Shown in pieces: positions 1 to 48,420 of a DNA stretch of 48,420 bases. The notes below the pieces were generated by a model. The model did not search any database. It was given only the letters and a program-made list of their open reading frames with translations, and was not told the origin of the DNA. Source of the stretch: an uncultured Anaeroplasmataceae bacterium (GTDB lineage: Bacteria; Bacillota_I; Bacilli_A; Acholeplasmatales; Anaeroplasmataceae); NCBI GenBank assembly GCA_949840955.1, contig CATKXV010000012.1:1-48420 (forward strand), read 5' to 3'. The translations under genes and the position numbers were made by a program. Numbering within the stretch: position 1 is the stretch's first letter; the number at the start of each line of letters is the position of its first letter.

Positions 1-125
1 AGTAGCAAAAGAGGCAAAGACAATAGAGGCTTGAACAAAGTAAAAGCCAGCGTCTTTAGGCGCTGGTCGGTATTAAAGCCTTATAGGCTTAGTGCAAACC
101 ACCCTTTTGAAGGGTGGTTATGATT
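1..125 (+). mobile_element. Probable right end of an IS200/IS605-type element, with omega-RNA-like hairpins
   Basis: Three hairpins follow one another: CCAGCG/CGCTGG at about 47-66, AAGCC/GGCTT at about 75-89, and AACCACCC/GGGTGGTT at about 100-121. One plus-strand frame (2-34) ends VAKEAKTIEA and then stop, which would suit the tail of a TnpB transposase-like nuclease. TnpB genes of this family run straight into a structured right end that also encodes the guide (omega) RNA. The layout fits, but the tnpB body lies outside the window. A different structured RNA or a decayed element remains possible. It is the only plus-strand signal in a window that is otherwise all minus strand. Confidence 0.38.
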
Positions 126-182
126 TGGTTGATTTTAATAAAATTATATCATAAGGAAACAAAAAAATCGATAGTGAAAATG

Positions 183-208
183 AATTGTCGCGACGTGTCG
201 CGACAATT
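183..208. promoter_or_regulatory. GC-rich 26-bp palindrome, possible protein-binding site
   Basis: Two perfect 12-nt arms, AATTGTCGCGAC and GTCGCGACAATT, flank the dinucleotide GT. Each arm holds GTCGCGAC, itself a palindrome, so the site is a palindrome of palindromes. It sits alone in a very AT-rich spacer between the transposon end and the terminator at 285-318. There is no T-run, so it is not a terminator. The form suits a dimeric or tetrameric DNA-binding protein, but I cannot name one. Confidence 0.45.
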
Positions 209-284
209 ATAAAAATCAACTTTCTTAAATTTCAAAATTAATAAATATAGTCAACATTTTTTGCCTATGTATATTAAATTATAT

Positions 285-318
285 AAAGAAAAATCATCCA
301 GTATACCTTGGATGATTT
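285..318 (-). terminator. Rho-independent terminator of the 333-946 operon
   Basis: Read on the minus strand, AAATCATCCA pairs with TGGATGATTT around an 8-nt loop, and the stem runs into a T-rich tail. It lies about 15 bases after the stop of the 79-residue gene. Confidence 0.75.
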
Positions 319-332
319 TATAGGGATTTCTT

Positions 333-572
333 CTATTTTGTAGCCTTTGCTTTCGCAATACGTGCTTCAGCTGCTTCTTTTCTAGCATTAGCATTCTGTA
401 TTTGTTCTTCCCGCTTTTTTTGAATCAATGCTTGCTGCTCCTTTGGCTTTAGTCTAGCCTCAGCCCAGCTTGCTTTAGCCTCTGCTCTTGCAGCTTCAAA
501 ATTAGCCTTATCCACCTGATGCTGTGCCTTAGCACTTTCCTTCATATCCCGAAATGGATGAAAATTTGACAT
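333..572 (-). CDS. Small charged, alanine-rich helical protein, function unknown
   Basis: The product has 79 residues and no membrane segment or signal peptide. It is rich in Ala, Lys, Glu and Gln, with heptad-like spacing that predicts one long helix or coiled coil. The N-terminus (MSNFHPFRDMKESAKAQHQV) looks specific, while the rest is low-complexity A/K/E/R. AAAGGAG lies 9 bases before the ATG. The gene starts 17 bases after the stop of the two-helix membrane protein at 590-946, so the two are almost surely co-transcribed from the promoter at 975-1003. That makes it a candidate member of the regulon of the two-component system at 4527-6247. I do not recognise a function. Confidence 0.75.
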   Translation of the reverse strand: MSNFHPFRDMKESAKAQHQVDKANFEAARAEAKASWAEARLKPKEQQALIQKKREEQIQNANARKEAAEARIAKAKATK

Positions 573-589
573 AGGCTTGCACTCCTTTC

Positions 590-946
590 TTATTGGTTTA
601 ACACTTCATTGCTTAAAGCTACGATTTGCTCAGAATACTTTAGCTTACGTGACCTTAAAACAACCTTATAAATCGTATAGGTTATCGACATCATAAGAAT
701 ACCCATAAGTCCTATAACAATGCCCAATGCCATACCATAGGATAAGGTATCCCCAATAACCTGCATTGCTAGACACATTCCTGTTCCTAAAAGCAATGTT
801 CCAGCACTTCCTAATATATAAGCAAGAACTTGGGCAGGGCACTTTACCTTTTTGTCTAATTGACGAATTTCGTCTACTTTGGAAAAGTCTTCCGGTTCAT
901 ATTGCTTTTGAATTTGTTCTACATACTTTCTTTTTTTTGTTTCCAT
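590..946 (-). CDS. Small two-helix membrane protein, paralogue of the 4136-4525 product
   Basis: 118 residues. A charged cytoplasmic N-terminus of about 35 residues holds the motif EIRQLDKKVK. Two hydrophobic helices (about 39-64 and 71-94) follow, then a short tail ending in SEQIVALSNEVLNQ. The 4136-4525 product has the same plan and the matching motifs LRQLDAKVR and KDEILTLSNELLNEN, so the two are paralogues. I recall relatives beside two-component systems in clostridia, sometimes labelled dihydropteridine reductase; nothing here supports that label. The promoter upstream carries four 11-nt phased repeats also found before the response regulator gene. An envelope-stress role is only inference. 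Confidence 0.8.
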   Translation of the reverse strand: METKKRKYVEQIQKQYEPEDFSKVDEIRQLDKKVKCPAQVLAYILGSAGTLLLGTGMCLAMQVIGDTLSYGMALGIVIGLMGILMMSITYTIYKVVLRSRKLKYSEQIVALSNEVLNQ

Positions 947-974
947 TTTATCTTTCTCCTTTTTTTATATTTAT

Positions 975-980
975 ATTATA
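975..980 (-). promoter_or_regulatory. Promoter -10 of the 333-946 operon
   Basis: TATAAT on the minus strand, about 30 bases before the ATG at 946. Seventeen bases further upstream the hexamer is GTAAAG, a poor -35. This fits a promoter that needs an activator bound at the repeats upstream. Confidence 0.6.
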
Positions 981-1010
981 AAAAAGAAGTGTTAAAGCTT
1001 TACAAAAAAA

Positions 1011-1052
1011 ATGTATAAGTTTTGTATAAGTTTTGTTAAATTTTTGTTATAA
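1011..1052. promoter_or_regulatory. Four 11-nt phased repeats, likely response-regulator binding array
   Basis: On the plus strand the core TTGTATAAG or TTGTTAAA recurs with its G at 1013, 1024, 1035 and 1046, exactly 11 bases apart. A further GTTAAA has its G at 991, also in phase (22 bases). On the minus strand this reads TTATACA/TTAACA with 4-5 base gaps, the form of binding sites used by OmpR/PhoB-family regulators such as Bacillus PhoP. The same array lies upstream of the response regulator gene (6304-6332). Confidence 0.65.
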
Positions 1053-1078
1053 AAAAGGCTTAGCATAAGCCAAGCCTT
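1049..1078 (-). terminator. Rho-independent terminator after the 1077-1850 gene
   Basis: On the minus strand AAGGCTT pairs with AAGCCTT, extended by an inner GC pair, followed by TTTTTT. The upstream arm overlaps the stop codon. It partly overlaps the phased repeats of the next operon. Confidence 0.7.
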
Positions 1079-1850
1079 AATTCATAATCTTTAGTAAGCC
1101 CTCTGTTTTAATCATAAATCTATAAGTATCCTCAATGAGCATATCTAAAATCCATTCTTCTATGTCTTCATTGTAAAGATGCTCAACAACCTTTAACTCC
1201 TTAGATAATATATATGTATCACGACCAGCAAATATATAAAATTGCTCTTTGTAATATTTGACTTTTTGAGCAGCACGAATATGAACACCTAACTCATTAA
1301 AAGTATAATACTTTTTTTCTATAAAATCAAATAGTCCAAAAAAATCGTAACAATATTTTCTAGATATTCTTTGCAATGGACCAATTTTATATGCTGTTTT
1401 TTCTACTTCATTCAAAGAAAAATCAGATACATTCAAAGTCACTAAAGAAACTTCTTTTGGTTCATCATCAATCTCCTCTTCTATCATAAGCAATTTATCT
1501 TGCTGAATAGAGCAAAGAATAGCTAAAGAAAAACGATTAAAAGCTTTAGATGTTATTTCTTTCGTTTTCAAGTCGATTTTAAATAATGTGAATTGCTTTG
1601 TATCTAAATTCGTATTTGAAGCAAAAATATATAACTTGGTTTCATCGTAAATAAAATTAGAACTGGAAGATTTCATTCCCAACTCAATATTCATATAAAG
1701 CCTAAAATCTTTGATCGAATAAGGATGTTTGATATCAAGAACTTTGTAAAGCTTTTTAATCTCCTTATCAAAAATCATGATTTCCTTTTCGCAAAGCAAA
1801 TAGGTATTACAAGAATCTGTGTATAAACTTGTTCCATTTTTCTTTTTCAT
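1077..1850 (-). CDS. Hypothetical protein, possible beta-propeller-like fold
   Basis: 257 residues from the chosen ATG at 1850, which has AAAGGA 8 bases upstream. An in-frame start at 1919 would add 23 residues but has no ribosome site. There is no signal peptide or membrane helix. The chain is rich in short alternating hydrophobic stretches (for example TKLYIFASN, TFNELGVHI, EQFYIFAGRDTYILSK), which suggests repeated beta strands as in a small propeller. I recognise no family. It lies 96 bases after the fic stop with no clear terminator between, so it may be co-expressed with fic. A Fic target or partner role is speculation. Confidence 0.65.
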   Translation of the reverse strand: MKKKNGTSLYTDSCNTYLLCEKEIMIFDKEIKKLYKVLDIKHPYSIKDFRLYMNIELGMKSSSSNFIYDETKLYIFASNTNLDTKQFTLFKIDLKTKEITSKAFNRFSLAILCSIQQDKLLMIEEEIDDEPKEVSLVTLNVSDFSLNEVEKTAYKIGPLQRISRKYCYDFFGLFDFIEKKYYTFNELGVHIRAAQKVKYYKEQFYIFAGRDTYILSKELKVVEHLYNEDIEEWILDMLIEDTYRFMIKTEGLLKIMN

Positions 1851-1946
1851 TTTTCCCATCCTTTGACTGTAAAATTCATTAAGAAAAAATATTGAGCAAA
1901 ATACTTTTATTCCTTTCATTGCTGTATAAACTTGAGTTTTACTATT

Positions 1947-3185
1947 TTATTTTAATTCATACTGAATCACATCTTCATTCAAAAGAAAGATTTTTTCTCT
2001 TTTCGAATTCGATTTAGATATTAATATATTTAATTTCAAAAAATGATTTAATATCTTAAGTGCTCCTTGCTTGGTAATATGTAAATTACAAAATTCTATG
2101 AATCCTTTATAATTAAACCAACCTTTTTTCTTATTTACTATTATTTTTTTTAAGTAATGTGCTTCAGTACCAGTAATGGACTCTCCAAGCAATGCCAAAT
2201 CTTCTTTAATTGCTGTAACATTCTTATAGACCAAATAATACCGGTTAGCAAGTTGACATAGATATATAAAGAAATATGTTAAATCATTATGAGAATTCCT
2301 TGTATTGTCTATTGCTCTATAATAATTATTTTTATCATCATTTATTGCCTCACTAATATAGGTTGGTAATATTTCAGCTTTTTCCATCAGTAAACTAATC
2401 CATAATGAAACCATTCTAGCAGTTCTACCATTAAAATCCATATATGGATGAATATATAAAATATAATAATGAGCAATAAATGGCAATAGCATAGATAAAT
2501 GCATCTTGTTGCCATTTAAATTATCATTTATAAAATCAAATAATGAGTTCATACACTCATCTATTTCATCAACTTTGCAACCATCATGGCCTCCTACTTC
2601 AACCATTTCCTCTCTATAATATCCTTTTAATTCATCTTCTTTTTTTAAAGAGTTCTGACTTAACAGATGATATAGCTTCAATAAATTTTCCTTGCTAAAA
2701 TTTGGTTTTGAGGAAATAAACTTATACCCTTGAATCATGTTAAAAATAATTTGCTCATTTGTATCATTTGCTTTTTGAGATTCCATTATTTCTAATATCT
2801 TTTTTCTAGTTGTATGAACACCTTCTATTTTCAAACTCCCATCTAATTCAGAAGCAATTCTAGATAAAATCATTTCACCATAATTTTCGGTTACTATTGT
2901 GCTATTTTTATTTTCAATATCATTTAAAAAGAAATAATTATAATCAGCTATGGAATTCAGCAATTCAGAAGCATCATAATAAAATATTTTCTTAGAGTTA
3001 AAAGATTTTAGAGGTAATTCATGCTTAAATTTAGATAAATAGTCTTCTTTAAAGGTTAAATATTCATTCAATTCCGAATTGGAAAGCAAAAAGCCATATT
3101 TTTTATTCATTCTTATGTCTTCGCTCGTATAATAATGCTTTTCTCTTAGTGCAGAAATAAGAATATTTTCATATTTTGAATTCAT
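1947..3185 (-). CDS. Fic-family protein, class II self-inhibited, with C-terminal winged helix
   Basis: 412 residues. Fic enzymes move AMP or another nucleotide part onto protein hydroxyls. The core motif is present as H246-PYMDFNGR-TAR, with the usual small residue before NGR replaced by Phe251 (HxFxDxNGRxxR form). The inhibitory motif S/TxxxE(G/N) is at S117-LKIEG before the core, which makes this class II: Glu121 would block ATP until released. The last 70 or so residues (from TEAHYLKKIIV) look like a winged helix, so the protein may bind DNA. I chose the ATG at 3185 because the next in-frame ATG upstream (3209) overlaps the -10 of a consensus promoter and cannot be in the message. Confidence 0.88.
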   Translation of the reverse strand: MNSKYENILISALREKHYYTSEDIRMNKKYGFLLSNSELNEYLTFKEDYLSKFKHELPLKSFNSKKIFYYDASELLNSIADYNYFFLNDIENKNSTIVTENYGEMILSRIASELDGSLKIEGVHTTRKKILEIMESQKANDTNEQIIFNMIQGYKFISSKPNFSKENLLKLYHLLSQNSLKKEDELKGYYREEMVEVGGHDGCKVDEIDECMNSLFDFINDNLNGNKMHLSMLLPFIAHYYILYIHPYMDFNGRTARMVSLWISLLMEKAEILPTYISEAINDDKNNYYRAIDNTRNSHNDLTYFFIYLCQLANRYYLVYKNVTAIKEDLALLGESITGTEAHYLKKIIVNKKKGWFNYKGFIEFCNLHITKQGALKILNHFLKLNILISKSNSKREKIFLLNEDVIQYELK

Positions 3186-3207
3186 ACTATCAGTCTTCCT
3201 TTTTTTC

Positions 3208-3236
3208 ATTATAAACCTCATCGTAAACTTTGTCAA
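3208..3236 (-). promoter_or_regulatory. Consensus sigma-A promoter of fic
   Basis: TTGACA at 3231-3236 and TATAAT at 3208-3213 with a 17-base spacer, a perfect match to the vegetative consensus. Transcription would start near 3201, leaving a leader of about 16 bases that holds AAAGGA before the ATG at 3185. Such a strong promoter suggests that repression is the control step. Confidence 0.85.
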
Positions 3237-3263
3237 GAAAGTATTGTAAACTTAATCGTAAAC
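3208..3263. repeat. Two copies of a 21-nt repeat pair over and upstream of the fic promoter
   Basis: On the minus strand GTTTACGAT occurs at the start of each copy and GTTTA(C/T)AAT 12 bases later. The copies span 3243-3263 and 3208-3228, start 35 bases apart and differ at only 3 of 21 positions. The downstream copy covers the spacer and the -10; the upstream copy lies just beyond the -35. This is the pattern of an operator with two sites, most simply bound by the winged helix of Fic itself. Confidence 0.65.
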
Positions 3264-3290
3264 CAGTTATACTTTGTGGATTTCCAAATA

Positions 3291-3319
3291 ATAAAAAAGC
3301 CCAATTCCAAGAACTGAGC
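3291..3319 (-). terminator. Rho-independent terminator of the alarmone synthetase gene
   Basis: On the minus strand GCTCAGTTC pairs with GAATTGGGC (with G-U pairs) around TTG, followed by TTTTTT. It separates this operon from fic. Confidence 0.7.
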
Positions 3320-3322
3320 AAT

Positions 3323-4075
3323 TTATCCGATAGGCATATCCAATTTTTTAAATTTATCCAGTAAAATATCTTCCTCTGTAGGCTCCTTTGCCGCTTGATC
3401 TATTTTTATGCGAAGCTTCAGCATTTTTTCATCCGTTGCTGAGATTACATCCGCACATTCCTTTAATTCATTACAAATGGAAGCTTGGTTTTCTATTTCT
3501 TTTTTATATTTGAGTTGATGCTCCAGGCTTGCCCAAAAATCCATTGCTATGGTACGAATTTGCACCTCTACTTTCACATTTTTCTTATGCTCTGCAAAAA
3601 ATACAGGTACCTCAACAATTAAATGTAGGCTTCTATATCCATTGGGTTTCGGATTTTTTATATAATCCTTTCTTTTTATCAAGGTGATATCATCCTGTTG
3701 AATCAACGCATCGGCAATCTTATATATATCATCAATATACGAGCATACAACTCGTATTCCTGCAACATCATGGATATTTTCTATGACACTTTCTAGGGTA
3801 ATATCATAATTATGACGAGTTAATTTATCAAGAATACTTTCTAGGCTTTTTAATCGAGTATGAATTGAATTGATTGGATTTCTTTTATATAACAAATTAA
3901 AATCTGTATCTAAGATTTCAAATTTTGTTCTTATCTCCTTTAAAGCACATATATACATCATCTGTAATTCCTTAAATTGTACCATAGACCACATAATCTT
4001 TTTTGTTTTATTAATGATATGACTCGGTTCCTTTATACCAACCCACATTTTTTGGATATCCTCATCCTCTACCAT
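3323..4075 (-). CDS. Small alarmone synthetase (RelQ/YjbM-type GTP pyrophosphokinase)
   Basis: 250 residues. It makes (p)ppGpp-type alarmones from GTP/GDP and ATP in the cytoplasm. The RelA/SpoT synthetase domain covers most of the chain: DVAGIRVVCSYIDDIYKIAD, then KRKDYIKNPKPNGYRSLHLI, then VEVQIRTIAMDFWASLEHQLKYK, all hallmark blocks. There is no HD hydrolase domain and no TGS or ACT domain, so it is a single-function synthetase. I chose the ATG at 4075 because AAGGAG lies 10 bases upstream; the GTG at 4084 would sit on the ribosome site. It follows the small membrane protein gene by 60 bases with no clear terminator, so it may share the two-component operon transcript. Confidence 0.9.
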   Translation of the reverse strand: MVEDEDIQKMWVGIKEPSHIINKTKKIMWSMVQFKELQMMYICALKEIRTKFEILDTDFNLLYKRNPINSIHTRLKSLESILDKLTRHNYDITLESVIENIHDVAGIRVVCSYIDDIYKIADALIQQDDITLIKRKDYIKNPKPNGYRSLHLIVEVPVFFAEHKKNVKVEVQIRTIAMDFWASLEHQLKYKKEIENQASICNELKECADVISATDEKMLKLRIKIDQAAKEPTEEDILLDKFKKLDMPIG

Positions 4076-4135
4076 TAGTATCACACTCCTTTATATTCTA
4101 TTCTACCATAAGAAGGTTAAAAATAATAACCTAAA

Positions 4136-4525
4136 TCAATTCTCATTTAATAATTCGTTAGAAAGGGTTAGTATTTCATCCTTATATTTCTTTTTTTGGA
4201 GCTCTAATACCTTATTAAATAAAGGATAGGCAAAAGCCATTGGAAGGAGTCCAACTCCAGCAACAATGCTTCCCCAGATAAATAATTCCCAAACCAAGGC
4301 CATAGACATACCTAGACCAAAGATTAGAATCCCTATAACCCCTATCGTTATTCCAATTATTTTAGCTCTGTTTCTTACCTTGGCATCTAGCTGTCGAAGT
4401 CTTTCTAGCTTCTGGGTATTATCATTAGAGGATAAATATCTTCTTCGGATATCTTCTACTTCCTTTCGTTCCTTTTCTGTAGGTGCAGAATACGTATAAT
4501 TGAATTTATTATCTTGCTGATTCAT
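4136..4525 (-). CDS. Small two-helix membrane protein, third gene of the two-component operon
   Basis: 129 residues. A charged N-terminus (to about residue 52) contains LRQLDAKVRNRAK; two hydrophobic helices follow (about 53-75 and 80-104), then KDEILTLSNELLNEN. It is a paralogue of the 118-residue product at 590-946. The ATG comes one base after the histidine kinase stop, so translation is coupled. A small membrane protein made with a kinase often acts as a sensor accessory or feedback modulator; that is inference. Its twin is controlled by a promoter with the same phased repeats. Confidence 0.82.
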   Translation of the reverse strand: MNQQDNKFNYTYSAPTEKERKEVEDIRRRYLSSNDNTQKLERLRQLDAKVRNRAKIIGITIGVIGILIFGLGMSMALVWELFIWGSIVAGVGLLPMAFAYPLFNKVLELQKKKYKDEILTLSNELLNEN

Positions 4526-4526
4526 T

Positions 4527-5579
4527 TTAGTTTCCTCCTTGCTCCAAATCTAAACATACCGTAAAGGTTGTCCCTATTCCCACTTGACTTTCTACTGTAA
4601 TTTTTCCACCCATAACATCAATCACTTTTTTTACTAAGGCAAGTCCAAGGCCATTTCCTTCTTGGGTATGAGAGGTATCCCCTTGATAAAATTTTTCAAA
4701 AATATGCTCTCCAATTTCATTAGAAATACCACATCCATGATCCTCTATTTGAACAATTGCCTTATTCAGCTTCCTTTTTAATGAAACACGAATGAGCCCA
4801 TTGGTATTAGAAAACTTAATAGCATTAGATAAAAGATTATTCCATACAATTTCTAAATACATTGGACAGGTTACCATCTCAATTTCTTCTAAATCACATT
4901 CTAATGTGATACTTTTATTCTCCATAAATTCCTCAAAGGAAAGAATGCTTTCTGTAAGCATTTCATCAAGCCGGATTTTTTCATATTCTAAGGAAAGCTC
5001 TTGATTTTCTAATTTATTGAGCTTTAATATATTGGTAATCAGCTCGGTCAATCTTTTAGAGGTTTGAACCAATGTTTGAGTATAATTCCTTTTTGTATTT
5101 TCATCTAACGTGGGATTTTGTAAGGAAATCGCATAATTTTGAATAATAGAAAGTGGTGTTTTTAGCTCATGAGAAACATTGGAGATAAAGTCCTGATGCA
5201 ACACCTCTGTTTTAGAAAGCTCACTTGTCATTTTATTTAAATTTTCTTTTATAAAATCAAACTCATTGTACTTTTTATAGCTATGGTTTACCTTTAATCT
5301 TATTGAAAAATCGCCAGATGAAATTTTATCCGTAGCCTGTAATATATCCTTAACCGGTCGGTCAACAGTTATTTTTCTTCTAAAATAATCAATTAATGTT
5401 GCCAACAAGGTTAAAAAACCAATAGCAACTAGCATAACTAAGACAAGGATAAAGGGATTTTTTGTTTTTTGAATTACAGCATTATAAATCCCTATACCAA
5501 AGCCAACACTCACTGAAATTGTTAAAAAGAACAATCCTGCACCTAAAAGAGTTGAAAGTATTTTTCTTTCCTTTCTCAT
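4527..5579 (-). CDS. Membrane sensor histidine kinase
   Basis: 350 residues. Two membrane helices (about 10-32 and 42-64) are joined by only about ten residues, so there is almost no outside sensor domain: an intramembrane-sensing layout. A HAMP-like region follows (about 65-120), then HisKA with phospho-acceptor His137 in SNVSHELKTPLS, and the ATPase domain with N box NNLLSNAIKFS, G1 DHGCGI and G2 GNGLGLALVKK. The start overlaps the response regulator stop by 4 bases (ATGA). Kinases of this build often sense envelope or antimicrobial-peptide stress; the signal here is unknown. Confidence 0.92.
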   Translation of the reverse strand: MRKERKILSTLLGAGLFFLTISVSVGFGIGIYNAVIQKTKNPFILVLVMLVAIGFLTLLATLIDYFRRKITVDRPVKDILQATDKISSGDFSIRLKVNHSYKKYNEFDFIKENLNKMTSELSKTEVLHQDFISNVSHELKTPLSIIQNYAISLQNPTLDENTKRNYTQTLVQTSKRLTELITNILKLNKLENQELSLEYEKIRLDEMLTESILSFEEFMENKSITLECDLEEIEMVTCPMYLEIVWNNLLSNAIKFSNTNGLIRVSLKRKLNKAIVQIEDHGCGISNEIGEHIFEKFYQGDTSHTQEGNGLGLALVKKVIDVMGGKITVESQVGIGTTFTVCLDLEQGGN

Positions 5580-6247
5580 TTTAAAATCGCCTTATATCCA
5601 AGACCATGCACCGTAACAATTTCAAAGCCAGTGCATTCCTTTGTTTTTTCTCTAAGCTTAGCCATATAGACATCCACTGTTCTAGATGTAGCAGAGGAAT
5701 CATAGTCCCAAAATTCTACCATAAGCTGTGCTCTAGTAAAGGTTCTTTTAGGAAAGGATAATAGTTTAAAAAGCAAGTCAAATTCTTTTACTGTAAGAGG
5801 GATCTCCTCTTGATTCATATACGCTGTATGCTCCTCCTGATTCATTCTTAAATTTCCTGCCACCAATTCCTTACATCGTGCAATATTAGCTCTTCTCAGC
5901 AGGGCTTCAATTCGTAGAATCAATAGATCCATATCAAATGGCTTAACCACATAATCATCTATCCCTAATTTATATCCTACCTGCTTTGAGGGCTTATCAT
6001 CTAGTGCTGTCATAAATAAAATAGGAATTTTATCATCCATTTGTCGAATACTTCGGGTCAGCTCAAAGCCATCCATTTGAGGCATCATAATATCGGTTAA
6101 TATTAAATCTATATCCTTATTTTCAAATACCCTTAAGGCCTCTTTTCCATTAAAGCAAGGCTCCACTGCATATCCTTTTTCTATAAGACAGGAATAAACT
6201 AAACTATTTAAGGCTTTATCATCCTCTACTAATAAAATCTGAACCAT
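5576..6247 (-). CDS. OmpR/PhoB-family response regulator
   Basis: 223 residues from the ATG at 6247, which has AAAGGAG upstream; an in-frame start at 6301 lies upstream of the -10 and is rejected. The receiver domain carries the acidic pair ED at 8-9, phospho-acceptor Asp52 in LILTDIMMPQMDG and the conserved Lys in VVKPFD. The C-terminal winged helix ends with TVDVYMAKLREK and IVTVHGLGYKAI, typical of the OmpR family. It is first in the operon with its kinase and a small membrane protein. The promoter carries phased repeats that this class of regulator binds, so positive autoregulation is likely. Confidence 0.94.
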   Translation of the reverse strand: MVQILLVEDDKALNSLVYSCLIEKGYAVEPCFNGKEALRVFENKDIDLILTDIMMPQMDGFELTRSIRQMDDKIPILFMTALDDKPSKQVGYKLGIDDYVVKPFDMDLLILRIEALLRRANIARCKELVAGNLRMNQEEHTAYMNQEEIPLTVKEFDLLFKLLSFPKRTFTRAQLMVEFWDYDSSATSRTVDVYMAKLREKTKECTGFEIVTVHGLGYKAILK

Positions 6248-6277
6248 AGTGAATCTCCTTTTTTTACAATTTATTTT

Positions 6278-6283
6278 ATTATA
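6278..6283 (-). promoter_or_regulatory. Promoter -10 of the two-component operon
   Basis: TATAAT on the minus strand, 30 bases before the ATG. The position for a -35 (6301-6306) reads ACAAAA, far from consensus, and abuts the phased repeats, as at activator-dependent promoters. Confidence 0.6.
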
Positions 6284-6303
6284 GCATGGTCTTATTAGCA
6301 TTT

Positions 6304-6332
6304 TGTATAAAAAATGTTAAAATTTTGTTAAA
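6304..6332. promoter_or_regulatory. Three 11-nt phased repeats before the response regulator gene
   Basis: On the plus strand TGTATAA, TGTTAAA and TGTTAAA have their G at 6305, 6316 and 6327, exactly 11 bases apart. On the minus strand this reads TTTAACA-N4-TTTAACA-N4-TTATACA. The nearest repeat lies 22 bases from the -10; in the 333-946 promoter it lies 33 bases away, a difference of exactly one period. Confidence 0.65.
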
Positions 6333-6347
6333 CCCTGTATTATCACT

Positions 6348-6389
6348 AAAAAAAGGCCTATAAAACGGGATACCCCATTCTATAAGCCC
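6348..6389 (-). terminator. Strong rho-independent terminator of the amino-sugar operon
   Basis: On the minus strand a 16-bp stem (GGGCTTATAGAATGGG with CCCGTTTTATAGGCCT, four G-U pairs) closes a GTAT loop and is followed by a T-run. It ends the operon after the ABC ATPase gene. Confidence 0.9.
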
Positions 6390-6395
6390 TAAACT

Positions 6396-7493
6396 CTAAT
6401 CTATTTTTAATTCTGTTTCTTTATCAAATAAATGACTGTGCTCTATATCAAAAGTAACATTGACCTTTGATTTTTCTTCAACAACAATTCTAGAGTTGAG
6501 AATACTTATCATAGGGGTTTCCTCTAAATTAAAGTACATATTGGCTTCATGTCCAAGCATTTCGCAAAGATCAACCTCAACCTCAACACTATTTTCCTTA
6601 GGCTTCCCTTGTTCTAGAACTACATCCTCAGGACGAATTCCTAAAATAACTTCCTTCCCATGTAAGCCTTGCTCCTGAATAAGGGCTTGCTGCTTTTTAG
6701 ATAGTACAAAGGTATATTGTCCTCCTTGAGTTACAAATAAACCCTCTTCATTGATTTTACCATTTAGGAAATTCATAGAAGGTGTTCCTATAAAGCTTCC
6801 TACAAACACATTTGCAGGAGAATTATAAATTTCCTTTGGAGTACCAATTTGCTGAATTTTACCATCCTTCATTACTACAATTTTAGATGCCATAGTCATA
6901 GCCTCTATTTGATCATGGGTTACATACAATGAAGTAGCTCCTATATTTTTATGAATTCTAGCAATTTCTGTACGCATTTGTACTCTTAATTTCGCATCCA
7001 AATTGGAAAGTGGCTCATCAAATAAGAATACCTTAGCATCCCTTACAATGGCTCTACCTAAGGCAACTCTTTGTCTTTGACCACCAGATAAGGCCTTTGG
7101 CTTACGATCCAAATACTGACTTAATCCCAAAGTCTCTGCAACCTCTTCTATTCTTCTTTTGATTTCATCCTTTGGTATTTTTCTTAATTTTAAACCGAAG
7201 GCCATATTATCAAAAACAGTCATATGAGGATATAAAGCATAGGATTGGAAAACCATCGCAATACTTCTGTTCTTAGAAGGAACATCATTCACACGCTCTC
7301 CATCAATTAATAAATCTCCACTAGAGATTTCTTCTAAGCCGGCAACCATTCTTAGGGTTGTAGATTTCCCACAGCCAGATGGACCAACTAGAACAATAAA
7401 ATCCTTATCCTCAATTTCTAAATTAAAATCAAATACTGCTTGTACTCCGTTTGGATAAATTTTGTTGATATTTTTTAAACTAACATTTGCCAT
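6396..7493 (-). CDS. msmK: Sugar ABC transporter ATPase (MsmK/UgpC/MalK type)
   Basis: 365 residues. It powers CUT1-type sugar importers from the cytoplasmic face. Walker A is GPSGCGKST (about 38-46), the Q loop lies in MVFQSYALYPHMTV, the signature is LSGGQRQRVALGRAIVR, Walker B is VFLFDEPLSNLDAKLR and the switch His is in YVTHDQ. A C-terminal regulatory (TOBE/MOP) domain follows from about residue 240. The start overlaps the ROK gene stop by 14 bases. The two permeases and the lipoprotein in the neighbouring operon have no ATPase of their own, so this is their likely partner. MsmK-type ATPases can serve several importers. Confidence 0.93.
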   Translation of the reverse strand: MANVSLKNINKIYPNGVQAVFDFNLEIEDKDFIVLVGPSGCGKSTTLRMVAGLEEISSGDLLIDGERVNDVPSKNRSIAMVFQSYALYPHMTVFDNMAFGLKLRKIPKDEIKRRIEEVAETLGLSQYLDRKPKALSGGQRQRVALGRAIVRDAKVFLFDEPLSNLDAKLRVQMRTEIARIHKNIGATSLYVTHDQIEAMTMASKIVVMKDGKIQQIGTPKEIYNSPANVFVGSFIGTPSMNFLNGKINEEGLFVTQGGQYTFVLSKKQQALIQEQGLHGKEVILGIRPEDVVLEQGKPKENSVEVEVDLCEMLGHEANMYFNLEETPMISILNSRIVVEEKSKVNVTFDIEHSHLFDKETELKID

Positions 7494-8427
7494 TTCTTTC
7501 TACCTCGAATTTCTTTTGTATTAAATAAGCACAAGCACCAAATATGCCTGCATCATTTTTCAGTTTTGCTAAATAAATTGGAATGTCTTGGGCTTGTTTA
7601 ATACAAACCTCTTTATATTTCTTCGTTATCGTGTTTAATAAGAAATCCTTTGCATTACTAATTCCACCACCTATAATAAAGGCATCTGGATTAATAATTA
7701 CAGATAAGGATGCTAAGGCTCTTGCAAGAGCATTCATAGCCTCTTCAAATACCTGATGTGCTAAAGGATCTCCTTCCTTTGCAGCATCAATAATATCTTT
7801 AGTAGTTAAGGATTCATTTAGGATTAGCCTTGTTGAATATTTCTTTTGGTAAAACTGAACTAAATTCCTCATCCCTTTTGTAGAAGCTAAGGTTTCTAGA
7901 CAGCCTATAGCTCCACAGGAGCATTGAAAATTATAGGTTGAATCAATAAGAATGTGTCCTAGCTCTCCTGCCAGACCCATCGTTCCTTCAAGGATTTGAT
8001 TATGGACAATAATTCCTCCACCAACACCTGTTCCTAATGTTATAAAGATTGCAGAGGCCAGCTTTAAATCACAAAAAGCGGCTTCTCCATAGGCTGCCAT
8101 ATTGGCATCATTTAAAACAATAATTGGTTTTTGAAAGCCTAAGGCCTTTTCAAATTCTTGCTTTATATTTCGATTTTGCCACCCCAAATTTACACAGCTT
8201 ACGGCAATGCCATCCTTAACAATACCTGGAATTCCAATACCAAAGCCATAGATTTCTTCTATTGAAATGCTTTCCTTTTGAAGAAATGTATGAATTGCTT
8301 GGGATATATCCTCCAATACGCTATTGGATTTTGTAGGGATTTCCCATTTTTCAATTAATGTTCGATCCTCTTTAAAGGCTCCTATTTTTACAGTGGTTCC
8401 CCCTATATCAATTCCAAAAAGAATCAT
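7480..8427 (-). CDS. ROK-family sugar kinase, probable N-acetylhexosamine or glucose kinase
   Basis: 315 residues from the ATG at 8427 (AAGGAG 8 bases upstream; the longer in-frame start lies inside nagA). The phosphate-binding DIGGTTVKIG motif is at the N-terminus. The catalytic Asp is in VLNDANMAAYGEA, and the ROK zinc site is GELGH followed by CSCGAIGCLE. The family phosphorylates glucose, N-acetylglucosamine or N-acetylmannosamine at C6. Lying directly after nagA, it most likely makes GlcNAc-6-phosphate from imported or released GlcNAc; glucokinase is the main alternative. It has no helix-turn-helix, so it is not a ROK repressor. Confidence 0.9.
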   Translation of the reverse strand: MILFGIDIGGTTVKIGAFKEDRTLIEKWEIPTKSNSVLEDISQAIHTFLQKESISIEEIYGFGIGIPGIVKDGIAVSCVNLGWQNRNIKQEFEKALGFQKPIIVLNDANMAAYGEAAFCDLKLASAIFITLGTGVGGGIIVHNQILEGTMGLAGELGHILIDSTYNFQCSCGAIGCLETLASTKGMRNLVQFYQKKYSTRLILNESLTTKDIIDAAKEGDPLAHQVFEEAMNALARALASLSVIINPDAFIIGGGISNAKDFLLNTITKKYKEVCIKQAQDIPIYLAKLKNDAGIFGACAYLIQKKFEVERNGKC

Positions 8428-8431
8428 TTTA

Positions 8432-9577
8432 TCAGCTCCTTGAATAAACAACCTTACCTCTACAGATTGTCATATATACATTAAAATCCTTATCTACAAC
8501 TGTAAAATCTGCATCCTTCCCCATTTCAATACTTCCCTTTTTATCATCCACATGGATACACCGAGCAGGATATATTGTTGCACAATCGACAGCATCTGTG
8601 AAGGATACACCTGTCGTATTTTTAAAATTTCTTACCGCTTCATTCATTTTTAATGTTGACCCAGCCAAGGTACCATCCTTTAGCCTAGCCTCATTCCCTT
8701 TGACAAATACCTCTTGTCCTCCAAGCTCATATCTGCCCTCTGGCATATATTTTGCCTCCATTGAATCTGTGATCAAGCAGATTTGTTCCTTCCCTTTATT
8801 TTTGTATAATAGCGCTACTGCCGAAGGAGAAACATGAATCAAATCACAAATTAGTTCACAGCTAACTGTATCGAATAGCGCTGTCCCTACAAGGCCTATA
8901 TCCCTATGATGGAATGGGCTCATTGCATTAAAGGTATGCGTAATGGAAGTAGCTCCTGCCTGGATGGCTTTTCTTGCCTCCTCATGGGTGGCATTGGAAT
9001 GTCCTAAGGAAACAATTATATTTTTTTGAAGTAAATGGTTTATCAAAGGAAAGCCATTTTCTTCTACTGCTAGCGTTACCTGCTTAATGTTTCCTTTTGC
9101 ACTTTGGTTAAAAGAATCAAATGTAGGAATATCGCAAGGAATAATATATTGTAACGGCTGAGCTCCAGCAAAGGTAGGACTCACAAAAGGTCCTTCTAAA
9201 TGGATACCAAGAATCTCTGCTCCCTCATATTCCTCTTCCATAAACTCTGCAATGTTTTCTAAGGCCTTATGAATCGTATCCTTAGCTTCTGTCATCGTAG
9301 TAGCTAAGCAGCTGGTTGTTCCTTCCCTTGGAATTGTTGTTACAATCTGCTGTAAATTCTTTTTATCAGGCCTCATAAAATCAGAACCATTGGCGCCATG
9401 GGTATGCTTATCTACAAATCCAGGAATAACAATATATGAGTCATCCAATTGAAGGAAATCATCCTCACATATTATATCTCCTATCTCCTTGATTTTCCCT
9501 AGAGCGATTGATAAATTTGTTTGAATTATGCCTTTTCCATAGACATAAATGTTTGTATTCCTAAAACCCTTTATCAT
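8432..9577 (-). CDS. nagA: N-acetylglucosamine-6-phosphate deacetylase
   Basis: 381 residues, the usual length. It removes acetate from GlcNAc-6-P to give glucosamine-6-P. Visible family blocks: GFVDKHTHGANGSDF, LEGPFVSPTFAGAQP, LGHSNATHEEARKAI, ATSITHTFNAMSPFHHR and the catalytic Asp in LITDSMEAKYMPEG. The start overlaps the nagB stop by 4 bases (ATGA) and the ROK gene follows after 4 bases, so the block is translationally coupled. It suits use of hexosamine freed from glycosaminoglycan or mucin. Confidence 0.95.
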   Translation of the reverse strand: MIKGFRNTNIYVYGKGIIQTNLSIALGKIKEIGDIICEDDFLQLDDSYIVIPGFVDKHTHGANGSDFMRPDKKNLQQIVTTIPREGTTSCLATTMTEAKDTIHKALENIAEFMEEEYEGAEILGIHLEGPFVSPTFAGAQPLQYIIPCDIPTFDSFNQSAKGNIKQVTLAVEENGFPLINHLLQKNIIVSLGHSNATHEEARKAIQAGATSITHTFNAMSPFHHRDIGLVGTALFDTVSCELICDLIHVSPSAVALLYKNKGKEQICLITDSMEAKYMPEGRYELGGQEVFVKGNEARLKDGTLAGSTLKMNEAVRNFKNTTGVSFTDAVDCATIYPARCIHVDDKKGSIEMGKDADFTVVDKDFNVYMTICRGKVVYSRS

Positions 9578-10305
9578 AATGACTTAACTAAGCTTAACGC
9601 TTCTTCATCGGTTACAACAACAACATCCTTATGCTTATGAAGAATGCTTGCAGGAAAATCCGTTGTTATTTCTCCAGACAATAATTTTTTCATAGCCTCA
9701 GCTTTATTTTTTCCTGTAGCAATCAAAACGATCTTTTTCGCATTCATGATCTCTTTGATTCCCATGGTTATTGCCTTGGTAGGAACCTCATCTAAGGAAT
9801 TAAAGAATCGTTTATTATCCTCTCTTGTTTTTTCTGTTAGATGAACAATAAAGGTTTTCTGGTCGAAGGAGGTTTTTGGCTCATTGAAGCCAATATGTCC
9901 GTTTGCCCCAATTCCTAAAAGCTGAATATCTACGGTTGTCTTTTCTAATTGCTCAGAATACTTTTTACAGGATTCCTCTAGCTGAGAAGGATCAGCATAA
10001 GGAATATGTACATTTTCCTTTTTGATATCAATATGATCAAAAAGATGCTCATTCATAAAATAATAATAGCTTTGAGGACAATCTCTATCTAATCCTACAT
10101 ATTCATCTAAATTATAGGTTTTTACATCCTTAAAGCTAATCTTATGATTTTTATAATCATTGATTAGGGTATTATAAATTCCAATCGGAGATGAGCCTGT
10201 TGCTAAACCCAACACAATATTTGGTTTTGCAAGGATTGCATTTGATAGAATCTCTCCTGCTACCTTACTTGCCTCATTATAATCCTTACATTGAATAATT
10301 TCCAT
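9574..10305 (-). CDS. nagB: Glucosamine-6-phosphate deaminase
   Basis: 243 residues, typical of the short Gram-positive form. It converts glucosamine-6-P to fructose-6-P and ammonia, the entry to glycolysis. Family blocks: LGLATGSSPIGIYNTLI (sugar-phosphate loop), TYNLDEYVGL (catalytic Asp), LLGIGANGHIGFNEP (active-site His) and ITMGIKEIMNAKKIVLIATG. It starts 2 bases after the stop of the epimerase-like gene. Confidence 0.96.
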   Translation of the reverse strand: MEIIQCKDYNEASKVAGEILSNAILAKPNIVLGLATGSSPIGIYNTLINDYKNHKISFKDVKTYNLDEYVGLDRDCPQSYYYFMNEHLFDHIDIKKENVHIPYADPSQLEESCKKYSEQLEKTTVDIQLLGIGANGHIGFNEPKTSFDQKTFIVHLTEKTREDNKRFFNSLDEVPTKAITMGIKEIMNAKKIVLIATGKNKAEAMKKLLSGEITTDFPASILHKHKDVVVVTDEEALSLVKSL

Positions 10306-10307
10306 AA

Positions 10308-11159
10308 TTATGCCTCCATAATACTTATTTCTATGTGTGTTTCAAATGTCTTTCCTGGCATAAGGGTTAGGATATCCCTTTTTTGTATCAGCTCATGATT
10401 TGTGTGAACATCATCTGGCAAACCATACCATGGCTCAATACAAATAAACTTAGGCTGATTGGGCATTGCCTGCCAAAATGCAGTATAAGGCATTGAATTG
10501 TTTATTTTTAAAATTTTTGTTTTTGATCTCAATGCTATATGAGATAATCCCTGATAACAAAGTGTTTTCGCCTGTTCTAATTGCTTCGATAACTCCTCAG
10601 GCTGAAGTGTGCTTTGAAGCCTTTGCTCCTGAATGTCTGTAACATAACAAGGATCGAAGGAAACAGATTTCACAAGAGTTGGATCAAATTCATATCTGAA
10701 ATCTCCTAAAAGCTCCTGTAAGCCTTGATAAGAAAAGCCTGGATGGAGTCCACAGGAAAAATACATTTCCTTGTCATCCAAATTTTTTATTTCTATACCG
10801 ATTTTTATTCGATCTGCTAAAAGCGCATAGGTAATACTAAATTCATATCGAAAAGGATACATTTTTAAAGTTTTCTCATTATATGTAGAGGTTAGACGAA
10901 TGAAATCCTTTTGGATTACACTTGCCTCAAAGCTTTGTTCCTTTATAAAGCCATGAGGAGGAATTTCATATTTCTGATGATTATATAGGTAATAGCCATC
11001 CTTCATTCTACCAACAATAGGAAATAGAATTGGACTTTGATTGCTCCAAAGATCATTTTTTTCCCATAATATGTTGACATCATGAACCCATAGCTTTTCT
11101 AATTCCGCACCTATATTTGAGATATTCAAACAAAAAGTATCATTCTTTATCTGAAACAT
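10308..11159 (-). CDS. Aldose 1-epimerase-like protein (LacX type)
   Basis: 283 residues, no signal peptide. The mutarotase fold is indicated by SPILFPIVGRMKDGYY, IPPHGFIKEQSF (a candidate catalytic His), SCGLHPGF (second His) and FICIEPWYGLPD. LacX-type relatives act on or bind aldoses and are common in sugar operons. Here it sits between the RpiR regulator and nagB, so the substrate is probably the amino sugar or uronic-acid sugar processed by this locus. The exact substrate cannot be read from sequence. Confidence 0.85.
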   Translation of the reverse strand: MFQIKNDTFCLNISNIGAELEKLWVHDVNILWEKNDLWSNQSPILFPIVGRMKDGYYLYNHQKYEIPPHGFIKEQSFEASVIQKDFIRLTSTYNEKTLKMYPFRYEFSITYALLADRIKIGIEIKNLDDKEMYFSCGLHPGFSYQGLQELLGDFRYEFDPTLVKSVSFDPCYVTDIQEQRLQSTLQPEELSKQLEQAKTLCYQGLSHIALRSKTKILKINNSMPYTAFWQAMPNQPKFICIEPWYGLPDDVHTNHELIQKRDILTLMPGKTFETHIEISIMEA

Positions 11160-11169
11160 TGTATCTCCT

Positions 11170-11988
11170 TTATTTAAGTACTGTATTTGTTACACTTTGC
11201 GTATAAATTTTTGTTTTTTCAATGTCCTTTAAGGCACAGCTTGTAACTAAAATATCACACACATAAACCTGGGATATTTTAGAACAAAAGAAGCCTCCGC
11301 TGATTTCATTTTCAAAGCCATTGGTTTTTAAAAATACATCAGCTAATGTTGCTAGAGTGGAATTGGTGTAGTTAGAAATCACAATAATCTTTACATTTTT
11401 ATCCTTACAATTCTTGGCAAATTTTATCATTTCTTCTGTTTCACCACTAAAAGAATAAATAATAGCGCAGGAATCTTCATTTAAAATAGCCGTATACATA
11501 TAAGTAAAATGACTATCATTGATTACGATTGCATTTACACCTACTCGAATGATCTTACTAAACATATCCAGTGCTGTTGTATGGCTTGTTCCCATTCCGG
11601 CGATAAGAACCTGCTTAGAGGCTAAAATCAAACCTGTTGCAGCCTCAATAGCCTTCATATCAATGGATGCTTTTGTTTTTTGTATAACATTCATCATATT
11701 TTCTGTAACATTATCCACAAAGGGTAATTCTGAGCGGATACTGATTTCTTGTATAGCCTTATAAATATCCATTTTAAAAGCTGTAAAATTAGAATATCCC
11801 AGCTTTTTAAAATATCTTACAATAGAGGCTTCTCCAACATGTAGACGCATCGTGATACTGCTTAGGGTATCATAAATGATTTGCTCTGGATTTTCCATTA
11901 TATATTTATGTATGATTTTTTCTGTTTTGGAAAAGGTAATTCGTTCCTTAACGAGTACACTTTCCAATTTAATTTTATCAATTACCAT
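11170..11988 (-). CDS. RpiR-family transcriptional regulator (HTH plus SIS domain)
   Basis: 272 residues. The N-terminal RpiR helix-turn-helix (about 8-80) includes EKIIHKYIMENPEQIIYDTL and VGEASIVRYFKKLGYSNF. The SIS sugar-phosphate domain (about 105-250) includes QVLIAGMGTSHTTALDMF and IIYSFSGETEEMIKFA. This family senses sugar phosphates, here most likely an amino-sugar phosphate. It leads the operon with nagB, nagA, the ROK kinase and the ABC ATPase and has its own promoter, so it probably controls this operon and perhaps the uronic-acid polysaccharide operon before it. Confidence 0.93.
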   Translation of the reverse strand: MVIDKIKLESVLVKERITFSKTEKIIHKYIMENPEQIIYDTLSSITMRLHVGEASIVRYFKKLGYSNFTAFKMDIYKAIQEISIRSELPFVDNVTENMMNVIQKTKASIDMKAIEAATGLILASKQVLIAGMGTSHTTALDMFSKIIRVGVNAIVINDSHFTYMYTAILNEDSCAIIYSFSGETEEMIKFAKNCKDKNVKIIVISNYTNSTLATLADVFLKTNGFENEISGGFFCSKISQVYVCDILVTSCALKDIEKTKIYTQSVTNTVLK

Positions 11989-12026
11989 TTAACTCACAGC
12001 CTTTTTTTATTTTTACATAATGCCTT

Positions 12027-12038
12027 ACTATTATATCA
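12027..12038 (-). promoter_or_regulatory. Extended -10 promoter of the amino-sugar operon
   Basis: TGATATAAT on the minus strand (TATAAT at 12030-12035 with the TG extension), about 42 bases before the rpiR ATG. The -35 position reads TTTCAT, weak, as usual for extended -10 promoters. It lies just after the stop of the surface beta-helix gene and gives the operon an independent start. Confidence 0.6.
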
Positions 12039-12061
12039 AAAATTGACAAAAAATGAAAGTA

Positions 12062-14932
12062 CTACGATTTCTTCTTTTTTATGACAAGAATTACTAAAAT
12101 ACAAATTCCTATAATTCCTATTCCTAAAGATACGGCTATGCTTATGATAGGAAGTACATGATTTTGAGCTGGTACTTCTACTGGTGTTACCCTTTCCCAT
12201 TTGGCATAAAGCGTAATATCCTTTGTTACAGCTTCTTCAAAGCTCCATTTTTCCTGATACTTCTCATCCTTATACCAGCCTTCAAAGGTATACCCCTCCT
12301 GTGTTGGATCTATTGGCTGAACAGCCTTAGCTCCCTCTTGAATTTCCTGAGATGCGATTGGACTTCCACCCTTGGTTTGAAACTCAACTATATAAAGAGC
12401 TGGCTTGGGAGCCTCTTGCTTAATCCATTTGGGGTACAATGTTGTATTTTTCGTAATGACATCCTCATCAAAATTCCAACGAGTTTGGCATTCCTTTTCC
12501 TTATACCAGCCTTCAAAGATGAAGCCTGCCTGCGTTGGATTTTCAGGCTGAACAACCTTTTCGTTATATCCAATAGGAACTGGATCTATATCGACATAGG
12601 CAAAATATACCTTATAGATTTTCTTTACCCATTTTGCGTAAAGAATGATATCCATTTCTACCCTTGCCCCAGGAACAGCCTTGGTTGTATAGGCTTCATC
12701 GATATACCAGCCTTCAAACGTATAGCCAGCCTCCTCTAGCTGAGGTAATAAAATAGGAAGCTTTTCATAGGTTTCCTCTTGTGGTGGAGTTATTCCATGT
12801 CCACATGCGTTAAAGGTGATTTTATATGGATTTGATATCCATTTTGGATATAGAGTGATGGTTTCATATACAACATCTACAGTAAAATTCCAAGGGATTT
12901 TACATTCTTTATCCTTATACCAGCCTTCAAACGTATACCCTTCACGGATAGGTTCATTTGGCTTGGAAAGCTTTTCATTATAATACACTTGAACAGGTTC
13001 TATATCTGAGGCATCAAAGGAAACAGTATAGGACACTCTTGTCCATTTTGCATAAAGAACGATATCCTTATATAAAGCTTGATTGGCTACTGCTTTTTCT
13101 GTCAAAGCCTCATCCATATACCAGCCTTCAAACGTATAGCCTTCCTCTGCAAGGATGGGTAGCTCCTTAGGAATATAGATCAAATCCTTTAGACTATCTG
13201 GTTTTTTTCCATGTCCTTTATGATCAAAGGTAAGGGTATAGGAATCTTTTATTTCAATGGTATCTATCGTATATAAATGAGATGGAACGGTCTTAATGGT
13301 GTCCTCTACTAAAATTGAATTGGTACTAGCTTTAGATAAAAAGATTTGATATTCTCCATGAGGTAAAGCCTCTTCTTGATATAAGACGCCATTCACATAG
13401 ATTTTTTCTGCAAAGGATTTAATTTTACCCTGTTCTATTGTATACGGTATTTCCTTTATAGAAGCAAGCTTCTCTACAAGAATATCCTTATAGCCTACCG
13501 TTCGATTCGAAGTGTACTGACTTCCATTATTCCAATCCTGCTTAGTATCTAGAAAAGTGGATTTTCCAGAAAATCTTCTTATCGTAATTCTAGATGGCTC
13601 TCCTAAAATATTTTTGTTATCCTCTATATAAATATTGGTTGGCGTATGATACGCAATATCTCCATTATCGATTCGAATTTGCTCATTGGCAAGCCCATCT
13701 GAATAATACAGATTGGAGGTGATGGATATAGAATCAACCTCTGCTGTTGAAACATAGTTTAAAAATAAAATAGAATAATCTACCGTCAAATATTTATTAA
13801 GCATTTGATTGTTTCCATAGGGAATTTGAACAAGCTCCTTAGAAAAATCCTTATTGATGAATATGTTTTCTGAAATTTCTACATTTTTAAGCTTTGGTCC
13901 AGTCGCATCATTTTGTACATACAGTAGAATCAGAGTATCCTCTAATACATTTTTATGAATCAAAAGATCTTCCCCATTACGGCATTTAATTCCACCATCT
14001 TGGTTTTTGTTCATTCCTTTGAAATAATTGCCAACAATATCTAGCCCCTGAAATGCTTTAGCATATATGAAATGATCTCGATTATATCCCTTTGTGGATT
14101 GAGATCCATCCTCATATTGAGCCTCTGTGATATGGGTATTAAAGCTCATATAATTTCCAATAATTTTCGCATTCACATCTGAATTTAAAATGTTAATGCC
14201 TGTCATGAAATAGCCCTGATCCGTTGCTTCATCAATTAAATTTGTAGAAAGAATTGTAGACTTTAAAGCCTTTGTTTTTTCAGAAACAATACTAGATTCT
14301 ACATCCTCTAATCTTCCAAAATAATTATCCTGAATCACTACGTTTTCTGAATAATATGTGGCAATTCCTCGTCCAAGGCTCTGGGCATCTCTAAGAAACA
14401 TATTGGATTCAACCGTCATAGAGCCTCGATTGTTATGGATGTAATATCCTGTCGCAGGACCACCATTTTTACCATTTGAATCTGGCTTACAGCCCATAGA
14501 TACATCCACATCAGATGCATGGATAAAGCCATTATAGCGTATTTCCCAGCCAGAAGAGCCCTGCTTACACCAAATGGACATATTATCGAATATGATATGC
14601 TCAATTTTGATGCTATTCACAGAGACTTTGCTGGTAATATACCTTTGCTTGGTAACGGCTTGAAATACAGTTCCCTCTTCTCCAAGAATATCTACACCAT
14701 GGATTAAATACAAATCGGCATCAAACCTATAAATTCCTTTTGGAAAAAATGCATTCTTTTTTTGATTTTTACAGGTGGTTAAAAAGCTTTGAACAGAGGC
14801 TGTAACATCACTAGCCTCCACATCAACCTGATATTCTGAGGCATTGAGATAGCTCTCACTAGAATCGGCATAAATAGAGATAGAAAACAAACAAAGCACC
14901 ATAAGACCTAAAATAATGAAATACTTTCTCAT
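12062..14932 (-). CDS. Secreted right-handed beta-helix protein, possible polysaccharide lyase, with five InlB repeats and a membrane anchor
   Basis: 956 residues. A signal peptide (about 1-22) is followed by a pectate-lyase-like beta-helix (about 35-480) with recurring strands such as VVIQDNYFGRLED, AKIIGNYMSFN, LDIVGNYFKGM and VEISENIFINKD. Five InlB B (Listeria-Bacteroides) repeats with the core GYTFEGWY follow (about 565-915), then a membrane helix (about 925-950) and KKKKS. Beta-helix enzymes include PL6 chondroitinase B; DGGIKCRNGEDLL may be the active face, but I cannot assign a family with certainty. It overlaps the PL8 stop by 4 bases and is the last gene of the operon. It has no LPxTG motif. 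Confidence 0.85.
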   Translation of the reverse strand: MRKYFIILGLMVLCLFSISIYADSSESYLNASEYQVDVEASDVTASVQSFLTTCKNQKKNAFFPKGIYRFDADLYLIHGVDILGEEGTVFQAVTKQRYITSKVSVNSIKIEHIIFDNMSIWCKQGSSGWEIRYNGFIHASDVDVSMGCKPDSNGKNGGPATGYYIHNNRGSMTVESNMFLRDAQSLGRGIATYYSENVVIQDNYFGRLEDVESSIVSEKTKALKSTILSTNLIDEATDQGYFMTGINILNSDVNAKIIGNYMSFNTHITEAQYEDGSQSTKGYNRDHFIYAKAFQGLDIVGNYFKGMNKNQDGGIKCRNGEDLLIHKNVLEDTLILLYVQNDATGPKLKNVEISENIFINKDFSKELVQIPYGNNQMLNKYLTVDYSILFLNYVSTAEVDSISITSNLYYSDGLANEQIRIDNGDIAYHTPTNIYIEDNKNILGEPSRITIRRFSGKSTFLDTKQDWNNGSQYTSNRTVGYKDILVEKLASIKEIPYTIEQGKIKSFAEKIYVNGVLYQEEALPHGEYQIFLSKASTNSILVEDTIKTVPSHLYTIDTIEIKDSYTLTFDHKGHGKKPDSLKDLIYIPKELPILAEEGYTFEGWYMDEALTEKAVANQALYKDIVLYAKWTRVSYTVSFDASDIEPVQVYYNEKLSKPNEPIREGYTFEGWYKDKECKIPWNFTVDVVYETITLYPKWISNPYKITFNACGHGITPPQEETYEKLPILLPQLEEAGYTFEGWYIDEAYTTKAVPGARVEMDIILYAKWVKKIYKVYFAYVDIDPVPIGYNEKVVQPENPTQAGFIFEGWYKEKECQTRWNFDEDVITKNTTLYPKWIKQEAPKPALYIVEFQTKGGSPIASQEIQEGAKAVQPIDPTQEGYTFEGWYKDEKYQEKWSFEEAVTKDITLYAKWERVTPVEVPAQNHVLPIISIAVSLGIGIIGICILVILVIKKKKS
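12190..13240 (-). repeat. Five tandem InlB B-repeat units in the beta-helix protein
   Basis: Each unit of about 65-75 codons carries (E/A)G(Y/F)xFEGWY and closes with LY(A/P)KW. Units alternate between two types: one beginning TFxxxGHG with YxDE after the Trp, and one with YNEK and a WNF tail. This suggests the ancestral unit was a duplicated pair. At DNA level the phrase coding YTFEG recurs about every 200 bases. Confidence 0.9.
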
Positions 14933-16995
14933 AGCCTTCTCCTCACTGTCATTTTTTGTTCTAAGCGATCCTTTACCTCTACCTGAATTTCTTCATAGCC
15001 TAGAATATGGATTCCTATTTTCTGATTTGGATTTGAGGCAAAATAAAGCTCTATTTGATCCTGATTTCTTACAAGGATATAGCTACCACGTCCCGTAATT
15101 CTTATGTCATTGAAGGCAACTGGAGCATCGGTAAAGCAATTGATAAGAACCATATTCAAATACTCTACAATATGAGCAGTATCTACAATATGAAGCTTAT
15201 ATTCATCAACAACCGCCATTTTCCTTGGATAAAGCTGATAAGCATATTCCTTAGGATTCTTATAATACACTCTTGTTTGTCTAAAATGAATCGGAACATC
15301 TGCTTCATTGTCATTCAAATCGTGATAGGATCTTGTCTCTAAAACCTGTTCTATTTGAGGCTTGTCTTTGAAGATGAGCTTAGCCTCCTTGGTTTCTATC
15401 GTTTTTTTGTTGATGCTGTAGGTGTCCTCAAAGACATATAGAGTCGATATATACTCCTCCTTAGACTGGATATGTGTTCCAACAGCCACTAAGGAATTCT
15501 TTAAAACAAATTTGGAAAAGTAGCCCTCTACTTCATTTTTTTGATGAAAGCAGGTATTTAGTACATCCTTATAGGATACCCCTGCTGTAATATCATTTTC
15601 CATAATTTGATTGGGCTCCTCTAACTGAAGAATATTGGTAGAGCCCATTCGGTACAATGGATTCTGCTTGAGCACCTCATTCTTTTCTGGTGCTCGATTA
15701 TAGTAAACATCATAGACGAAATTTCCTTGATAGCTTCCTAATATATTTTCATTGTTTATACTTTCATAATTTGAAATATAGGAAGAGCAGGCTGATATTG
15801 CAATTAAATACTCCTGATTCCTTTTTATATACCGATTCATTGAATTAAAGGCTTTGGCTTGAGGTTCATAATGGAATATTTCTTCTTCATTATAGATTTT
15901 ATCTAATAAGCCTGGTCTATAATATAATTTAGAAAGCCTATGCAAAGAATCCATAATGCGCTTATAGCTATAATTCCCATCCGCCCGTCGACTGCTTGCT
16001 CGGCCTCGTACACAATCTAATGCACGCTCGTGATATAAAAATGGTAAATAGGATTGCTCAATTCGTTCATATAAAACATCCATAGACTGTCTAATATCTA
16101 TATTCAGCATATGAAATATTTCTATAATTTTCGTTATAGAAAACAACAAAACCTCACCATAGGATGCATTATAAGGAACCGTTGTATGATATAGGAAGCT
16201 TCCATCTAGATAAAAGCCATTTCCGCTTTCTGTAAGCTTTAGGATTTGTGGAAGAAGGCTAGCTAATCTCTGAATTTCCTTTTCATCCTGTAAGAGTATA
16301 CTTCTTAGCAAACAGATATATATGGTATCAGATAAATTGGCATAATCGGTTTGAATTCGATGAATATCGGGATAGTTTCTTCTATAATACTCATATTCTG
16401 CCTGAGGAATATAGAAATTTTCAATAGCCATCATTCGACATATTTCTTCCTTATCCATTATATCATAAAGCAAGAATATCATTTCATTAAGGCACCTTGG
16501 AATTCCTATTTCATAAATCCACCAGTTTCCTATATAATTCTTCGTACCCGAATATTCCTTGGATATAAATTCCCTTACTTCCTTTACAATCCAATTTTTT
16601 AAAGAAGCATCCTGCTCGATTACCGCTTTTTTACTAAGAGCCAGCAATCGCTTCAATATGGTATAAAGCCTTTCTGTATTTTCCTTAGGAAGAGCTTCAT
16701 ATAGCGATTCCTTAGAAATTTCTTCTGTAAATGAATCCAATAAGGAATGACTATAGCTATGTATAATCTCCTCATAAAATTTATTTTGTGGTTGAAAAGA
16801 GAAGGTGCATGCTTCATTATCCTCAACAATACAGGTTTGGAATTTTCCCAAATATACTGCATAGGAGCCTTGGTTGGATATTAGGATCTTCTGATCCACT
16901 CCATCTAGTCGAATATTGAGGGTTTGTACCTCTACATCCTTTAGTACCTCTATGAATAAATTGTATTCCTCCTGCTTTGAATTGTTAAACTCCAC
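14929..16995 (-). CDS. PL8-family polysaccharide lyase (hyaluronate/chondroitin lyase-like), no signal peptide
   Basis: 688 residues. PL8 enzymes cut hyaluronan, chondroitin or xanthan by beta-elimination, leaving an unsaturated uronic acid. Visible are GNWWIYEIGIPRCLN (about 156-170), Asn220 in YANLSD, His270 in DGSFLYHTT, Tyr279 in YNASYG and CVRGRASSRR (328-337). The Asn-His-Tyr spacing (50 and 9) matches the pneumococcal hyaluronate lyase catalytic set N349/H399/Y408. The beta domains follow. The GTG start follows AGGGGGTGA; the N-terminus (MEFNNSKQEEYN) shows no signal peptide, so the enzyme should act in the cytoplasm on imported oligosaccharides. The family is usually secreted. Confidence 0.9.
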   Translation of the reverse strand: MEFNNSKQEEYNLFIEVLKDVEVQTLNIRLDGVDQKILISNQGSYAVYLGKFQTCIVEDNEACTFSFQPQNKFYEEIIHSYSHSLLDSFTEEISKESLYEALPKENTERLYTILKRLLALSKKAVIEQDASLKNWIVKEVREFISKEYSGTKNYIGNWWIYEIGIPRCLNEMIFLLYDIMDKEEICRMMAIENFYIPQAEYEYYRRNYPDIHRIQTDYANLSDTIYICLLRSILLQDEKEIQRLASLLPQILKLTESGNGFYLDGSFLYHTTVPYNASYGEVLLFSITKIIEIFHMLNIDIRQSMDVLYERIEQSYLPFLYHERALDCVRGRASSRRADGNYSYKRIMDSLHRLSKLYYRPGLLDKIYNEEEIFHYEPQAKAFNSMNRYIKRNQEYLIAISACSSYISNYESINNENILGSYQGNFVYDVYYNRAPEKNEVLKQNPLYRMGSTNILQLEEPNQIMENDITAGVSYKDVLNTCFHQKNEVEGYFSKFVLKNSLVAVGTHIQSKEEYISTLYVFEDTYSINKKTIETKEAKLIFKDKPQIEQVLETRSYHDLNDNEADVPIHFRQTRVYYKNPKEYAYQLYPRKMAVVDEYKLHIVDTAHIVEYLNMVLINCFTDAPVAFNDIRITGRGSYILVRNQDQIELYFASNPNQKIGIHILGYEEIQVEVKDRLEQKMTVRRRL

Positions 16996-17025
16996 ATCTT
17001 CACCCCCTCTTCCTTGATTTTTGAA

Positions 17026-18585
17026 TTATTTTACGTATTTTTGAATGGTTGATGTAATGGTATCTGTACCTGCCTTCTGCATTGCTGATACATAAGCATC
17101 CCAGGTTTGATCATTGATTTGCTGAGTTCCCTTTAACCATTTATTGATTTGCTCTAAATAAACATTATTTACACCACTTCTTGAGGTATTTACCTTTTGA
17201 TAATCCTCATTTGTTAATTTAATGTTTGGATAAATCAGCTTATTATAGTTCACATTTAAATAAGGTGTACCATCTGCATTTTTGCTATCCTGATATAAGG
17301 ACATCGCTGTCTTAGCTTCCTCAGAAAGCCATGCTTCCTCATAGGTAAAGGTCTGACAGCCTGGGCTTTGTAGCTGAGCACCTATATTATAAAGGTTCGT
17401 TAATGCTGTATTTCTATCATTTATAATTTTATCTGTAAAGGTATAGGTTGAGCCATTCTTTGTGAAGTGAACATTCTCTATACCAAAATTCAAGGTGTCA
17501 TGCCCCTCATCTGTAAACCAATAGTCAATCCAACGCATCAGCTTAATTTGATCCTCTTCACTTGTAGAGGAATTAATTGCAGTTACTGTACCAATTTGCT
17601 TACGAATGGTTGGCTCATGCTTTGTTCCATCACTTCTCGTTGGAGGAGCAATGCAAACCACCTCAAAGCCTTCTACTAAATTCGCTTTATATACATCATC
17701 ATTAAAGGAATAGGTTGTACCTAACCAGTCATGGGTCGCACCACCACTATTTTGAGCAAATAGGGTAACACGCTTATCCTCTGTGGATTTATTAAGGATA
17801 TCTGGTTCAATTAGACCCTCCTTATACCACTGGGCAATATTTTCCATAGCCTTTCTAAATTCTGGCTGAATTGCACCATATTTAACAGTTGTACCATCCA
17901 AATAATATTCTGCCGTAGCTCCCCATAAAGAAGCTAACTCAGAAATTGCAAAATCAGAATCTCTATCAAAATATGGATAGATATTATCTGCTGTAGTTAA
18001 TAAATTTTTATTATTTTTAAACGCACGTAATAAATCATGGAATTGCTCAACCGTTAAATCATTCAATTTAGATTTATCAATCCCCTTAGGTAATTTTTTA
18101 TTCGTATCTAAGGTGTTAATCCAATCCTGTCTTACAAAGAATGCCTTTGCTGTTTGACCATCTGTATAAAATGGAATTCCATAAATTTTTCCATCAGAGG
18201 CAGTAGCCCAAGCCTTCTTTTCTGGATTTTCATCAAAGAATTTCTTTAAATTTGGAGCATGCTCATCAATCAAAGGAGCTAAATCTAAAAAGATACCATC
18301 CTTTAATGCAGTTGCCTCAATTGTATCCTGGTCATTGACAACAAGATTGGCATCCTTTCCTCTTAAATTATAGATACTATCATAGTTTGTATCATATTTT
18401 TGTAAAACACCCTCTAAAGATATACCGGCATATTCATTTGCCTTTTTATAAACATCCATATCAGAATTATAAATATGACCATCCTGATATAAGAAAATGG
18501 ATAATTCACTTGTTCCCCCACCACAGGATGCAAGTGTTACTAAGCTAGTCGCTAATAGTGCTGTCGCTAGAATCTTTTTCTTCAT
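17026..18585 (-). CDS. Lipoprotein sugar-binding component of an Lpl-type ABC importer
   Basis: 519 residues. A lipoprotein signal ends in the lipobox LASC with Cys21, so the mature protein is lipid-anchored outside the membrane. The size and motifs (YGIPFYTDGQTAKAFFVRQDWIN, GAIQPEFRKAMENIAQWYKEGLI, GWIDYW-like IKLMRWIDYWFTDEGHDTLNFG) fit the large LplA group of family 1 binding proteins, which take up oligosaccharides from uronic-acid polymers. AAGGAGG precedes the ATG. The gene overlaps the 3' end of the giant lyase gene by 41 bases and is separated from its permeases by two large surface genes, an unusual order. Confidence 0.93.
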   Translation of the reverse strand: MKKKILATALLATSLVTLASCGGGTSELSIFLYQDGHIYNSDMDVYKKANEYAGISLEGVLQKYDTNYDSIYNLRGKDANLVVNDQDTIEATALKDGIFLDLAPLIDEHAPNLKKFFDENPEKKAWATASDGKIYGIPFYTDGQTAKAFFVRQDWINTLDTNKKLPKGIDKSKLNDLTVEQFHDLLRAFKNNKNLLTTADNIYPYFDRDSDFAISELASLWGATAEYYLDGTTVKYGAIQPEFRKAMENIAQWYKEGLIEPDILNKSTEDKRVTLFAQNSGGATHDWLGTTYSFNDDVYKANLVEGFEVVCIAPPTRSDGTKHEPTIRKQIGTVTAINSSTSEEDQIKLMRWIDYWFTDEGHDTLNFGIENVHFTKNGSTYTFTDKIINDRNTALTNLYNIGAQLQSPGCQTFTYEEAWLSEEAKTAMSLYQDSKNADGTPYLNVNYNKLIYPNIKLTNEDYQKVNTSRSGVNNVYLEQINKWLKGTQQINDQTWDAYVSAMQKAGTDTITSTIQKYVK

Positions 18586-21500
18586 CTTTTTTTCCTCCTT
18601 TTTTTACGATAATTAAAATAACACCAACAAGGACAACTACCCCTAGTACACCACCTACACATCCTAAAACGATAGGAAGTACAGAGGATCCACCTTGATT
18701 GGATAACGGCTTATAATTGTTGTGATAGAATTCAACCTTAGATACTGAAATTTTATCATCATTGTTATTTCCGTTGAATACAATCTTCACGTATTTTGCA
18801 TCTACAAATCCTAAGGTATATACCTCATCTCCCATTTGATTTGTACTGCTACCAGAGAAATAACAGCATTCCCATGTCGTTCCATCCTGGCTTGTATAAA
18901 TATCAAAATAATATTTATTTAATAAACCACCAGAGAAACGAATTAATACATTTGTAAAGGTTGTTACATCCTCAAATTCAAAAATTACAGTCTCTTTTTC
19001 TGTAGAACTGAAAATAGAATTTCTATCTCCATCAAGAAGCTTTTCCACTCCTGCTGAGCCTGTTACCTTAACTACAGGAATTGATGTATACTCCTCAAAG
19101 CCCTCAATAATCGTATCTACAATAAACTTATACTGATAGATACGTTTTTCATTGGTTGCTAAATCCTCTACAATAACCTTGGTTATTTGATTAAATAGCT
19201 TGGATTTTTCAACGGTTACCTTATATTTGGATTCATCATAGGTAACCTTTAAATTTGGAACCTCCTTCACATTTTTATCTAGAGGTATCACATAATCATA
19301 GGTATATGGATTGAAAATATATCTGAATTTATCTCCAAGCTCAGCTTCAATCTCAATATGCTCAACAGCAATATCTGCCTTTGGAGTTAAATTATCTAAA
19401 TTCCAATTTAAAACAGAAACAAATTCATTTTTATAAGAGCTGAAATCCTCTATTTCCTCCATAGTTGGAACAAATACTACACTTAGAACACCAGAGGTAA
19501 TTCCCTCAAGCTTAATCACAAGCTTATTTACACCACGATTATCTAAATTACAGAATTCACCAATGGTTCCTGGAAGAGCTGTTGCTGGCATTACACTAAA
19601 TTCACCTTGCTCGCTTGTAATATAAGCATATAGGCTCTTACCATTCATAACCAGTCTTGCAAGCTTGTCATGAATAATTTCAATTCTTGCCTCTGTATGA
19701 GCACTCCAGTAAACAATGGATTCATCTCTTAATTCAAATTCATCCTGAATTAAAACAGCACTTCTGTTATTAAACAGCTTTAATCCACGATAAGCAGATA
19801 AAACATCTGCCTTATATACGTTTGTTAAGTCAACAACAGAATAGCCACCTGAGCTATTAGAATCAAAGGAAATAATTGGAGCATTTTCATATGGACTTTG
19901 CTGAAGAACTGGATTCTTTTCAGGATTAAATACGAGCGTATTTTGTCCTTGAGCATTTTTCTTATAATAGGTCCATCTTTGATAATCATAATCCCAGAAG
20001 CCGTTTGGAACAACTACATTATATTCCTCATTACAATAATTTCCGATGAAGCGCTCTCCTAAAGCATAAATTTCAAAGGTACCACTATCTAGATTTCTAT
20101 GGGCATTATCATAGGCTAATCCATCTACTCCCTTTAAGCCTGTAAATAAGGCCATTTCATCTCCAAAGGATGAACGGAAGGTTGCAAGCTCATGCTCCTC
20201 TAATAGGAAATCCAATTCCTCCATAGAATGCAAATTCATCTTATCAAACAATCCTGGCTGATACCATAATAAATTCATGATATTATATTGCTCATTATCA
20301 TCCGCAAGCTTACTTAGAATGGCAGCATTGATATTATCCTCATCAATTCTTGTATACCATAATAAGGCTGGCTGATTATTGGAATATTCACTTTCCGCAT
20401 AAAAGAAAGCATTATAATTTGGACTAGATGTAAATAATGGATAATTAATATAATTCTGGATCCCCTCTACATCCCATAATCCAAAGGAGTTGATATTTCC
20501 ATCGGTTTCTCCATAAATATTACGAAGTGTTGCTAACAAATAAACCATATTTCTATGAGCATAGATAGAATAGGAAGGACCCTCTGGCCAACCTCCAGAT
20601 GGAGAGTAATGTACTAACGCAATCTGTAATAAACGGAAAGCCTCTGTAATCACATTGGCAGCCATTTCTTGTACATTTACCGTAAAGGATTCTCCTCTTA
20701 CTGTTACATCAATTGGACCACCATCATAGCTTAAAACAGAGAATGCTGCGATAGCTAAATCTCCACAAATCAATAAGCTATGGTTATTTCCATGTAATAA
20801 AACATTCACATTGGTTAGATTTTCAAAGTAATAGAAGCCTTCCTCATACAGTGCCTTAACAATCATCTTCTGCTTATCTGCATCTAATGTGTCCTTAATA
20901 TAATTATAAGAGAAAGCTACACTATAGGTTACCATGGCAGCGTCTAGGAAGCCATTGCTGTCCTCACCCCAGGATAATCTTCTTGTACCATCACCACTAA
21001 ATTCTTCATCCTTAACAATCCACCACATTTGCTCCCAGCAGCGATCTGCATATTCCTTTTTCCCTGTTACCTGATATAATATTGCAAATTGCTCCATTGC
21101 ACTTCTAGCATTGGCTGGAACAGCTGTAGGCTCCTTACGAGATAATTGAGCCTCATAATATTCTACCCAGCGTGTGATGTATTCCTCTTTAGTTAAATAG
21201 CCTTGACGAACTTCATCTAACCATTCATTGTTTGTTAAAACATAAACACCATCTAATTTACCCTCAGATTTCAAACGATCAAAACGATAGTCCTCTACTC
21301 CAGGTAATACATAGACCGTAATATGAGCCTCTGTAACCTCTTCTCCATTATGGATAACGATATCAAAATGATCATATCCTGTAAATCCTTCCTTTGGTGT
21401 ATAGTTATATAATACACCATGAATGATTTTTCCAGTTGTGTTATAATACCGATCCTGAATTTCAGATACAATTCCTTGATTTAGAATTTCAACACTACCC

Positions 21501-23200
21501 CCATGCTCTGTCGTAAGGGTGAAGGTATTATCCTTAGCTGTACCATATATCGCTTGATAAAGCTTAGCTTTTGCCTCACGCTCAGCTACAGTCATATTTG
21601 CTCGCTTTGTTTCTGGATATAAAACCTCAACATCACGGCAATTGATTTGAATGTATCCACCATTATATAGGAGGGAGGCTTTATTATTGTAATAATATTC
21701 TCCCGCAGAATAAATCACAGAGGAGGCTGTTTCCTGCCACTCTAGCTTCGTATTCTTAGGCGTAGATAACCAGAAATCGGTTACGCTACATTGATCATGA
21801 ATTGGATCAATTTTAACCTGTACTTCAATGATTTGGTAGCCCTTTTCTACATCTACAACAACAACCTTAAAGGTATCATAATTTTCTTCTATTGTATAGA
21901 AATCACGATTTGGTGAATATATAATTTTATTGTTTTTAATATAATAGCTACCATAGGATGGCTCACTATATTTAACCACATTATAATTGGTTGAGTTTTC
22001 TACAACAACCTCAAAGGTGTTTCTAGAATCCTCTTGAACTGTAATAAAATTATTATCCTCTACAACAGCAGATATTCCATCCTTTGTTCCAACAATCACT
22101 GTAATTTTCTTTTCAAAGCCATGAAGCTTATCCTTCACAATCACGGTTGTAATTCCAGACTTCACACCTGTAATTTTTCCTAATTTATCTACATGAGCTA
22201 TAGAATCATCTAAGGATTCATAGCTATAATTAAAATCAACGATAGAGGATGGTACAGTGTCACAAACAATTTGTGATTCAGCACCAACAGCTAATTCTAC
22301 TGCGGGATTTTCTACAGCGATAGATGTATAATCTGTAGTAATGATTCGATAAATTTTAATATCATCAAACCATACATCTCCTGTATTGTTTGCAAAATAC
22401 AATTCGATTTTTAGGCTTTCCTTAGGCTGAACTCGAACAATTTCAGATTCAAAGGTCGTCCAATCAAAGGTTCCTTTAACCTTAGTTGTTTGATTTAAGC
22501 CATAGAAGTTTCCTTGATTGATACGAACATATACGTCCTTATCAACATTTTCTCCCTTCATTCTTGTAGTTACATAGTATTGTCCTGGTTCTACATCATA
22601 GCTTTTGTAAATACAAGAATAGGCTATTTCTGGATGAGAATAATGTACAATATGATTCCCATCCTCTTCTGTAATTTCAATAATCTGACTTTCTTTTACA
22701 GCAGTATTTCCTGTGTAAAGCCTCCATGTATATTGGGTATCATTGGAATAGGTCCATTTGGTACCTACTGGAATATTTTCAAAATCACCATCTGTACAGA
22801 AATTCTTTTCTGCAACAGTAACTTGAACCTCAGAATAATATTTATCAGAGGATATGGTTAGCTTGGAGGTTCCAGTCTTTAATGCTATAATCTTATATTT
22901 ATACTCTGTATAATAAATAATACTTTCATCTTCAACTTCAAAGCTAAGCTTTTCTTTTTCCGAATCCTTTACATAAATCATAAAGCCGAAATCTTTATTT
23001 GTTTCAAAGTTTATTTCCTCTCCAACATCTAAAGTAATTTCAGTTTGCTTAACAACAGCCAAGCGATCGGTTTGATTTAGCTTACTAGAAGAAGTACTGC
23101 TGCCTTCTTCATAGAATGAATTTAGAAATACAGCAGTACTTGCAAATAACGAAAGGATAAGAAGAAAGAAAGTTCCAATTGTTATAACTTTTTTCTTCAT
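18545..23200 (-). CDS. Giant surface heparinase II/III-like polysaccharide lyase
   Basis: 1551 residues. Domains in order: signal peptide (about 1-30), Ig-like Big_2 (50-125), carbohydrate-binding module (about 130-285), Big_2 (290-370), cadherin-like segments (385-660), alpha/alpha toroid (about 685-960), beta-sandwich domains (to about 1330), discoidin-type F5/8C module (about 1390-1505), membrane helix (about 1515-1540) and a charged tail. Catalytic candidates are Asn806/His807 in HGNNHS, Tyr877 in GGWPEGPSY and His1034 in AHRNLDSGTF, which match the heparinase II/III superfamily (PL12, PL21 and relatives). It should cut uronic-acid polysaccharide at the cell surface. The exact PL family is open. 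No LPxTG motif. Confidence 0.87.
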   Translation of the reverse strand: MKKKVITIGTFFLLILSLFASTAVFLNSFYEEGSSTSSSKLNQTDRLAVVKQTEITLDVGEEINFETNKDFGFMIYVKDSEKEKLSFEVEDESIIYYTEYKYKIIALKTGTSKLTISSDKYYSEVQVTVAEKNFCTDGDFENIPVGTKWTYSNDTQYTWRLYTGNTAVKESQIIEITEEDGNHIVHYSHPEIAYSCIYKSYDVEPGQYYVTTRMKGENVDKDVYVRINQGNFYGLNQTTKVKGTFDWTTFESEIVRVQPKESLKIELYFANNTGDVWFDDIKIYRIITTDYTSIAVENPAVELAVGAESQIVCDTVPSSIVDFNYSYESLDDSIAHVDKLGKITGVKSGITTVIVKDKLHGFEKKITVIVGTKDGISAVVEDNNFITVQEDSRNTFEVVVENSTNYNVVKYSEPSYGSYYIKNNKIIYSPNRDFYTIEENYDTFKVVVVDVEKGYQIIEVQVKIDPIHDQCSVTDFWLSTPKNTKLEWQETASSVIYSAGEYYYNNKASLLYNGGYIQINCRDVEVLYPETKRANMTVAEREAKAKLYQAIYGTAKDNTFTLTTEHGGSVEILNQGIVSEIQDRYYNTTGKIIHGVLYNYTPKEGFTGYDHFDIVIHNGEEVTEAHITVYVLPGVEDYRFDRLKSEGKLDGVYVLTNNEWLDEVRQGYLTKEEYITRWVEYYEAQLSRKEPTAVPANARSAMEQFAILYQVTGKKEYADRCWEQMWWIVKDEEFSGDGTRRLSWGEDSNGFLDAAMVTYSVAFSYNYIKDTLDADKQKMIVKALYEEGFYYFENLTNVNVLLHGNNHSLLICGDLAIAAFSVLSYDGGPIDVTVRGESFTVNVQEMAANVITEAFRLLQIALVHYSPSGGWPEGPSYSIYAHRNMVYLLATLRNIYGETDGNINSFGLWDVEGIQNYINYPLFTSSPNYNAFFYAESEYSNNQPALLWYTRIDEDNINAAILSKLADDNEQYNIMNLLWYQPGLFDKMNLHSMEELDFLLEEHELATFRSSFGDEMALFTGLKGVDGLAYDNAHRNLDSGTFEIYALGERFIGNYCNEEYNVVVPNGFWDYDYQRWTYYKKNAQGQNTLVFNPEKNPVLQQSPYENAPIISFDSNSSGGYSVVDLTNVYKADVLSAYRGLKLFNNRSAVLIQDEFELRDESIVYWSAHTEARIEIIHDKLARLVMNGKSLYAYITSEQGEFSVMPATALPGTIGEFCNLDNRGVNKLVIKLEGITSGVLSVVFVPTMEEIEDFSSYKNEFVSVLNWNLDNLTPKADIAVEHIEIEAELGDKFRYIFNPYTYDYVIPLDKNVKEVPNLKVTYDESKYKVTVEKSKLFNQITKVIVEDLATNEKRIYQYKFIVDTIIEGFEEYTSIPVVKVTGSAGVEKLLDGDRNSIFSSTEKETVIFEFEDVTTFTNVLIRFSGGLLNKYYFDIYTSQDGTTWECCYFSGSSTNQMGDEVYTLGFVDAKYVKIVFNGNNNDDKISVSKVEFYHNNYKPLSNQGGSSVLPIVLGCVGGVLGVVVLVGVILIIVKKGGKKDEEKDSSDSTISD

Positions 23201-23206
23201 ATAATT

Positions 23207-26200
23207 TTACTCCTTATCCTTTGGTTCCTTTTTCTTGAATACAAAGAAATATACCAATACACCTGCAACAGCAAGTACAACAACTACTACAATTGGTACA
23301 ACGATTGCTACAACATTTACACTAGAATCCTTAGGTGTATCAGGCGTTGGATTTGGAGTTGGAGTTGGATCATCTTCTCCTGGGGTTTCAGTAGGCACCT
23401 TTGTCCACTTTGCATATAAGGTTACATCAGAAGTTAATTCAGCACCTGCAGTAGCCTTTGTAGTACACTCAGCATCTACATACCAACCATCAAAGGTATA
23501 TCCTTCTGCTGTTACTGTAGGTAAAGTTTGAGGTAAAGCTGTTACATTTTCAGCCTTAGCTGGAGCTGTACCATGTCCATTTACATTGTAAGTTACTGTA
23601 AATGTAGTTGGTGCTTCAGCAGTCCATTTTGCATAAAGTGTTACGTTGGCTTCGATTGCTGCATTAGCTTCAGCTGCTTGTGTGCAATCCTCATCTAAGA
23701 ACCAGCCACCAAATATCCAGCCTTCTGCTGTTAAAGAGGTCAATTCAGCAGGTAATTGAGTAACATTTTCAACTTTTTCAGGAGCAGTTCCGTGTCCCTT
23801 CACATCAAATGTAACTGTATATCCCTTTACTACAACTGTAACAGTTTTTGTTAAGGATGGATTATCACTTACAAGAATTGTAATGGTTGTAGATCCTATA
23901 GCCATTGGAACGATTTGAAGCTTTCCACCTGTAATATCTACAGCACAAATAGTATCATCTGCAACCTCAGCAGATAAGATAGATGTAGCATCAGCAGGAG
24001 TAACGGTTATATTCAATTCCTTGAATACATCTCCTAAGCTTAATTCAACAGACGCATCTACTGTTACTTCTGTTGCTGGCTTATTTACTACAAAGGAAAC
24101 TGTCTTCTTTACATCACCATTGGTTATTGTAATTGTTACATTTCCAGATTTATCAAGGAAGGTTACTAATCCAGTAGCATCTACTGTAGCAATGGTTTCA
24201 TCACTTGAAGCATAGGTTGCATTTACAACACCAGCAGAAGGAACAGGTACAGCATTGATTTGATATGTAGATCCAACTTTTTGAGTAATGGCATTATCTG
24301 TAACAATAATTTTATTGCTTGAATCTGTAATTTCCCAGCCTGTAGTCTTTACATCATCTAATTCAACTAAATTCAAATGGGTAATATAAGCATCTACACC
24401 TGTTTGTGTATCCCATGTACCTAATTCAATCTTCAAACCAATATAATCACGATCTAAGGCATTTGGATCAAAATTAATTGGACCAGTTTCAACATATACC
24501 CAACCATTTTTCGTTTCACCGATTTCATTTTTCTTGATTACATAATAAGGAGCACTCATTGGAGAATATTCGTAATTTCCTTTACCAGCATCAAAATAAT
24601 TATATAGCTTGAAATCAATTCTTCCCGTAGGGCTAGCAGCAGTTATATCCATCTTAACCCATCCAGTCAGCTTATAATCCTTATTTGCTGTTAAATTAGC
24701 TAATGGAAGGTGTAAATCCAAATGAGATCCTCCTTGATTTGCACCACCAGTTCCTGCGATTTTAATAGCTAAGCCAAATAAATCATCTGCCACTACATTG
24801 GTATGAGAATATTGCTTATTCTTATGAGTTTTACTAGTATATCCATGTAAGGTCTTATTTGGTTCATCCCAAACATCCTCTAAAGTATATCCATTCAATG
24901 CATCATAAACACCCTTTGTAACAACGACTGTAATCTCCTTTGTTACATTTTCTCCACCTAGAGCTGTAACAGTTACCTTAGCAGTTCCTGTTGCAACACC
25001 TGTTAAAATATAATTATCTAAACCAACAACTGTATCATCAGAATTTGTATACTCTAATGTAATATCATCTGCTGTAGTTGGATAAGCTTTGAAAATCTTG
25101 GATAAGTCAAAGGATTCACCAACACCTAATGTAATTGTATCGTTGATAACAACCTTATCTGTAGTAATATCCGTTACAGGAATTGGATCACGATTTTCAG
25201 CTACATCAAAGGTAACATCTACAGGATTGATAAAGTCAGCATCAAAAGTAAAGGTTGCCTTTAAATTTTCTACCGTTTTTAAACCAACATATTTTCCATT
25301 TTCACATTGAATAATAGCCTCTTCTCCAGATTTATAAACGGTAACTCCATTCTCTGTTGATGAAGTAAGCTTTGTATCATTTAAACTAAAATCAATGGTA
25401 TATCCTGGAACTACAGAAGGTAAATAATTTGAATCAGATCCTGTAATTGTAGGCTCTAAATCAAATGGAATACTTACCTTAACATCTTCTACTGTTGGAG
25501 CAGTAGCTACAGGGGCATTATAATCCCCTATTCTTATATAATCAATATAAGCATTTATATCCGCAGAGGTATTACTTGTTGGTAGGTTATAGAAAAATTC
25601 TGTTAGCTTTCCTTGGAAATTATCACCATCTCCAAAATTGGTTTCATAAATAAATTGTCCATCTAAAAATCCAATAATTTTATCTTGAGATTTTCCATCT
25701 GGCAACAAATCACCTTTATCCTGTAAGATAAATGTGGCCTCATGCCATGCATTTTTAGTTACTCTATCTTTCAGTGTGGTGATTTGTATCCATGCACTAT
25801 TATCTCCTGCTTTTACACGATAAAAGGTTCCATTATCTCGCATTCTTAATAATTCATATGATTTAGCAGCTCCTAAACCATCATTTGCATGAAAATATAG
25901 ACCAAATTGTTGTTCTCTACCATGATCAATATTAAACTTAAACTTTAATACCATGGCACCACCCTCTTTATTATATAAATTAGGTGCTGCTGCATTATCA
26001 CGGAAGCTTATCTTACCACTTTGACTTCCGTCTTTTAACGTGTTTATTGTCAAAACTTCTAAATCATCTTTTTTCTCTAGTTTGGTTGAAATTAATGCTT
26101 GCTTATTATTTGCATAAATATTATGATTGTTTGCTCCACCATAAGCATCAATTGTTCCATCACCATAGTCAAACTCTTCAGCAAAACTGAAATTTTCAGT

Positions 26201-26326
26201 TAATGAGGGAACTTCTGGAGTTGAAGGCTCTGTAGCATCTTCTGCGTTAGATGTTAGACCCCCCCCTAGGGCACAAAGTGCACTTAGCATTGCTGCACTT
26301 AAAAATAATTTTTTGAATTTTTTCAT
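23207..26326 (-). CDS. Large surface glycan-binding protein with two InlB repeats and a membrane anchor
   Basis: 1039 residues. Signal peptide (about 1-28), a concanavalin/LamG-like domain (about 45-270), Ig-like domains, a galactose-binding-like module (about 480-670), Big_2 repeats (about 675-850), two InlB B repeats (about 845-985), a Pro/Thr linker (DDPTPTPNPTPDTP), a membrane helix and KKKEPKDKE. No catalytic domain is apparent, so it probably captures polysaccharide for the lyase encoded next. A run of eight G (coding strand) codes for Gly21-Gly23 in the signal peptide and could switch the gene on and off by slippage. It starts 74 bases after the permease stop with no terminator between. 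Confidence 0.87.
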   Translation of the reverse strand: MKKFKKLFLSAAMLSALCALGGGLTSNAEDATEPSTPEVPSLTENFSFAEEFDYGDGTIDAYGGANNHNIYANNKQALISTKLEKKDDLEVLTINTLKDGSQSGKISFRDNAAAPNLYNKEGGAMVLKFKFNIDHGREQQFGLYFHANDGLGAAKSYELLRMRDNGTFYRVKAGDNSAWIQITTLKDRVTKNAWHEATFILQDKGDLLPDGKSQDKIIGFLDGQFIYETNFGDGDNFQGKLTEFFYNLPTSNTSADINAYIDYIRIGDYNAPVATAPTVEDVKVSIPFDLEPTITGSDSNYLPSVVPGYTIDFSLNDTKLTSSTENGVTVYKSGEEAIIQCENGKYVGLKTVENLKATFTFDADFINPVDVTFDVAENRDPIPVTDITTDKVVINDTITLGVGESFDLSKIFKAYPTTADDITLEYTNSDDTVVGLDNYILTGVATGTAKVTVTALGGENVTKEITVVVTKGVYDALNGYTLEDVWDEPNKTLHGYTSKTHKNKQYSHTNVVADDLFGLAIKIAGTGGANQGGSHLDLHLPLANLTANKDYKLTGWVKMDITAASPTGRIDFKLYNYFDAGKGNYEYSPMSAPYYVIKKNEIGETKNGWVYVETGPINFDPNALDRDYIGLKIELGTWDTQTGVDAYITHLNLVELDDVKTTGWEITDSSNKIIVTDNAITQKVGSTYQINAVPVPSAGVVNATYASSDETIATVDATGLVTFLDKSGNVTITITNGDVKKTVSFVVNKPATEVTVDASVELSLGDVFKELNITVTPADATSILSAEVADDTICAVDITGGKLQIVPMAIGSTTITILVSDNPSLTKTVTVVVKGYTVTFDVKGHGTAPEKVENVTQLPAELTSLTAEGWIFGGWFLDEDCTQAAEANAAIEANVTLYAKWTAEAPTTFTVTYNVNGHGTAPAKAENVTALPQTLPTVTAEGYTFDGWYVDAECTTKATAGAELTSDVTLYAKWTKVPTETPGEDDPTPTPNPTPDTPKDSSVNVVAIVVPIVVVVVLAVAGVLVYFFVFKKKEPKDKE
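23400..23825 (-). repeat. Two InlB B-repeat units in the surface binding protein
   Basis: Two units with TVTFDVKGHGTAPEK and TVTYNVNGHGTAPAK, each followed by a GW(I/Y)F(G/D)GW core and ending LYAKWT. They are closer to each other than to the units in the beta-helix protein, so duplication within this gene is recent. Confidence 0.85.
26259..26266. repeat. G8 homopolymer tract in the signal peptide of the surface binding protein
   Basis: Eight consecutive C on the plus strand (G on the coding strand) encode Gly21-Gly23. It is a rare base run for such AT-rich DNA and sits early in a surface gene, where a one-base slip would end translation. Confidence 0.7.
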
Positions 26327-26400
26327 TTTTTTCTTTTCCTTTCTTTTTTGATTTTTTTGCTTGAATTGTTTAGTTATTTTCTCGTTCTCACCTTTCCTTT

Positions 26401-27321
26401 TTATTTAACTGATCCAACCATAACTCCCTTTTTGAAATACTTTTGTATGAATGGGAAGATTATCATGATTGGGACAATAGCTATAATTATCAATGCATAG
26501 GCTGAAACGGTACCTTCAAATAAGTTCCCTGAATCGCCTGTGTTTTGAAGCAATTTCTTTACTAATACCTGTAATGGATAAAGCTTATCCTTTTGCAATA
26601 CAAGCTCTGCCCAGAAATAACCATTCCAACGATCAATCGCATAGAATAAGCCTACAGTTGTAATGGCAGGTCCACTTGCTGGAATATATATACTTGTAAG
26701 CATTCTGAAGTGAGATGCTCCATCTAGCTGTGCTGATTCATCAATATCCGTTGGTATTGCCGCAAAATACGTTCGAAGTAATATAACATTGTAGGCCGAG
26801 AATGCAAAAGGAATGAGGATACCTAGCATATTTCCCATAAGTCCTAAGTTATCAATATTGGTATAGGTTGCTATCATACCTGGCTTAAGCCACATGGTTA
26901 ATACTACGATAATGGTAAATACCTTTATTACCTTTAAGCCTCTTCTGGATAATACATAGGCACAGGTTATACTTAAGAATAAACTGATTGCCGTACCTAA
27001 AAGGGTATATAGGGCTGTATTTCCATAGGCTCTCCAAATATCTCGATTTGTTAAATGCTCTACAATATATTCCATTGTAAATCCTTGTGGAATGATTAAA
27101 AACTTTCTTGCATTGATTGCTTCTCTAAAATTCACAGGATTACTTACAGCGGAAATAAATATATAAAATATCGGATAAAGCATAACTAGGGAAAGAACAA
27201 TCAGCAATACGTTGTTGATAACACCTAAGATGTAGTCTGCCGTTAGCTTTTTCTTAAAGCGTTCCATTGCTGTAGCTTGATTTGCACTTGTAGATTTGTG
27301 CTTTGCAAAAATATTTTTCAT
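26401..27321 (-). CDS. lplC: ABC importer permease, LplC/CUT1 type
   Basis: 306 residues from the ATG at 27321, which has AAAGGAGGGG upstream; the longer in-frame start at 27381 lies inside the other permease gene. Six membrane helices are visible (from VLLIVLSLVMLYPIFYIFIS to ALIIIAIVPIMIIFPFI). The inner-loop EAA motif is DESAQLDGASHFRMLTSIYIPASGPA. With the second permease it forms the channel for unsaturated oligosaccharides and would be powered by the MsmK-type ATPase at 6396-7493. Confidence 0.93.
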   Translation of the reverse strand: MKNIFAKHKSTSANQATAMERFKKKLTADYILGVINNVLLIVLSLVMLYPIFYIFISAVSNPVNFREAINARKFLIIPQGFTMEYIVEHLTNRDIWRAYGNTALYTLLGTAISLFLSITCAYVLSRRGLKVIKVFTIIVVLTMWLKPGMIATYTNIDNLGLMGNMLGILIPFAFSAYNVILLRTYFAAIPTDIDESAQLDGASHFRMLTSIYIPASGPAITTVGLFYAIDRWNGYFWAELVLQKDKLYPLQVLVKKLLQNTGDSGNLFEGTVSAYALIIIAIVPIMIIFPFIQKYFKKGVMVGSVK

Positions 27322-27334
27322 CTTATCCCCTCCT

Positions 27335-28327
27335 TTACCATAATTGAGTATCTGATACTTTTTTCGCGATACGGTTAACAATGGTTACTAAAACAATCGC
27401 TACAACAGCATCAAATAGTCCTATGGTTGCTGCCATACCATAATTAGGCTGTCCAACCTGTGGACTTAAGCTGACATTATACACATACGTAGATATAATT
27501 TCAGAAACTGGCTTATTGTCAATTGTTTGAAGCAATAGAACCTTTTCGTATCCCATAGATAATAATTTACCAATCTTCAATATCAAGGTAATGATAATCG
27601 TTGGTGCAATTCCTGGAAGGGTTACATGGAAAATTTGTCGGAATTTACCAGCACCATCCATAGATGCAGCCTCATAAAGGGATGTATCAATTGCAGACAA
27701 TGCTGCAAGATAAATCAAGGAATTATATCCAATCGTCTGCCACAGCTCCATAATGGCATAAATCCATCGGAAGGCTGCTGTATTATTTAATAAATTCTGT
27801 CTTGGTACACCAAACCATGAAAGAATATTAATAATCATACCTGTATCTGCTTTTAAAAATTCAATTGTCATATTGCAGACAACAACTGCTGAAATAAAGA
27901 ATGGTAGGAAGGTTGTTGTTTGTGCGACACCCTTAACAACCCTACTCTTGGATTCATAAATCATTATAGCAAGTAAGATTGCTGCTGGGAAACCAATAAC
28001 CAAAACCAAAACATTCAGCAACAGGGTATTTCCAAGTAAGGACCAAAACCCATCCATAGTGAAGAATTCAATATAATTCGTTAGACCTATGAATTTGGAT
28101 CCAAAAACCCCCTTAGTTGTACTATAATCCTGAAATGACATTAAAACATTGGAAATAAATGGAATGAACACAAACATAATCATCCAAATCAAGGCTGGTA
28201 GAAATAAAATATAAATCTGCCAGTTGTATTTCATATGCTTTTTGAAATCCATTCCAAAATTTGTCATTTTCTCTTTAAACTTATTTACTTTTTCTTCTTG
28301 ATTGTTTTCTAAGATTTCTGCTTCCAT
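27335..28327 (-). CDS. lplB: ABC importer permease, LplB/CUT1 type
   Basis: 330 residues from the ATG at 28327 (AGGAGGT upstream); the start at 28354 would overlap the GH88 gene end and has no ribosome site. Six helices begin with IYILFLPALIWMIMFVFIPFI. The EAA loop is YEAASMDGAGKFRQIFHVTLPGIAPT. LplB-type permeases pair with large lipoprotein binding proteins such as the one at 17026-18585. It lies 13 bases before the lplC start. Confidence 0.93.
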   Translation of the reverse strand: MEAEILENNQEEKVNKFKEKMTNFGMDFKKHMKYNWQIYILFLPALIWMIMFVFIPFISNVLMSFQDYSTTKGVFGSKFIGLTNYIEFFTMDGFWSLLGNTLLLNVLVLVIGFPAAILLAIMIYESKSRVVKGVAQTTTFLPFFISAVVVCNMTIEFLKADTGMIINILSWFGVPRQNLLNNTAAFRWIYAIMELWQTIGYNSLIYLAALSAIDTSLYEAASMDGAGKFRQIFHVTLPGIAPTIIITLILKIGKLLSMGYEKVLLLQTIDNKPVSEIISTYVYNVSLSPQVGQPNYGMAATIGLFDAVVAIVLVTIVNRIAKKVSDTQLW

Positions 28328-28335
28328 AATACCTC

Positions 28336-29562
28336 CTACCAATATGGATTCCAATCCTTATATAGTCTCATCAATAATTCTACAAAGAAGTAATCTCCAA
28401 AAATTACATATTCTTCTATTCCTAAATTTCCATGATAGAAATATACTCCACTTTTTAAGATACCCTCTTGATTTGTACCTAAATATTTTTGGGATAGCGC
28501 TTTCGTTATGGCAAGACAAGCATTATAATAGACCTTTTTTAACTCATCTGTTTCCTCTAGGCTATTGGATAACTCCAATAATCCTATAGCTGCAATAGCT
28601 GCTGCACTGGTATCTCTTTGTCCATCATCCTCTGTGAAGATTAAATCCCAATTACATACCTTATCCTTTGGTAATCGATTTAAAAAGTAGTTTGCTAGGC
28701 ACTTTGCTTTTTCTAAAAATATCTTATCCTTGGTGTAGGTATAGGATATTGGGAAGCCCATAATTCCCCATGCCTGTCCTCTAGCCCAGCAGGATTCATC
28801 AGAATAGCCTTGATGAGTAGATCCAAATCTTGGCTTTCCTGTTTCTGTATCCATATGGAACGTATGATACGTAGAAGCATCTTCTCTTATGATGTATTGA
28901 CTTGCTGTAGTTGCATGATTATACGCCATTTGATAATACTGCTTATCTGGCTCAAATTGATCTGCGAAATATAACAAAGGGATATTTAAATTACAATCAA
29001 TAATCATTCTTCCTCTTTGGTTTTCATCATTCATATCTCCCCATGCCTGCAAGATTTTTGCTTTATCAATGTATCGATTGGATAATAGCTTTGCAGCCAT
29101 CAAAGAGGTTTCTAACGCTCTTTTAGACCCTGTTACCTTGTAATCCGCTACGGTAGACAAGCTATATAGGAAGCCTAAATCGTGATGATTTAATCCAGCC
29201 TTATTTTGATCTTCATTGTAATACCGATCGATACGCTCTCTAAAGGATTCAGAATGCTTTTTTGCCTCTAGCATGTATTTTTCATTTCCTGTATATTCAT
29301 ACATAAGCCAAAGGATTCCTGTCCAAAAGGAGGTTGTCCAAATACTTTCATTATTGGATGCATCCCATTCTAAATTCCCTACACTTCCATAGACATAATC
29401 CTTACTACAGGCTCTTGGAAAAGAATCATCATGAAATTTTAACATCATATGATCCACAATATGTACAACCTTATCTAAGGTTTCAGCAACCTCTGCCTTA
29501 GTAAAGTTGGGTGTTGAATAAAACTCCTTGTTTTTAATTTCTTCTAAAATGACTTTACTCAT
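28336..29562 (-). CDS. GH88 unsaturated glucuronyl hydrolase
   Basis: 408 residues, no signal peptide, so cytoplasmic. It removes the unsaturated uronic acid left by lyases from the end of glycosaminoglycan oligosaccharides by hydration of its double bond, releasing a hexosamine or shorter oligosaccharide and 5-keto-4-deoxyuronate. Asp128 in NHHDLGFLYSL and Asp189 in GRMIIDCNLN are 61 apart, the same gap as the catalytic pair D88/D149 of the Bacillus enzyme. CWARGQAWGIMGF and DTSAAAIAAIGLLEL are further family marks. AAAGGAG precedes the ATG. It is second in the operon and the clearest pointer to the substrate class. Confidence 0.94.
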   Translation of the reverse strand: MSKVILEEIKNKEFYSTPNFTKAEVAETLDKVVHIVDHMMLKFHDDSFPRACSKDYVYGSVGNLEWDASNNESIWTTSFWTGILWLMYEYTGNEKYMLEAKKHSESFRERIDRYYNEDQNKAGLNHHDLGFLYSLSTVADYKVTGSKRALETSLMAAKLLSNRYIDKAKILQAWGDMNDENQRGRMIIDCNLNIPLLYFADQFEPDKQYYQMAYNHATTASQYIIREDASTYHTFHMDTETGKPRFGSTHQGYSDESCWARGQAWGIMGFPISYTYTKDKIFLEKAKCLANYFLNRLPKDKVCNWDLIFTEDDGQRDTSAAAIAAIGLLELSNSLEETDELKKVYYNACLAITKALSQKYLGTNQEGILKSGVYFYHGNLGIEEYVIFGDYFFVELLMRLYKDWNPYW

Positions 29563-29577
29563 AGTGTTCTCCTTTCC

Positions 29578-30369
29578 TTAAGATTTTATCTCTAATCCCC
29601 ATGCTTCAAATTGCGTTAAAGCAGGAAATTCAGAAACATCATTTGCTTTTATTAGCTTTCTTAATACAATTGAATTTACCCTTTTAGGCTCAAATTGAAT
29701 ACTTTGCCTCTGAGCTGTTTTTTCTAGTTTCATCTTTATGCTTGACCCATCGGAAAAGGCAAGCTCAGCAGAGGTCCAGTAGCTATCATGTGGAAAGTCT
29801 GCCCGTAAGGTTAATACAACCTCATCAATCAAAACATCTCGACCAAAATCAAGCTTGAACTCAGCATTTGGGTTTTTATTAATCCCCCAGCTTTGGTAAG
29901 GGAATGCTCCATGAGATTCGTTAAAGAAAAAACCATCAATTGCATTTCTACTCGCAAATACACATTCATTTCTGGTTTCTACATTCGCAGAGGAATGAGG
30001 GAAATACGTATCATTTTCATGCTGGTCATATGGATTCAATGCCAAATTTCTACGTTGATAGATTTCTTCCTCCTTAGCCTCTTCTATGGAAATCAAATGA
30101 CAATCTCCATAAAAGGACTTAGGAGAATAGTTCAGTCTCTGATTTGCTGCTGGAATATGATAGATGATGGTAGAGCCTGGTACATATACAATAGAGGCTT
30201 CTATCGTATCCTCAAATTGTATCTTATAATACCCGCCCTTTTTATCACAATCTACAATAATCCAATCTCCATCCTGATATGGATAATTATAAATACAACA
30301 AGGCTTTTCTACTGCTTTACCGATATAAAGTTCATTATTTTGTGCATTAATTACTTTTATTTTCAACAT
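29578..30369 (-). CDS. Cytoplasmic galactose-binding-like (discoidin-fold) protein, first gene of the operon
   Basis: 263 residues, no signal peptide or membrane helix. The first 100 residues are beta-rich with no family I can name. From about residue 108 a discoidin-like domain runs NLALNPYDQH, then FPHSSANVETRNECVFASRNAIDG, PYQSWGINKNPNAEFKLDFG and ADFPHDSYWTSAELAFSDGS. I recall similar proteins next to GH88 and related genes in Firmicutes, so it is probably a conserved helper. Its position, without export, argues against polysaccharide capture outside. It may bind the imported unsaturated oligosaccharide or assist GH88. GGGAGGG lies upstream of the ATG. Confidence 0.8.
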   Translation of the reverse strand: MLKIKVINAQNNELYIGKAVEKPCCIYNYPYQDGDWIIVDCDKKGGYYKIQFEDTIEASIVYVPGSTIIYHIPAANQRLNYSPKSFYGDCHLISIEEAKEEEIYQRRNLALNPYDQHENDTYFPHSSANVETRNECVFASRNAIDGFFFNESHGAFPYQSWGINKNPNAEFKLDFGRDVLIDEVVLTLRADFPHDSYWTSAELAFSDGSSIKMKLEKTAQRQSIQFEPKRVNSIVLRKLIKANDVSEFPALTQFEAWGLEIKS

Positions 30370-30389
30370 TTTATCCCTCCCGATAATGT

Positions 30390-30403
30390 AGAAAGCGTTT
30401 TCT
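30390..30403. promoter_or_regulatory. cre-like operator, AGAAAGCGTTTTCT
   Basis: The 14-mer is a near palindrome and matches the CcpA cre consensus TGWAANCGNTNWCA at 12 of 14 positions, the two outer bases being the mismatches. It lies about 22-35 bases downstream of the likely transcription start, where a bound CcpA or LacI-type protein would block elongation. Catabolite repression of the 18-kb operon is the simplest reading. Confidence 0.6.
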
Positions 30404-30431
30404 TTCTAATGCGATATCCTATTATAGCTCT

Positions 30432-30459
30432 ATTATAACATATTTTTGGAACAAATCAA
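30432..30459 (-). promoter_or_regulatory. Promoter of the uronic-acid polysaccharide operon
   Basis: On the minus strand TTGATT at 30454-30459 and TATAAT at 30432-30437 with a 16-base spacer; start near 30425. No terminator was seen between here and 12062, so nine genes probably share this promoter. Confidence 0.7.
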
Positions 30460-30520
30460 CCATTTTTTCTTATTTTTGTGGAATTTACTCCAAATTAGGA
30501 AATACTTATAGCTTTATCAT

Positions 30521-30548
30521 AAAAAAAGACTTATCCATCGGATAAGTC
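30521..30548 (-). terminator. Rho-independent terminator of the nahK operon
   Basis: On the minus strand GACTTATCC pairs perfectly with GGATAAGTC around a 3-nt loop, followed by seven T. It insulates the polysaccharide operon promoter. Confidence 0.88.
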
Positions 30549-30556
30549 CCTAGCTA

Positions 30557-31636
30557 TTATTTTTGAATTTGCTGAACAATTTCATTTAAATCCTTTAGCT
30601 TTTCATAGATTTCTCTAGCAAGCTTAAATTGTGTGCGGCAGCGCACCAAATTGTGATCCTCATATTTCGTTGCAAAATAGACATCCCCTGCTAAATAATC
30701 TGTTAAAAAGCGCATTCCACATTCCATAGTTAGCAAATAGGCACTATAGGGTAGTAATTCTAGCTCCCTTGGTGTTATTGAATTTTTCACTGAGGAATAG
30801 TATCCCTCTGTATAAGCCTCAAATAGCTCGATATCAAAATGAACAAGATCTAAATTTTTTTCATCCTCTGCTGCTGTTGAGGCACCAAATCGGATAGAGT
30901 CTCCAAAATCGTATAGCATAGAACCTGGCATAATGGTATCCAAATCAATCACTGCACGAGCCTCTAAGGTTTCACTATCCATTAAAATGTTATTTAATTT
31001 CGTATCATTGTGGGTTACTCTTAAAGGAATACTTCCATCCTTTAATCCATGAACTACCACATCTAGATTATCCTTCTGACTTTGCAGAAATTCAATTTCC
31101 TTTAAACAAGTATCTTTTCTTTGGATGCAATCCTTATGAAGCACCTCTAAGAAATCCTGATATCGTTTTGGAGTATTGTGAAAGTCAGGAATGGTTTCTG
31201 TCAACTTAGAAGCATCAAATTCCTTTAAGAAATTTTGAAATTCACCAAAGGCTTTTCCAGAATTATAAAAAACCTTTTTGTCTGTTGCCTTTTGGAAGGT
31301 AATTGTATTTTCTATAAAATCATAGATACGGTAACAGTGAACTGTATTTCCTTGATGAAGCTTTAAGAAGGCTTCATTCTTTTTTGTAGGCACAACATGA
31401 AGCGTTTCGATTCCCTTTGATTCTAAATGCTTCGTTACATAGCAGATATTTTTCATTAAGGAATCTGGATCCTGAAATACATGTGTATTCATTACCTGTA
31501 AGATATATTTTTTTTGAGAGGTTGTAACCAAAAAGGTTTGGTTGATATGTCCTTCTCCATAAGGTCTTATATCCTCTACAGCTCCCTCTAAAGAAAATTC
31601 ACATAAAACGGGGTTAAATTCCTTTATATAATCCAT
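30557..31636 (-). CDS. nahK: N-acetylhexosamine 1-kinase
   Basis: 359 residues, the length I recall for Bifidobacterium longum NahK. It phosphorylates GlcNAc or GalNAc at C1 using ATP. Near-identical family blocks: YGEGHINQTFLVTT, FGEFQNFLKEFDASKLTETI, DGSIPLRVTHNDTKLNNILM (catalytic loop), IDLDTIMPGSMLYDFGDSIR (metal-binding Asp), and LLTMECGMRFLTDYLAGDVY. I chose the ATG at 31636 with GGAGG 11 bases upstream; the TTG at 31654 lies in that ribosome site. It overlaps the nucleotidyltransferase gene by 23 bases. Together they would turn free hexosamine into a UDP-sugar. Confidence 0.93.
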   Translation of the reverse strand: MDYIKEFNPVLCEFSLEGAVEDIRPYGEGHINQTFLVTTSQKKYILQVMNTHVFQDPDSLMKNICYVTKHLESKGIETLHVVPTKKNEAFLKLHQGNTVHCYRIYDFIENTITFQKATDKKVFYNSGKAFGEFQNFLKEFDASKLTETIPDFHNTPKRYQDFLEVLHKDCIQRKDTCLKEIEFLQSQKDNLDVVVHGLKDGSIPLRVTHNDTKLNNILMDSETLEARAVIDLDTIMPGSMLYDFGDSIRFGASTAAEDEKNLDLVHFDIELFEAYTEGYYSSVKNSITPRELELLPYSAYLLTMECGMRFLTDYLAGDVYFATKYEDHNLVRCRTQFKLAREIYEKLKDLNEIVQQIQK

Positions 31637-32456
31637 CCTGAATATATCCTCCAATCGCTTCCTTAATTTCAGCTAAATCCTCTCGATAGGTTATTCCATA
31701 CCATTTATCCTTATTTTCATAGACCTTTACACTAGCAAGTCCTTGATGAACTGCATCAGAAATCACAAGAGGAATATAAAATTCATCCTTTAAAAGGTTT
31801 GCTGTTTGTAAGAATTTCTTATATTCTGCTTCAAGAAAAGGGAAGATATCTGGTGTTAATCCCCATAGGTTCATAGATACAGGTGTATCCTTTGATAAAA
31901 TTTTATCCTCATAGGAACAATCAGAGGCAATCTTTGTATACTCACAAACCTGCTTTAAATATCCGTTTTCTATTTGGCATACACCTCTAGAAACCGTTCC
32001 ATTTTTACTTAGGGTATTTGCTAAAAGGTATGCTGTCATGGCATATTCTCCTTTTTTTGCAGTAGATAAATGCTTCCCAATCTCAAAGAACGCATTTTGT
32101 CCATAATAATCATCCGCATTAATAATCGCAAAAGGCTCATGAACTACATCCTTACAGCACAGAATAGCATGTCCTGTACCAAAAGGCTTAGTTCTTCCAC
32201 TTGGAACACCCTCCATAGATTGCATAACATATTCTACAGGAATTGTTTTAGCAATTCGATTTCCAATCAGCTGCTTAAAATCCTCAGCCATATCCTCTCT
32301 AAGAATGAAGATTACCTTACCAAAACCAGCCTTTTTTGCATCATACACAGAAAAATCTAAAATTCCCTTACCATCCTCTGTGATTGGCTCTGCTTGCTTT
32401 AATCCTCCAAATCGGCTTCCCATACCTGCCGCCATTACTACTAATGTTGGTTTCAT
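31614..32456 (-). CDS. Sugar-1-phosphate nucleotidyltransferase
   Basis: 280 residues. The N-terminal GT-A fold starts VVMAAGMGSRFGGLKQAEPI, the nucleotide-binding signature of NDP-sugar pyrophosphorylases. PFGTGHAILCCKDVV and FAIINADDYYG (metal-binding Asp) follow. It would join a sugar-1-phosphate to UTP or another NTP. Coupled to nahK by a 23-base overlap, its likely substrate is GlcNAc-1-P or GalNAc-1-P, giving UDP-HexNAc. The GlmU acetyltransferase domain is absent. Substrate preference cannot be read from the sequence. Confidence 0.88.
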   Translation of the reverse strand: MKPTLVVMAAGMGSRFGGLKQAEPITEDGKGILDFSVYDAKKAGFGKVIFILREDMAEDFKQLIGNRIAKTIPVEYVMQSMEGVPSGRTKPFGTGHAILCCKDVVHEPFAIINADDYYGQNAFFEIGKHLSTAKKGEYAMTAYLLANTLSKNGTVSRGVCQIENGYLKQVCEYTKIASDCSYEDKILSKDTPVSMNLWGLTPDIFPFLEAEYKKFLQTANLLKDEFYIPLVISDAVHQGLASVKVYENKDKWYGITYREDLAEIKEAIGGYIQDGLYKGI

Positions 32457-32545
32457 ATTTCATCTAGCTCCTTTTATTCTTCTTTTTTATTTTATTATAG
32501 CAAATAAAAAGAAAAAGAAAATAGATTTTTTTCGAAAAAAATTGT

Positions 32546-32576
32546 AAAAAAAAATCTAGTTTATTAATAAACTAGA
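32546..32576 (-). terminator. Second terminator after the YebC-family gene
   Basis: A perfect 22-bp palindrome (32555-32576, arms TCTAGTTTATT and AATAAACTAGA) is followed on the minus strand by nine T. It lies behind the terminator at 32602-32630. Confidence 0.75.
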
Positions 32577-32601
32577 ATTTTAAAAACATTTTTCAAAAAG
32601 G

Positions 32602-32630
32602 ATAAAAATAGGCCTAGAATTTCTAGACCC
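32602..32630 (-). terminator. First terminator after the YebC-family gene
   Basis: On the minus strand GGTCTAG pairs with CTAGGCC around AAATT, followed by TATTTTTAT. Confidence 0.65.
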
Positions 32631-32638
32631 ATTCTCTT

Positions 32639-33370
32639 TTATTCCTCATCGTCTAAAGAAATATTAGCATTATGATATACATCCTGAACATCATCTAATT
32701 CAGAAAGTAAATCCAATAATCTTCTAAACTTTGCCTCATGATCCTCATCTAAATCTACATAATTTGAAGGAACTAGAGTAACAGCAGATTCCTCAAATTC
32801 AAGCTCAGGATTTGCTCCCTCTAATGCAGCTTTAATCGCCTCAAAGTCCTTAGGATCAGCTAAAATTAACGTATTTCCGTCTTCATCTGTTTTGATTTCC
32901 TCACAATCAGCATCTGCCATCATTAAGGCCTCCATTGCCTCATCCTCTGACATTCCACCAAATACAAACTTAGCTTTACGGCTAAACAAATAGCCTACAG
33001 AAGTTCCAATTTGACCTCCTGTTTTATTAAATGCTGTACGGACATCCGTAAAAGTACGATTATCATTATCTGTAGTACATTCTACAATCATCGCTACATT
33101 CCCAGGTCCATATCCCTCATATGTCTTCTCTTTAGATGCTCCTGAAGCAACACCTGCTGCTTTAGCAATCGCACGCTTTATAACATCAGCAGGACACTGA
33201 TCCTTTTTCGCACGTTCAATAACTCTTTTTAAGCTTTGATTCATCTCAGGATCAGGAACACCAGATTTAGCGGCAATAAAAATTTCCTTCCCCCATTTTG
33301 CATATTTAGCAGACTTCATTGCTGCTGTTTTAGCCATAGATGCTGCACGAACCTCATGCGCTCTTCCCAT
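32639..33370 (-). CDS. YebC/PmpR-family protein (YeeI/YeeN type)
   Basis: 243 residues from the ATG at 33370 (GAAAGG upstream). Family blocks: MGRAHEVRAASMAKTAA, YAKWGKEIFIAAKSG, PEMNQSLKRVIERAKKDQ, YEGYGPGNVAMIVECTTDN and GGQIGTSVGYLF. The family was called transcriptional regulators, and recent work links YebC/YeeI proteins to translation of proline-rich stretches on the ribosome. Single gene with its own good promoter and two terminators. Confidence 0.93.
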   Translation of the reverse strand: MGRAHEVRAASMAKTAAMKSAKYAKWGKEIFIAAKSGVPDPEMNQSLKRVIERAKKDQCPADVIKRAIAKAAGVASGASKEKTYEGYGPGNVAMIVECTTDNDNRTFTDVRTAFNKTGGQIGTSVGYLFSRKAKFVFGGMSEDEAMEALMMADADCEEIKTDEDGNTLILADPKDFEAIKAALEGANPELEFEESAVTLVPSNYVDLDEDHEAKFRRLLDLLSELDDVQDVYHNANISLDDEE

Positions 33371-33403
33371 AATAAACACAACCTTTCAGATTTTTACCTT
33401 TCA

Positions 33404-33432
33404 ATTATACAACATAACACGATTTTTTTCAA
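33404..33432 (-). promoter_or_regulatory. Promoter of the YebC-family gene
   Basis: TTGAAA at 33427-33432 and TATAAT at 33404-33409 with a 17-base spacer on the minus strand. Confidence 0.75.
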
Positions 33433-33468
33433 TATTGGAATATAGTTTTCGAAAAAAGTGAAACACGC

Positions 33469-34818
33469 TTATTCTGCTTCAGGTAAAAGCTTATCCTTCC
33501 ACTGATGCTCCTCTATATATTTTTTTAGATTTTCAGGAGCTAAAGGTCTAGCAAAATAGAATCCTGAGCCAAAGCCTACATTCTGATTTTTTACATATTG
33601 CAGCAATTCCTTTGTTTCAATTCCCTCACATACTAAAGTCTTTTTATTTTTCTTACAATAATCCAAGAGTAAAACAAGCAATTTTTCCTGAGAGAAATTA
33701 TTGGTTATATCCTTTAAAAAGGTTCGTCCGAGCTTAATAACATCAATTGTAGTATTTTGAATTGCCAAAATAGATTGCTGATCTAGAGGAAAGCCATCAA
33801 CAGCAATCAAAAAACCAAAAGCCTTTAATCTTGTAAGATTGGCTTCTACTACCTTCATTTTATCATAAACCATACAATTGGTTATTTCTAGCATGATTCT
33901 GCTTGGATCAGCTGATAAACCCTTTGCAATCTCAATCAATTGACGAGCAAGATTAGGATTCAATAGCTGTTTTAAGCTTAAATTCAATGAGAAAACAAGC
34001 TTAAAGCTAGGAAACTCTCTTTGCATTTGCTGCTGAAACTGAATCATTTGATCGATACCCCATTTACCAACCCAATGGATATCTCCTGTCTGTTCCATAA
34101 GCTGTATAAAGTCTTGTGGTGGTAATACCCCCTTGGTAGGATGGTTCCAACGCATTAGAGCCTCAGCTCCAAAGATGGTTTTGTTTTCAAAATCAATAAT
34201 GGGATGATAATATAATACGAATTCTCTTCTTTGAATAGCCGTACGTATTTCCTCATAATAGATCTTATTATCACGCTCATCATCAGATAAGGTAGCATAA
34301 TAGCTCGTTACCTTATCGCCTCCACTCCGCTTAGATACAAAGGAGGCAAGGTCTAAATTATCTAACAATTCCTTGACAACACTTCCTGACTGTGGATAGG
34401 TACAAACCCCTATAGAGGTCGTAATATGGATATCCTTAATCGCTTCACTTTCAAAAGGAATATGTGTGCTTTCTAATAATTTTTTACATAATTTCTCGAT
34501 TTTACTTTGTGTTCCTTCATTCGGAATAAAGATTAAAATACCTTCCTCCCGAATTTGGCTTAAGGCTGCATTTTCTGGTAAAAGACCAACCATACGTGAG
34601 GCTGTTTCCTTCATGATTTCAAAATAGATATCCTCTCCATAGGCCTCTAATAAATTGTGATAAGCATCTATATCAATTAAAATTAAAGTTGCTGTTCCAA
34701 AATTGCCTACCCTTTTAATGTATCGATTGATTTGTTTAATAATTTGAGCTCTTGGTATAGCTCGTTCGTGGATGGTATTATTCTTATCCTTAAAATATTT
34801 TTTTAATTTTGAAAACAT
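33469..34818 (-). CDS. GGDEF-EAL protein with both active sites degenerate
   Basis: 449 residues from the ATG at 34818 (GAAGGTG upstream). The N-terminal GGDEF-like domain (about 35-185) has REEGI where GGDEF should be, so it should not make c-di-GMP. The EAL domain (about 200-440) keeps EALMRW, the Asn in FSLNLS, LEIT and CEGIET, but the DDFG metal motif reads VDGFP and the later KxD reads KLG. Loss of the second metal-binding Asp predicts a weak or dead phosphodiesterase. It may serve as a c-di-GMP or protein-binding receptor. No other c-di-GMP gene is in the window. No membrane segment. Confidence 0.87.
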   Translation of the reverse strand: MFSKLKKYFKDKNNTIHERAIPRAQIIKQINRYIKRVGNFGTATLILIDIDAYHNLLEAYGEDIYFEIMKETASRMVGLLPENAALSQIREEGILIFIPNEGTQSKIEKLCKKLLESTHIPFESEAIKDIHITTSIGVCTYPQSGSVVKELLDNLDLASFVSKRSGGDKVTSYYATLSDDERDNKIYYEEIRTAIQRREFVLYYHPIIDFENKTIFGAEALMRWNHPTKGVLPPQDFIQLMEQTGDIHWVGKWGIDQMIQFQQQMQREFPSFKLVFSLNLSLKQLLNPNLARQLIEIAKGLSADPSRIMLEITNCMVYDKMKVVEANLTRLKAFGFLIAVDGFPLDQQSILAIQNTTIDVIKLGRTFLKDITNNFSQEKLLVLLLDYCKKNKKTLVCEGIETKELLQYVKNQNVGFGSGFYFARPLAPENLKKYIEEHQWKDKLLPEAE

Positions 34819-34856
34819 AGTTACACCTTCACTTAAATCATAACCTTCTTGTTTAA

Positions 34857-34885
34857 AGTATATACTTAAAATCAAAAATAGTCAA
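34857..34885 (-). promoter_or_regulatory. Promoter of the GGDEF-EAL gene
   Basis: TTGACT at 34880-34885 and TATACT at 34857-34862 with a 17-base spacer on the minus strand, directly after the terminator of the YitT locus. Confidence 0.7.
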
Positions 34886-34918
34886 GTCAAAAACTCCTAA
34901 AGAGCTATCCTTAGGAGT
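34886..34918 (-). terminator. Rho-independent terminator of the metG-yitT operon
   Basis: On the minus strand ACTCCTAA pairs with TTAGGAGT around a 10-nt loop and is followed by TTTTGAC. Confidence 0.7.
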
Positions 34919-34933
34919 CTAATCAATTGATTC

Positions 34934-35816
34934 TTATACAATCGTATGCTTGAAGAATTTACCAAAAATTTTCTTAATCGGTGATACGGTCATAAAAGCA
35001 TTCGGATCTGTAGTTTTTACAATTTCAGCTGCCTTTTGTAATTCATAGGAGGAAATAATCATAAAAATATCATACTTCTGCTGATGAGTATAGGCTCCCT
35101 GAACCGTTGATATTGTACAGCCTCTTTTGATTCCCTCTAGTAGAGCCGTTGCGATTTCTTCTGAATGCTCTGAAATCACATCCACTCGTAAATAATTATA
35201 TGCTGTATGAATTTTATCCACAACGAGATTGGAATATGATAATAAAGATAAAGGTATACAGTGTAATATCCCAAGATCTTTCTATTAACCCACCGGCAAG
35301 GATAGCTAATATGATATTTACAACGCTAGAAAACATTCCAATGGAAACATTTTTCTTTAATGCCAAGGCCTGTCCTATAATATCCATTCCTCCTGTAGAG
35401 GTTCCATAGCGTAGTGCAAGCCCTATTGCACTACCACAAAGAAGTCCTGCAATAACGCCTAAAAAGAAACGATCGTTCGGATTTATACCAAAATCTACTC
35501 GTACCCATTTCCAATCCATCATCCAAAAGGACTGCACCAAAATGGATAAAACAGAATAAAATACAAATCGCTTAGAAACACTTTTCCACCCATAAATACA
35601 TAAGGGGATATTGAAAATTAGTGTAAAAACACCAATAGGAATGGAAATTTGAGCAAGATTAAATGCTCGATTTAAAAGCTGACCTACAGCCGTTATACCG
35701 ATAGCAAGTAAATTCGCAGGCTCCAAAAACCATATAACGGATAGAGAATAGAGTGTTGAGGTGAAAATAACAACAGCAACACGAAATAAATCATCCAGTA
35801 ACTGCTCTTTTTTCAT
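34934..35816 (-). pseudogene. YitT-family membrane protein gene split by a frameshift
   Basis: Two overlapping frames make up one YitT protein. 35214-35816 (200 residues) holds the membrane domain (GITAVGQLLNRAF, YGTSTGGMDIIGQ) and ends abruptly with FQSRCG. 34934-35221 (95 residues) is the cytoplasmic DUF2179 domain (RGCTISTVQGAYT, TTDPNAFMTVSPI) and has only a GTG with no ribosome site. Together they have the family's usual length of about 285. Reading across needs a +1 shift near 35225-35235; removing one T from ATATTCC would give an unbroken IIISNLVVDKIH. It starts one base after the metG stop. A sequencing error, a real mutation or recoding could explain it. Confidence 0.8.
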
Positions 35817-35817
35817 T

Positions 35818-37734
35818 TTAGCTTACCTTAGCACCTGGGTTCAGCTGAGCTACATTTAATAGCTCAATTTGTTCATCCTTAGATGCACATAAAAGCATTC
35901 CATGGGATTCTTCTCCTCTAAGAAGAATTGGCTTTAAATTCTTGACAACAACTACCTTTTTCCCAATTAGGTCTTCTGGCTGATAGTGCTTGGCAATTCC
36001 GGAAACAATTTGACGAGTCTCAGAGCCTAAATCCACCTGAAATACCAATAGCTTATCTGCTTTAGGATGCTTTTTAGCCTCTAGAATTTTTCCAACAACT
36101 AAATCAAGCTTATCAAATTCATCTATGGTAATCTGTTCCTTTTGAGGCTCTTGTTCCTTTATTTCTTCCTTAGGCTCCTCTTTCGCTAAAACACGGGCAA
36201 GAACATCCTTTTCAACATCTAAGCGCTTAAATAGCACCTGAGCTTCTTGAATCTTGTAGACCTCTTGTGCTCCAAAGCTTAGCTTATCAAATTGCGTATT
36301 TTCTGTATGGATTTGCTTATATACTTTTTGAGCACAGGAAGGCATAATCGGCTCTAACAGAATGGTTGCAATACGGATTACCTCAAACAAATGATATAAG
36401 GCTCCCTCTAGCACACCCTTTTTCGTTTCGTCCTTAGCAAGAACCCAAGGAGCAACCTCATCGATATACTTGTTTGCAGCACGTAAAAGATTCATCACAA
36501 CCTCTATCGCATCTGCCACTCGGAATTTATCCATGAAAGATTTATATTCTTCTACTGTATTTTGTAGTAAATCCTCTAAAGCCTTATCAAAGGCTGTAGG
36601 GGCATTAGGATGAAGAATTCCATCAAAATACTTCTTTCCCATAGCCATCGTACGATTTACTAAATTTCCATAGGTATTTGCTAAATCGGAATTGGTCTTT
36701 TCACATACAAGCTCATAGGTTAAATTACCATCAGATGCAAAAGGAATTTCGTGCAATACATAATATCGTACAGCATCCACACCAAACAAATCTACCAAAT
36801 CATCTGTATAAATCACATTTCCTTTGGATTTAGACATTTTATTATGATTCATAAGAACCCAAGGATGTCCAAAGATTTGTTTTGGAAGAGGCATATCTAA
36901 GGCCATCAGTAGAATAGGCCAATAAATGGTATGAAAGCGTAAAATATCCTTTCCTATCAAATGCACATCACAAGGCCAATATTTTTGGTATAATTCACCA
37001 CTAGACCCATCCAAATGAAATCCAATTCCTGTAACATAATTTAATAAAGCATCAATCCATACATAAATTACATGCTTAGAGTCAAAATTCACTGGAATTC
37101 CCCATGTATAGGAGGTCCGTGAAACACATAAATCCGGGAGTGGAGCACTTAGGAAGTTATTCAGCATTTCATTTTTTCTAGACTCAGGCTGTATAAAATC
37201 AGGATGCTCATGAATATACTCTATCAGTCGATTTTGATAAGGAGAAAGCTTTAAAAAATAAGCCTCCTCTTTCATGATTTGCACTTTAGCTCCACAATCT
37301 GGGCAGCATCCATCCTTTAAATCCTTAGAAGTGAAAAAGGACTCACAAGCCACACAATAATTTCCTTCATAGGACCCCTTATAAATGTCTCCTTTTTGAT
37401 ATAGCCTTTCAAATACTTTAGCCACCTCTTGGATATGATAAGCATCTGTTGTTCGAACAAAATGATCATATTCCACATCCACAAGCTTATAGATTCTTTT
37501 GATTTCATTAGAAATATGATCCACATGCTGCTGAGGGGTTATATGTAAGGATTTGGCCTTAAGCTCTATTTTTTGACCATGCTCATCTGTACCTGTTTGA
37601 AAATACGTATCAAAGCCACATTTCTTTTTATATCGTACAATGGAATCTGCTAAGATAGCCTCATAAACATTTCCAATATGGGGATTCGATGAGGTATAGG
37701 CTATTGCAGTCGTTAGATAAAACTTCTTTTCCAT
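35818..37734 (-). CDS. metG: Methionyl-tRNA synthetase with C-terminal tRNA-binding domain
   Basis: 638 residues. It charges tRNA-Met with methionine. The HIGH motif appears as NPHIGN (about 17-22), a zinc knuckle as CVACESFFTSKDLKDGCCPDC, and KMSKS as KMSKSKGNV. The anticodon-binding helical domain follows, a Glu/Lys-rich linker (about 500-530), then a tRNA-binding OB-fold domain (FDKLDLVVGKILEAKKHPKADKLL to the end) used for dimerisation. AAGGAG precedes the ATG. No T-box leader is seen upstream. Confidence 0.97.
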   Translation of the reverse strand: MEKKFYLTTAIAYTSSNPHIGNVYEAILADSIVRYKKKCGFDTYFQTGTDEHGQKIELKAKSLHITPQQHVDHISNEIKRIYKLVDVEYDHFVRTTDAYHIQEVAKVFERLYQKGDIYKGSYEGNYCVACESFFTSKDLKDGCCPDCGAKVQIMKEEAYFLKLSPYQNRLIEYIHEHPDFIQPESRKNEMLNNFLSAPLPDLCVSRTSYTWGIPVNFDSKHVIYVWIDALLNYVTGIGFHLDGSSGELYQKYWPCDVHLIGKDILRFHTIYWPILLMALDMPLPKQIFGHPWVLMNHNKMSKSKGNVIYTDDLVDLFGVDAVRYYVLHEIPFASDGNLTYELVCEKTNSDLANTYGNLVNRTMAMGKKYFDGILHPNAPTAFDKALEDLLQNTVEEYKSFMDKFRVADAIEVVMNLLRAANKYIDEVAPWVLAKDETKKGVLEGALYHLFEVIRIATILLEPIMPSCAQKVYKQIHTENTQFDKLSFGAQEVYKIQEAQVLFKRLDVEKDVLARVLAKEEPKEEIKEQEPQKEQITIDEFDKLDLVVGKILEAKKHPKADKLLVFQVDLGSETRQIVSGIAKHYQPEDLIGKKVVVVKNLKPILLRGEESHGMLLCASKDEQIELLNVAQLNPGAKVS

Positions 37735-37758
37735 AATATCACTCCTTCTATTGTATCT

Positions 37759-37786
37759 ATTATACTACAAACATTTCAGTTTTTCA
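37759..37786 (-). promoter_or_regulatory. Likely promoter of metG
   Basis: TGAAAA at 37781-37786 and TATAAT at 37759-37764 with a 16-base spacer on the minus strand, close behind the terminator of the Wzz-like gene. Confidence 0.5.
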
Positions 37787-37803
37787 CTACCTTTTTTTCA
37801 AAG

Positions 37804-37824
37804 AAAAAAGCCTTATTCCAAGGC
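37804..37824 (-). terminator. Terminator of the Wzz-like gene
   Basis: On the minus strand GCCTT-GGAAT-AAGGC is followed by TTTTTT. It overlaps the last codons of the gene. Confidence 0.6.
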
Positions 37825-39012
37825 CTTCTCCTTTATTTTATTTTCTTGTATATAGGCCCACGCAAGTGCTAAAGCCATCGCTGTAAAAATCCCTATGAAA
37901 ACACTAAGGAAGCCTGCAAAAATAGGATGAATTCTTGATAGTACCTTGATAGGCTCTATATGAAGTATCGTATTTTCCTTTAGAACCTCTTTTACTGTAG
38001 AGGTATATTCTCCTGTTACTTCCTCTAGTTTAGCTTTATATGCATCTAAGTCCTTCACAAAGGCTGCACTTGCTTCCTCATTATAGATTCCCAAGCTGGC
38101 AGAATCATATAATTTTAAATCCTCATTGATTTTCATTAATCTTGTATCAAGCGTATGCAAATGATTTAAATAGTTTGCGATAGAGGTGTCCAAATAGGTA
38201 TTTCCATTGGAATTACTGTATATATTTTTTAACGATTCTAGCAAAATACTTTTACGATTTCGCAGCAATTCCTGCTCAGTCAGTAAAACTTCCTTTTCCT
38301 TTACTATAGCTTGATATTCCTCTTTCGTCATATAAGCATTTTTATAGGCTTGGTATTCAAATATTTTCAAATCGTTATTGGCCTGAAAAACCTCTGCCTT
38401 GCGCATTAAGCTGCTCAAATGAGCATCTCCAATTTGAATATCACCAAAATGGGAAATCATGCTTTGATAGCCTGTTAGAATTAAATTGAGTTGATTTTGT
38501 AAATAGGTAAGCTTATTTGAAATCTTAACAGATCGCGTATATCCTGAAAGATGCGCAGTAAAATCAAAATCCAAATTCAAGGCCTTTAGATAGGGTAGAT
38601 TTACAAGTTGTTCTATAAAGCGTCTAGCTATTGAATCGCTTTTAAAAGGAGCTCCAGGAACCTTTAGGATATAGATTCCCTCCTCTTCCTTTTTTTCCAA
38701 TCTCATTTTTTCTTGCAATTGGGTGGTATTGATATGCTCAAAATCGATATGGCTTTCCTTAACCTCATTTAGATTTTTAAGTGAAATGATATCATATTCA
38801 TTAAAAATAACCCCATTGGCATATTTGTTATTTTCTATTCCTTCCCACTGATATGAAAAAGAAACCTCATAGGATTCACGTAAAGGATTATAAACCAAAA
38901 GAATGAAAAGCAGGATGAAAAGAGTTGTTACACCAAATACGATATAAGCAAGCCTTCTTTTTTTCACAATCATTTTCCATAAATCAAGTAAAGACAAGCC
39001 TTCTTCTTCCAT
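37813..39012 (-). CDS. Wzz-like chain-length/coiled-coil membrane protein
   Basis: 399 residues from the ATG at 39012 (GGTGAT upstream). A short cytoplasmic start (EEEGLSLLDLWKMIVKKR) leads into a membrane helix (about 22-45), then a long extracellular helical region (about 150-345) with coiled-coil character, and a second membrane helix (about 360-388) after a Pro-containing segment (HIEPIKVLSRIHP). This hairpin layout is that of Wzz/YveK-type regulators of polysaccharide chain length. No glycosyltransferase, tyrosine kinase or flippase gene is nearby, so the link to capsule is uncertain. Confidence 0.75.
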   Translation of the reverse strand: MEEEGLSLLDLWKMIVKKRRLAYIVFGVTTLFILLFILLVYNPLRESYEVSFSYQWEGIENNKYANGVIFNEYDIISLKNLNEVKESHIDFEHINTTQLQEKMRLEKKEEEGIYILKVPGAPFKSDSIARRFIEQLVNLPYLKALNLDFDFTAHLSGYTRSVKISNKLTYLQNQLNLILTGYQSMISHFGDIQIGDAHLSSLMRKAEVFQANNDLKIFEYQAYKNAYMTKEEYQAIVKEKEVLLTEQELLRNRKSILLESLKNIYSNSNGNTYLDTSIANYLNHLHTLDTRLMKINEDLKLYDSASLGIYNEEASAAFVKDLDAYKAKLEEVTGEYTSTVKEVLKENTILHIEPIKVLSRIHPIFAGFLSVFIGIFTAMALALAWAYIQENKIKEKALE

Positions 39013-39100
39013 AAATAAAATCACCAATTATAGTTTTAGATAAAATAAGAAATTTCATACAACATTTTATTCACAAGTGCTTTTCTCTTTCCTATAAAAA

Positions 39101-39137
39101 CAAAAAGTAACTATGCTTTACGTTTCATAGTTACTTT
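39101..39137 (-). terminator. Rho-independent terminator after the 39147-39782 gene
   Basis: On the minus strand a perfect 12-bp stem (AAAGTAACTATG with CATAGTTACTTT) closes a 10-nt loop and runs into TTTTTG and more T. Confidence 0.9.
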
Positions 39138-39146
39138 TATTGCATA

Positions 39147-39782
39147 TTATTCTTTCTTCTTTTTCTTTTCTTTAACCTTTTTTGTTTTAGAAGATGCTGG
39201 TTTTGCTAGGATTCCATCTGTTATTAAAATTAAAGAAACCAATAAAATTAATACTACAAAAATCCATAATACAACAACATCAGAGAATAAAGGCTTTGCA
39301 AATAGGTAAACACCAAAGCTAACTAAGCATATAGCGATAGCAAGCCACCATATTGGATAACGGTCATTGTTTCCTTTTTGATGATAGTAGGCTCTAAATA
39401 CCTCAACAACACCTCTACACCACATAGCAAGACCTAATATTGCACAAGCTCCATTAGCAATATTGATTACCTTAAATTGTTGTAAAACACAGCCTAAAGC
39501 AATTAAGGCTAATAAAATAAATTCAATAATCGTAAGTACCTTAACAACACTATTTGACCTAGACATAATCTTGTTCACAAGATATAAACATAGGTAAAGC
39601 ACAATACATGCACAAATAATCATATTGACTATTTTCATACCCCAATCCTGCCAAGGAGCCCAGTCTGGCCATACAGGCATAAGCAGTATGCCTGCTACTA
39701 ATCCTAGGATACCTAAAACGATATACGTCCAAAACCATTTTGTAGTTCTTGGATGTAAAATTCGATTCATTACTTTTTTCAT
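39147..39782 (-). CDS. Multi-pass membrane protein (DUF308/HdeD-like)
   Basis: 211 residues. Six hydrophobic helices lie at about 17-36, 50-70, 80-100, 105-128, 145-163 and 167-190, followed by a very basic tail (KTKKVKEKKKKKE). The helix pattern with GILGLVAGILLM and a repeated three-helix unit resembles HdeD/DUF308 proteins, known in enterobacteria for acid resistance. That function should not be assumed here. GAGGAGG precedes the ATG, and a clear TATAAT lies about 30 bases upstream (near 39815). It is flanked by terminators and so is a single transcript. Confidence 0.75.
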   Translation of the reverse strand: MKKVMNRILHPRTTKWFWTYIVLGILGLVAGILLMPVWPDWAPWQDWGMKIVNMIICACIVLYLCLYLVNKIMSRSNSVVKVLTIIEFILLALIALGCVLQQFKVINIANGACAILGLAMWCRGVVEVFRAYYHQKGNNDRYPIWWLAIAICLVSFGVYLFAKPLFSDVVVLWIFVVLILLVSLILITDGILAKPASSKTKKVKEKKKKKE

Positions 39783-39864
39783 TTTTCTTCCTCCTCAAAG
39801 TCCACTATTTAATATTATATACTTTTTTTATTTAAGAATAAATATTTTTCTTTATTTTATTGAA

Positions 39865-39893
39865 TAAAAAGAAAGAAAACCATAAAATATGGT
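39865..39893 (-). terminator. Terminator of the AbrB/SpoVT-like gene
   Basis: On the minus strand ACCATA-TTT-TATGGT is followed by a T/C-rich tail. Confidence 0.6.
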
Positions 39894-39897
39894 CTTC

Positions 39898-40419
39898 CTA
39901 AAACGATCTAAATAATTTATCAAAGTAATTTAAAATGAAAACAGCCAAATCCTTTTGTTTTTTACTAATCATTCCATCCAATAAAATGAGATATCCAAAT
40001 AATTCATTATCAATTTTTATTTCAAAACAAATGGATTCTCGATCAATGATATAGTCTTTTGTAAGTGTCATCTTATTTAGTGCAGATAGCTCCTTATCTA
40101 AATAAGAATGAATTCTCTTTAAAAACTCAGAATCTAAAGCCTCATCCTTTAGGTTATATTCCAATGTGGAAAAAATTACTTTTTGAAGATTCGTTACAAT
40201 GAGATCCGTTTGATAGCTTTCCTTAATTGAAGTACAAAAGGATTCAATTAGCTCCTGATCATGGGTTAATGGATGAAATTTAGATAAGACGACATTTTCT
40301 TCTTCTATGCTAATATCTACCAAATCACCACTATCCATGCGAAGTCTTTTGCGAACTTCCTTTGGAATAACGATTCTTCCTAGTTCATCGATTCTTCTAA
40401 CGATGCCCATAGTTCTCAT
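39898..40419 (-). CDS. AbrB/SpoVT-like transcriptional regulator
   Basis: 173 residues from the ATG at 40419 (GGATGTGA upstream). The N-terminal swapped-hairpin AbrB domain reads MGIVRRIDELGRIVIPKEVRKRLRMDSGDLVDI, nearly the textbook form. The C-terminal 120 residues form a GAF-like sensor domain, as in SpoVT (also about 178 residues). SpoVT controls late sporulation genes in Bacillus, but related proteins occur in non-sporing lineages, so this alone does not prove sporulation. It follows the enzyme I-like gene by about 50 bases and may share its transcript. Confidence 0.88.
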   Translation of the reverse strand: MRTMGIVRRIDELGRIVIPKEVRKRLRMDSGDLVDISIEEENVVLSKFHPLTHDQELIESFCTSIKESYQTDLIVTNLQKVIFSTLEYNLKDEALDSEFLKRIHSYLDKELSALNKMTLTKDYIIDRESICFEIKIDNELFGYLILLDGMISKKQKDLAVFILNYFDKLFRSF

Positions 40420-40472
40420 ACATATCACATCCATGTGTTAGTATTTACAAAAATTTACATTTTTAAACATTT

Positions 40473-41969
40473 TTAGAAAAATTCTTTATAAATATGATTT
40501 AAAACCTTAATTGCAGGGGCAGCAACAGAAAAGGATTTTACTCCGATTTTGACAAATTCACGAAGAGCAGGACCTATAGCGGCAAGCTCACCACAGATAG
40601 ACAAATCAATGCCCTCCTTACTACAAAACTGTACAACACGGCTCAGCTGGAACAGCAAATCATTTAAATACTGCTCTAATTCATTTTTTTGCTTATCGCG
40701 ATGTATATGATAAATGGAATAGATTAAGTCATTGGTTCCTACAGAAATGAAATGGACATCCTGAAAGGTTTCTATATCCTCTAACGCCTCTTTGGTTTCC
40801 AGCATGATTCCAAATTCAACATGAGATGTATTTTTCATCTCCTTTTGAATATGCAAAACCCATTTTTTTAAAAATTCAAACTCCTGAGCACTTCGAATCA
40901 TCGGAAACATAATTCTCATAGTATTATAGGAATTGGCCTTTAATAAAGCTTCTATTTGTGTTTTAAACAAAATCGGATTATGGATATAATTATCAATTCC
41001 CTTTTTGGAGGCCTTTACATAAGCAAGCTGCTTATCATCTCCAATATCAAAGGTTCTAAAGCATACCCTTTTGCCCTTCATCTGTTCTATCGCCATACTA
41101 TAAATTTCATATTGCTCATCTAAAGTAAATGGGCGATCACTATTCATAAAAATCATTTCTGTTCGATATAATCCAATTCCATCAAATCCATAGCTTACGA
41201 CCTTATCTAGCTCAATATTATCAGAAACATTAGCCAAAAATTGAAAATTAGGATGAGAAACAGCGAAAAATTTTTCCTCGGATAAGCTTTTTAAAAGTGT
41301 ATCGTAATATTCAACCTCTTCGCTTGTCGGAGCTGTTAAAATTCTTTTCTTTCGTGTATCTAGAATGAGTATTGAATTTTCCTCAGCCTCTATGGATGCG
41401 ACCATATAGGGAATATTAAATTGTCTACATAAAATCGCTCCATGGGAGCTATATCCTCCTTTAGAGGTTATAATGCCCAATATATGCTCTTTATTTTGAA
41501 TTAAGAAGGAGGGATGCAATTCCTCTGAAATGAGAATAAAAGGAGCATCCAATCGTTGTACTTTAGTACCTGAAAGATGACGTAATACTCTATTTTTAAC
41601 ATCGGATAAATCCAATACACGTTCCTTTAGATAGCTGCTTGTTGCATCTAATAATGAATTCATATATTCACATATGACATGGGTAATTGCTTCTATTGCT
41701 GAGGCTCCCCGTTCAATTTCTTGTAATGATTTTTCCTTTAAATTCGGATCCTCTAGTAATAGAATCTGCATTGAAAGATACTCATAGTTTTCCTGATGAG
41801 CTTCTCTAATTTCCTTTAATTCAGCAATAGAGGTCTTTAAGGCTTGTTCGAATTTGTCTTGCTCCTCTTCAATAGAAAAGCTTCTCTCTTCACTTTGATT
41901 TAAATAAATCCTATGTGCTTTTCCTAAAGCAATACCTTCAGATAAAACCTCTCCTGTATAGCAATTCAT
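40473..41969 (-). CDS. PTS enzyme I-like protein, shortened, lacking one PEP-binding arginine block
   Basis: 498 residues from the ATG at 41969 (AGGAAGTGA upstream) against about 570 for enzyme I. The family takes phosphate from PEP and passes it to HPr. Kept: phospho-His loop GGYSSHGAILCRQFNIP, GIGLYRTEMIF (first PEP Arg), MLETKEALED, VGTNDLIYSIYHIHRD and the Cys in CGELAA. Missing: the usual GYRAIR block after FRTFDIGDDK, which carries the second PEP-phosphate Arg; the stretch there is shortened to KGIDNYIHNPILF. No HPr or EII gene is in the window. It may be a regulatory or altered-substrate paralogue. It follows the phosphodiesterase-like gene by 4 bases. Confidence 0.82.
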   Translation of the reverse strand: MNCYTGEVLSEGIALGKAHRIYLNQSEERSFSIEEEQDKFEQALKTSIAELKEIREAHQENYEYLSMQILLLEDPNLKEKSLQEIERGASAIEAITHVICEYMNSLLDATSSYLKERVLDLSDVKNRVLRHLSGTKVQRLDAPFILISEELHPSFLIQNKEHILGIITSKGGYSSHGAILCRQFNIPYMVASIEAEENSILILDTRKKRILTAPTSEEVEYYDTLLKSLSEEKFFAVSHPNFQFLANVSDNIELDKVVSYGFDGIGLYRTEMIFMNSDRPFTLDEQYEIYSMAIEQMKGKRVCFRTFDIGDDKQLAYVKASKKGIDNYIHNPILFKTQIEALLKANSYNTMRIMFPMIRSAQEFEFLKKWVLHIQKEMKNTSHVEFGIMLETKEALEDIETFQDVHFISVGTNDLIYSIYHIHRDKQKNELEQYLNDLLFQLSRVVQFCSKEGIDLSICGELAAIGPALREFVKIGVKSFSVAAPAIKVLNHIYKEFF

Positions 41970-41973
41970 AATT

Positions 41974-43299
41974 TCACTTCCTAAACACAATTACTGGAAC
42001 CAGCATTTCCTCAGCTGTAATTCCTGCATGATGGCTTTTAAAATCAAAGTTAGCAGGGCCTTCATAATTAAAATAATACTTATTTTTAGCTACAGCAACA
42101 TAGTCCGCTAAGAAATCATAGGAACGAGAACATGGAATATCCTCCTTCGCTCCAAAAAAACCCTTGTGTATGGCATCTCCTGAGGAATAAATTTCAAACG
42201 CATATCCAAATAATTGCTCAAAAACAATTGGAAATTCCTTCTTATATTCATCTAGAACACAAAAGGTAATACATCTAGAATCATTAGATGGTGGCCTTTT
42301 AAGCATTTTTTGTAGGGTTTTACAAGCATATAAGCGAATTGGCTCTACATCAATATGCCCATGGTCTGCACTAATAATGAGCAAGGTATCCTTAGGTAAT
42401 TTCTTCGCATACCATTGCAACTCCTGATCCATTTCTACTAGCTTATCCTGAATCACCTTGTGGCAACATCCATTTTCATGTAAAAGATGATCTGGATTGG
42501 TATCATAAACGTATTGTATATTTTTCTTTTTTCTTTTTAATGCCTTTAAACTCCGTTTTAAAACCTTTTTAAAGGGATACTTCTTTTTAGAAAAATTAGG
42601 CTGATGGATTGACCCATTCACTCCTAAATCCTCATAAAAGGGCTTATAGGGTAATGCCTCATAGGCACTAAAGCTTGTCCTTTCATTGGTATAATAATCT
42701 ACACCTGTAAATAAGATAATGTTTCTTTTTATCTCTTTAAAGTAATTATTCCATCCAAGCCAGGCCGTACGAATGGGAGACTTTCCACAAATTGTAGCAG
42801 TCGTTGAAGCCGCTGTTGTCGAAGGATAGATTGCAGTGTTGGTATATTCATGATGCATTTTCAAAAAGGAATCCTGATTTAAATGGCTTTCTAAAATATT
42901 TTCTCCTAACCCATCTAGCAGCATAATAATTACATTTTTATAGGACTTCTCCTTAAGAATTTCATCCATATGAAAATCCGTTGTATACTCTGCCTCTCCT
43001 CCAAAGCTTTTTCTTATTGAGGAAATCGTATTTAGCATACAGGCTTCATAATTCGGATAAACCTTTTTATAGTCTTCATCCATAGCATGAAGTGTCTCCT
43101 TGATGTTTTCATTGACCTCGGGTACAGCAATATAGGATAATAGAACCCTCTGGCCTTCCTTGGTAAGCTCTACACATAAATGAATAGAATCTGTAATCTC
43201 ATATCCATCCTCAAGCATTTCATCTAAGCATTCAAAGAACTCTAGCTGGTTTTCAAAATACCAATATTCGTAATGATCCTTTACTTTCGTTTTTTCCAT
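41974..43299 (-). CDS. Alkaline-phosphatase-superfamily phosphodiesterase/pyrophosphatase
   Basis: 441 residues. After a helical N-terminal part of about 125 residues, the catalytic core starts at NVIIMLLDGLG (metal Asp), has the Thr nucleophile block IYPSTTAASTTATI, then LLIISADHGHIDV and SHHAGITAEEMLVPVIV. This is the type I phosphodiesterase/nucleotide pyrophosphatase pattern. There is no signal peptide or membrane helix, so it is cytoplasmic. The start shares one base with the stop of the PHP gene (TAATG). The natural substrate is unknown; with a PHP phosphatase and an enzyme I-like protein it may form a small phosphate-handling operon. Confidence 0.85.
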   Translation of the reverse strand: MEKTKVKDHYEYWYFENQLEFFECLDEMLEDGYEITDSIHLCVELTKEGQRVLLSYIAVPEVNENIKETLHAMDEDYKKVYPNYEACMLNTISSIRKSFGGEAEYTTDFHMDEILKEKSYKNVIIMLLDGLGENILESHLNQDSFLKMHHEYTNTAIYPSTTAASTTATICGKSPIRTAWLGWNNYFKEIKRNIILFTGVDYYTNERTSFSAYEALPYKPFYEDLGVNGSIHQPNFSKKKYPFKKVLKRSLKALKRKKKNIQYVYDTNPDHLLHENGCCHKVIQDKLVEMDQELQWYAKKLPKDTLLIISADHGHIDVEPIRLYACKTLQKMLKRPPSNDSRCITFCVLDEYKKEFPIVFEQLFGYAFEIYSSGDAIHKGFFGAKEDIPCSRSYDFLADYVAVAKNKYYFNYEGPANFDFKSHHAGITAEEMLVPVIVFRK

Positions 43300-44123
43300 T
43301 AATGCTTTACCTCCATTGTATCACAAATTGAAAGCCCCAGCTTCCTAGCAAACTCCTCGGTTTGCGTAATGTAATCACAAACCAACGCATCTGGAGTATG
43401 TGCATCAGCTCCAATAATAATTTTCAGCTCAGGATATCCTTTCGCAATTTCCCAAAAGGCCTTATATGGATAAAGCCACTCTGGAGAAAATCTTGAGTTA
43501 TTGATCCCATTGGCATTAAGCTCAAGATAGACATCGTTTTCGATGGCAGCCTCTATAATTTTTTCACTAACATATTGACAATGCTCATCAAAGCTTCTCT
43601 TTCCATTTTTATCTTTATAACGATACATAAACAAATCTGGATGTACTAGCGTATTAAATAAGCCCGTTTTCATTCCCCTAACACAGGCTTCTAAATAGGA
43701 ATAAATCGTTATAGGATTCACATCAGAGTAGCTATTTAAAATAGAATCTTTATGCTCAAACATATGAATTCCAAGATTTAAATAATCAACCTTCTTCCTT
43801 AGATGACGTGCAAAAAATTCACTGGTAGAAAAATATTCAATTTCAAACGCAGATAAAATTTTTATTTTTCCTTCATATTTTTTCTTTGCAGCCTCTAGCT
43901 CAGGTAAATATTTTGTTAAAGCTGTATCTAATGTCATCGTGTTATATCGTTTTCCAAAGCGTTCATACTCCTTAGCACTCATAAAGCATGGCAATAAAGG
44001 GGCATGATCTGATATGCCAAGCTCTCGAAAATGATGAGCTAAGGCAACCTCGATATAATCCTCAGCATGTCCTATGGCATGGTTACAATAAACCAAATGA
44101 CTATGATAATTGGCATGTATCAT
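43299..44123 (-). CDS. PHP-domain phosphatase, HisJ-like (histidinol-phosphatase family)
   Basis: 274 residues, usual HisJ length. Metal ligands are visible in NYHSHLVYCNHA, LGISDHAPLLP, the Glu of FEIEYF, LNLGIHMFEH, VHPDLF, NANGINN and GADAHTPDAL. HisJ removes phosphate from histidinol phosphate, but no other histidine gene is present, so another small phosphate ester may be the substrate. It leads an operon with the phosphodiesterase-like and enzyme I-like genes. AAGGAAAGTGA precedes the ATG. Confidence 0.88.
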   Translation of the reverse strand: MIHANYHSHLVYCNHAIGHAEDYIEVALAHHFRELGISDHAPLLPCFMSAKEYERFGKRYNTMTLDTALTKYLPELEAAKKKYEGKIKILSAFEIEYFSTSEFFARHLRKKVDYLNLGIHMFEHKDSILNSYSDVNPITIYSYLEACVRGMKTGLFNTLVHPDLFMYRYKDKNGKRSFDEHCQYVSEKIIEAAIENDVYLELNANGINNSRFSPEWLYPYKAFWEIAKGYPELKIIIGADAHTPDALVCDYITQTEEFARKLGLSICDTMEVKH

Positions 44124-44150
44124 TTTATATCACTTTCCTTATATTTCAAA

Positions 44151-44159
44151 ATTATAACA
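44151..44159 (-). promoter_or_regulatory. Extended -10 promoter of the PHP phosphatase operon
   Basis: TGTTATAAT on the minus strand, about 30 bases before the ATG at 44123. The -35 position reads TAGTAA, weak. The spacer 44124-44405 holds otherwise only the terminator at 44271-44308 and a small hairpin (AATCCC/GGGATT, about 44313-44328). Confidence 0.5.
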
Positions 44160-44270
44160 CAATATCCTTAAATTTACTATACAGCTTCTTTGGTAAATTT
44201 ATTTTTCCTTATCTTATCTTTATTCTTCCATCTTATCCTTGCTTTATTTATTGTAAGTCTTTTTATAAAT

Positions 44271-44308
44271 AAAAAAATACCTCCATTGTAGACTTATAAT
44301 TTAGAGGT
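44271..44308 (-). terminator. Probable terminator of the metalloprotease gene
   Basis: On the minus strand ACCTC pairs with GAGGT with an inner ATT/AAT, followed by A and seven T. It lies about 100 bases after the stop. Confidence 0.5.
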
Positions 44309-44405
44309 TCCGAATCCCTATGGGGATTGTTCTTTATTCCTTTAATTATTTTATTTGTCTACTTTGGAGATATCATATCAAAAGCCAAACCTTTTAAAAT
44401 TAATA

Positions 44406-47018
44406 TTAAGAAAAAACATTTTCCTTTTTATTTAAATAAACAACATTTTCAATATCAGCTAGACTTAGAATAGGTCCTGGCGTAAGTACAGGTCCTTCAG
44501 TATAATGCCTGCAATACTTACACCTATTACCTAACTTCTCAGTCAGGTAATAATGACTTTCTTGAACGACTTCTCCACAACTACATCTTGCAATATGGTA
44601 TCTATCATTTATGCTTGTATATGAGTAAGTATATTCATGTACATGGTCTGGAGATGACATTGATAAAGTAAACTCTCCAACTCTATCCCAATTATATCCT
44701 CTAACGCGTAAATATACTATATCACCTTTGTTCATTGAATAAGAAATTTTAAAGTTATTACCTTCTCCACCATCATCATTATAAGTAATTTGATAATTGC
44801 TTGCTCTACCACTTACCATTTTAGAAAACAGTTCTCCATATGTATCTGTACTTCCTGTTGTTTCAAAAACAAACGTAGCAGTTTGAGGTGCTGTAAAAAC
44901 AAACCAATAGTAGTCTCCAGTTCTAAGTTCTCTTGTATATTTTCCAAATAAAGACATCTGAATAGCTGATGGTCTTGGATATGAATTCCATTCTCCTTCA
45001 TAACTAGATACCGGAGAATTATTCTCATATCTTGTAACAGAAACATAGAACATATATCCTGAATTAATAACTTCTGTCCATAAACTCTCGCTTGGTGAAT
45101 GACTAGTATTATAAGATCTGCTAGTTCCAATTAGATTGTACTCACAGTCATAAAAGTTTAGTTCATAATATATATTATTGAAATATGTAGATGGGTTTGA
45201 CGGATTCCATGACCAAGTGAAAGTTGGGGTATCTTGAGATATTGTTGAAGTTGCAATAGGAGCAGATGGTGCCAAATTATAGTATTCCAATATTCTTCCG
45301 TAATATTTCAAGTTTGATTTGTCAGAATAATTTGCTCTAAAGTATATGTCAAATTCTTGGAAAGTTTTTGCCTTGCTTCCTATTGTCATATCCCACATTA
45401 CCTTATGTCCTAAAGAAAGAGAATCTCTAGCTGCGTCATCACTACTATTATCATACATTTCATATAATATAGATTGCACAGTTCCTTCACAATCATCTCC
45501 ATTTCTAAAATGTTCTTCTTCATTTTCTCCATCTGTCAAACTATAGTCAACTCCATTATAAGAGGTATATTTAGAATCACCAACTGTTCTAATATTGCTA
45601 AGATTAGAAGAAAAATATTGCTGAGCTACTGTGCCAAAATAAGTTGGCCATCCTTCTCCCCATACAAGTCTATTTCCTTGCAATTTACATTCACTTTCAG
45701 AAAAGTTCTTCCAAGAGCATCCACAATTTGCTCCATCAACTCCATTGTAATGGCTTTTGTAATGGTCTCCCATTCTCCTACCTATCCAATGTGTTCCTGC
45801 TGGACTGTTGCTTATATCAAATTCATATTGTACATGATGACCATACTCATGCATTATTACATCCCAAGAAGCGTAACTTTTTAAGGTTTGACTTGTTTCA
45901 GGTTTTCTTATATACAACGTTTTATTACTTCTTCTGTAAAAACATCCCGTGGAACTTTCATCATGTGGATATCTTATTGAAACTGAAGCTATATTTTTTC
46001 CATTGTTCATTTCTTTTACATACTTTGAAGCAAAGATTGCTGCTTGTGAAACTTGTAATGCTTGTGAAAAAGTGTCTTCTTTCATATGATAATCTTTTGA
46101 AACAATATGAACTGTTCCTGTAGGAATATTCTCATAAAAACCTAAATCTACTTGATAACTTGATCCATTGCCTCTATAAACTCTAGTATTTTCACCCATA
46201 GGTAATAATCTTACAAATACATCATAACCACCATTTTCAAATTCAATAAAATTATCTGCGTTATTAAATTCAAAACGATAAAAGCCATTCTCATCGGTAT
46301 ATGTATAAGTCATTAATGTTTCCCCAATTGGTTCTTTATCCCATAACTCAACGCGATTGAATTGTAATGGATGAGGATTTCTTTTTGCTGTATCCCCATC
46401 TTCAAACCATCGAAAAGTACCTTGAACATAAGTATCTGGGTTGCTTGCTAAAAGAGACGCTGACGGACGTTTCATAAAATTTGAAGGCTTTATAGGGTCA
46501 TTACAAACCATTCTTTCACTTCTTATACATTCATATGATTCTGTATCATTTTGTTGCAAATAATATAAATAAACCTCTTCTGCATCTTTAAAAGATGACC
46601 TACTTAAAAATAATTTATCCTCTCGTATATAACCATATAATGATAAACTTAAATCAACATTATCAATTAAGTTTAACGAAAATTCTAGAAATGGCTTTTT
46701 TTCATCCACTATATATTTAATTGAAAAAGTAATTTTATCATCAGATACTAAAATATTTTTTACAACTTCAAATCCATTACATTCTAAATCATAATCCAAC
46801 ATTTCATTACTCAAATCAAGAATAATAGATAAATCAATAACAGAATTCACATCATAGATTTCCGATTCAAAGTATAATTGTGCTTCATTTACATTGAACT
46901 CTTGTGTTTCCTGAGAAGAATCTTCCTCAGTCGGATGTGAAATTGAAGCTTCACTAGTAATACTCATTCCTATAATGAAAGTAAATAATAAAATAATTAG
47001 ACTTGTTATTTTTTTCAT
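44406..47018 (-). CDS. Secreted zinc metalloprotease-like protein
   Basis: 870 residues. Signal peptide (about 1-24, MKKITSLIILLFTFIIGMSI). A long N-terminal part includes a carboxypeptidase-regulatory-like segment (about 205-290, FRFEFNNADNF). The metalloprotease core has H390-EYGH and, about 65 residues on, GEGWPTYFG with the likely third ligand Glu, the gluzincin pattern. Then an Ig/FnIII-like segment (about 580-680), a PPC-like domain (about 685-790) and a cysteine/histidine tail (CSCGEVVQESHYYL and CKYC) that could bind zinc. No membrane helix at the end, so it should be released. AGGAGGAG precedes the ATG. The target is unknown; host or own surface proteins are both possible. Confidence 0.82.
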   Translation of the reverse strand: MKKITSLIILLFTFIIGMSITSEASISHPTEEDSSQETQEFNVNEAQLYFESEIYDVNSVIDLSIILDLSNEMLDYDLECNGFEVVKNILVSDDKITFSIKYIVDEKKPFLEFSLNLIDNVDLSLSLYGYIREDKLFLSRSSFKDAEEVYLYYLQQNDTESYECIRSERMVCNDPIKPSNFMKRPSASLLASNPDTYVQGTFRWFEDGDTAKRNPHPLQFNRVELWDKEPIGETLMTYTYTDENGFYRFEFNNADNFIEFENGGYDVFVRLLPMGENTRVYRGNGSSYQVDLGFYENIPTGTVHIVSKDYHMKEDTFSQALQVSQAAIFASKYVKEMNNGKNIASVSIRYPHDESSTGCFYRRSNKTLYIRKPETSQTLKSYASWDVIMHEYGHHVQYEFDISNSPAGTHWIGRRMGDHYKSHYNGVDGANCGCSWKNFSESECKLQGNRLVWGEGWPTYFGTVAQQYFSSNLSNIRTVGDSKYTSYNGVDYSLTDGENEEEHFRNGDDCEGTVQSILYEMYDNSSDDAARDSLSLGHKVMWDMTIGSKAKTFQEFDIYFRANYSDKSNLKYYGRILEYYNLAPSAPIATSTISQDTPTFTWSWNPSNPSTYFNNIYYELNFYDCEYNLIGTSRSYNTSHSPSESLWTEVINSGYMFYVSVTRYENNSPVSSYEGEWNSYPRPSAIQMSLFGKYTRELRTGDYYWFVFTAPQTATFVFETTGSTDTYGELFSKMVSGRASNYQITYNDDGGEGNNFKISYSMNKGDIVYLRVRGYNWDRVGEFTLSMSSPDHVHEYTYSYTSINDRYHIARCSCGEVVQESHYYLTEKLGNRCKYCRHYTEGPVLTPGPILSLADIENVVYLNKKENVFS

Positions 47019-47056
47019 ATTTTATCTCCTCCTATTCTTATTTTAAATAAGCCTAT

Positions 47057-47084
47057 ATTCTACAAATCATATAAATCTAATGAA
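47057..47084 (-). promoter_or_regulatory. Possible promoter of the metalloprotease gene
   Basis: TTCATT at 47079-47084 and TAGAAT at 47057-47062 with a 16-base spacer on the minus strand, in the 94-base gap before the gene. Confidence 0.4.
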
Positions 47085-47112
47085 CCATCATATTTCACAC
47101 TCCCAACTATTC

Positions 47113-48420
47113 TTATATTTCTATATAAAAATCAAAATAATATTCTTTATACTTTTCAAAAGGGACAAGCACTTCATTATATTCATAAAAGAAACCTTGC
47201 CAACTATCATCTCGAAGCATTCCCTCTTTATCAATTAACGAAATTTCATTATTATATTCCTCTAAAGTGATTTTTTCTTCCTCATAAAGAATTCTCACAA
47301 GCTCCTTTGCTGCTTGAATGCGACTTTCTTGATCTTTTCGATAGAGTTCAAAAAGATAATCATATTCATCATTCAAATCAAAATAAACTCTAAAATTTCT
47401 AGAATAATATTGATAAGAAACAATATGTTTATCCTGAACATAAGTTCCTTCCCAATCTAAATATGTCATATTATCCGTAAAATAGATTATTAATCTCTTC
47501 ATATAATTCTTTTCAGAGATTAAATTATTACTATATAGACGATTTAAACTGCGATACATTATTTCTGTTTTAGCAGATACAGTTATGGTTTCAGACCATT
47601 TCGGATTTGTATTTGGATATTCAAATTTCTTACTATCATCAACTAATAATGTTCCAAGCTCATCATTTAAATAATAGAATCTATGAATCCACTTAAAGTC
47701 CTTTGTGAATTCATCTAGCATATATTGATAAGTTTCCCCTTTATCATAAGAATCATTTTGAAGTAACTTTTCTTTAAAAGAATCCTTTAGAGGAAATTCT
47801 AATAAAAATAAGATGCTATCAACTGTCTCACTTTGTTCTTTTGCTTTTACTTTTAATTCCATTTCAATAGGGAAAATAGAATTAGGGAAAACAGAATTCT
47901 TTTCCTCATTTTTAAAGGAAAGAACATTTCCATAGATACTGACATCTGTTTCTAAATCAAAATGATATTCTGTTGGAGATAGGAATTCAAATTTATCAGA
48001 AACAATTTTAACATTTAAATTATTACAAGGGTCGATATAATCATCATTCCCACCGAGATTACGTAAACCAGCAATTGTATATTTTATAATAAATTCCTCA
48101 TTATACTCATAATTATCCTTTTCAACATCAATGGAATAGGAAACCATTGGTGGTGGAGGTAATGGTTCTCCATCACCACTTCCACTTCCATTGCTAGTAT
48201 AATTATTAAAATGTACTCCATCATAAGTAGGGTTTGGTGTAGGATTAGGATCGCTTCTTAGGCTTAAAGAAACAATATTTGCTACAATAACTACAATACA
48301 TACAAGACCTATACTTAGGCTAGGCCATATCCAGCTTTTTTGTTTTGTCTTTTTAGTTTTGATATTCACTTGTTCTTTTATTTTTGAATAGTCGGGTTCA
48401 AATGAAACTTTTTCATCAAT
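47113..48420 (-). CDS. Single-pass membrane protein, 5' end outside the window
   Basis: 436 codons are visible with no stop up to the right edge; the GTG at 48369 is internal, because the frame reads on upstream (IDEKVSFEPDYSKIKEQ). A basic stretch precedes one membrane helix (WIWPSLSIGLVCIVVIVANIVSLSL), then a Pro/Asn and Ser/Gly linker (SDPNPTPNPTYD, NGSGSGDGEPLPPPP) and a large extracellular part rich in beta strands, with an acidic helical end (AAKELVRILYEEEKITLEEY). The short cytoplasmic part plus one helix resembles anti-sigma-type proteins, and a sigma factor gene might lie just beyond the edge. That is inference. No family recognised. Confidence 0.75.
   Translation of the reverse strand: MDEKVSFEPDYSKIKEQVNIKTKKTKQKSWIWPSLSIGLVCIVVIVANIVSLSLRSDPNPTPNPTYDGVHFNNYTSNGSGSGDGEPLPPPPMVSYSIDVEKDNYEYNEEFIIKYTIAGLRNLGGNDDYIDPCNNLNVKIVSDKFEFLSPTEYHFDLETDVSIYGNVLSFKNEEKNSVFPNSIFPIEMELKVKAKEQSETVDSILFLLEFPLKDSFKEKLLQNDSYDKGETYQYMLDEFTKDFKWIHRFYYLNDELGTLLVDDSKKFEYPNTNPKWSETITVSAKTEIMYRSLNRLYSNNLISEKNYMKRLIIYFTDNMTYLDWEGTYVQDKHIVSYQYYSRNFRVYFDLNDEYDYLFELYRKDQESRIQAAKELVRILYEEEKITLEEYNNEISLIDKEGMLRDDSWQGFFYEYNEVLVPFEKYKEYYFDFYIEI

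Follow-up and report, generated by a model that had tools for sequence, protein, structure and literature searches.

Described systems with comparable operators

OmpR-family proteins bind in tandem to 7-bp direct repeats with 4-bp spacers (PMC4832192, PMC4415409). The operator of CiaR, from the Streptococcus CiaRH system, is TTTAAG-N5-TTTAAG with the -10 element ten bases further on (PMC3091779), and WalR/VicR recognize TGTWAH-N5-TGTWAH (PMC4168254). The SaeR site of Staphylococcus aureus (saePQRS) is GTTAAN6GTTAA, and SaeRS combines an intramembrane kinase and an autoinduced operon with accessory proteins that provide feedback via phosphatase activation (PMC5083920). In the Pho boxes of PhoB and PhoP, direct repeats of 7+4 bp are bound head-to-tail, and one or more boxes overlap the -35 element. 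In Bacillus, an operon for a small membrane protein and a soluble helical protein, liaIH, lies beside the intramembrane-sensing two-component system LiaRS.

Here, we have analysed a window of 48,420 nucleotides from an uncultured Anaeroplasmataceae bacterium and compared two of its minus-strand operons with these systems. The first, at 333-946, encodes protein A (590-946; 118 residues, a helical hairpin with two predicted transmembrane segments) and C79 (333-572; 79 residues, rich in Ala, Lys and Glu, with no transmembrane segment and no Pfam hit), a pair that recurs in relatives. The second encodes a response regulator, a histidine kinase and a membrane protein. The regulator (RR; 5576-6247) has the receiver and winged-helix Trans_reg_C domains of the OmpR/PhoB family (PF00072, E=1.2e-29; PF00486, E=1.1e-18), and its start was placed at 6247 because a longer reading frame from 6301 would contain the -10 element. 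The kinase (HK; 4527-5579, 350 residues) has HisKA and HATPase domains and two transmembrane helices joined by a short loop; its hydrophobic segments, 7-25 and 44-62, give an intramembrane-sensing layout. The last gene encodes B (4136-4525, 129 residues), a paralogue of A (39% identity, E=2e-16), and this paralogy ties the two operons together. No family name in Pfam or NCBIfam was assigned to A, B or C79 above cut-off. The predicted fold of A consists of two long helices (pLDDT 88), with no significant match among PDB structures.

Both operons are headed by arrays of TTWWACA-N4 units that show the tandem layout of OmpR/PhoB-type operators, namely 7-bp direct repeats with a 4-bp spacer, in multiples of two, that overlap the -35 region and leave the -10 in place. 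The resemblance to SaeRS extends further. In both systems an intramembrane-sensing kinase of about 350 residues with a very short extracytoplasmic loop is encoded alongside accessory membrane proteins, behind a promoter at the operon head that is autoinduced in SaeRS and predicted to be so here. Moreover, the SaeR site is the array motif read on the other strand, a perfect site for phosphorylated SaeR (GTTAAN6GTTAA) is present at 6316 in the RR promoter, and, among solved structures, the DNA-binding domain of SaeR is one of those closest to that of the RR, though not the closest. However, no virulence-type targets were seen here, and A, B and X (an unnamed membrane protein within the operon of relatives) are likened to SaeP/SaeQ by layout only. 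The Bacillus LiaRS system resembles A-C79 and RR-HK in gene layout, but LiaR is not of the OmpR family, and no Pfam family, PspA included, matches C79. The SaeRS and LiaRS likenesses are analogies rather than memberships.

CiaR is likewise an OmpR-family regulator with TTTAA-type half-sites of 11-bp period, and the 27 nt from its first half-site to the -10 (6+5+6+10; PMC3091779) is a register that is also found here. However, the half-sites here end in ACA and lack the invariant G of CiaR, which places them outside the CiaRH operator definition; most promoters here have two or three dimer sites (registers 49 and 71, below), and the kinase and the targets are others. The arrays also share the repeat length, spacing and -35 overlap of Pho boxes. 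In Escherichia coli pstS (L267), the distance from the first repeat to TATTTT, which we take to be the -10, is 50 nt. The RR nevertheless scores 159-168 bits against PhoB family profiles with cut-offs of 270-296, and the predicted targets seen are membrane, ABC-transporter and self genes, with no phosphate genes among them. The WalR site is of the same half-site class on the opposite strand, again with an 11-bp period, and the two matches to it in the window both lie inside the arrays; the RR, however, reaches 144 bits against the YycF (WalR) profile, where the cut-off is 340, and its predicted regulon comprises a few operons only.

Phased arrays at the two promoters

A first-pass annotation of this DNA had proposed that four repeats in 11-nt phase make the 333-946 operon a likely target of the nearby two-component system. 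The plus-strand G's that define the phase are at 1013, 1024, 1035 and 1046, as it had read them. Its GTATAA/GTTAAA cores were found at three of these positions (GTATAA, GTATAA, GTTAAA), while the fourth reads GTTATA, with one mismatch. Its count of four phased units stands, but the array is longer, and an exact in-phase TTTAACA at 996-990 had been overlooked. In minus-strand order, the promoter reads TATAACAAAAA TTTAACAAAAC TTATACAAAAC TTATACATTTT TTTTGTAAAGC TTTAACACTTCTTTTT and then TATAAT (975-980), with its six grid positions 71, 60, 49, 38, 27 and 16 nt upstream of the -10 start. The first unit, TATAACA (1045-1051, 71 nt), has one mismatch to TTWWACA and adjoins the T-run of a terminator-like hairpin of the upstream gene. 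It is followed by TTTAACA (1034-1040, 60 nt), TTATACA (1023-1029, 49 nt), TTATACA (1012-1018, 38 nt), a degenerate in-phase TTTTGTA (1001-1007, 27 nt) and the exact TTTAACA (990-996, 16 nt).

The same motif and period had been reported before the RR gene 5 kb away, and we find them there on the minus strand, with TTTAACA, TTTAACA and TTATACA starting at 6332, 6321 and 6310. The RR promoter reads TTTAACAAAAT TTTAACATTTT TTATACAAAAT GCTAATAAGACCATGC and then TATAAT (6278-6283), with four grid positions 49, 38, 27 and 16 nt upstream of the -10. These are occupied by the two TTTAACA units (6326-6332, 49 nt; 6315-6321, 38 nt), TTATACA (6304-6310, 27 nt) and a degenerate in-phase GCTAATA (6293-6299, 16 nt). 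That the -10 lacks a good -35 holds for the two promoters alike, the best candidate at spacers of 16-18 matching 3/6 positions in each. Counted from the start of the last strong repeat, the -10 is 38 nt away in the operon promoter and 27 nt away in the RR promoter, and this agrees with the one-period (11-nt) difference noticed earlier.

Such arrays are rare. A search for runs of three units in phase, allowing no more than one mismatch, gave three matches in the window, all within the operon and RR promoters, compared with a mean of 0.01 in shuffled sequence (0 of 100 shuffles reached three). This speaks against the objection that the repeats are scattered at random across AT-rich intergenic DNA. 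The genome-wide search that the first-pass annotation had suggested, done as pattern scans of the 2.1-Mb genome, placed three exact units at the operon and RR promoters only. With at most one mismatch, there were three matches in the whole genome against none for a reversed-pattern control; scans at two to three mismatches were uninformative because real and reversed patterns gave similar counts (45 against 43 at three mismatches, which is noise). Two two-unit matches were discounted as accidental or relic sites. The one at C13:44432 falls within an open reading frame, and the other, at G000:C1:169484-169501 (L007, about 6485-6502), has no in-phase -10. The latter is intergenic, between two opposite-strand genes, and its 18 bp are identical to part of the RR promoter array.

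Conservation and promoter geometry in relatives

The proposed link between the operon and the nearby system is supported by phylogenetic footprinting, in which the array is conserved at the linked promoters. Almost all genomes with a close RR orthologue have an array, in register with a -10, in front of the RR operon, the operon of the A homologue, or both. The array takes the form TTTTACAAAAC-TTTAACATTTC and heads the joint operon or, where there are two separate operons, each of them. Within the genus and family, the A homologue usually adjoins the same operon of RR, HK and membrane protein. The gene order is A-X-RR-HK-B in G003, G006, G001 and G027, where the array heads the joint operon; in G012, A-C79 is followed by RR-HK. 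Where the operons are separate (G012, L112, L115 and L116), arrays are present at both the A and the RR promoters, and in G035, G061 and G072 the array precedes an epimerase gene upstream of RR. Metagenome-assembled genomes of 45-52% GC keep the array, which stands out from its surroundings there. In the window, the region between the operons (1077-4084) encodes a Fic-domain protein, a RelA/SpoT-type synthetase and a 280-residue protein of no assigned function; the separation of the operons by 5 kb looks as if an ancestral operon had been split.

Unlinked A paralogues in relatives have no array upstream, and neither does the unlinked paralogue at C1:338 kb in the window's own genome, nor gene X at C9 of that genome, which lies next to a second two-component system. 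When 20 loci were scanned, all 11 listed matches, which were pairs either exact or near-exact and accompanied by a -10 in phase, came from L111-L119, the loci that hold the closest RR orthologues, and the reversed motif gave none. Among 55 genomes of the family, exact arrays were found in 9 of 12 with the RR and in 2 of 43 without it (Fisher p = 1.7e-6, an optimistic value, as the genomes are related and the sites not independent). The two exceptions are a fragmented assembly (G007) and a 78%-complete one (G070), and both of their arrays head the same linked genes.

Promoter geometry was measured from the first two-unit match to a -10 matching at least five of the six positions of TATAAT. Of 24 promoters, 22 have the -10 at 27, 49 or 71 nt from this anchor; any other register is occupied in at most 4 of 24, and shuffles gave a mean of 1.5 and a maximum of 7. 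Most promoters are at 49 nt. The 71-nt register belongs to the separate A promoters of the window's genome, L112, L115 and L116, and the 27-nt register to G012 and L119. Distances of 38 and 60 nt are absent among the 24; the window operon is assigned to 71 only if the one-mismatch TATAACA at 1051 is counted, and exact units alone give 60. No -35 better than 3/6 was found in the promoters checked. Dimers bound head-to-tail on 11-bp half-sites would be expected to give such steps of 22 bp. Since the -10 keeps to these registers, the regulator evidently replaces the -35 element, at a distance that varies in dimer-sized steps. In 24 promoters of the 49-nt class, both distal units always have A, C and A at positions 5-7, a constancy partly due to selection because promoters were picked by motif score, while the spacer runs vary, with AAA in one and TTT in the next.

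An inverted half-site, TGTAAA, has its first base exactly 11 nt beyond that of the -10, at about the transcription start, in 12 of 30 promoters (G003, G006, G027, G012, G007, G035, L111, L220, L223, L224, L225 and L245). It is not at that place in either window promoter. It may be a start-site motif or a second, negative site.

The probable binding protein and a proposed mechanism

The arrays are very probably the docking sites of the regulator encoded at 5576-6247, and we consider it highly likely, on the strength of the sequence comparisons, that this RR binds them and activates both its own operon and A-C79. Phosphorylated RR dimers would bind head-to-tail on tandem TTWWACA-N4 half-sites, each taking up 22 bp. 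The dimer site furthest upstream, which is the most conserved, would have high affinity and anchor further dimers on weaker sites, so that loading would run from the distal site to 16 nt before the -10. Dimers bound near the -10 could then take the place of the absent -35 in recruiting RNA polymerase. The RR would thereby activate its own operon, with the intramembrane kinase and B, in positive autoregulation, and would co-induce A, the paralogue of B, together with the soluble helical C79 as an envelope effector or feedback module. By analogy, A and B may be feedback partners as in SaeRS, or effectors like LiaI/LiaH.

Binding by this RR could also serve repression, or autorepression, of both promoters. 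The units reach 16 nt before the -10, where a bound protein would overlap the polymerase site, and repression might also act through the conserved TGTAAA that follows shortly after the -10. We regard repression as unlikely, since no promoter has a good -35, yet all place a good -10 at a fixed register from the array, a layout that is also that of activated CiaR and PhoB promoters (PMC3091779; PMC3348028).

As the motif class is common to WalR and Bacillus subtilis PhoP, sequence alone does not name the binding protein. The arrays might serve another regulator of the same class, WalR- or PhoP-like or one of the OmpR-family regulators at C9 and C2, with the nearby system as one target among others, and cross-regulation among OmpR-family systems is generally known. 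However, of the three OmpR-family DNA-binding domains in the genome, none reaches the NCBIfam cut-offs for WalR or PhoB, and the exact three-unit array is nowhere else in the genome. Upstream of the C9 regulator and of gene X beside it, there is no array. The array moreover co-occurs with this RR across genomes and tracks its operon through rearrangements. All this makes another regulator very improbable and argues for the RR at 5576-6247.

That A- and T-tracts recurring every 11 bp in AT-rich DNA merely bend it, or form an UP element with no specific protein, is hard to credit when the ACA of unit positions 5-7 never varies (in part through motif-score selection) while the spacer runs differ, and when the array is kept in genomes of 45-52% GC. 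Chance resemblance, for which the AT-rich region and the control-like frequency of three-mismatch arrays might speak, can practically be dismissed, as arrays with at most one mismatch far exceed expectation in the window, are unique in the genome and are kept in relatives, and this conservation already refutes it.

This kind of operator is well known: the arrays are OmpR-family arrays of an ordinary two-component mechanism, resembling CiaR/PhoB-type operators in a SaeRS-like gene layout. In a small literature search, we found no characterization of the system or its gene pair. From sequence alone, an uncharacterized two-component system gains an operator, a promoter geometry and a predicted regulon that is nearly complete. 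Two unannotated protein families (A/B and C79) are also linked to one regulator. The predicted regulon is small and includes a conserved uncharacterized gene pair. We tentatively suggest that gut Bacillota have an envelope-sensing system, not previously described, with a dimer number fixed per promoter, an array length that sets the threshold or order of induction, and A and B as paired effectors or feedback partners of the kinase; the odds are, if anything, slightly against this fuller picture. If the dimer number is so fixed, one, two or three 22-bp sites would place the anchor at 27, 49 or 71 nt, and the longest arrays do head the separate A-C79 operons of the window's genome and three relatives. 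The 22-bp quantized spacing over 24 promoters amounts to a natural experiment in the number of OmpR-family dimers that a promoter requires.

A few arrays lie at other genes. In G003, an exact array (L213, on C1) precedes a double ABC-transporter operon (ATPase-permease twice), probably an additional target, which hints at peptide or envelope stress; in G003 and G007 another predicted target is a membrane protein of 209-219 residues. These extra targets suggest a role in the envelope. At the RR locus of Paenibacillus phytohabitans (L118, about 1770-1850), TTTAACA arrays with a period of 11 are present at both of two divergent promoters, of which one leads towards RR-HK and the other faces an MFS transporter. 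Elsewhere in the window, at 12062-26326, large surface proteins with YTFEGWY-type repeats are encoded beside ABC sugar transport and polysaccharide-lyase-like genes, and this region resembles a gut glycan-use locus.
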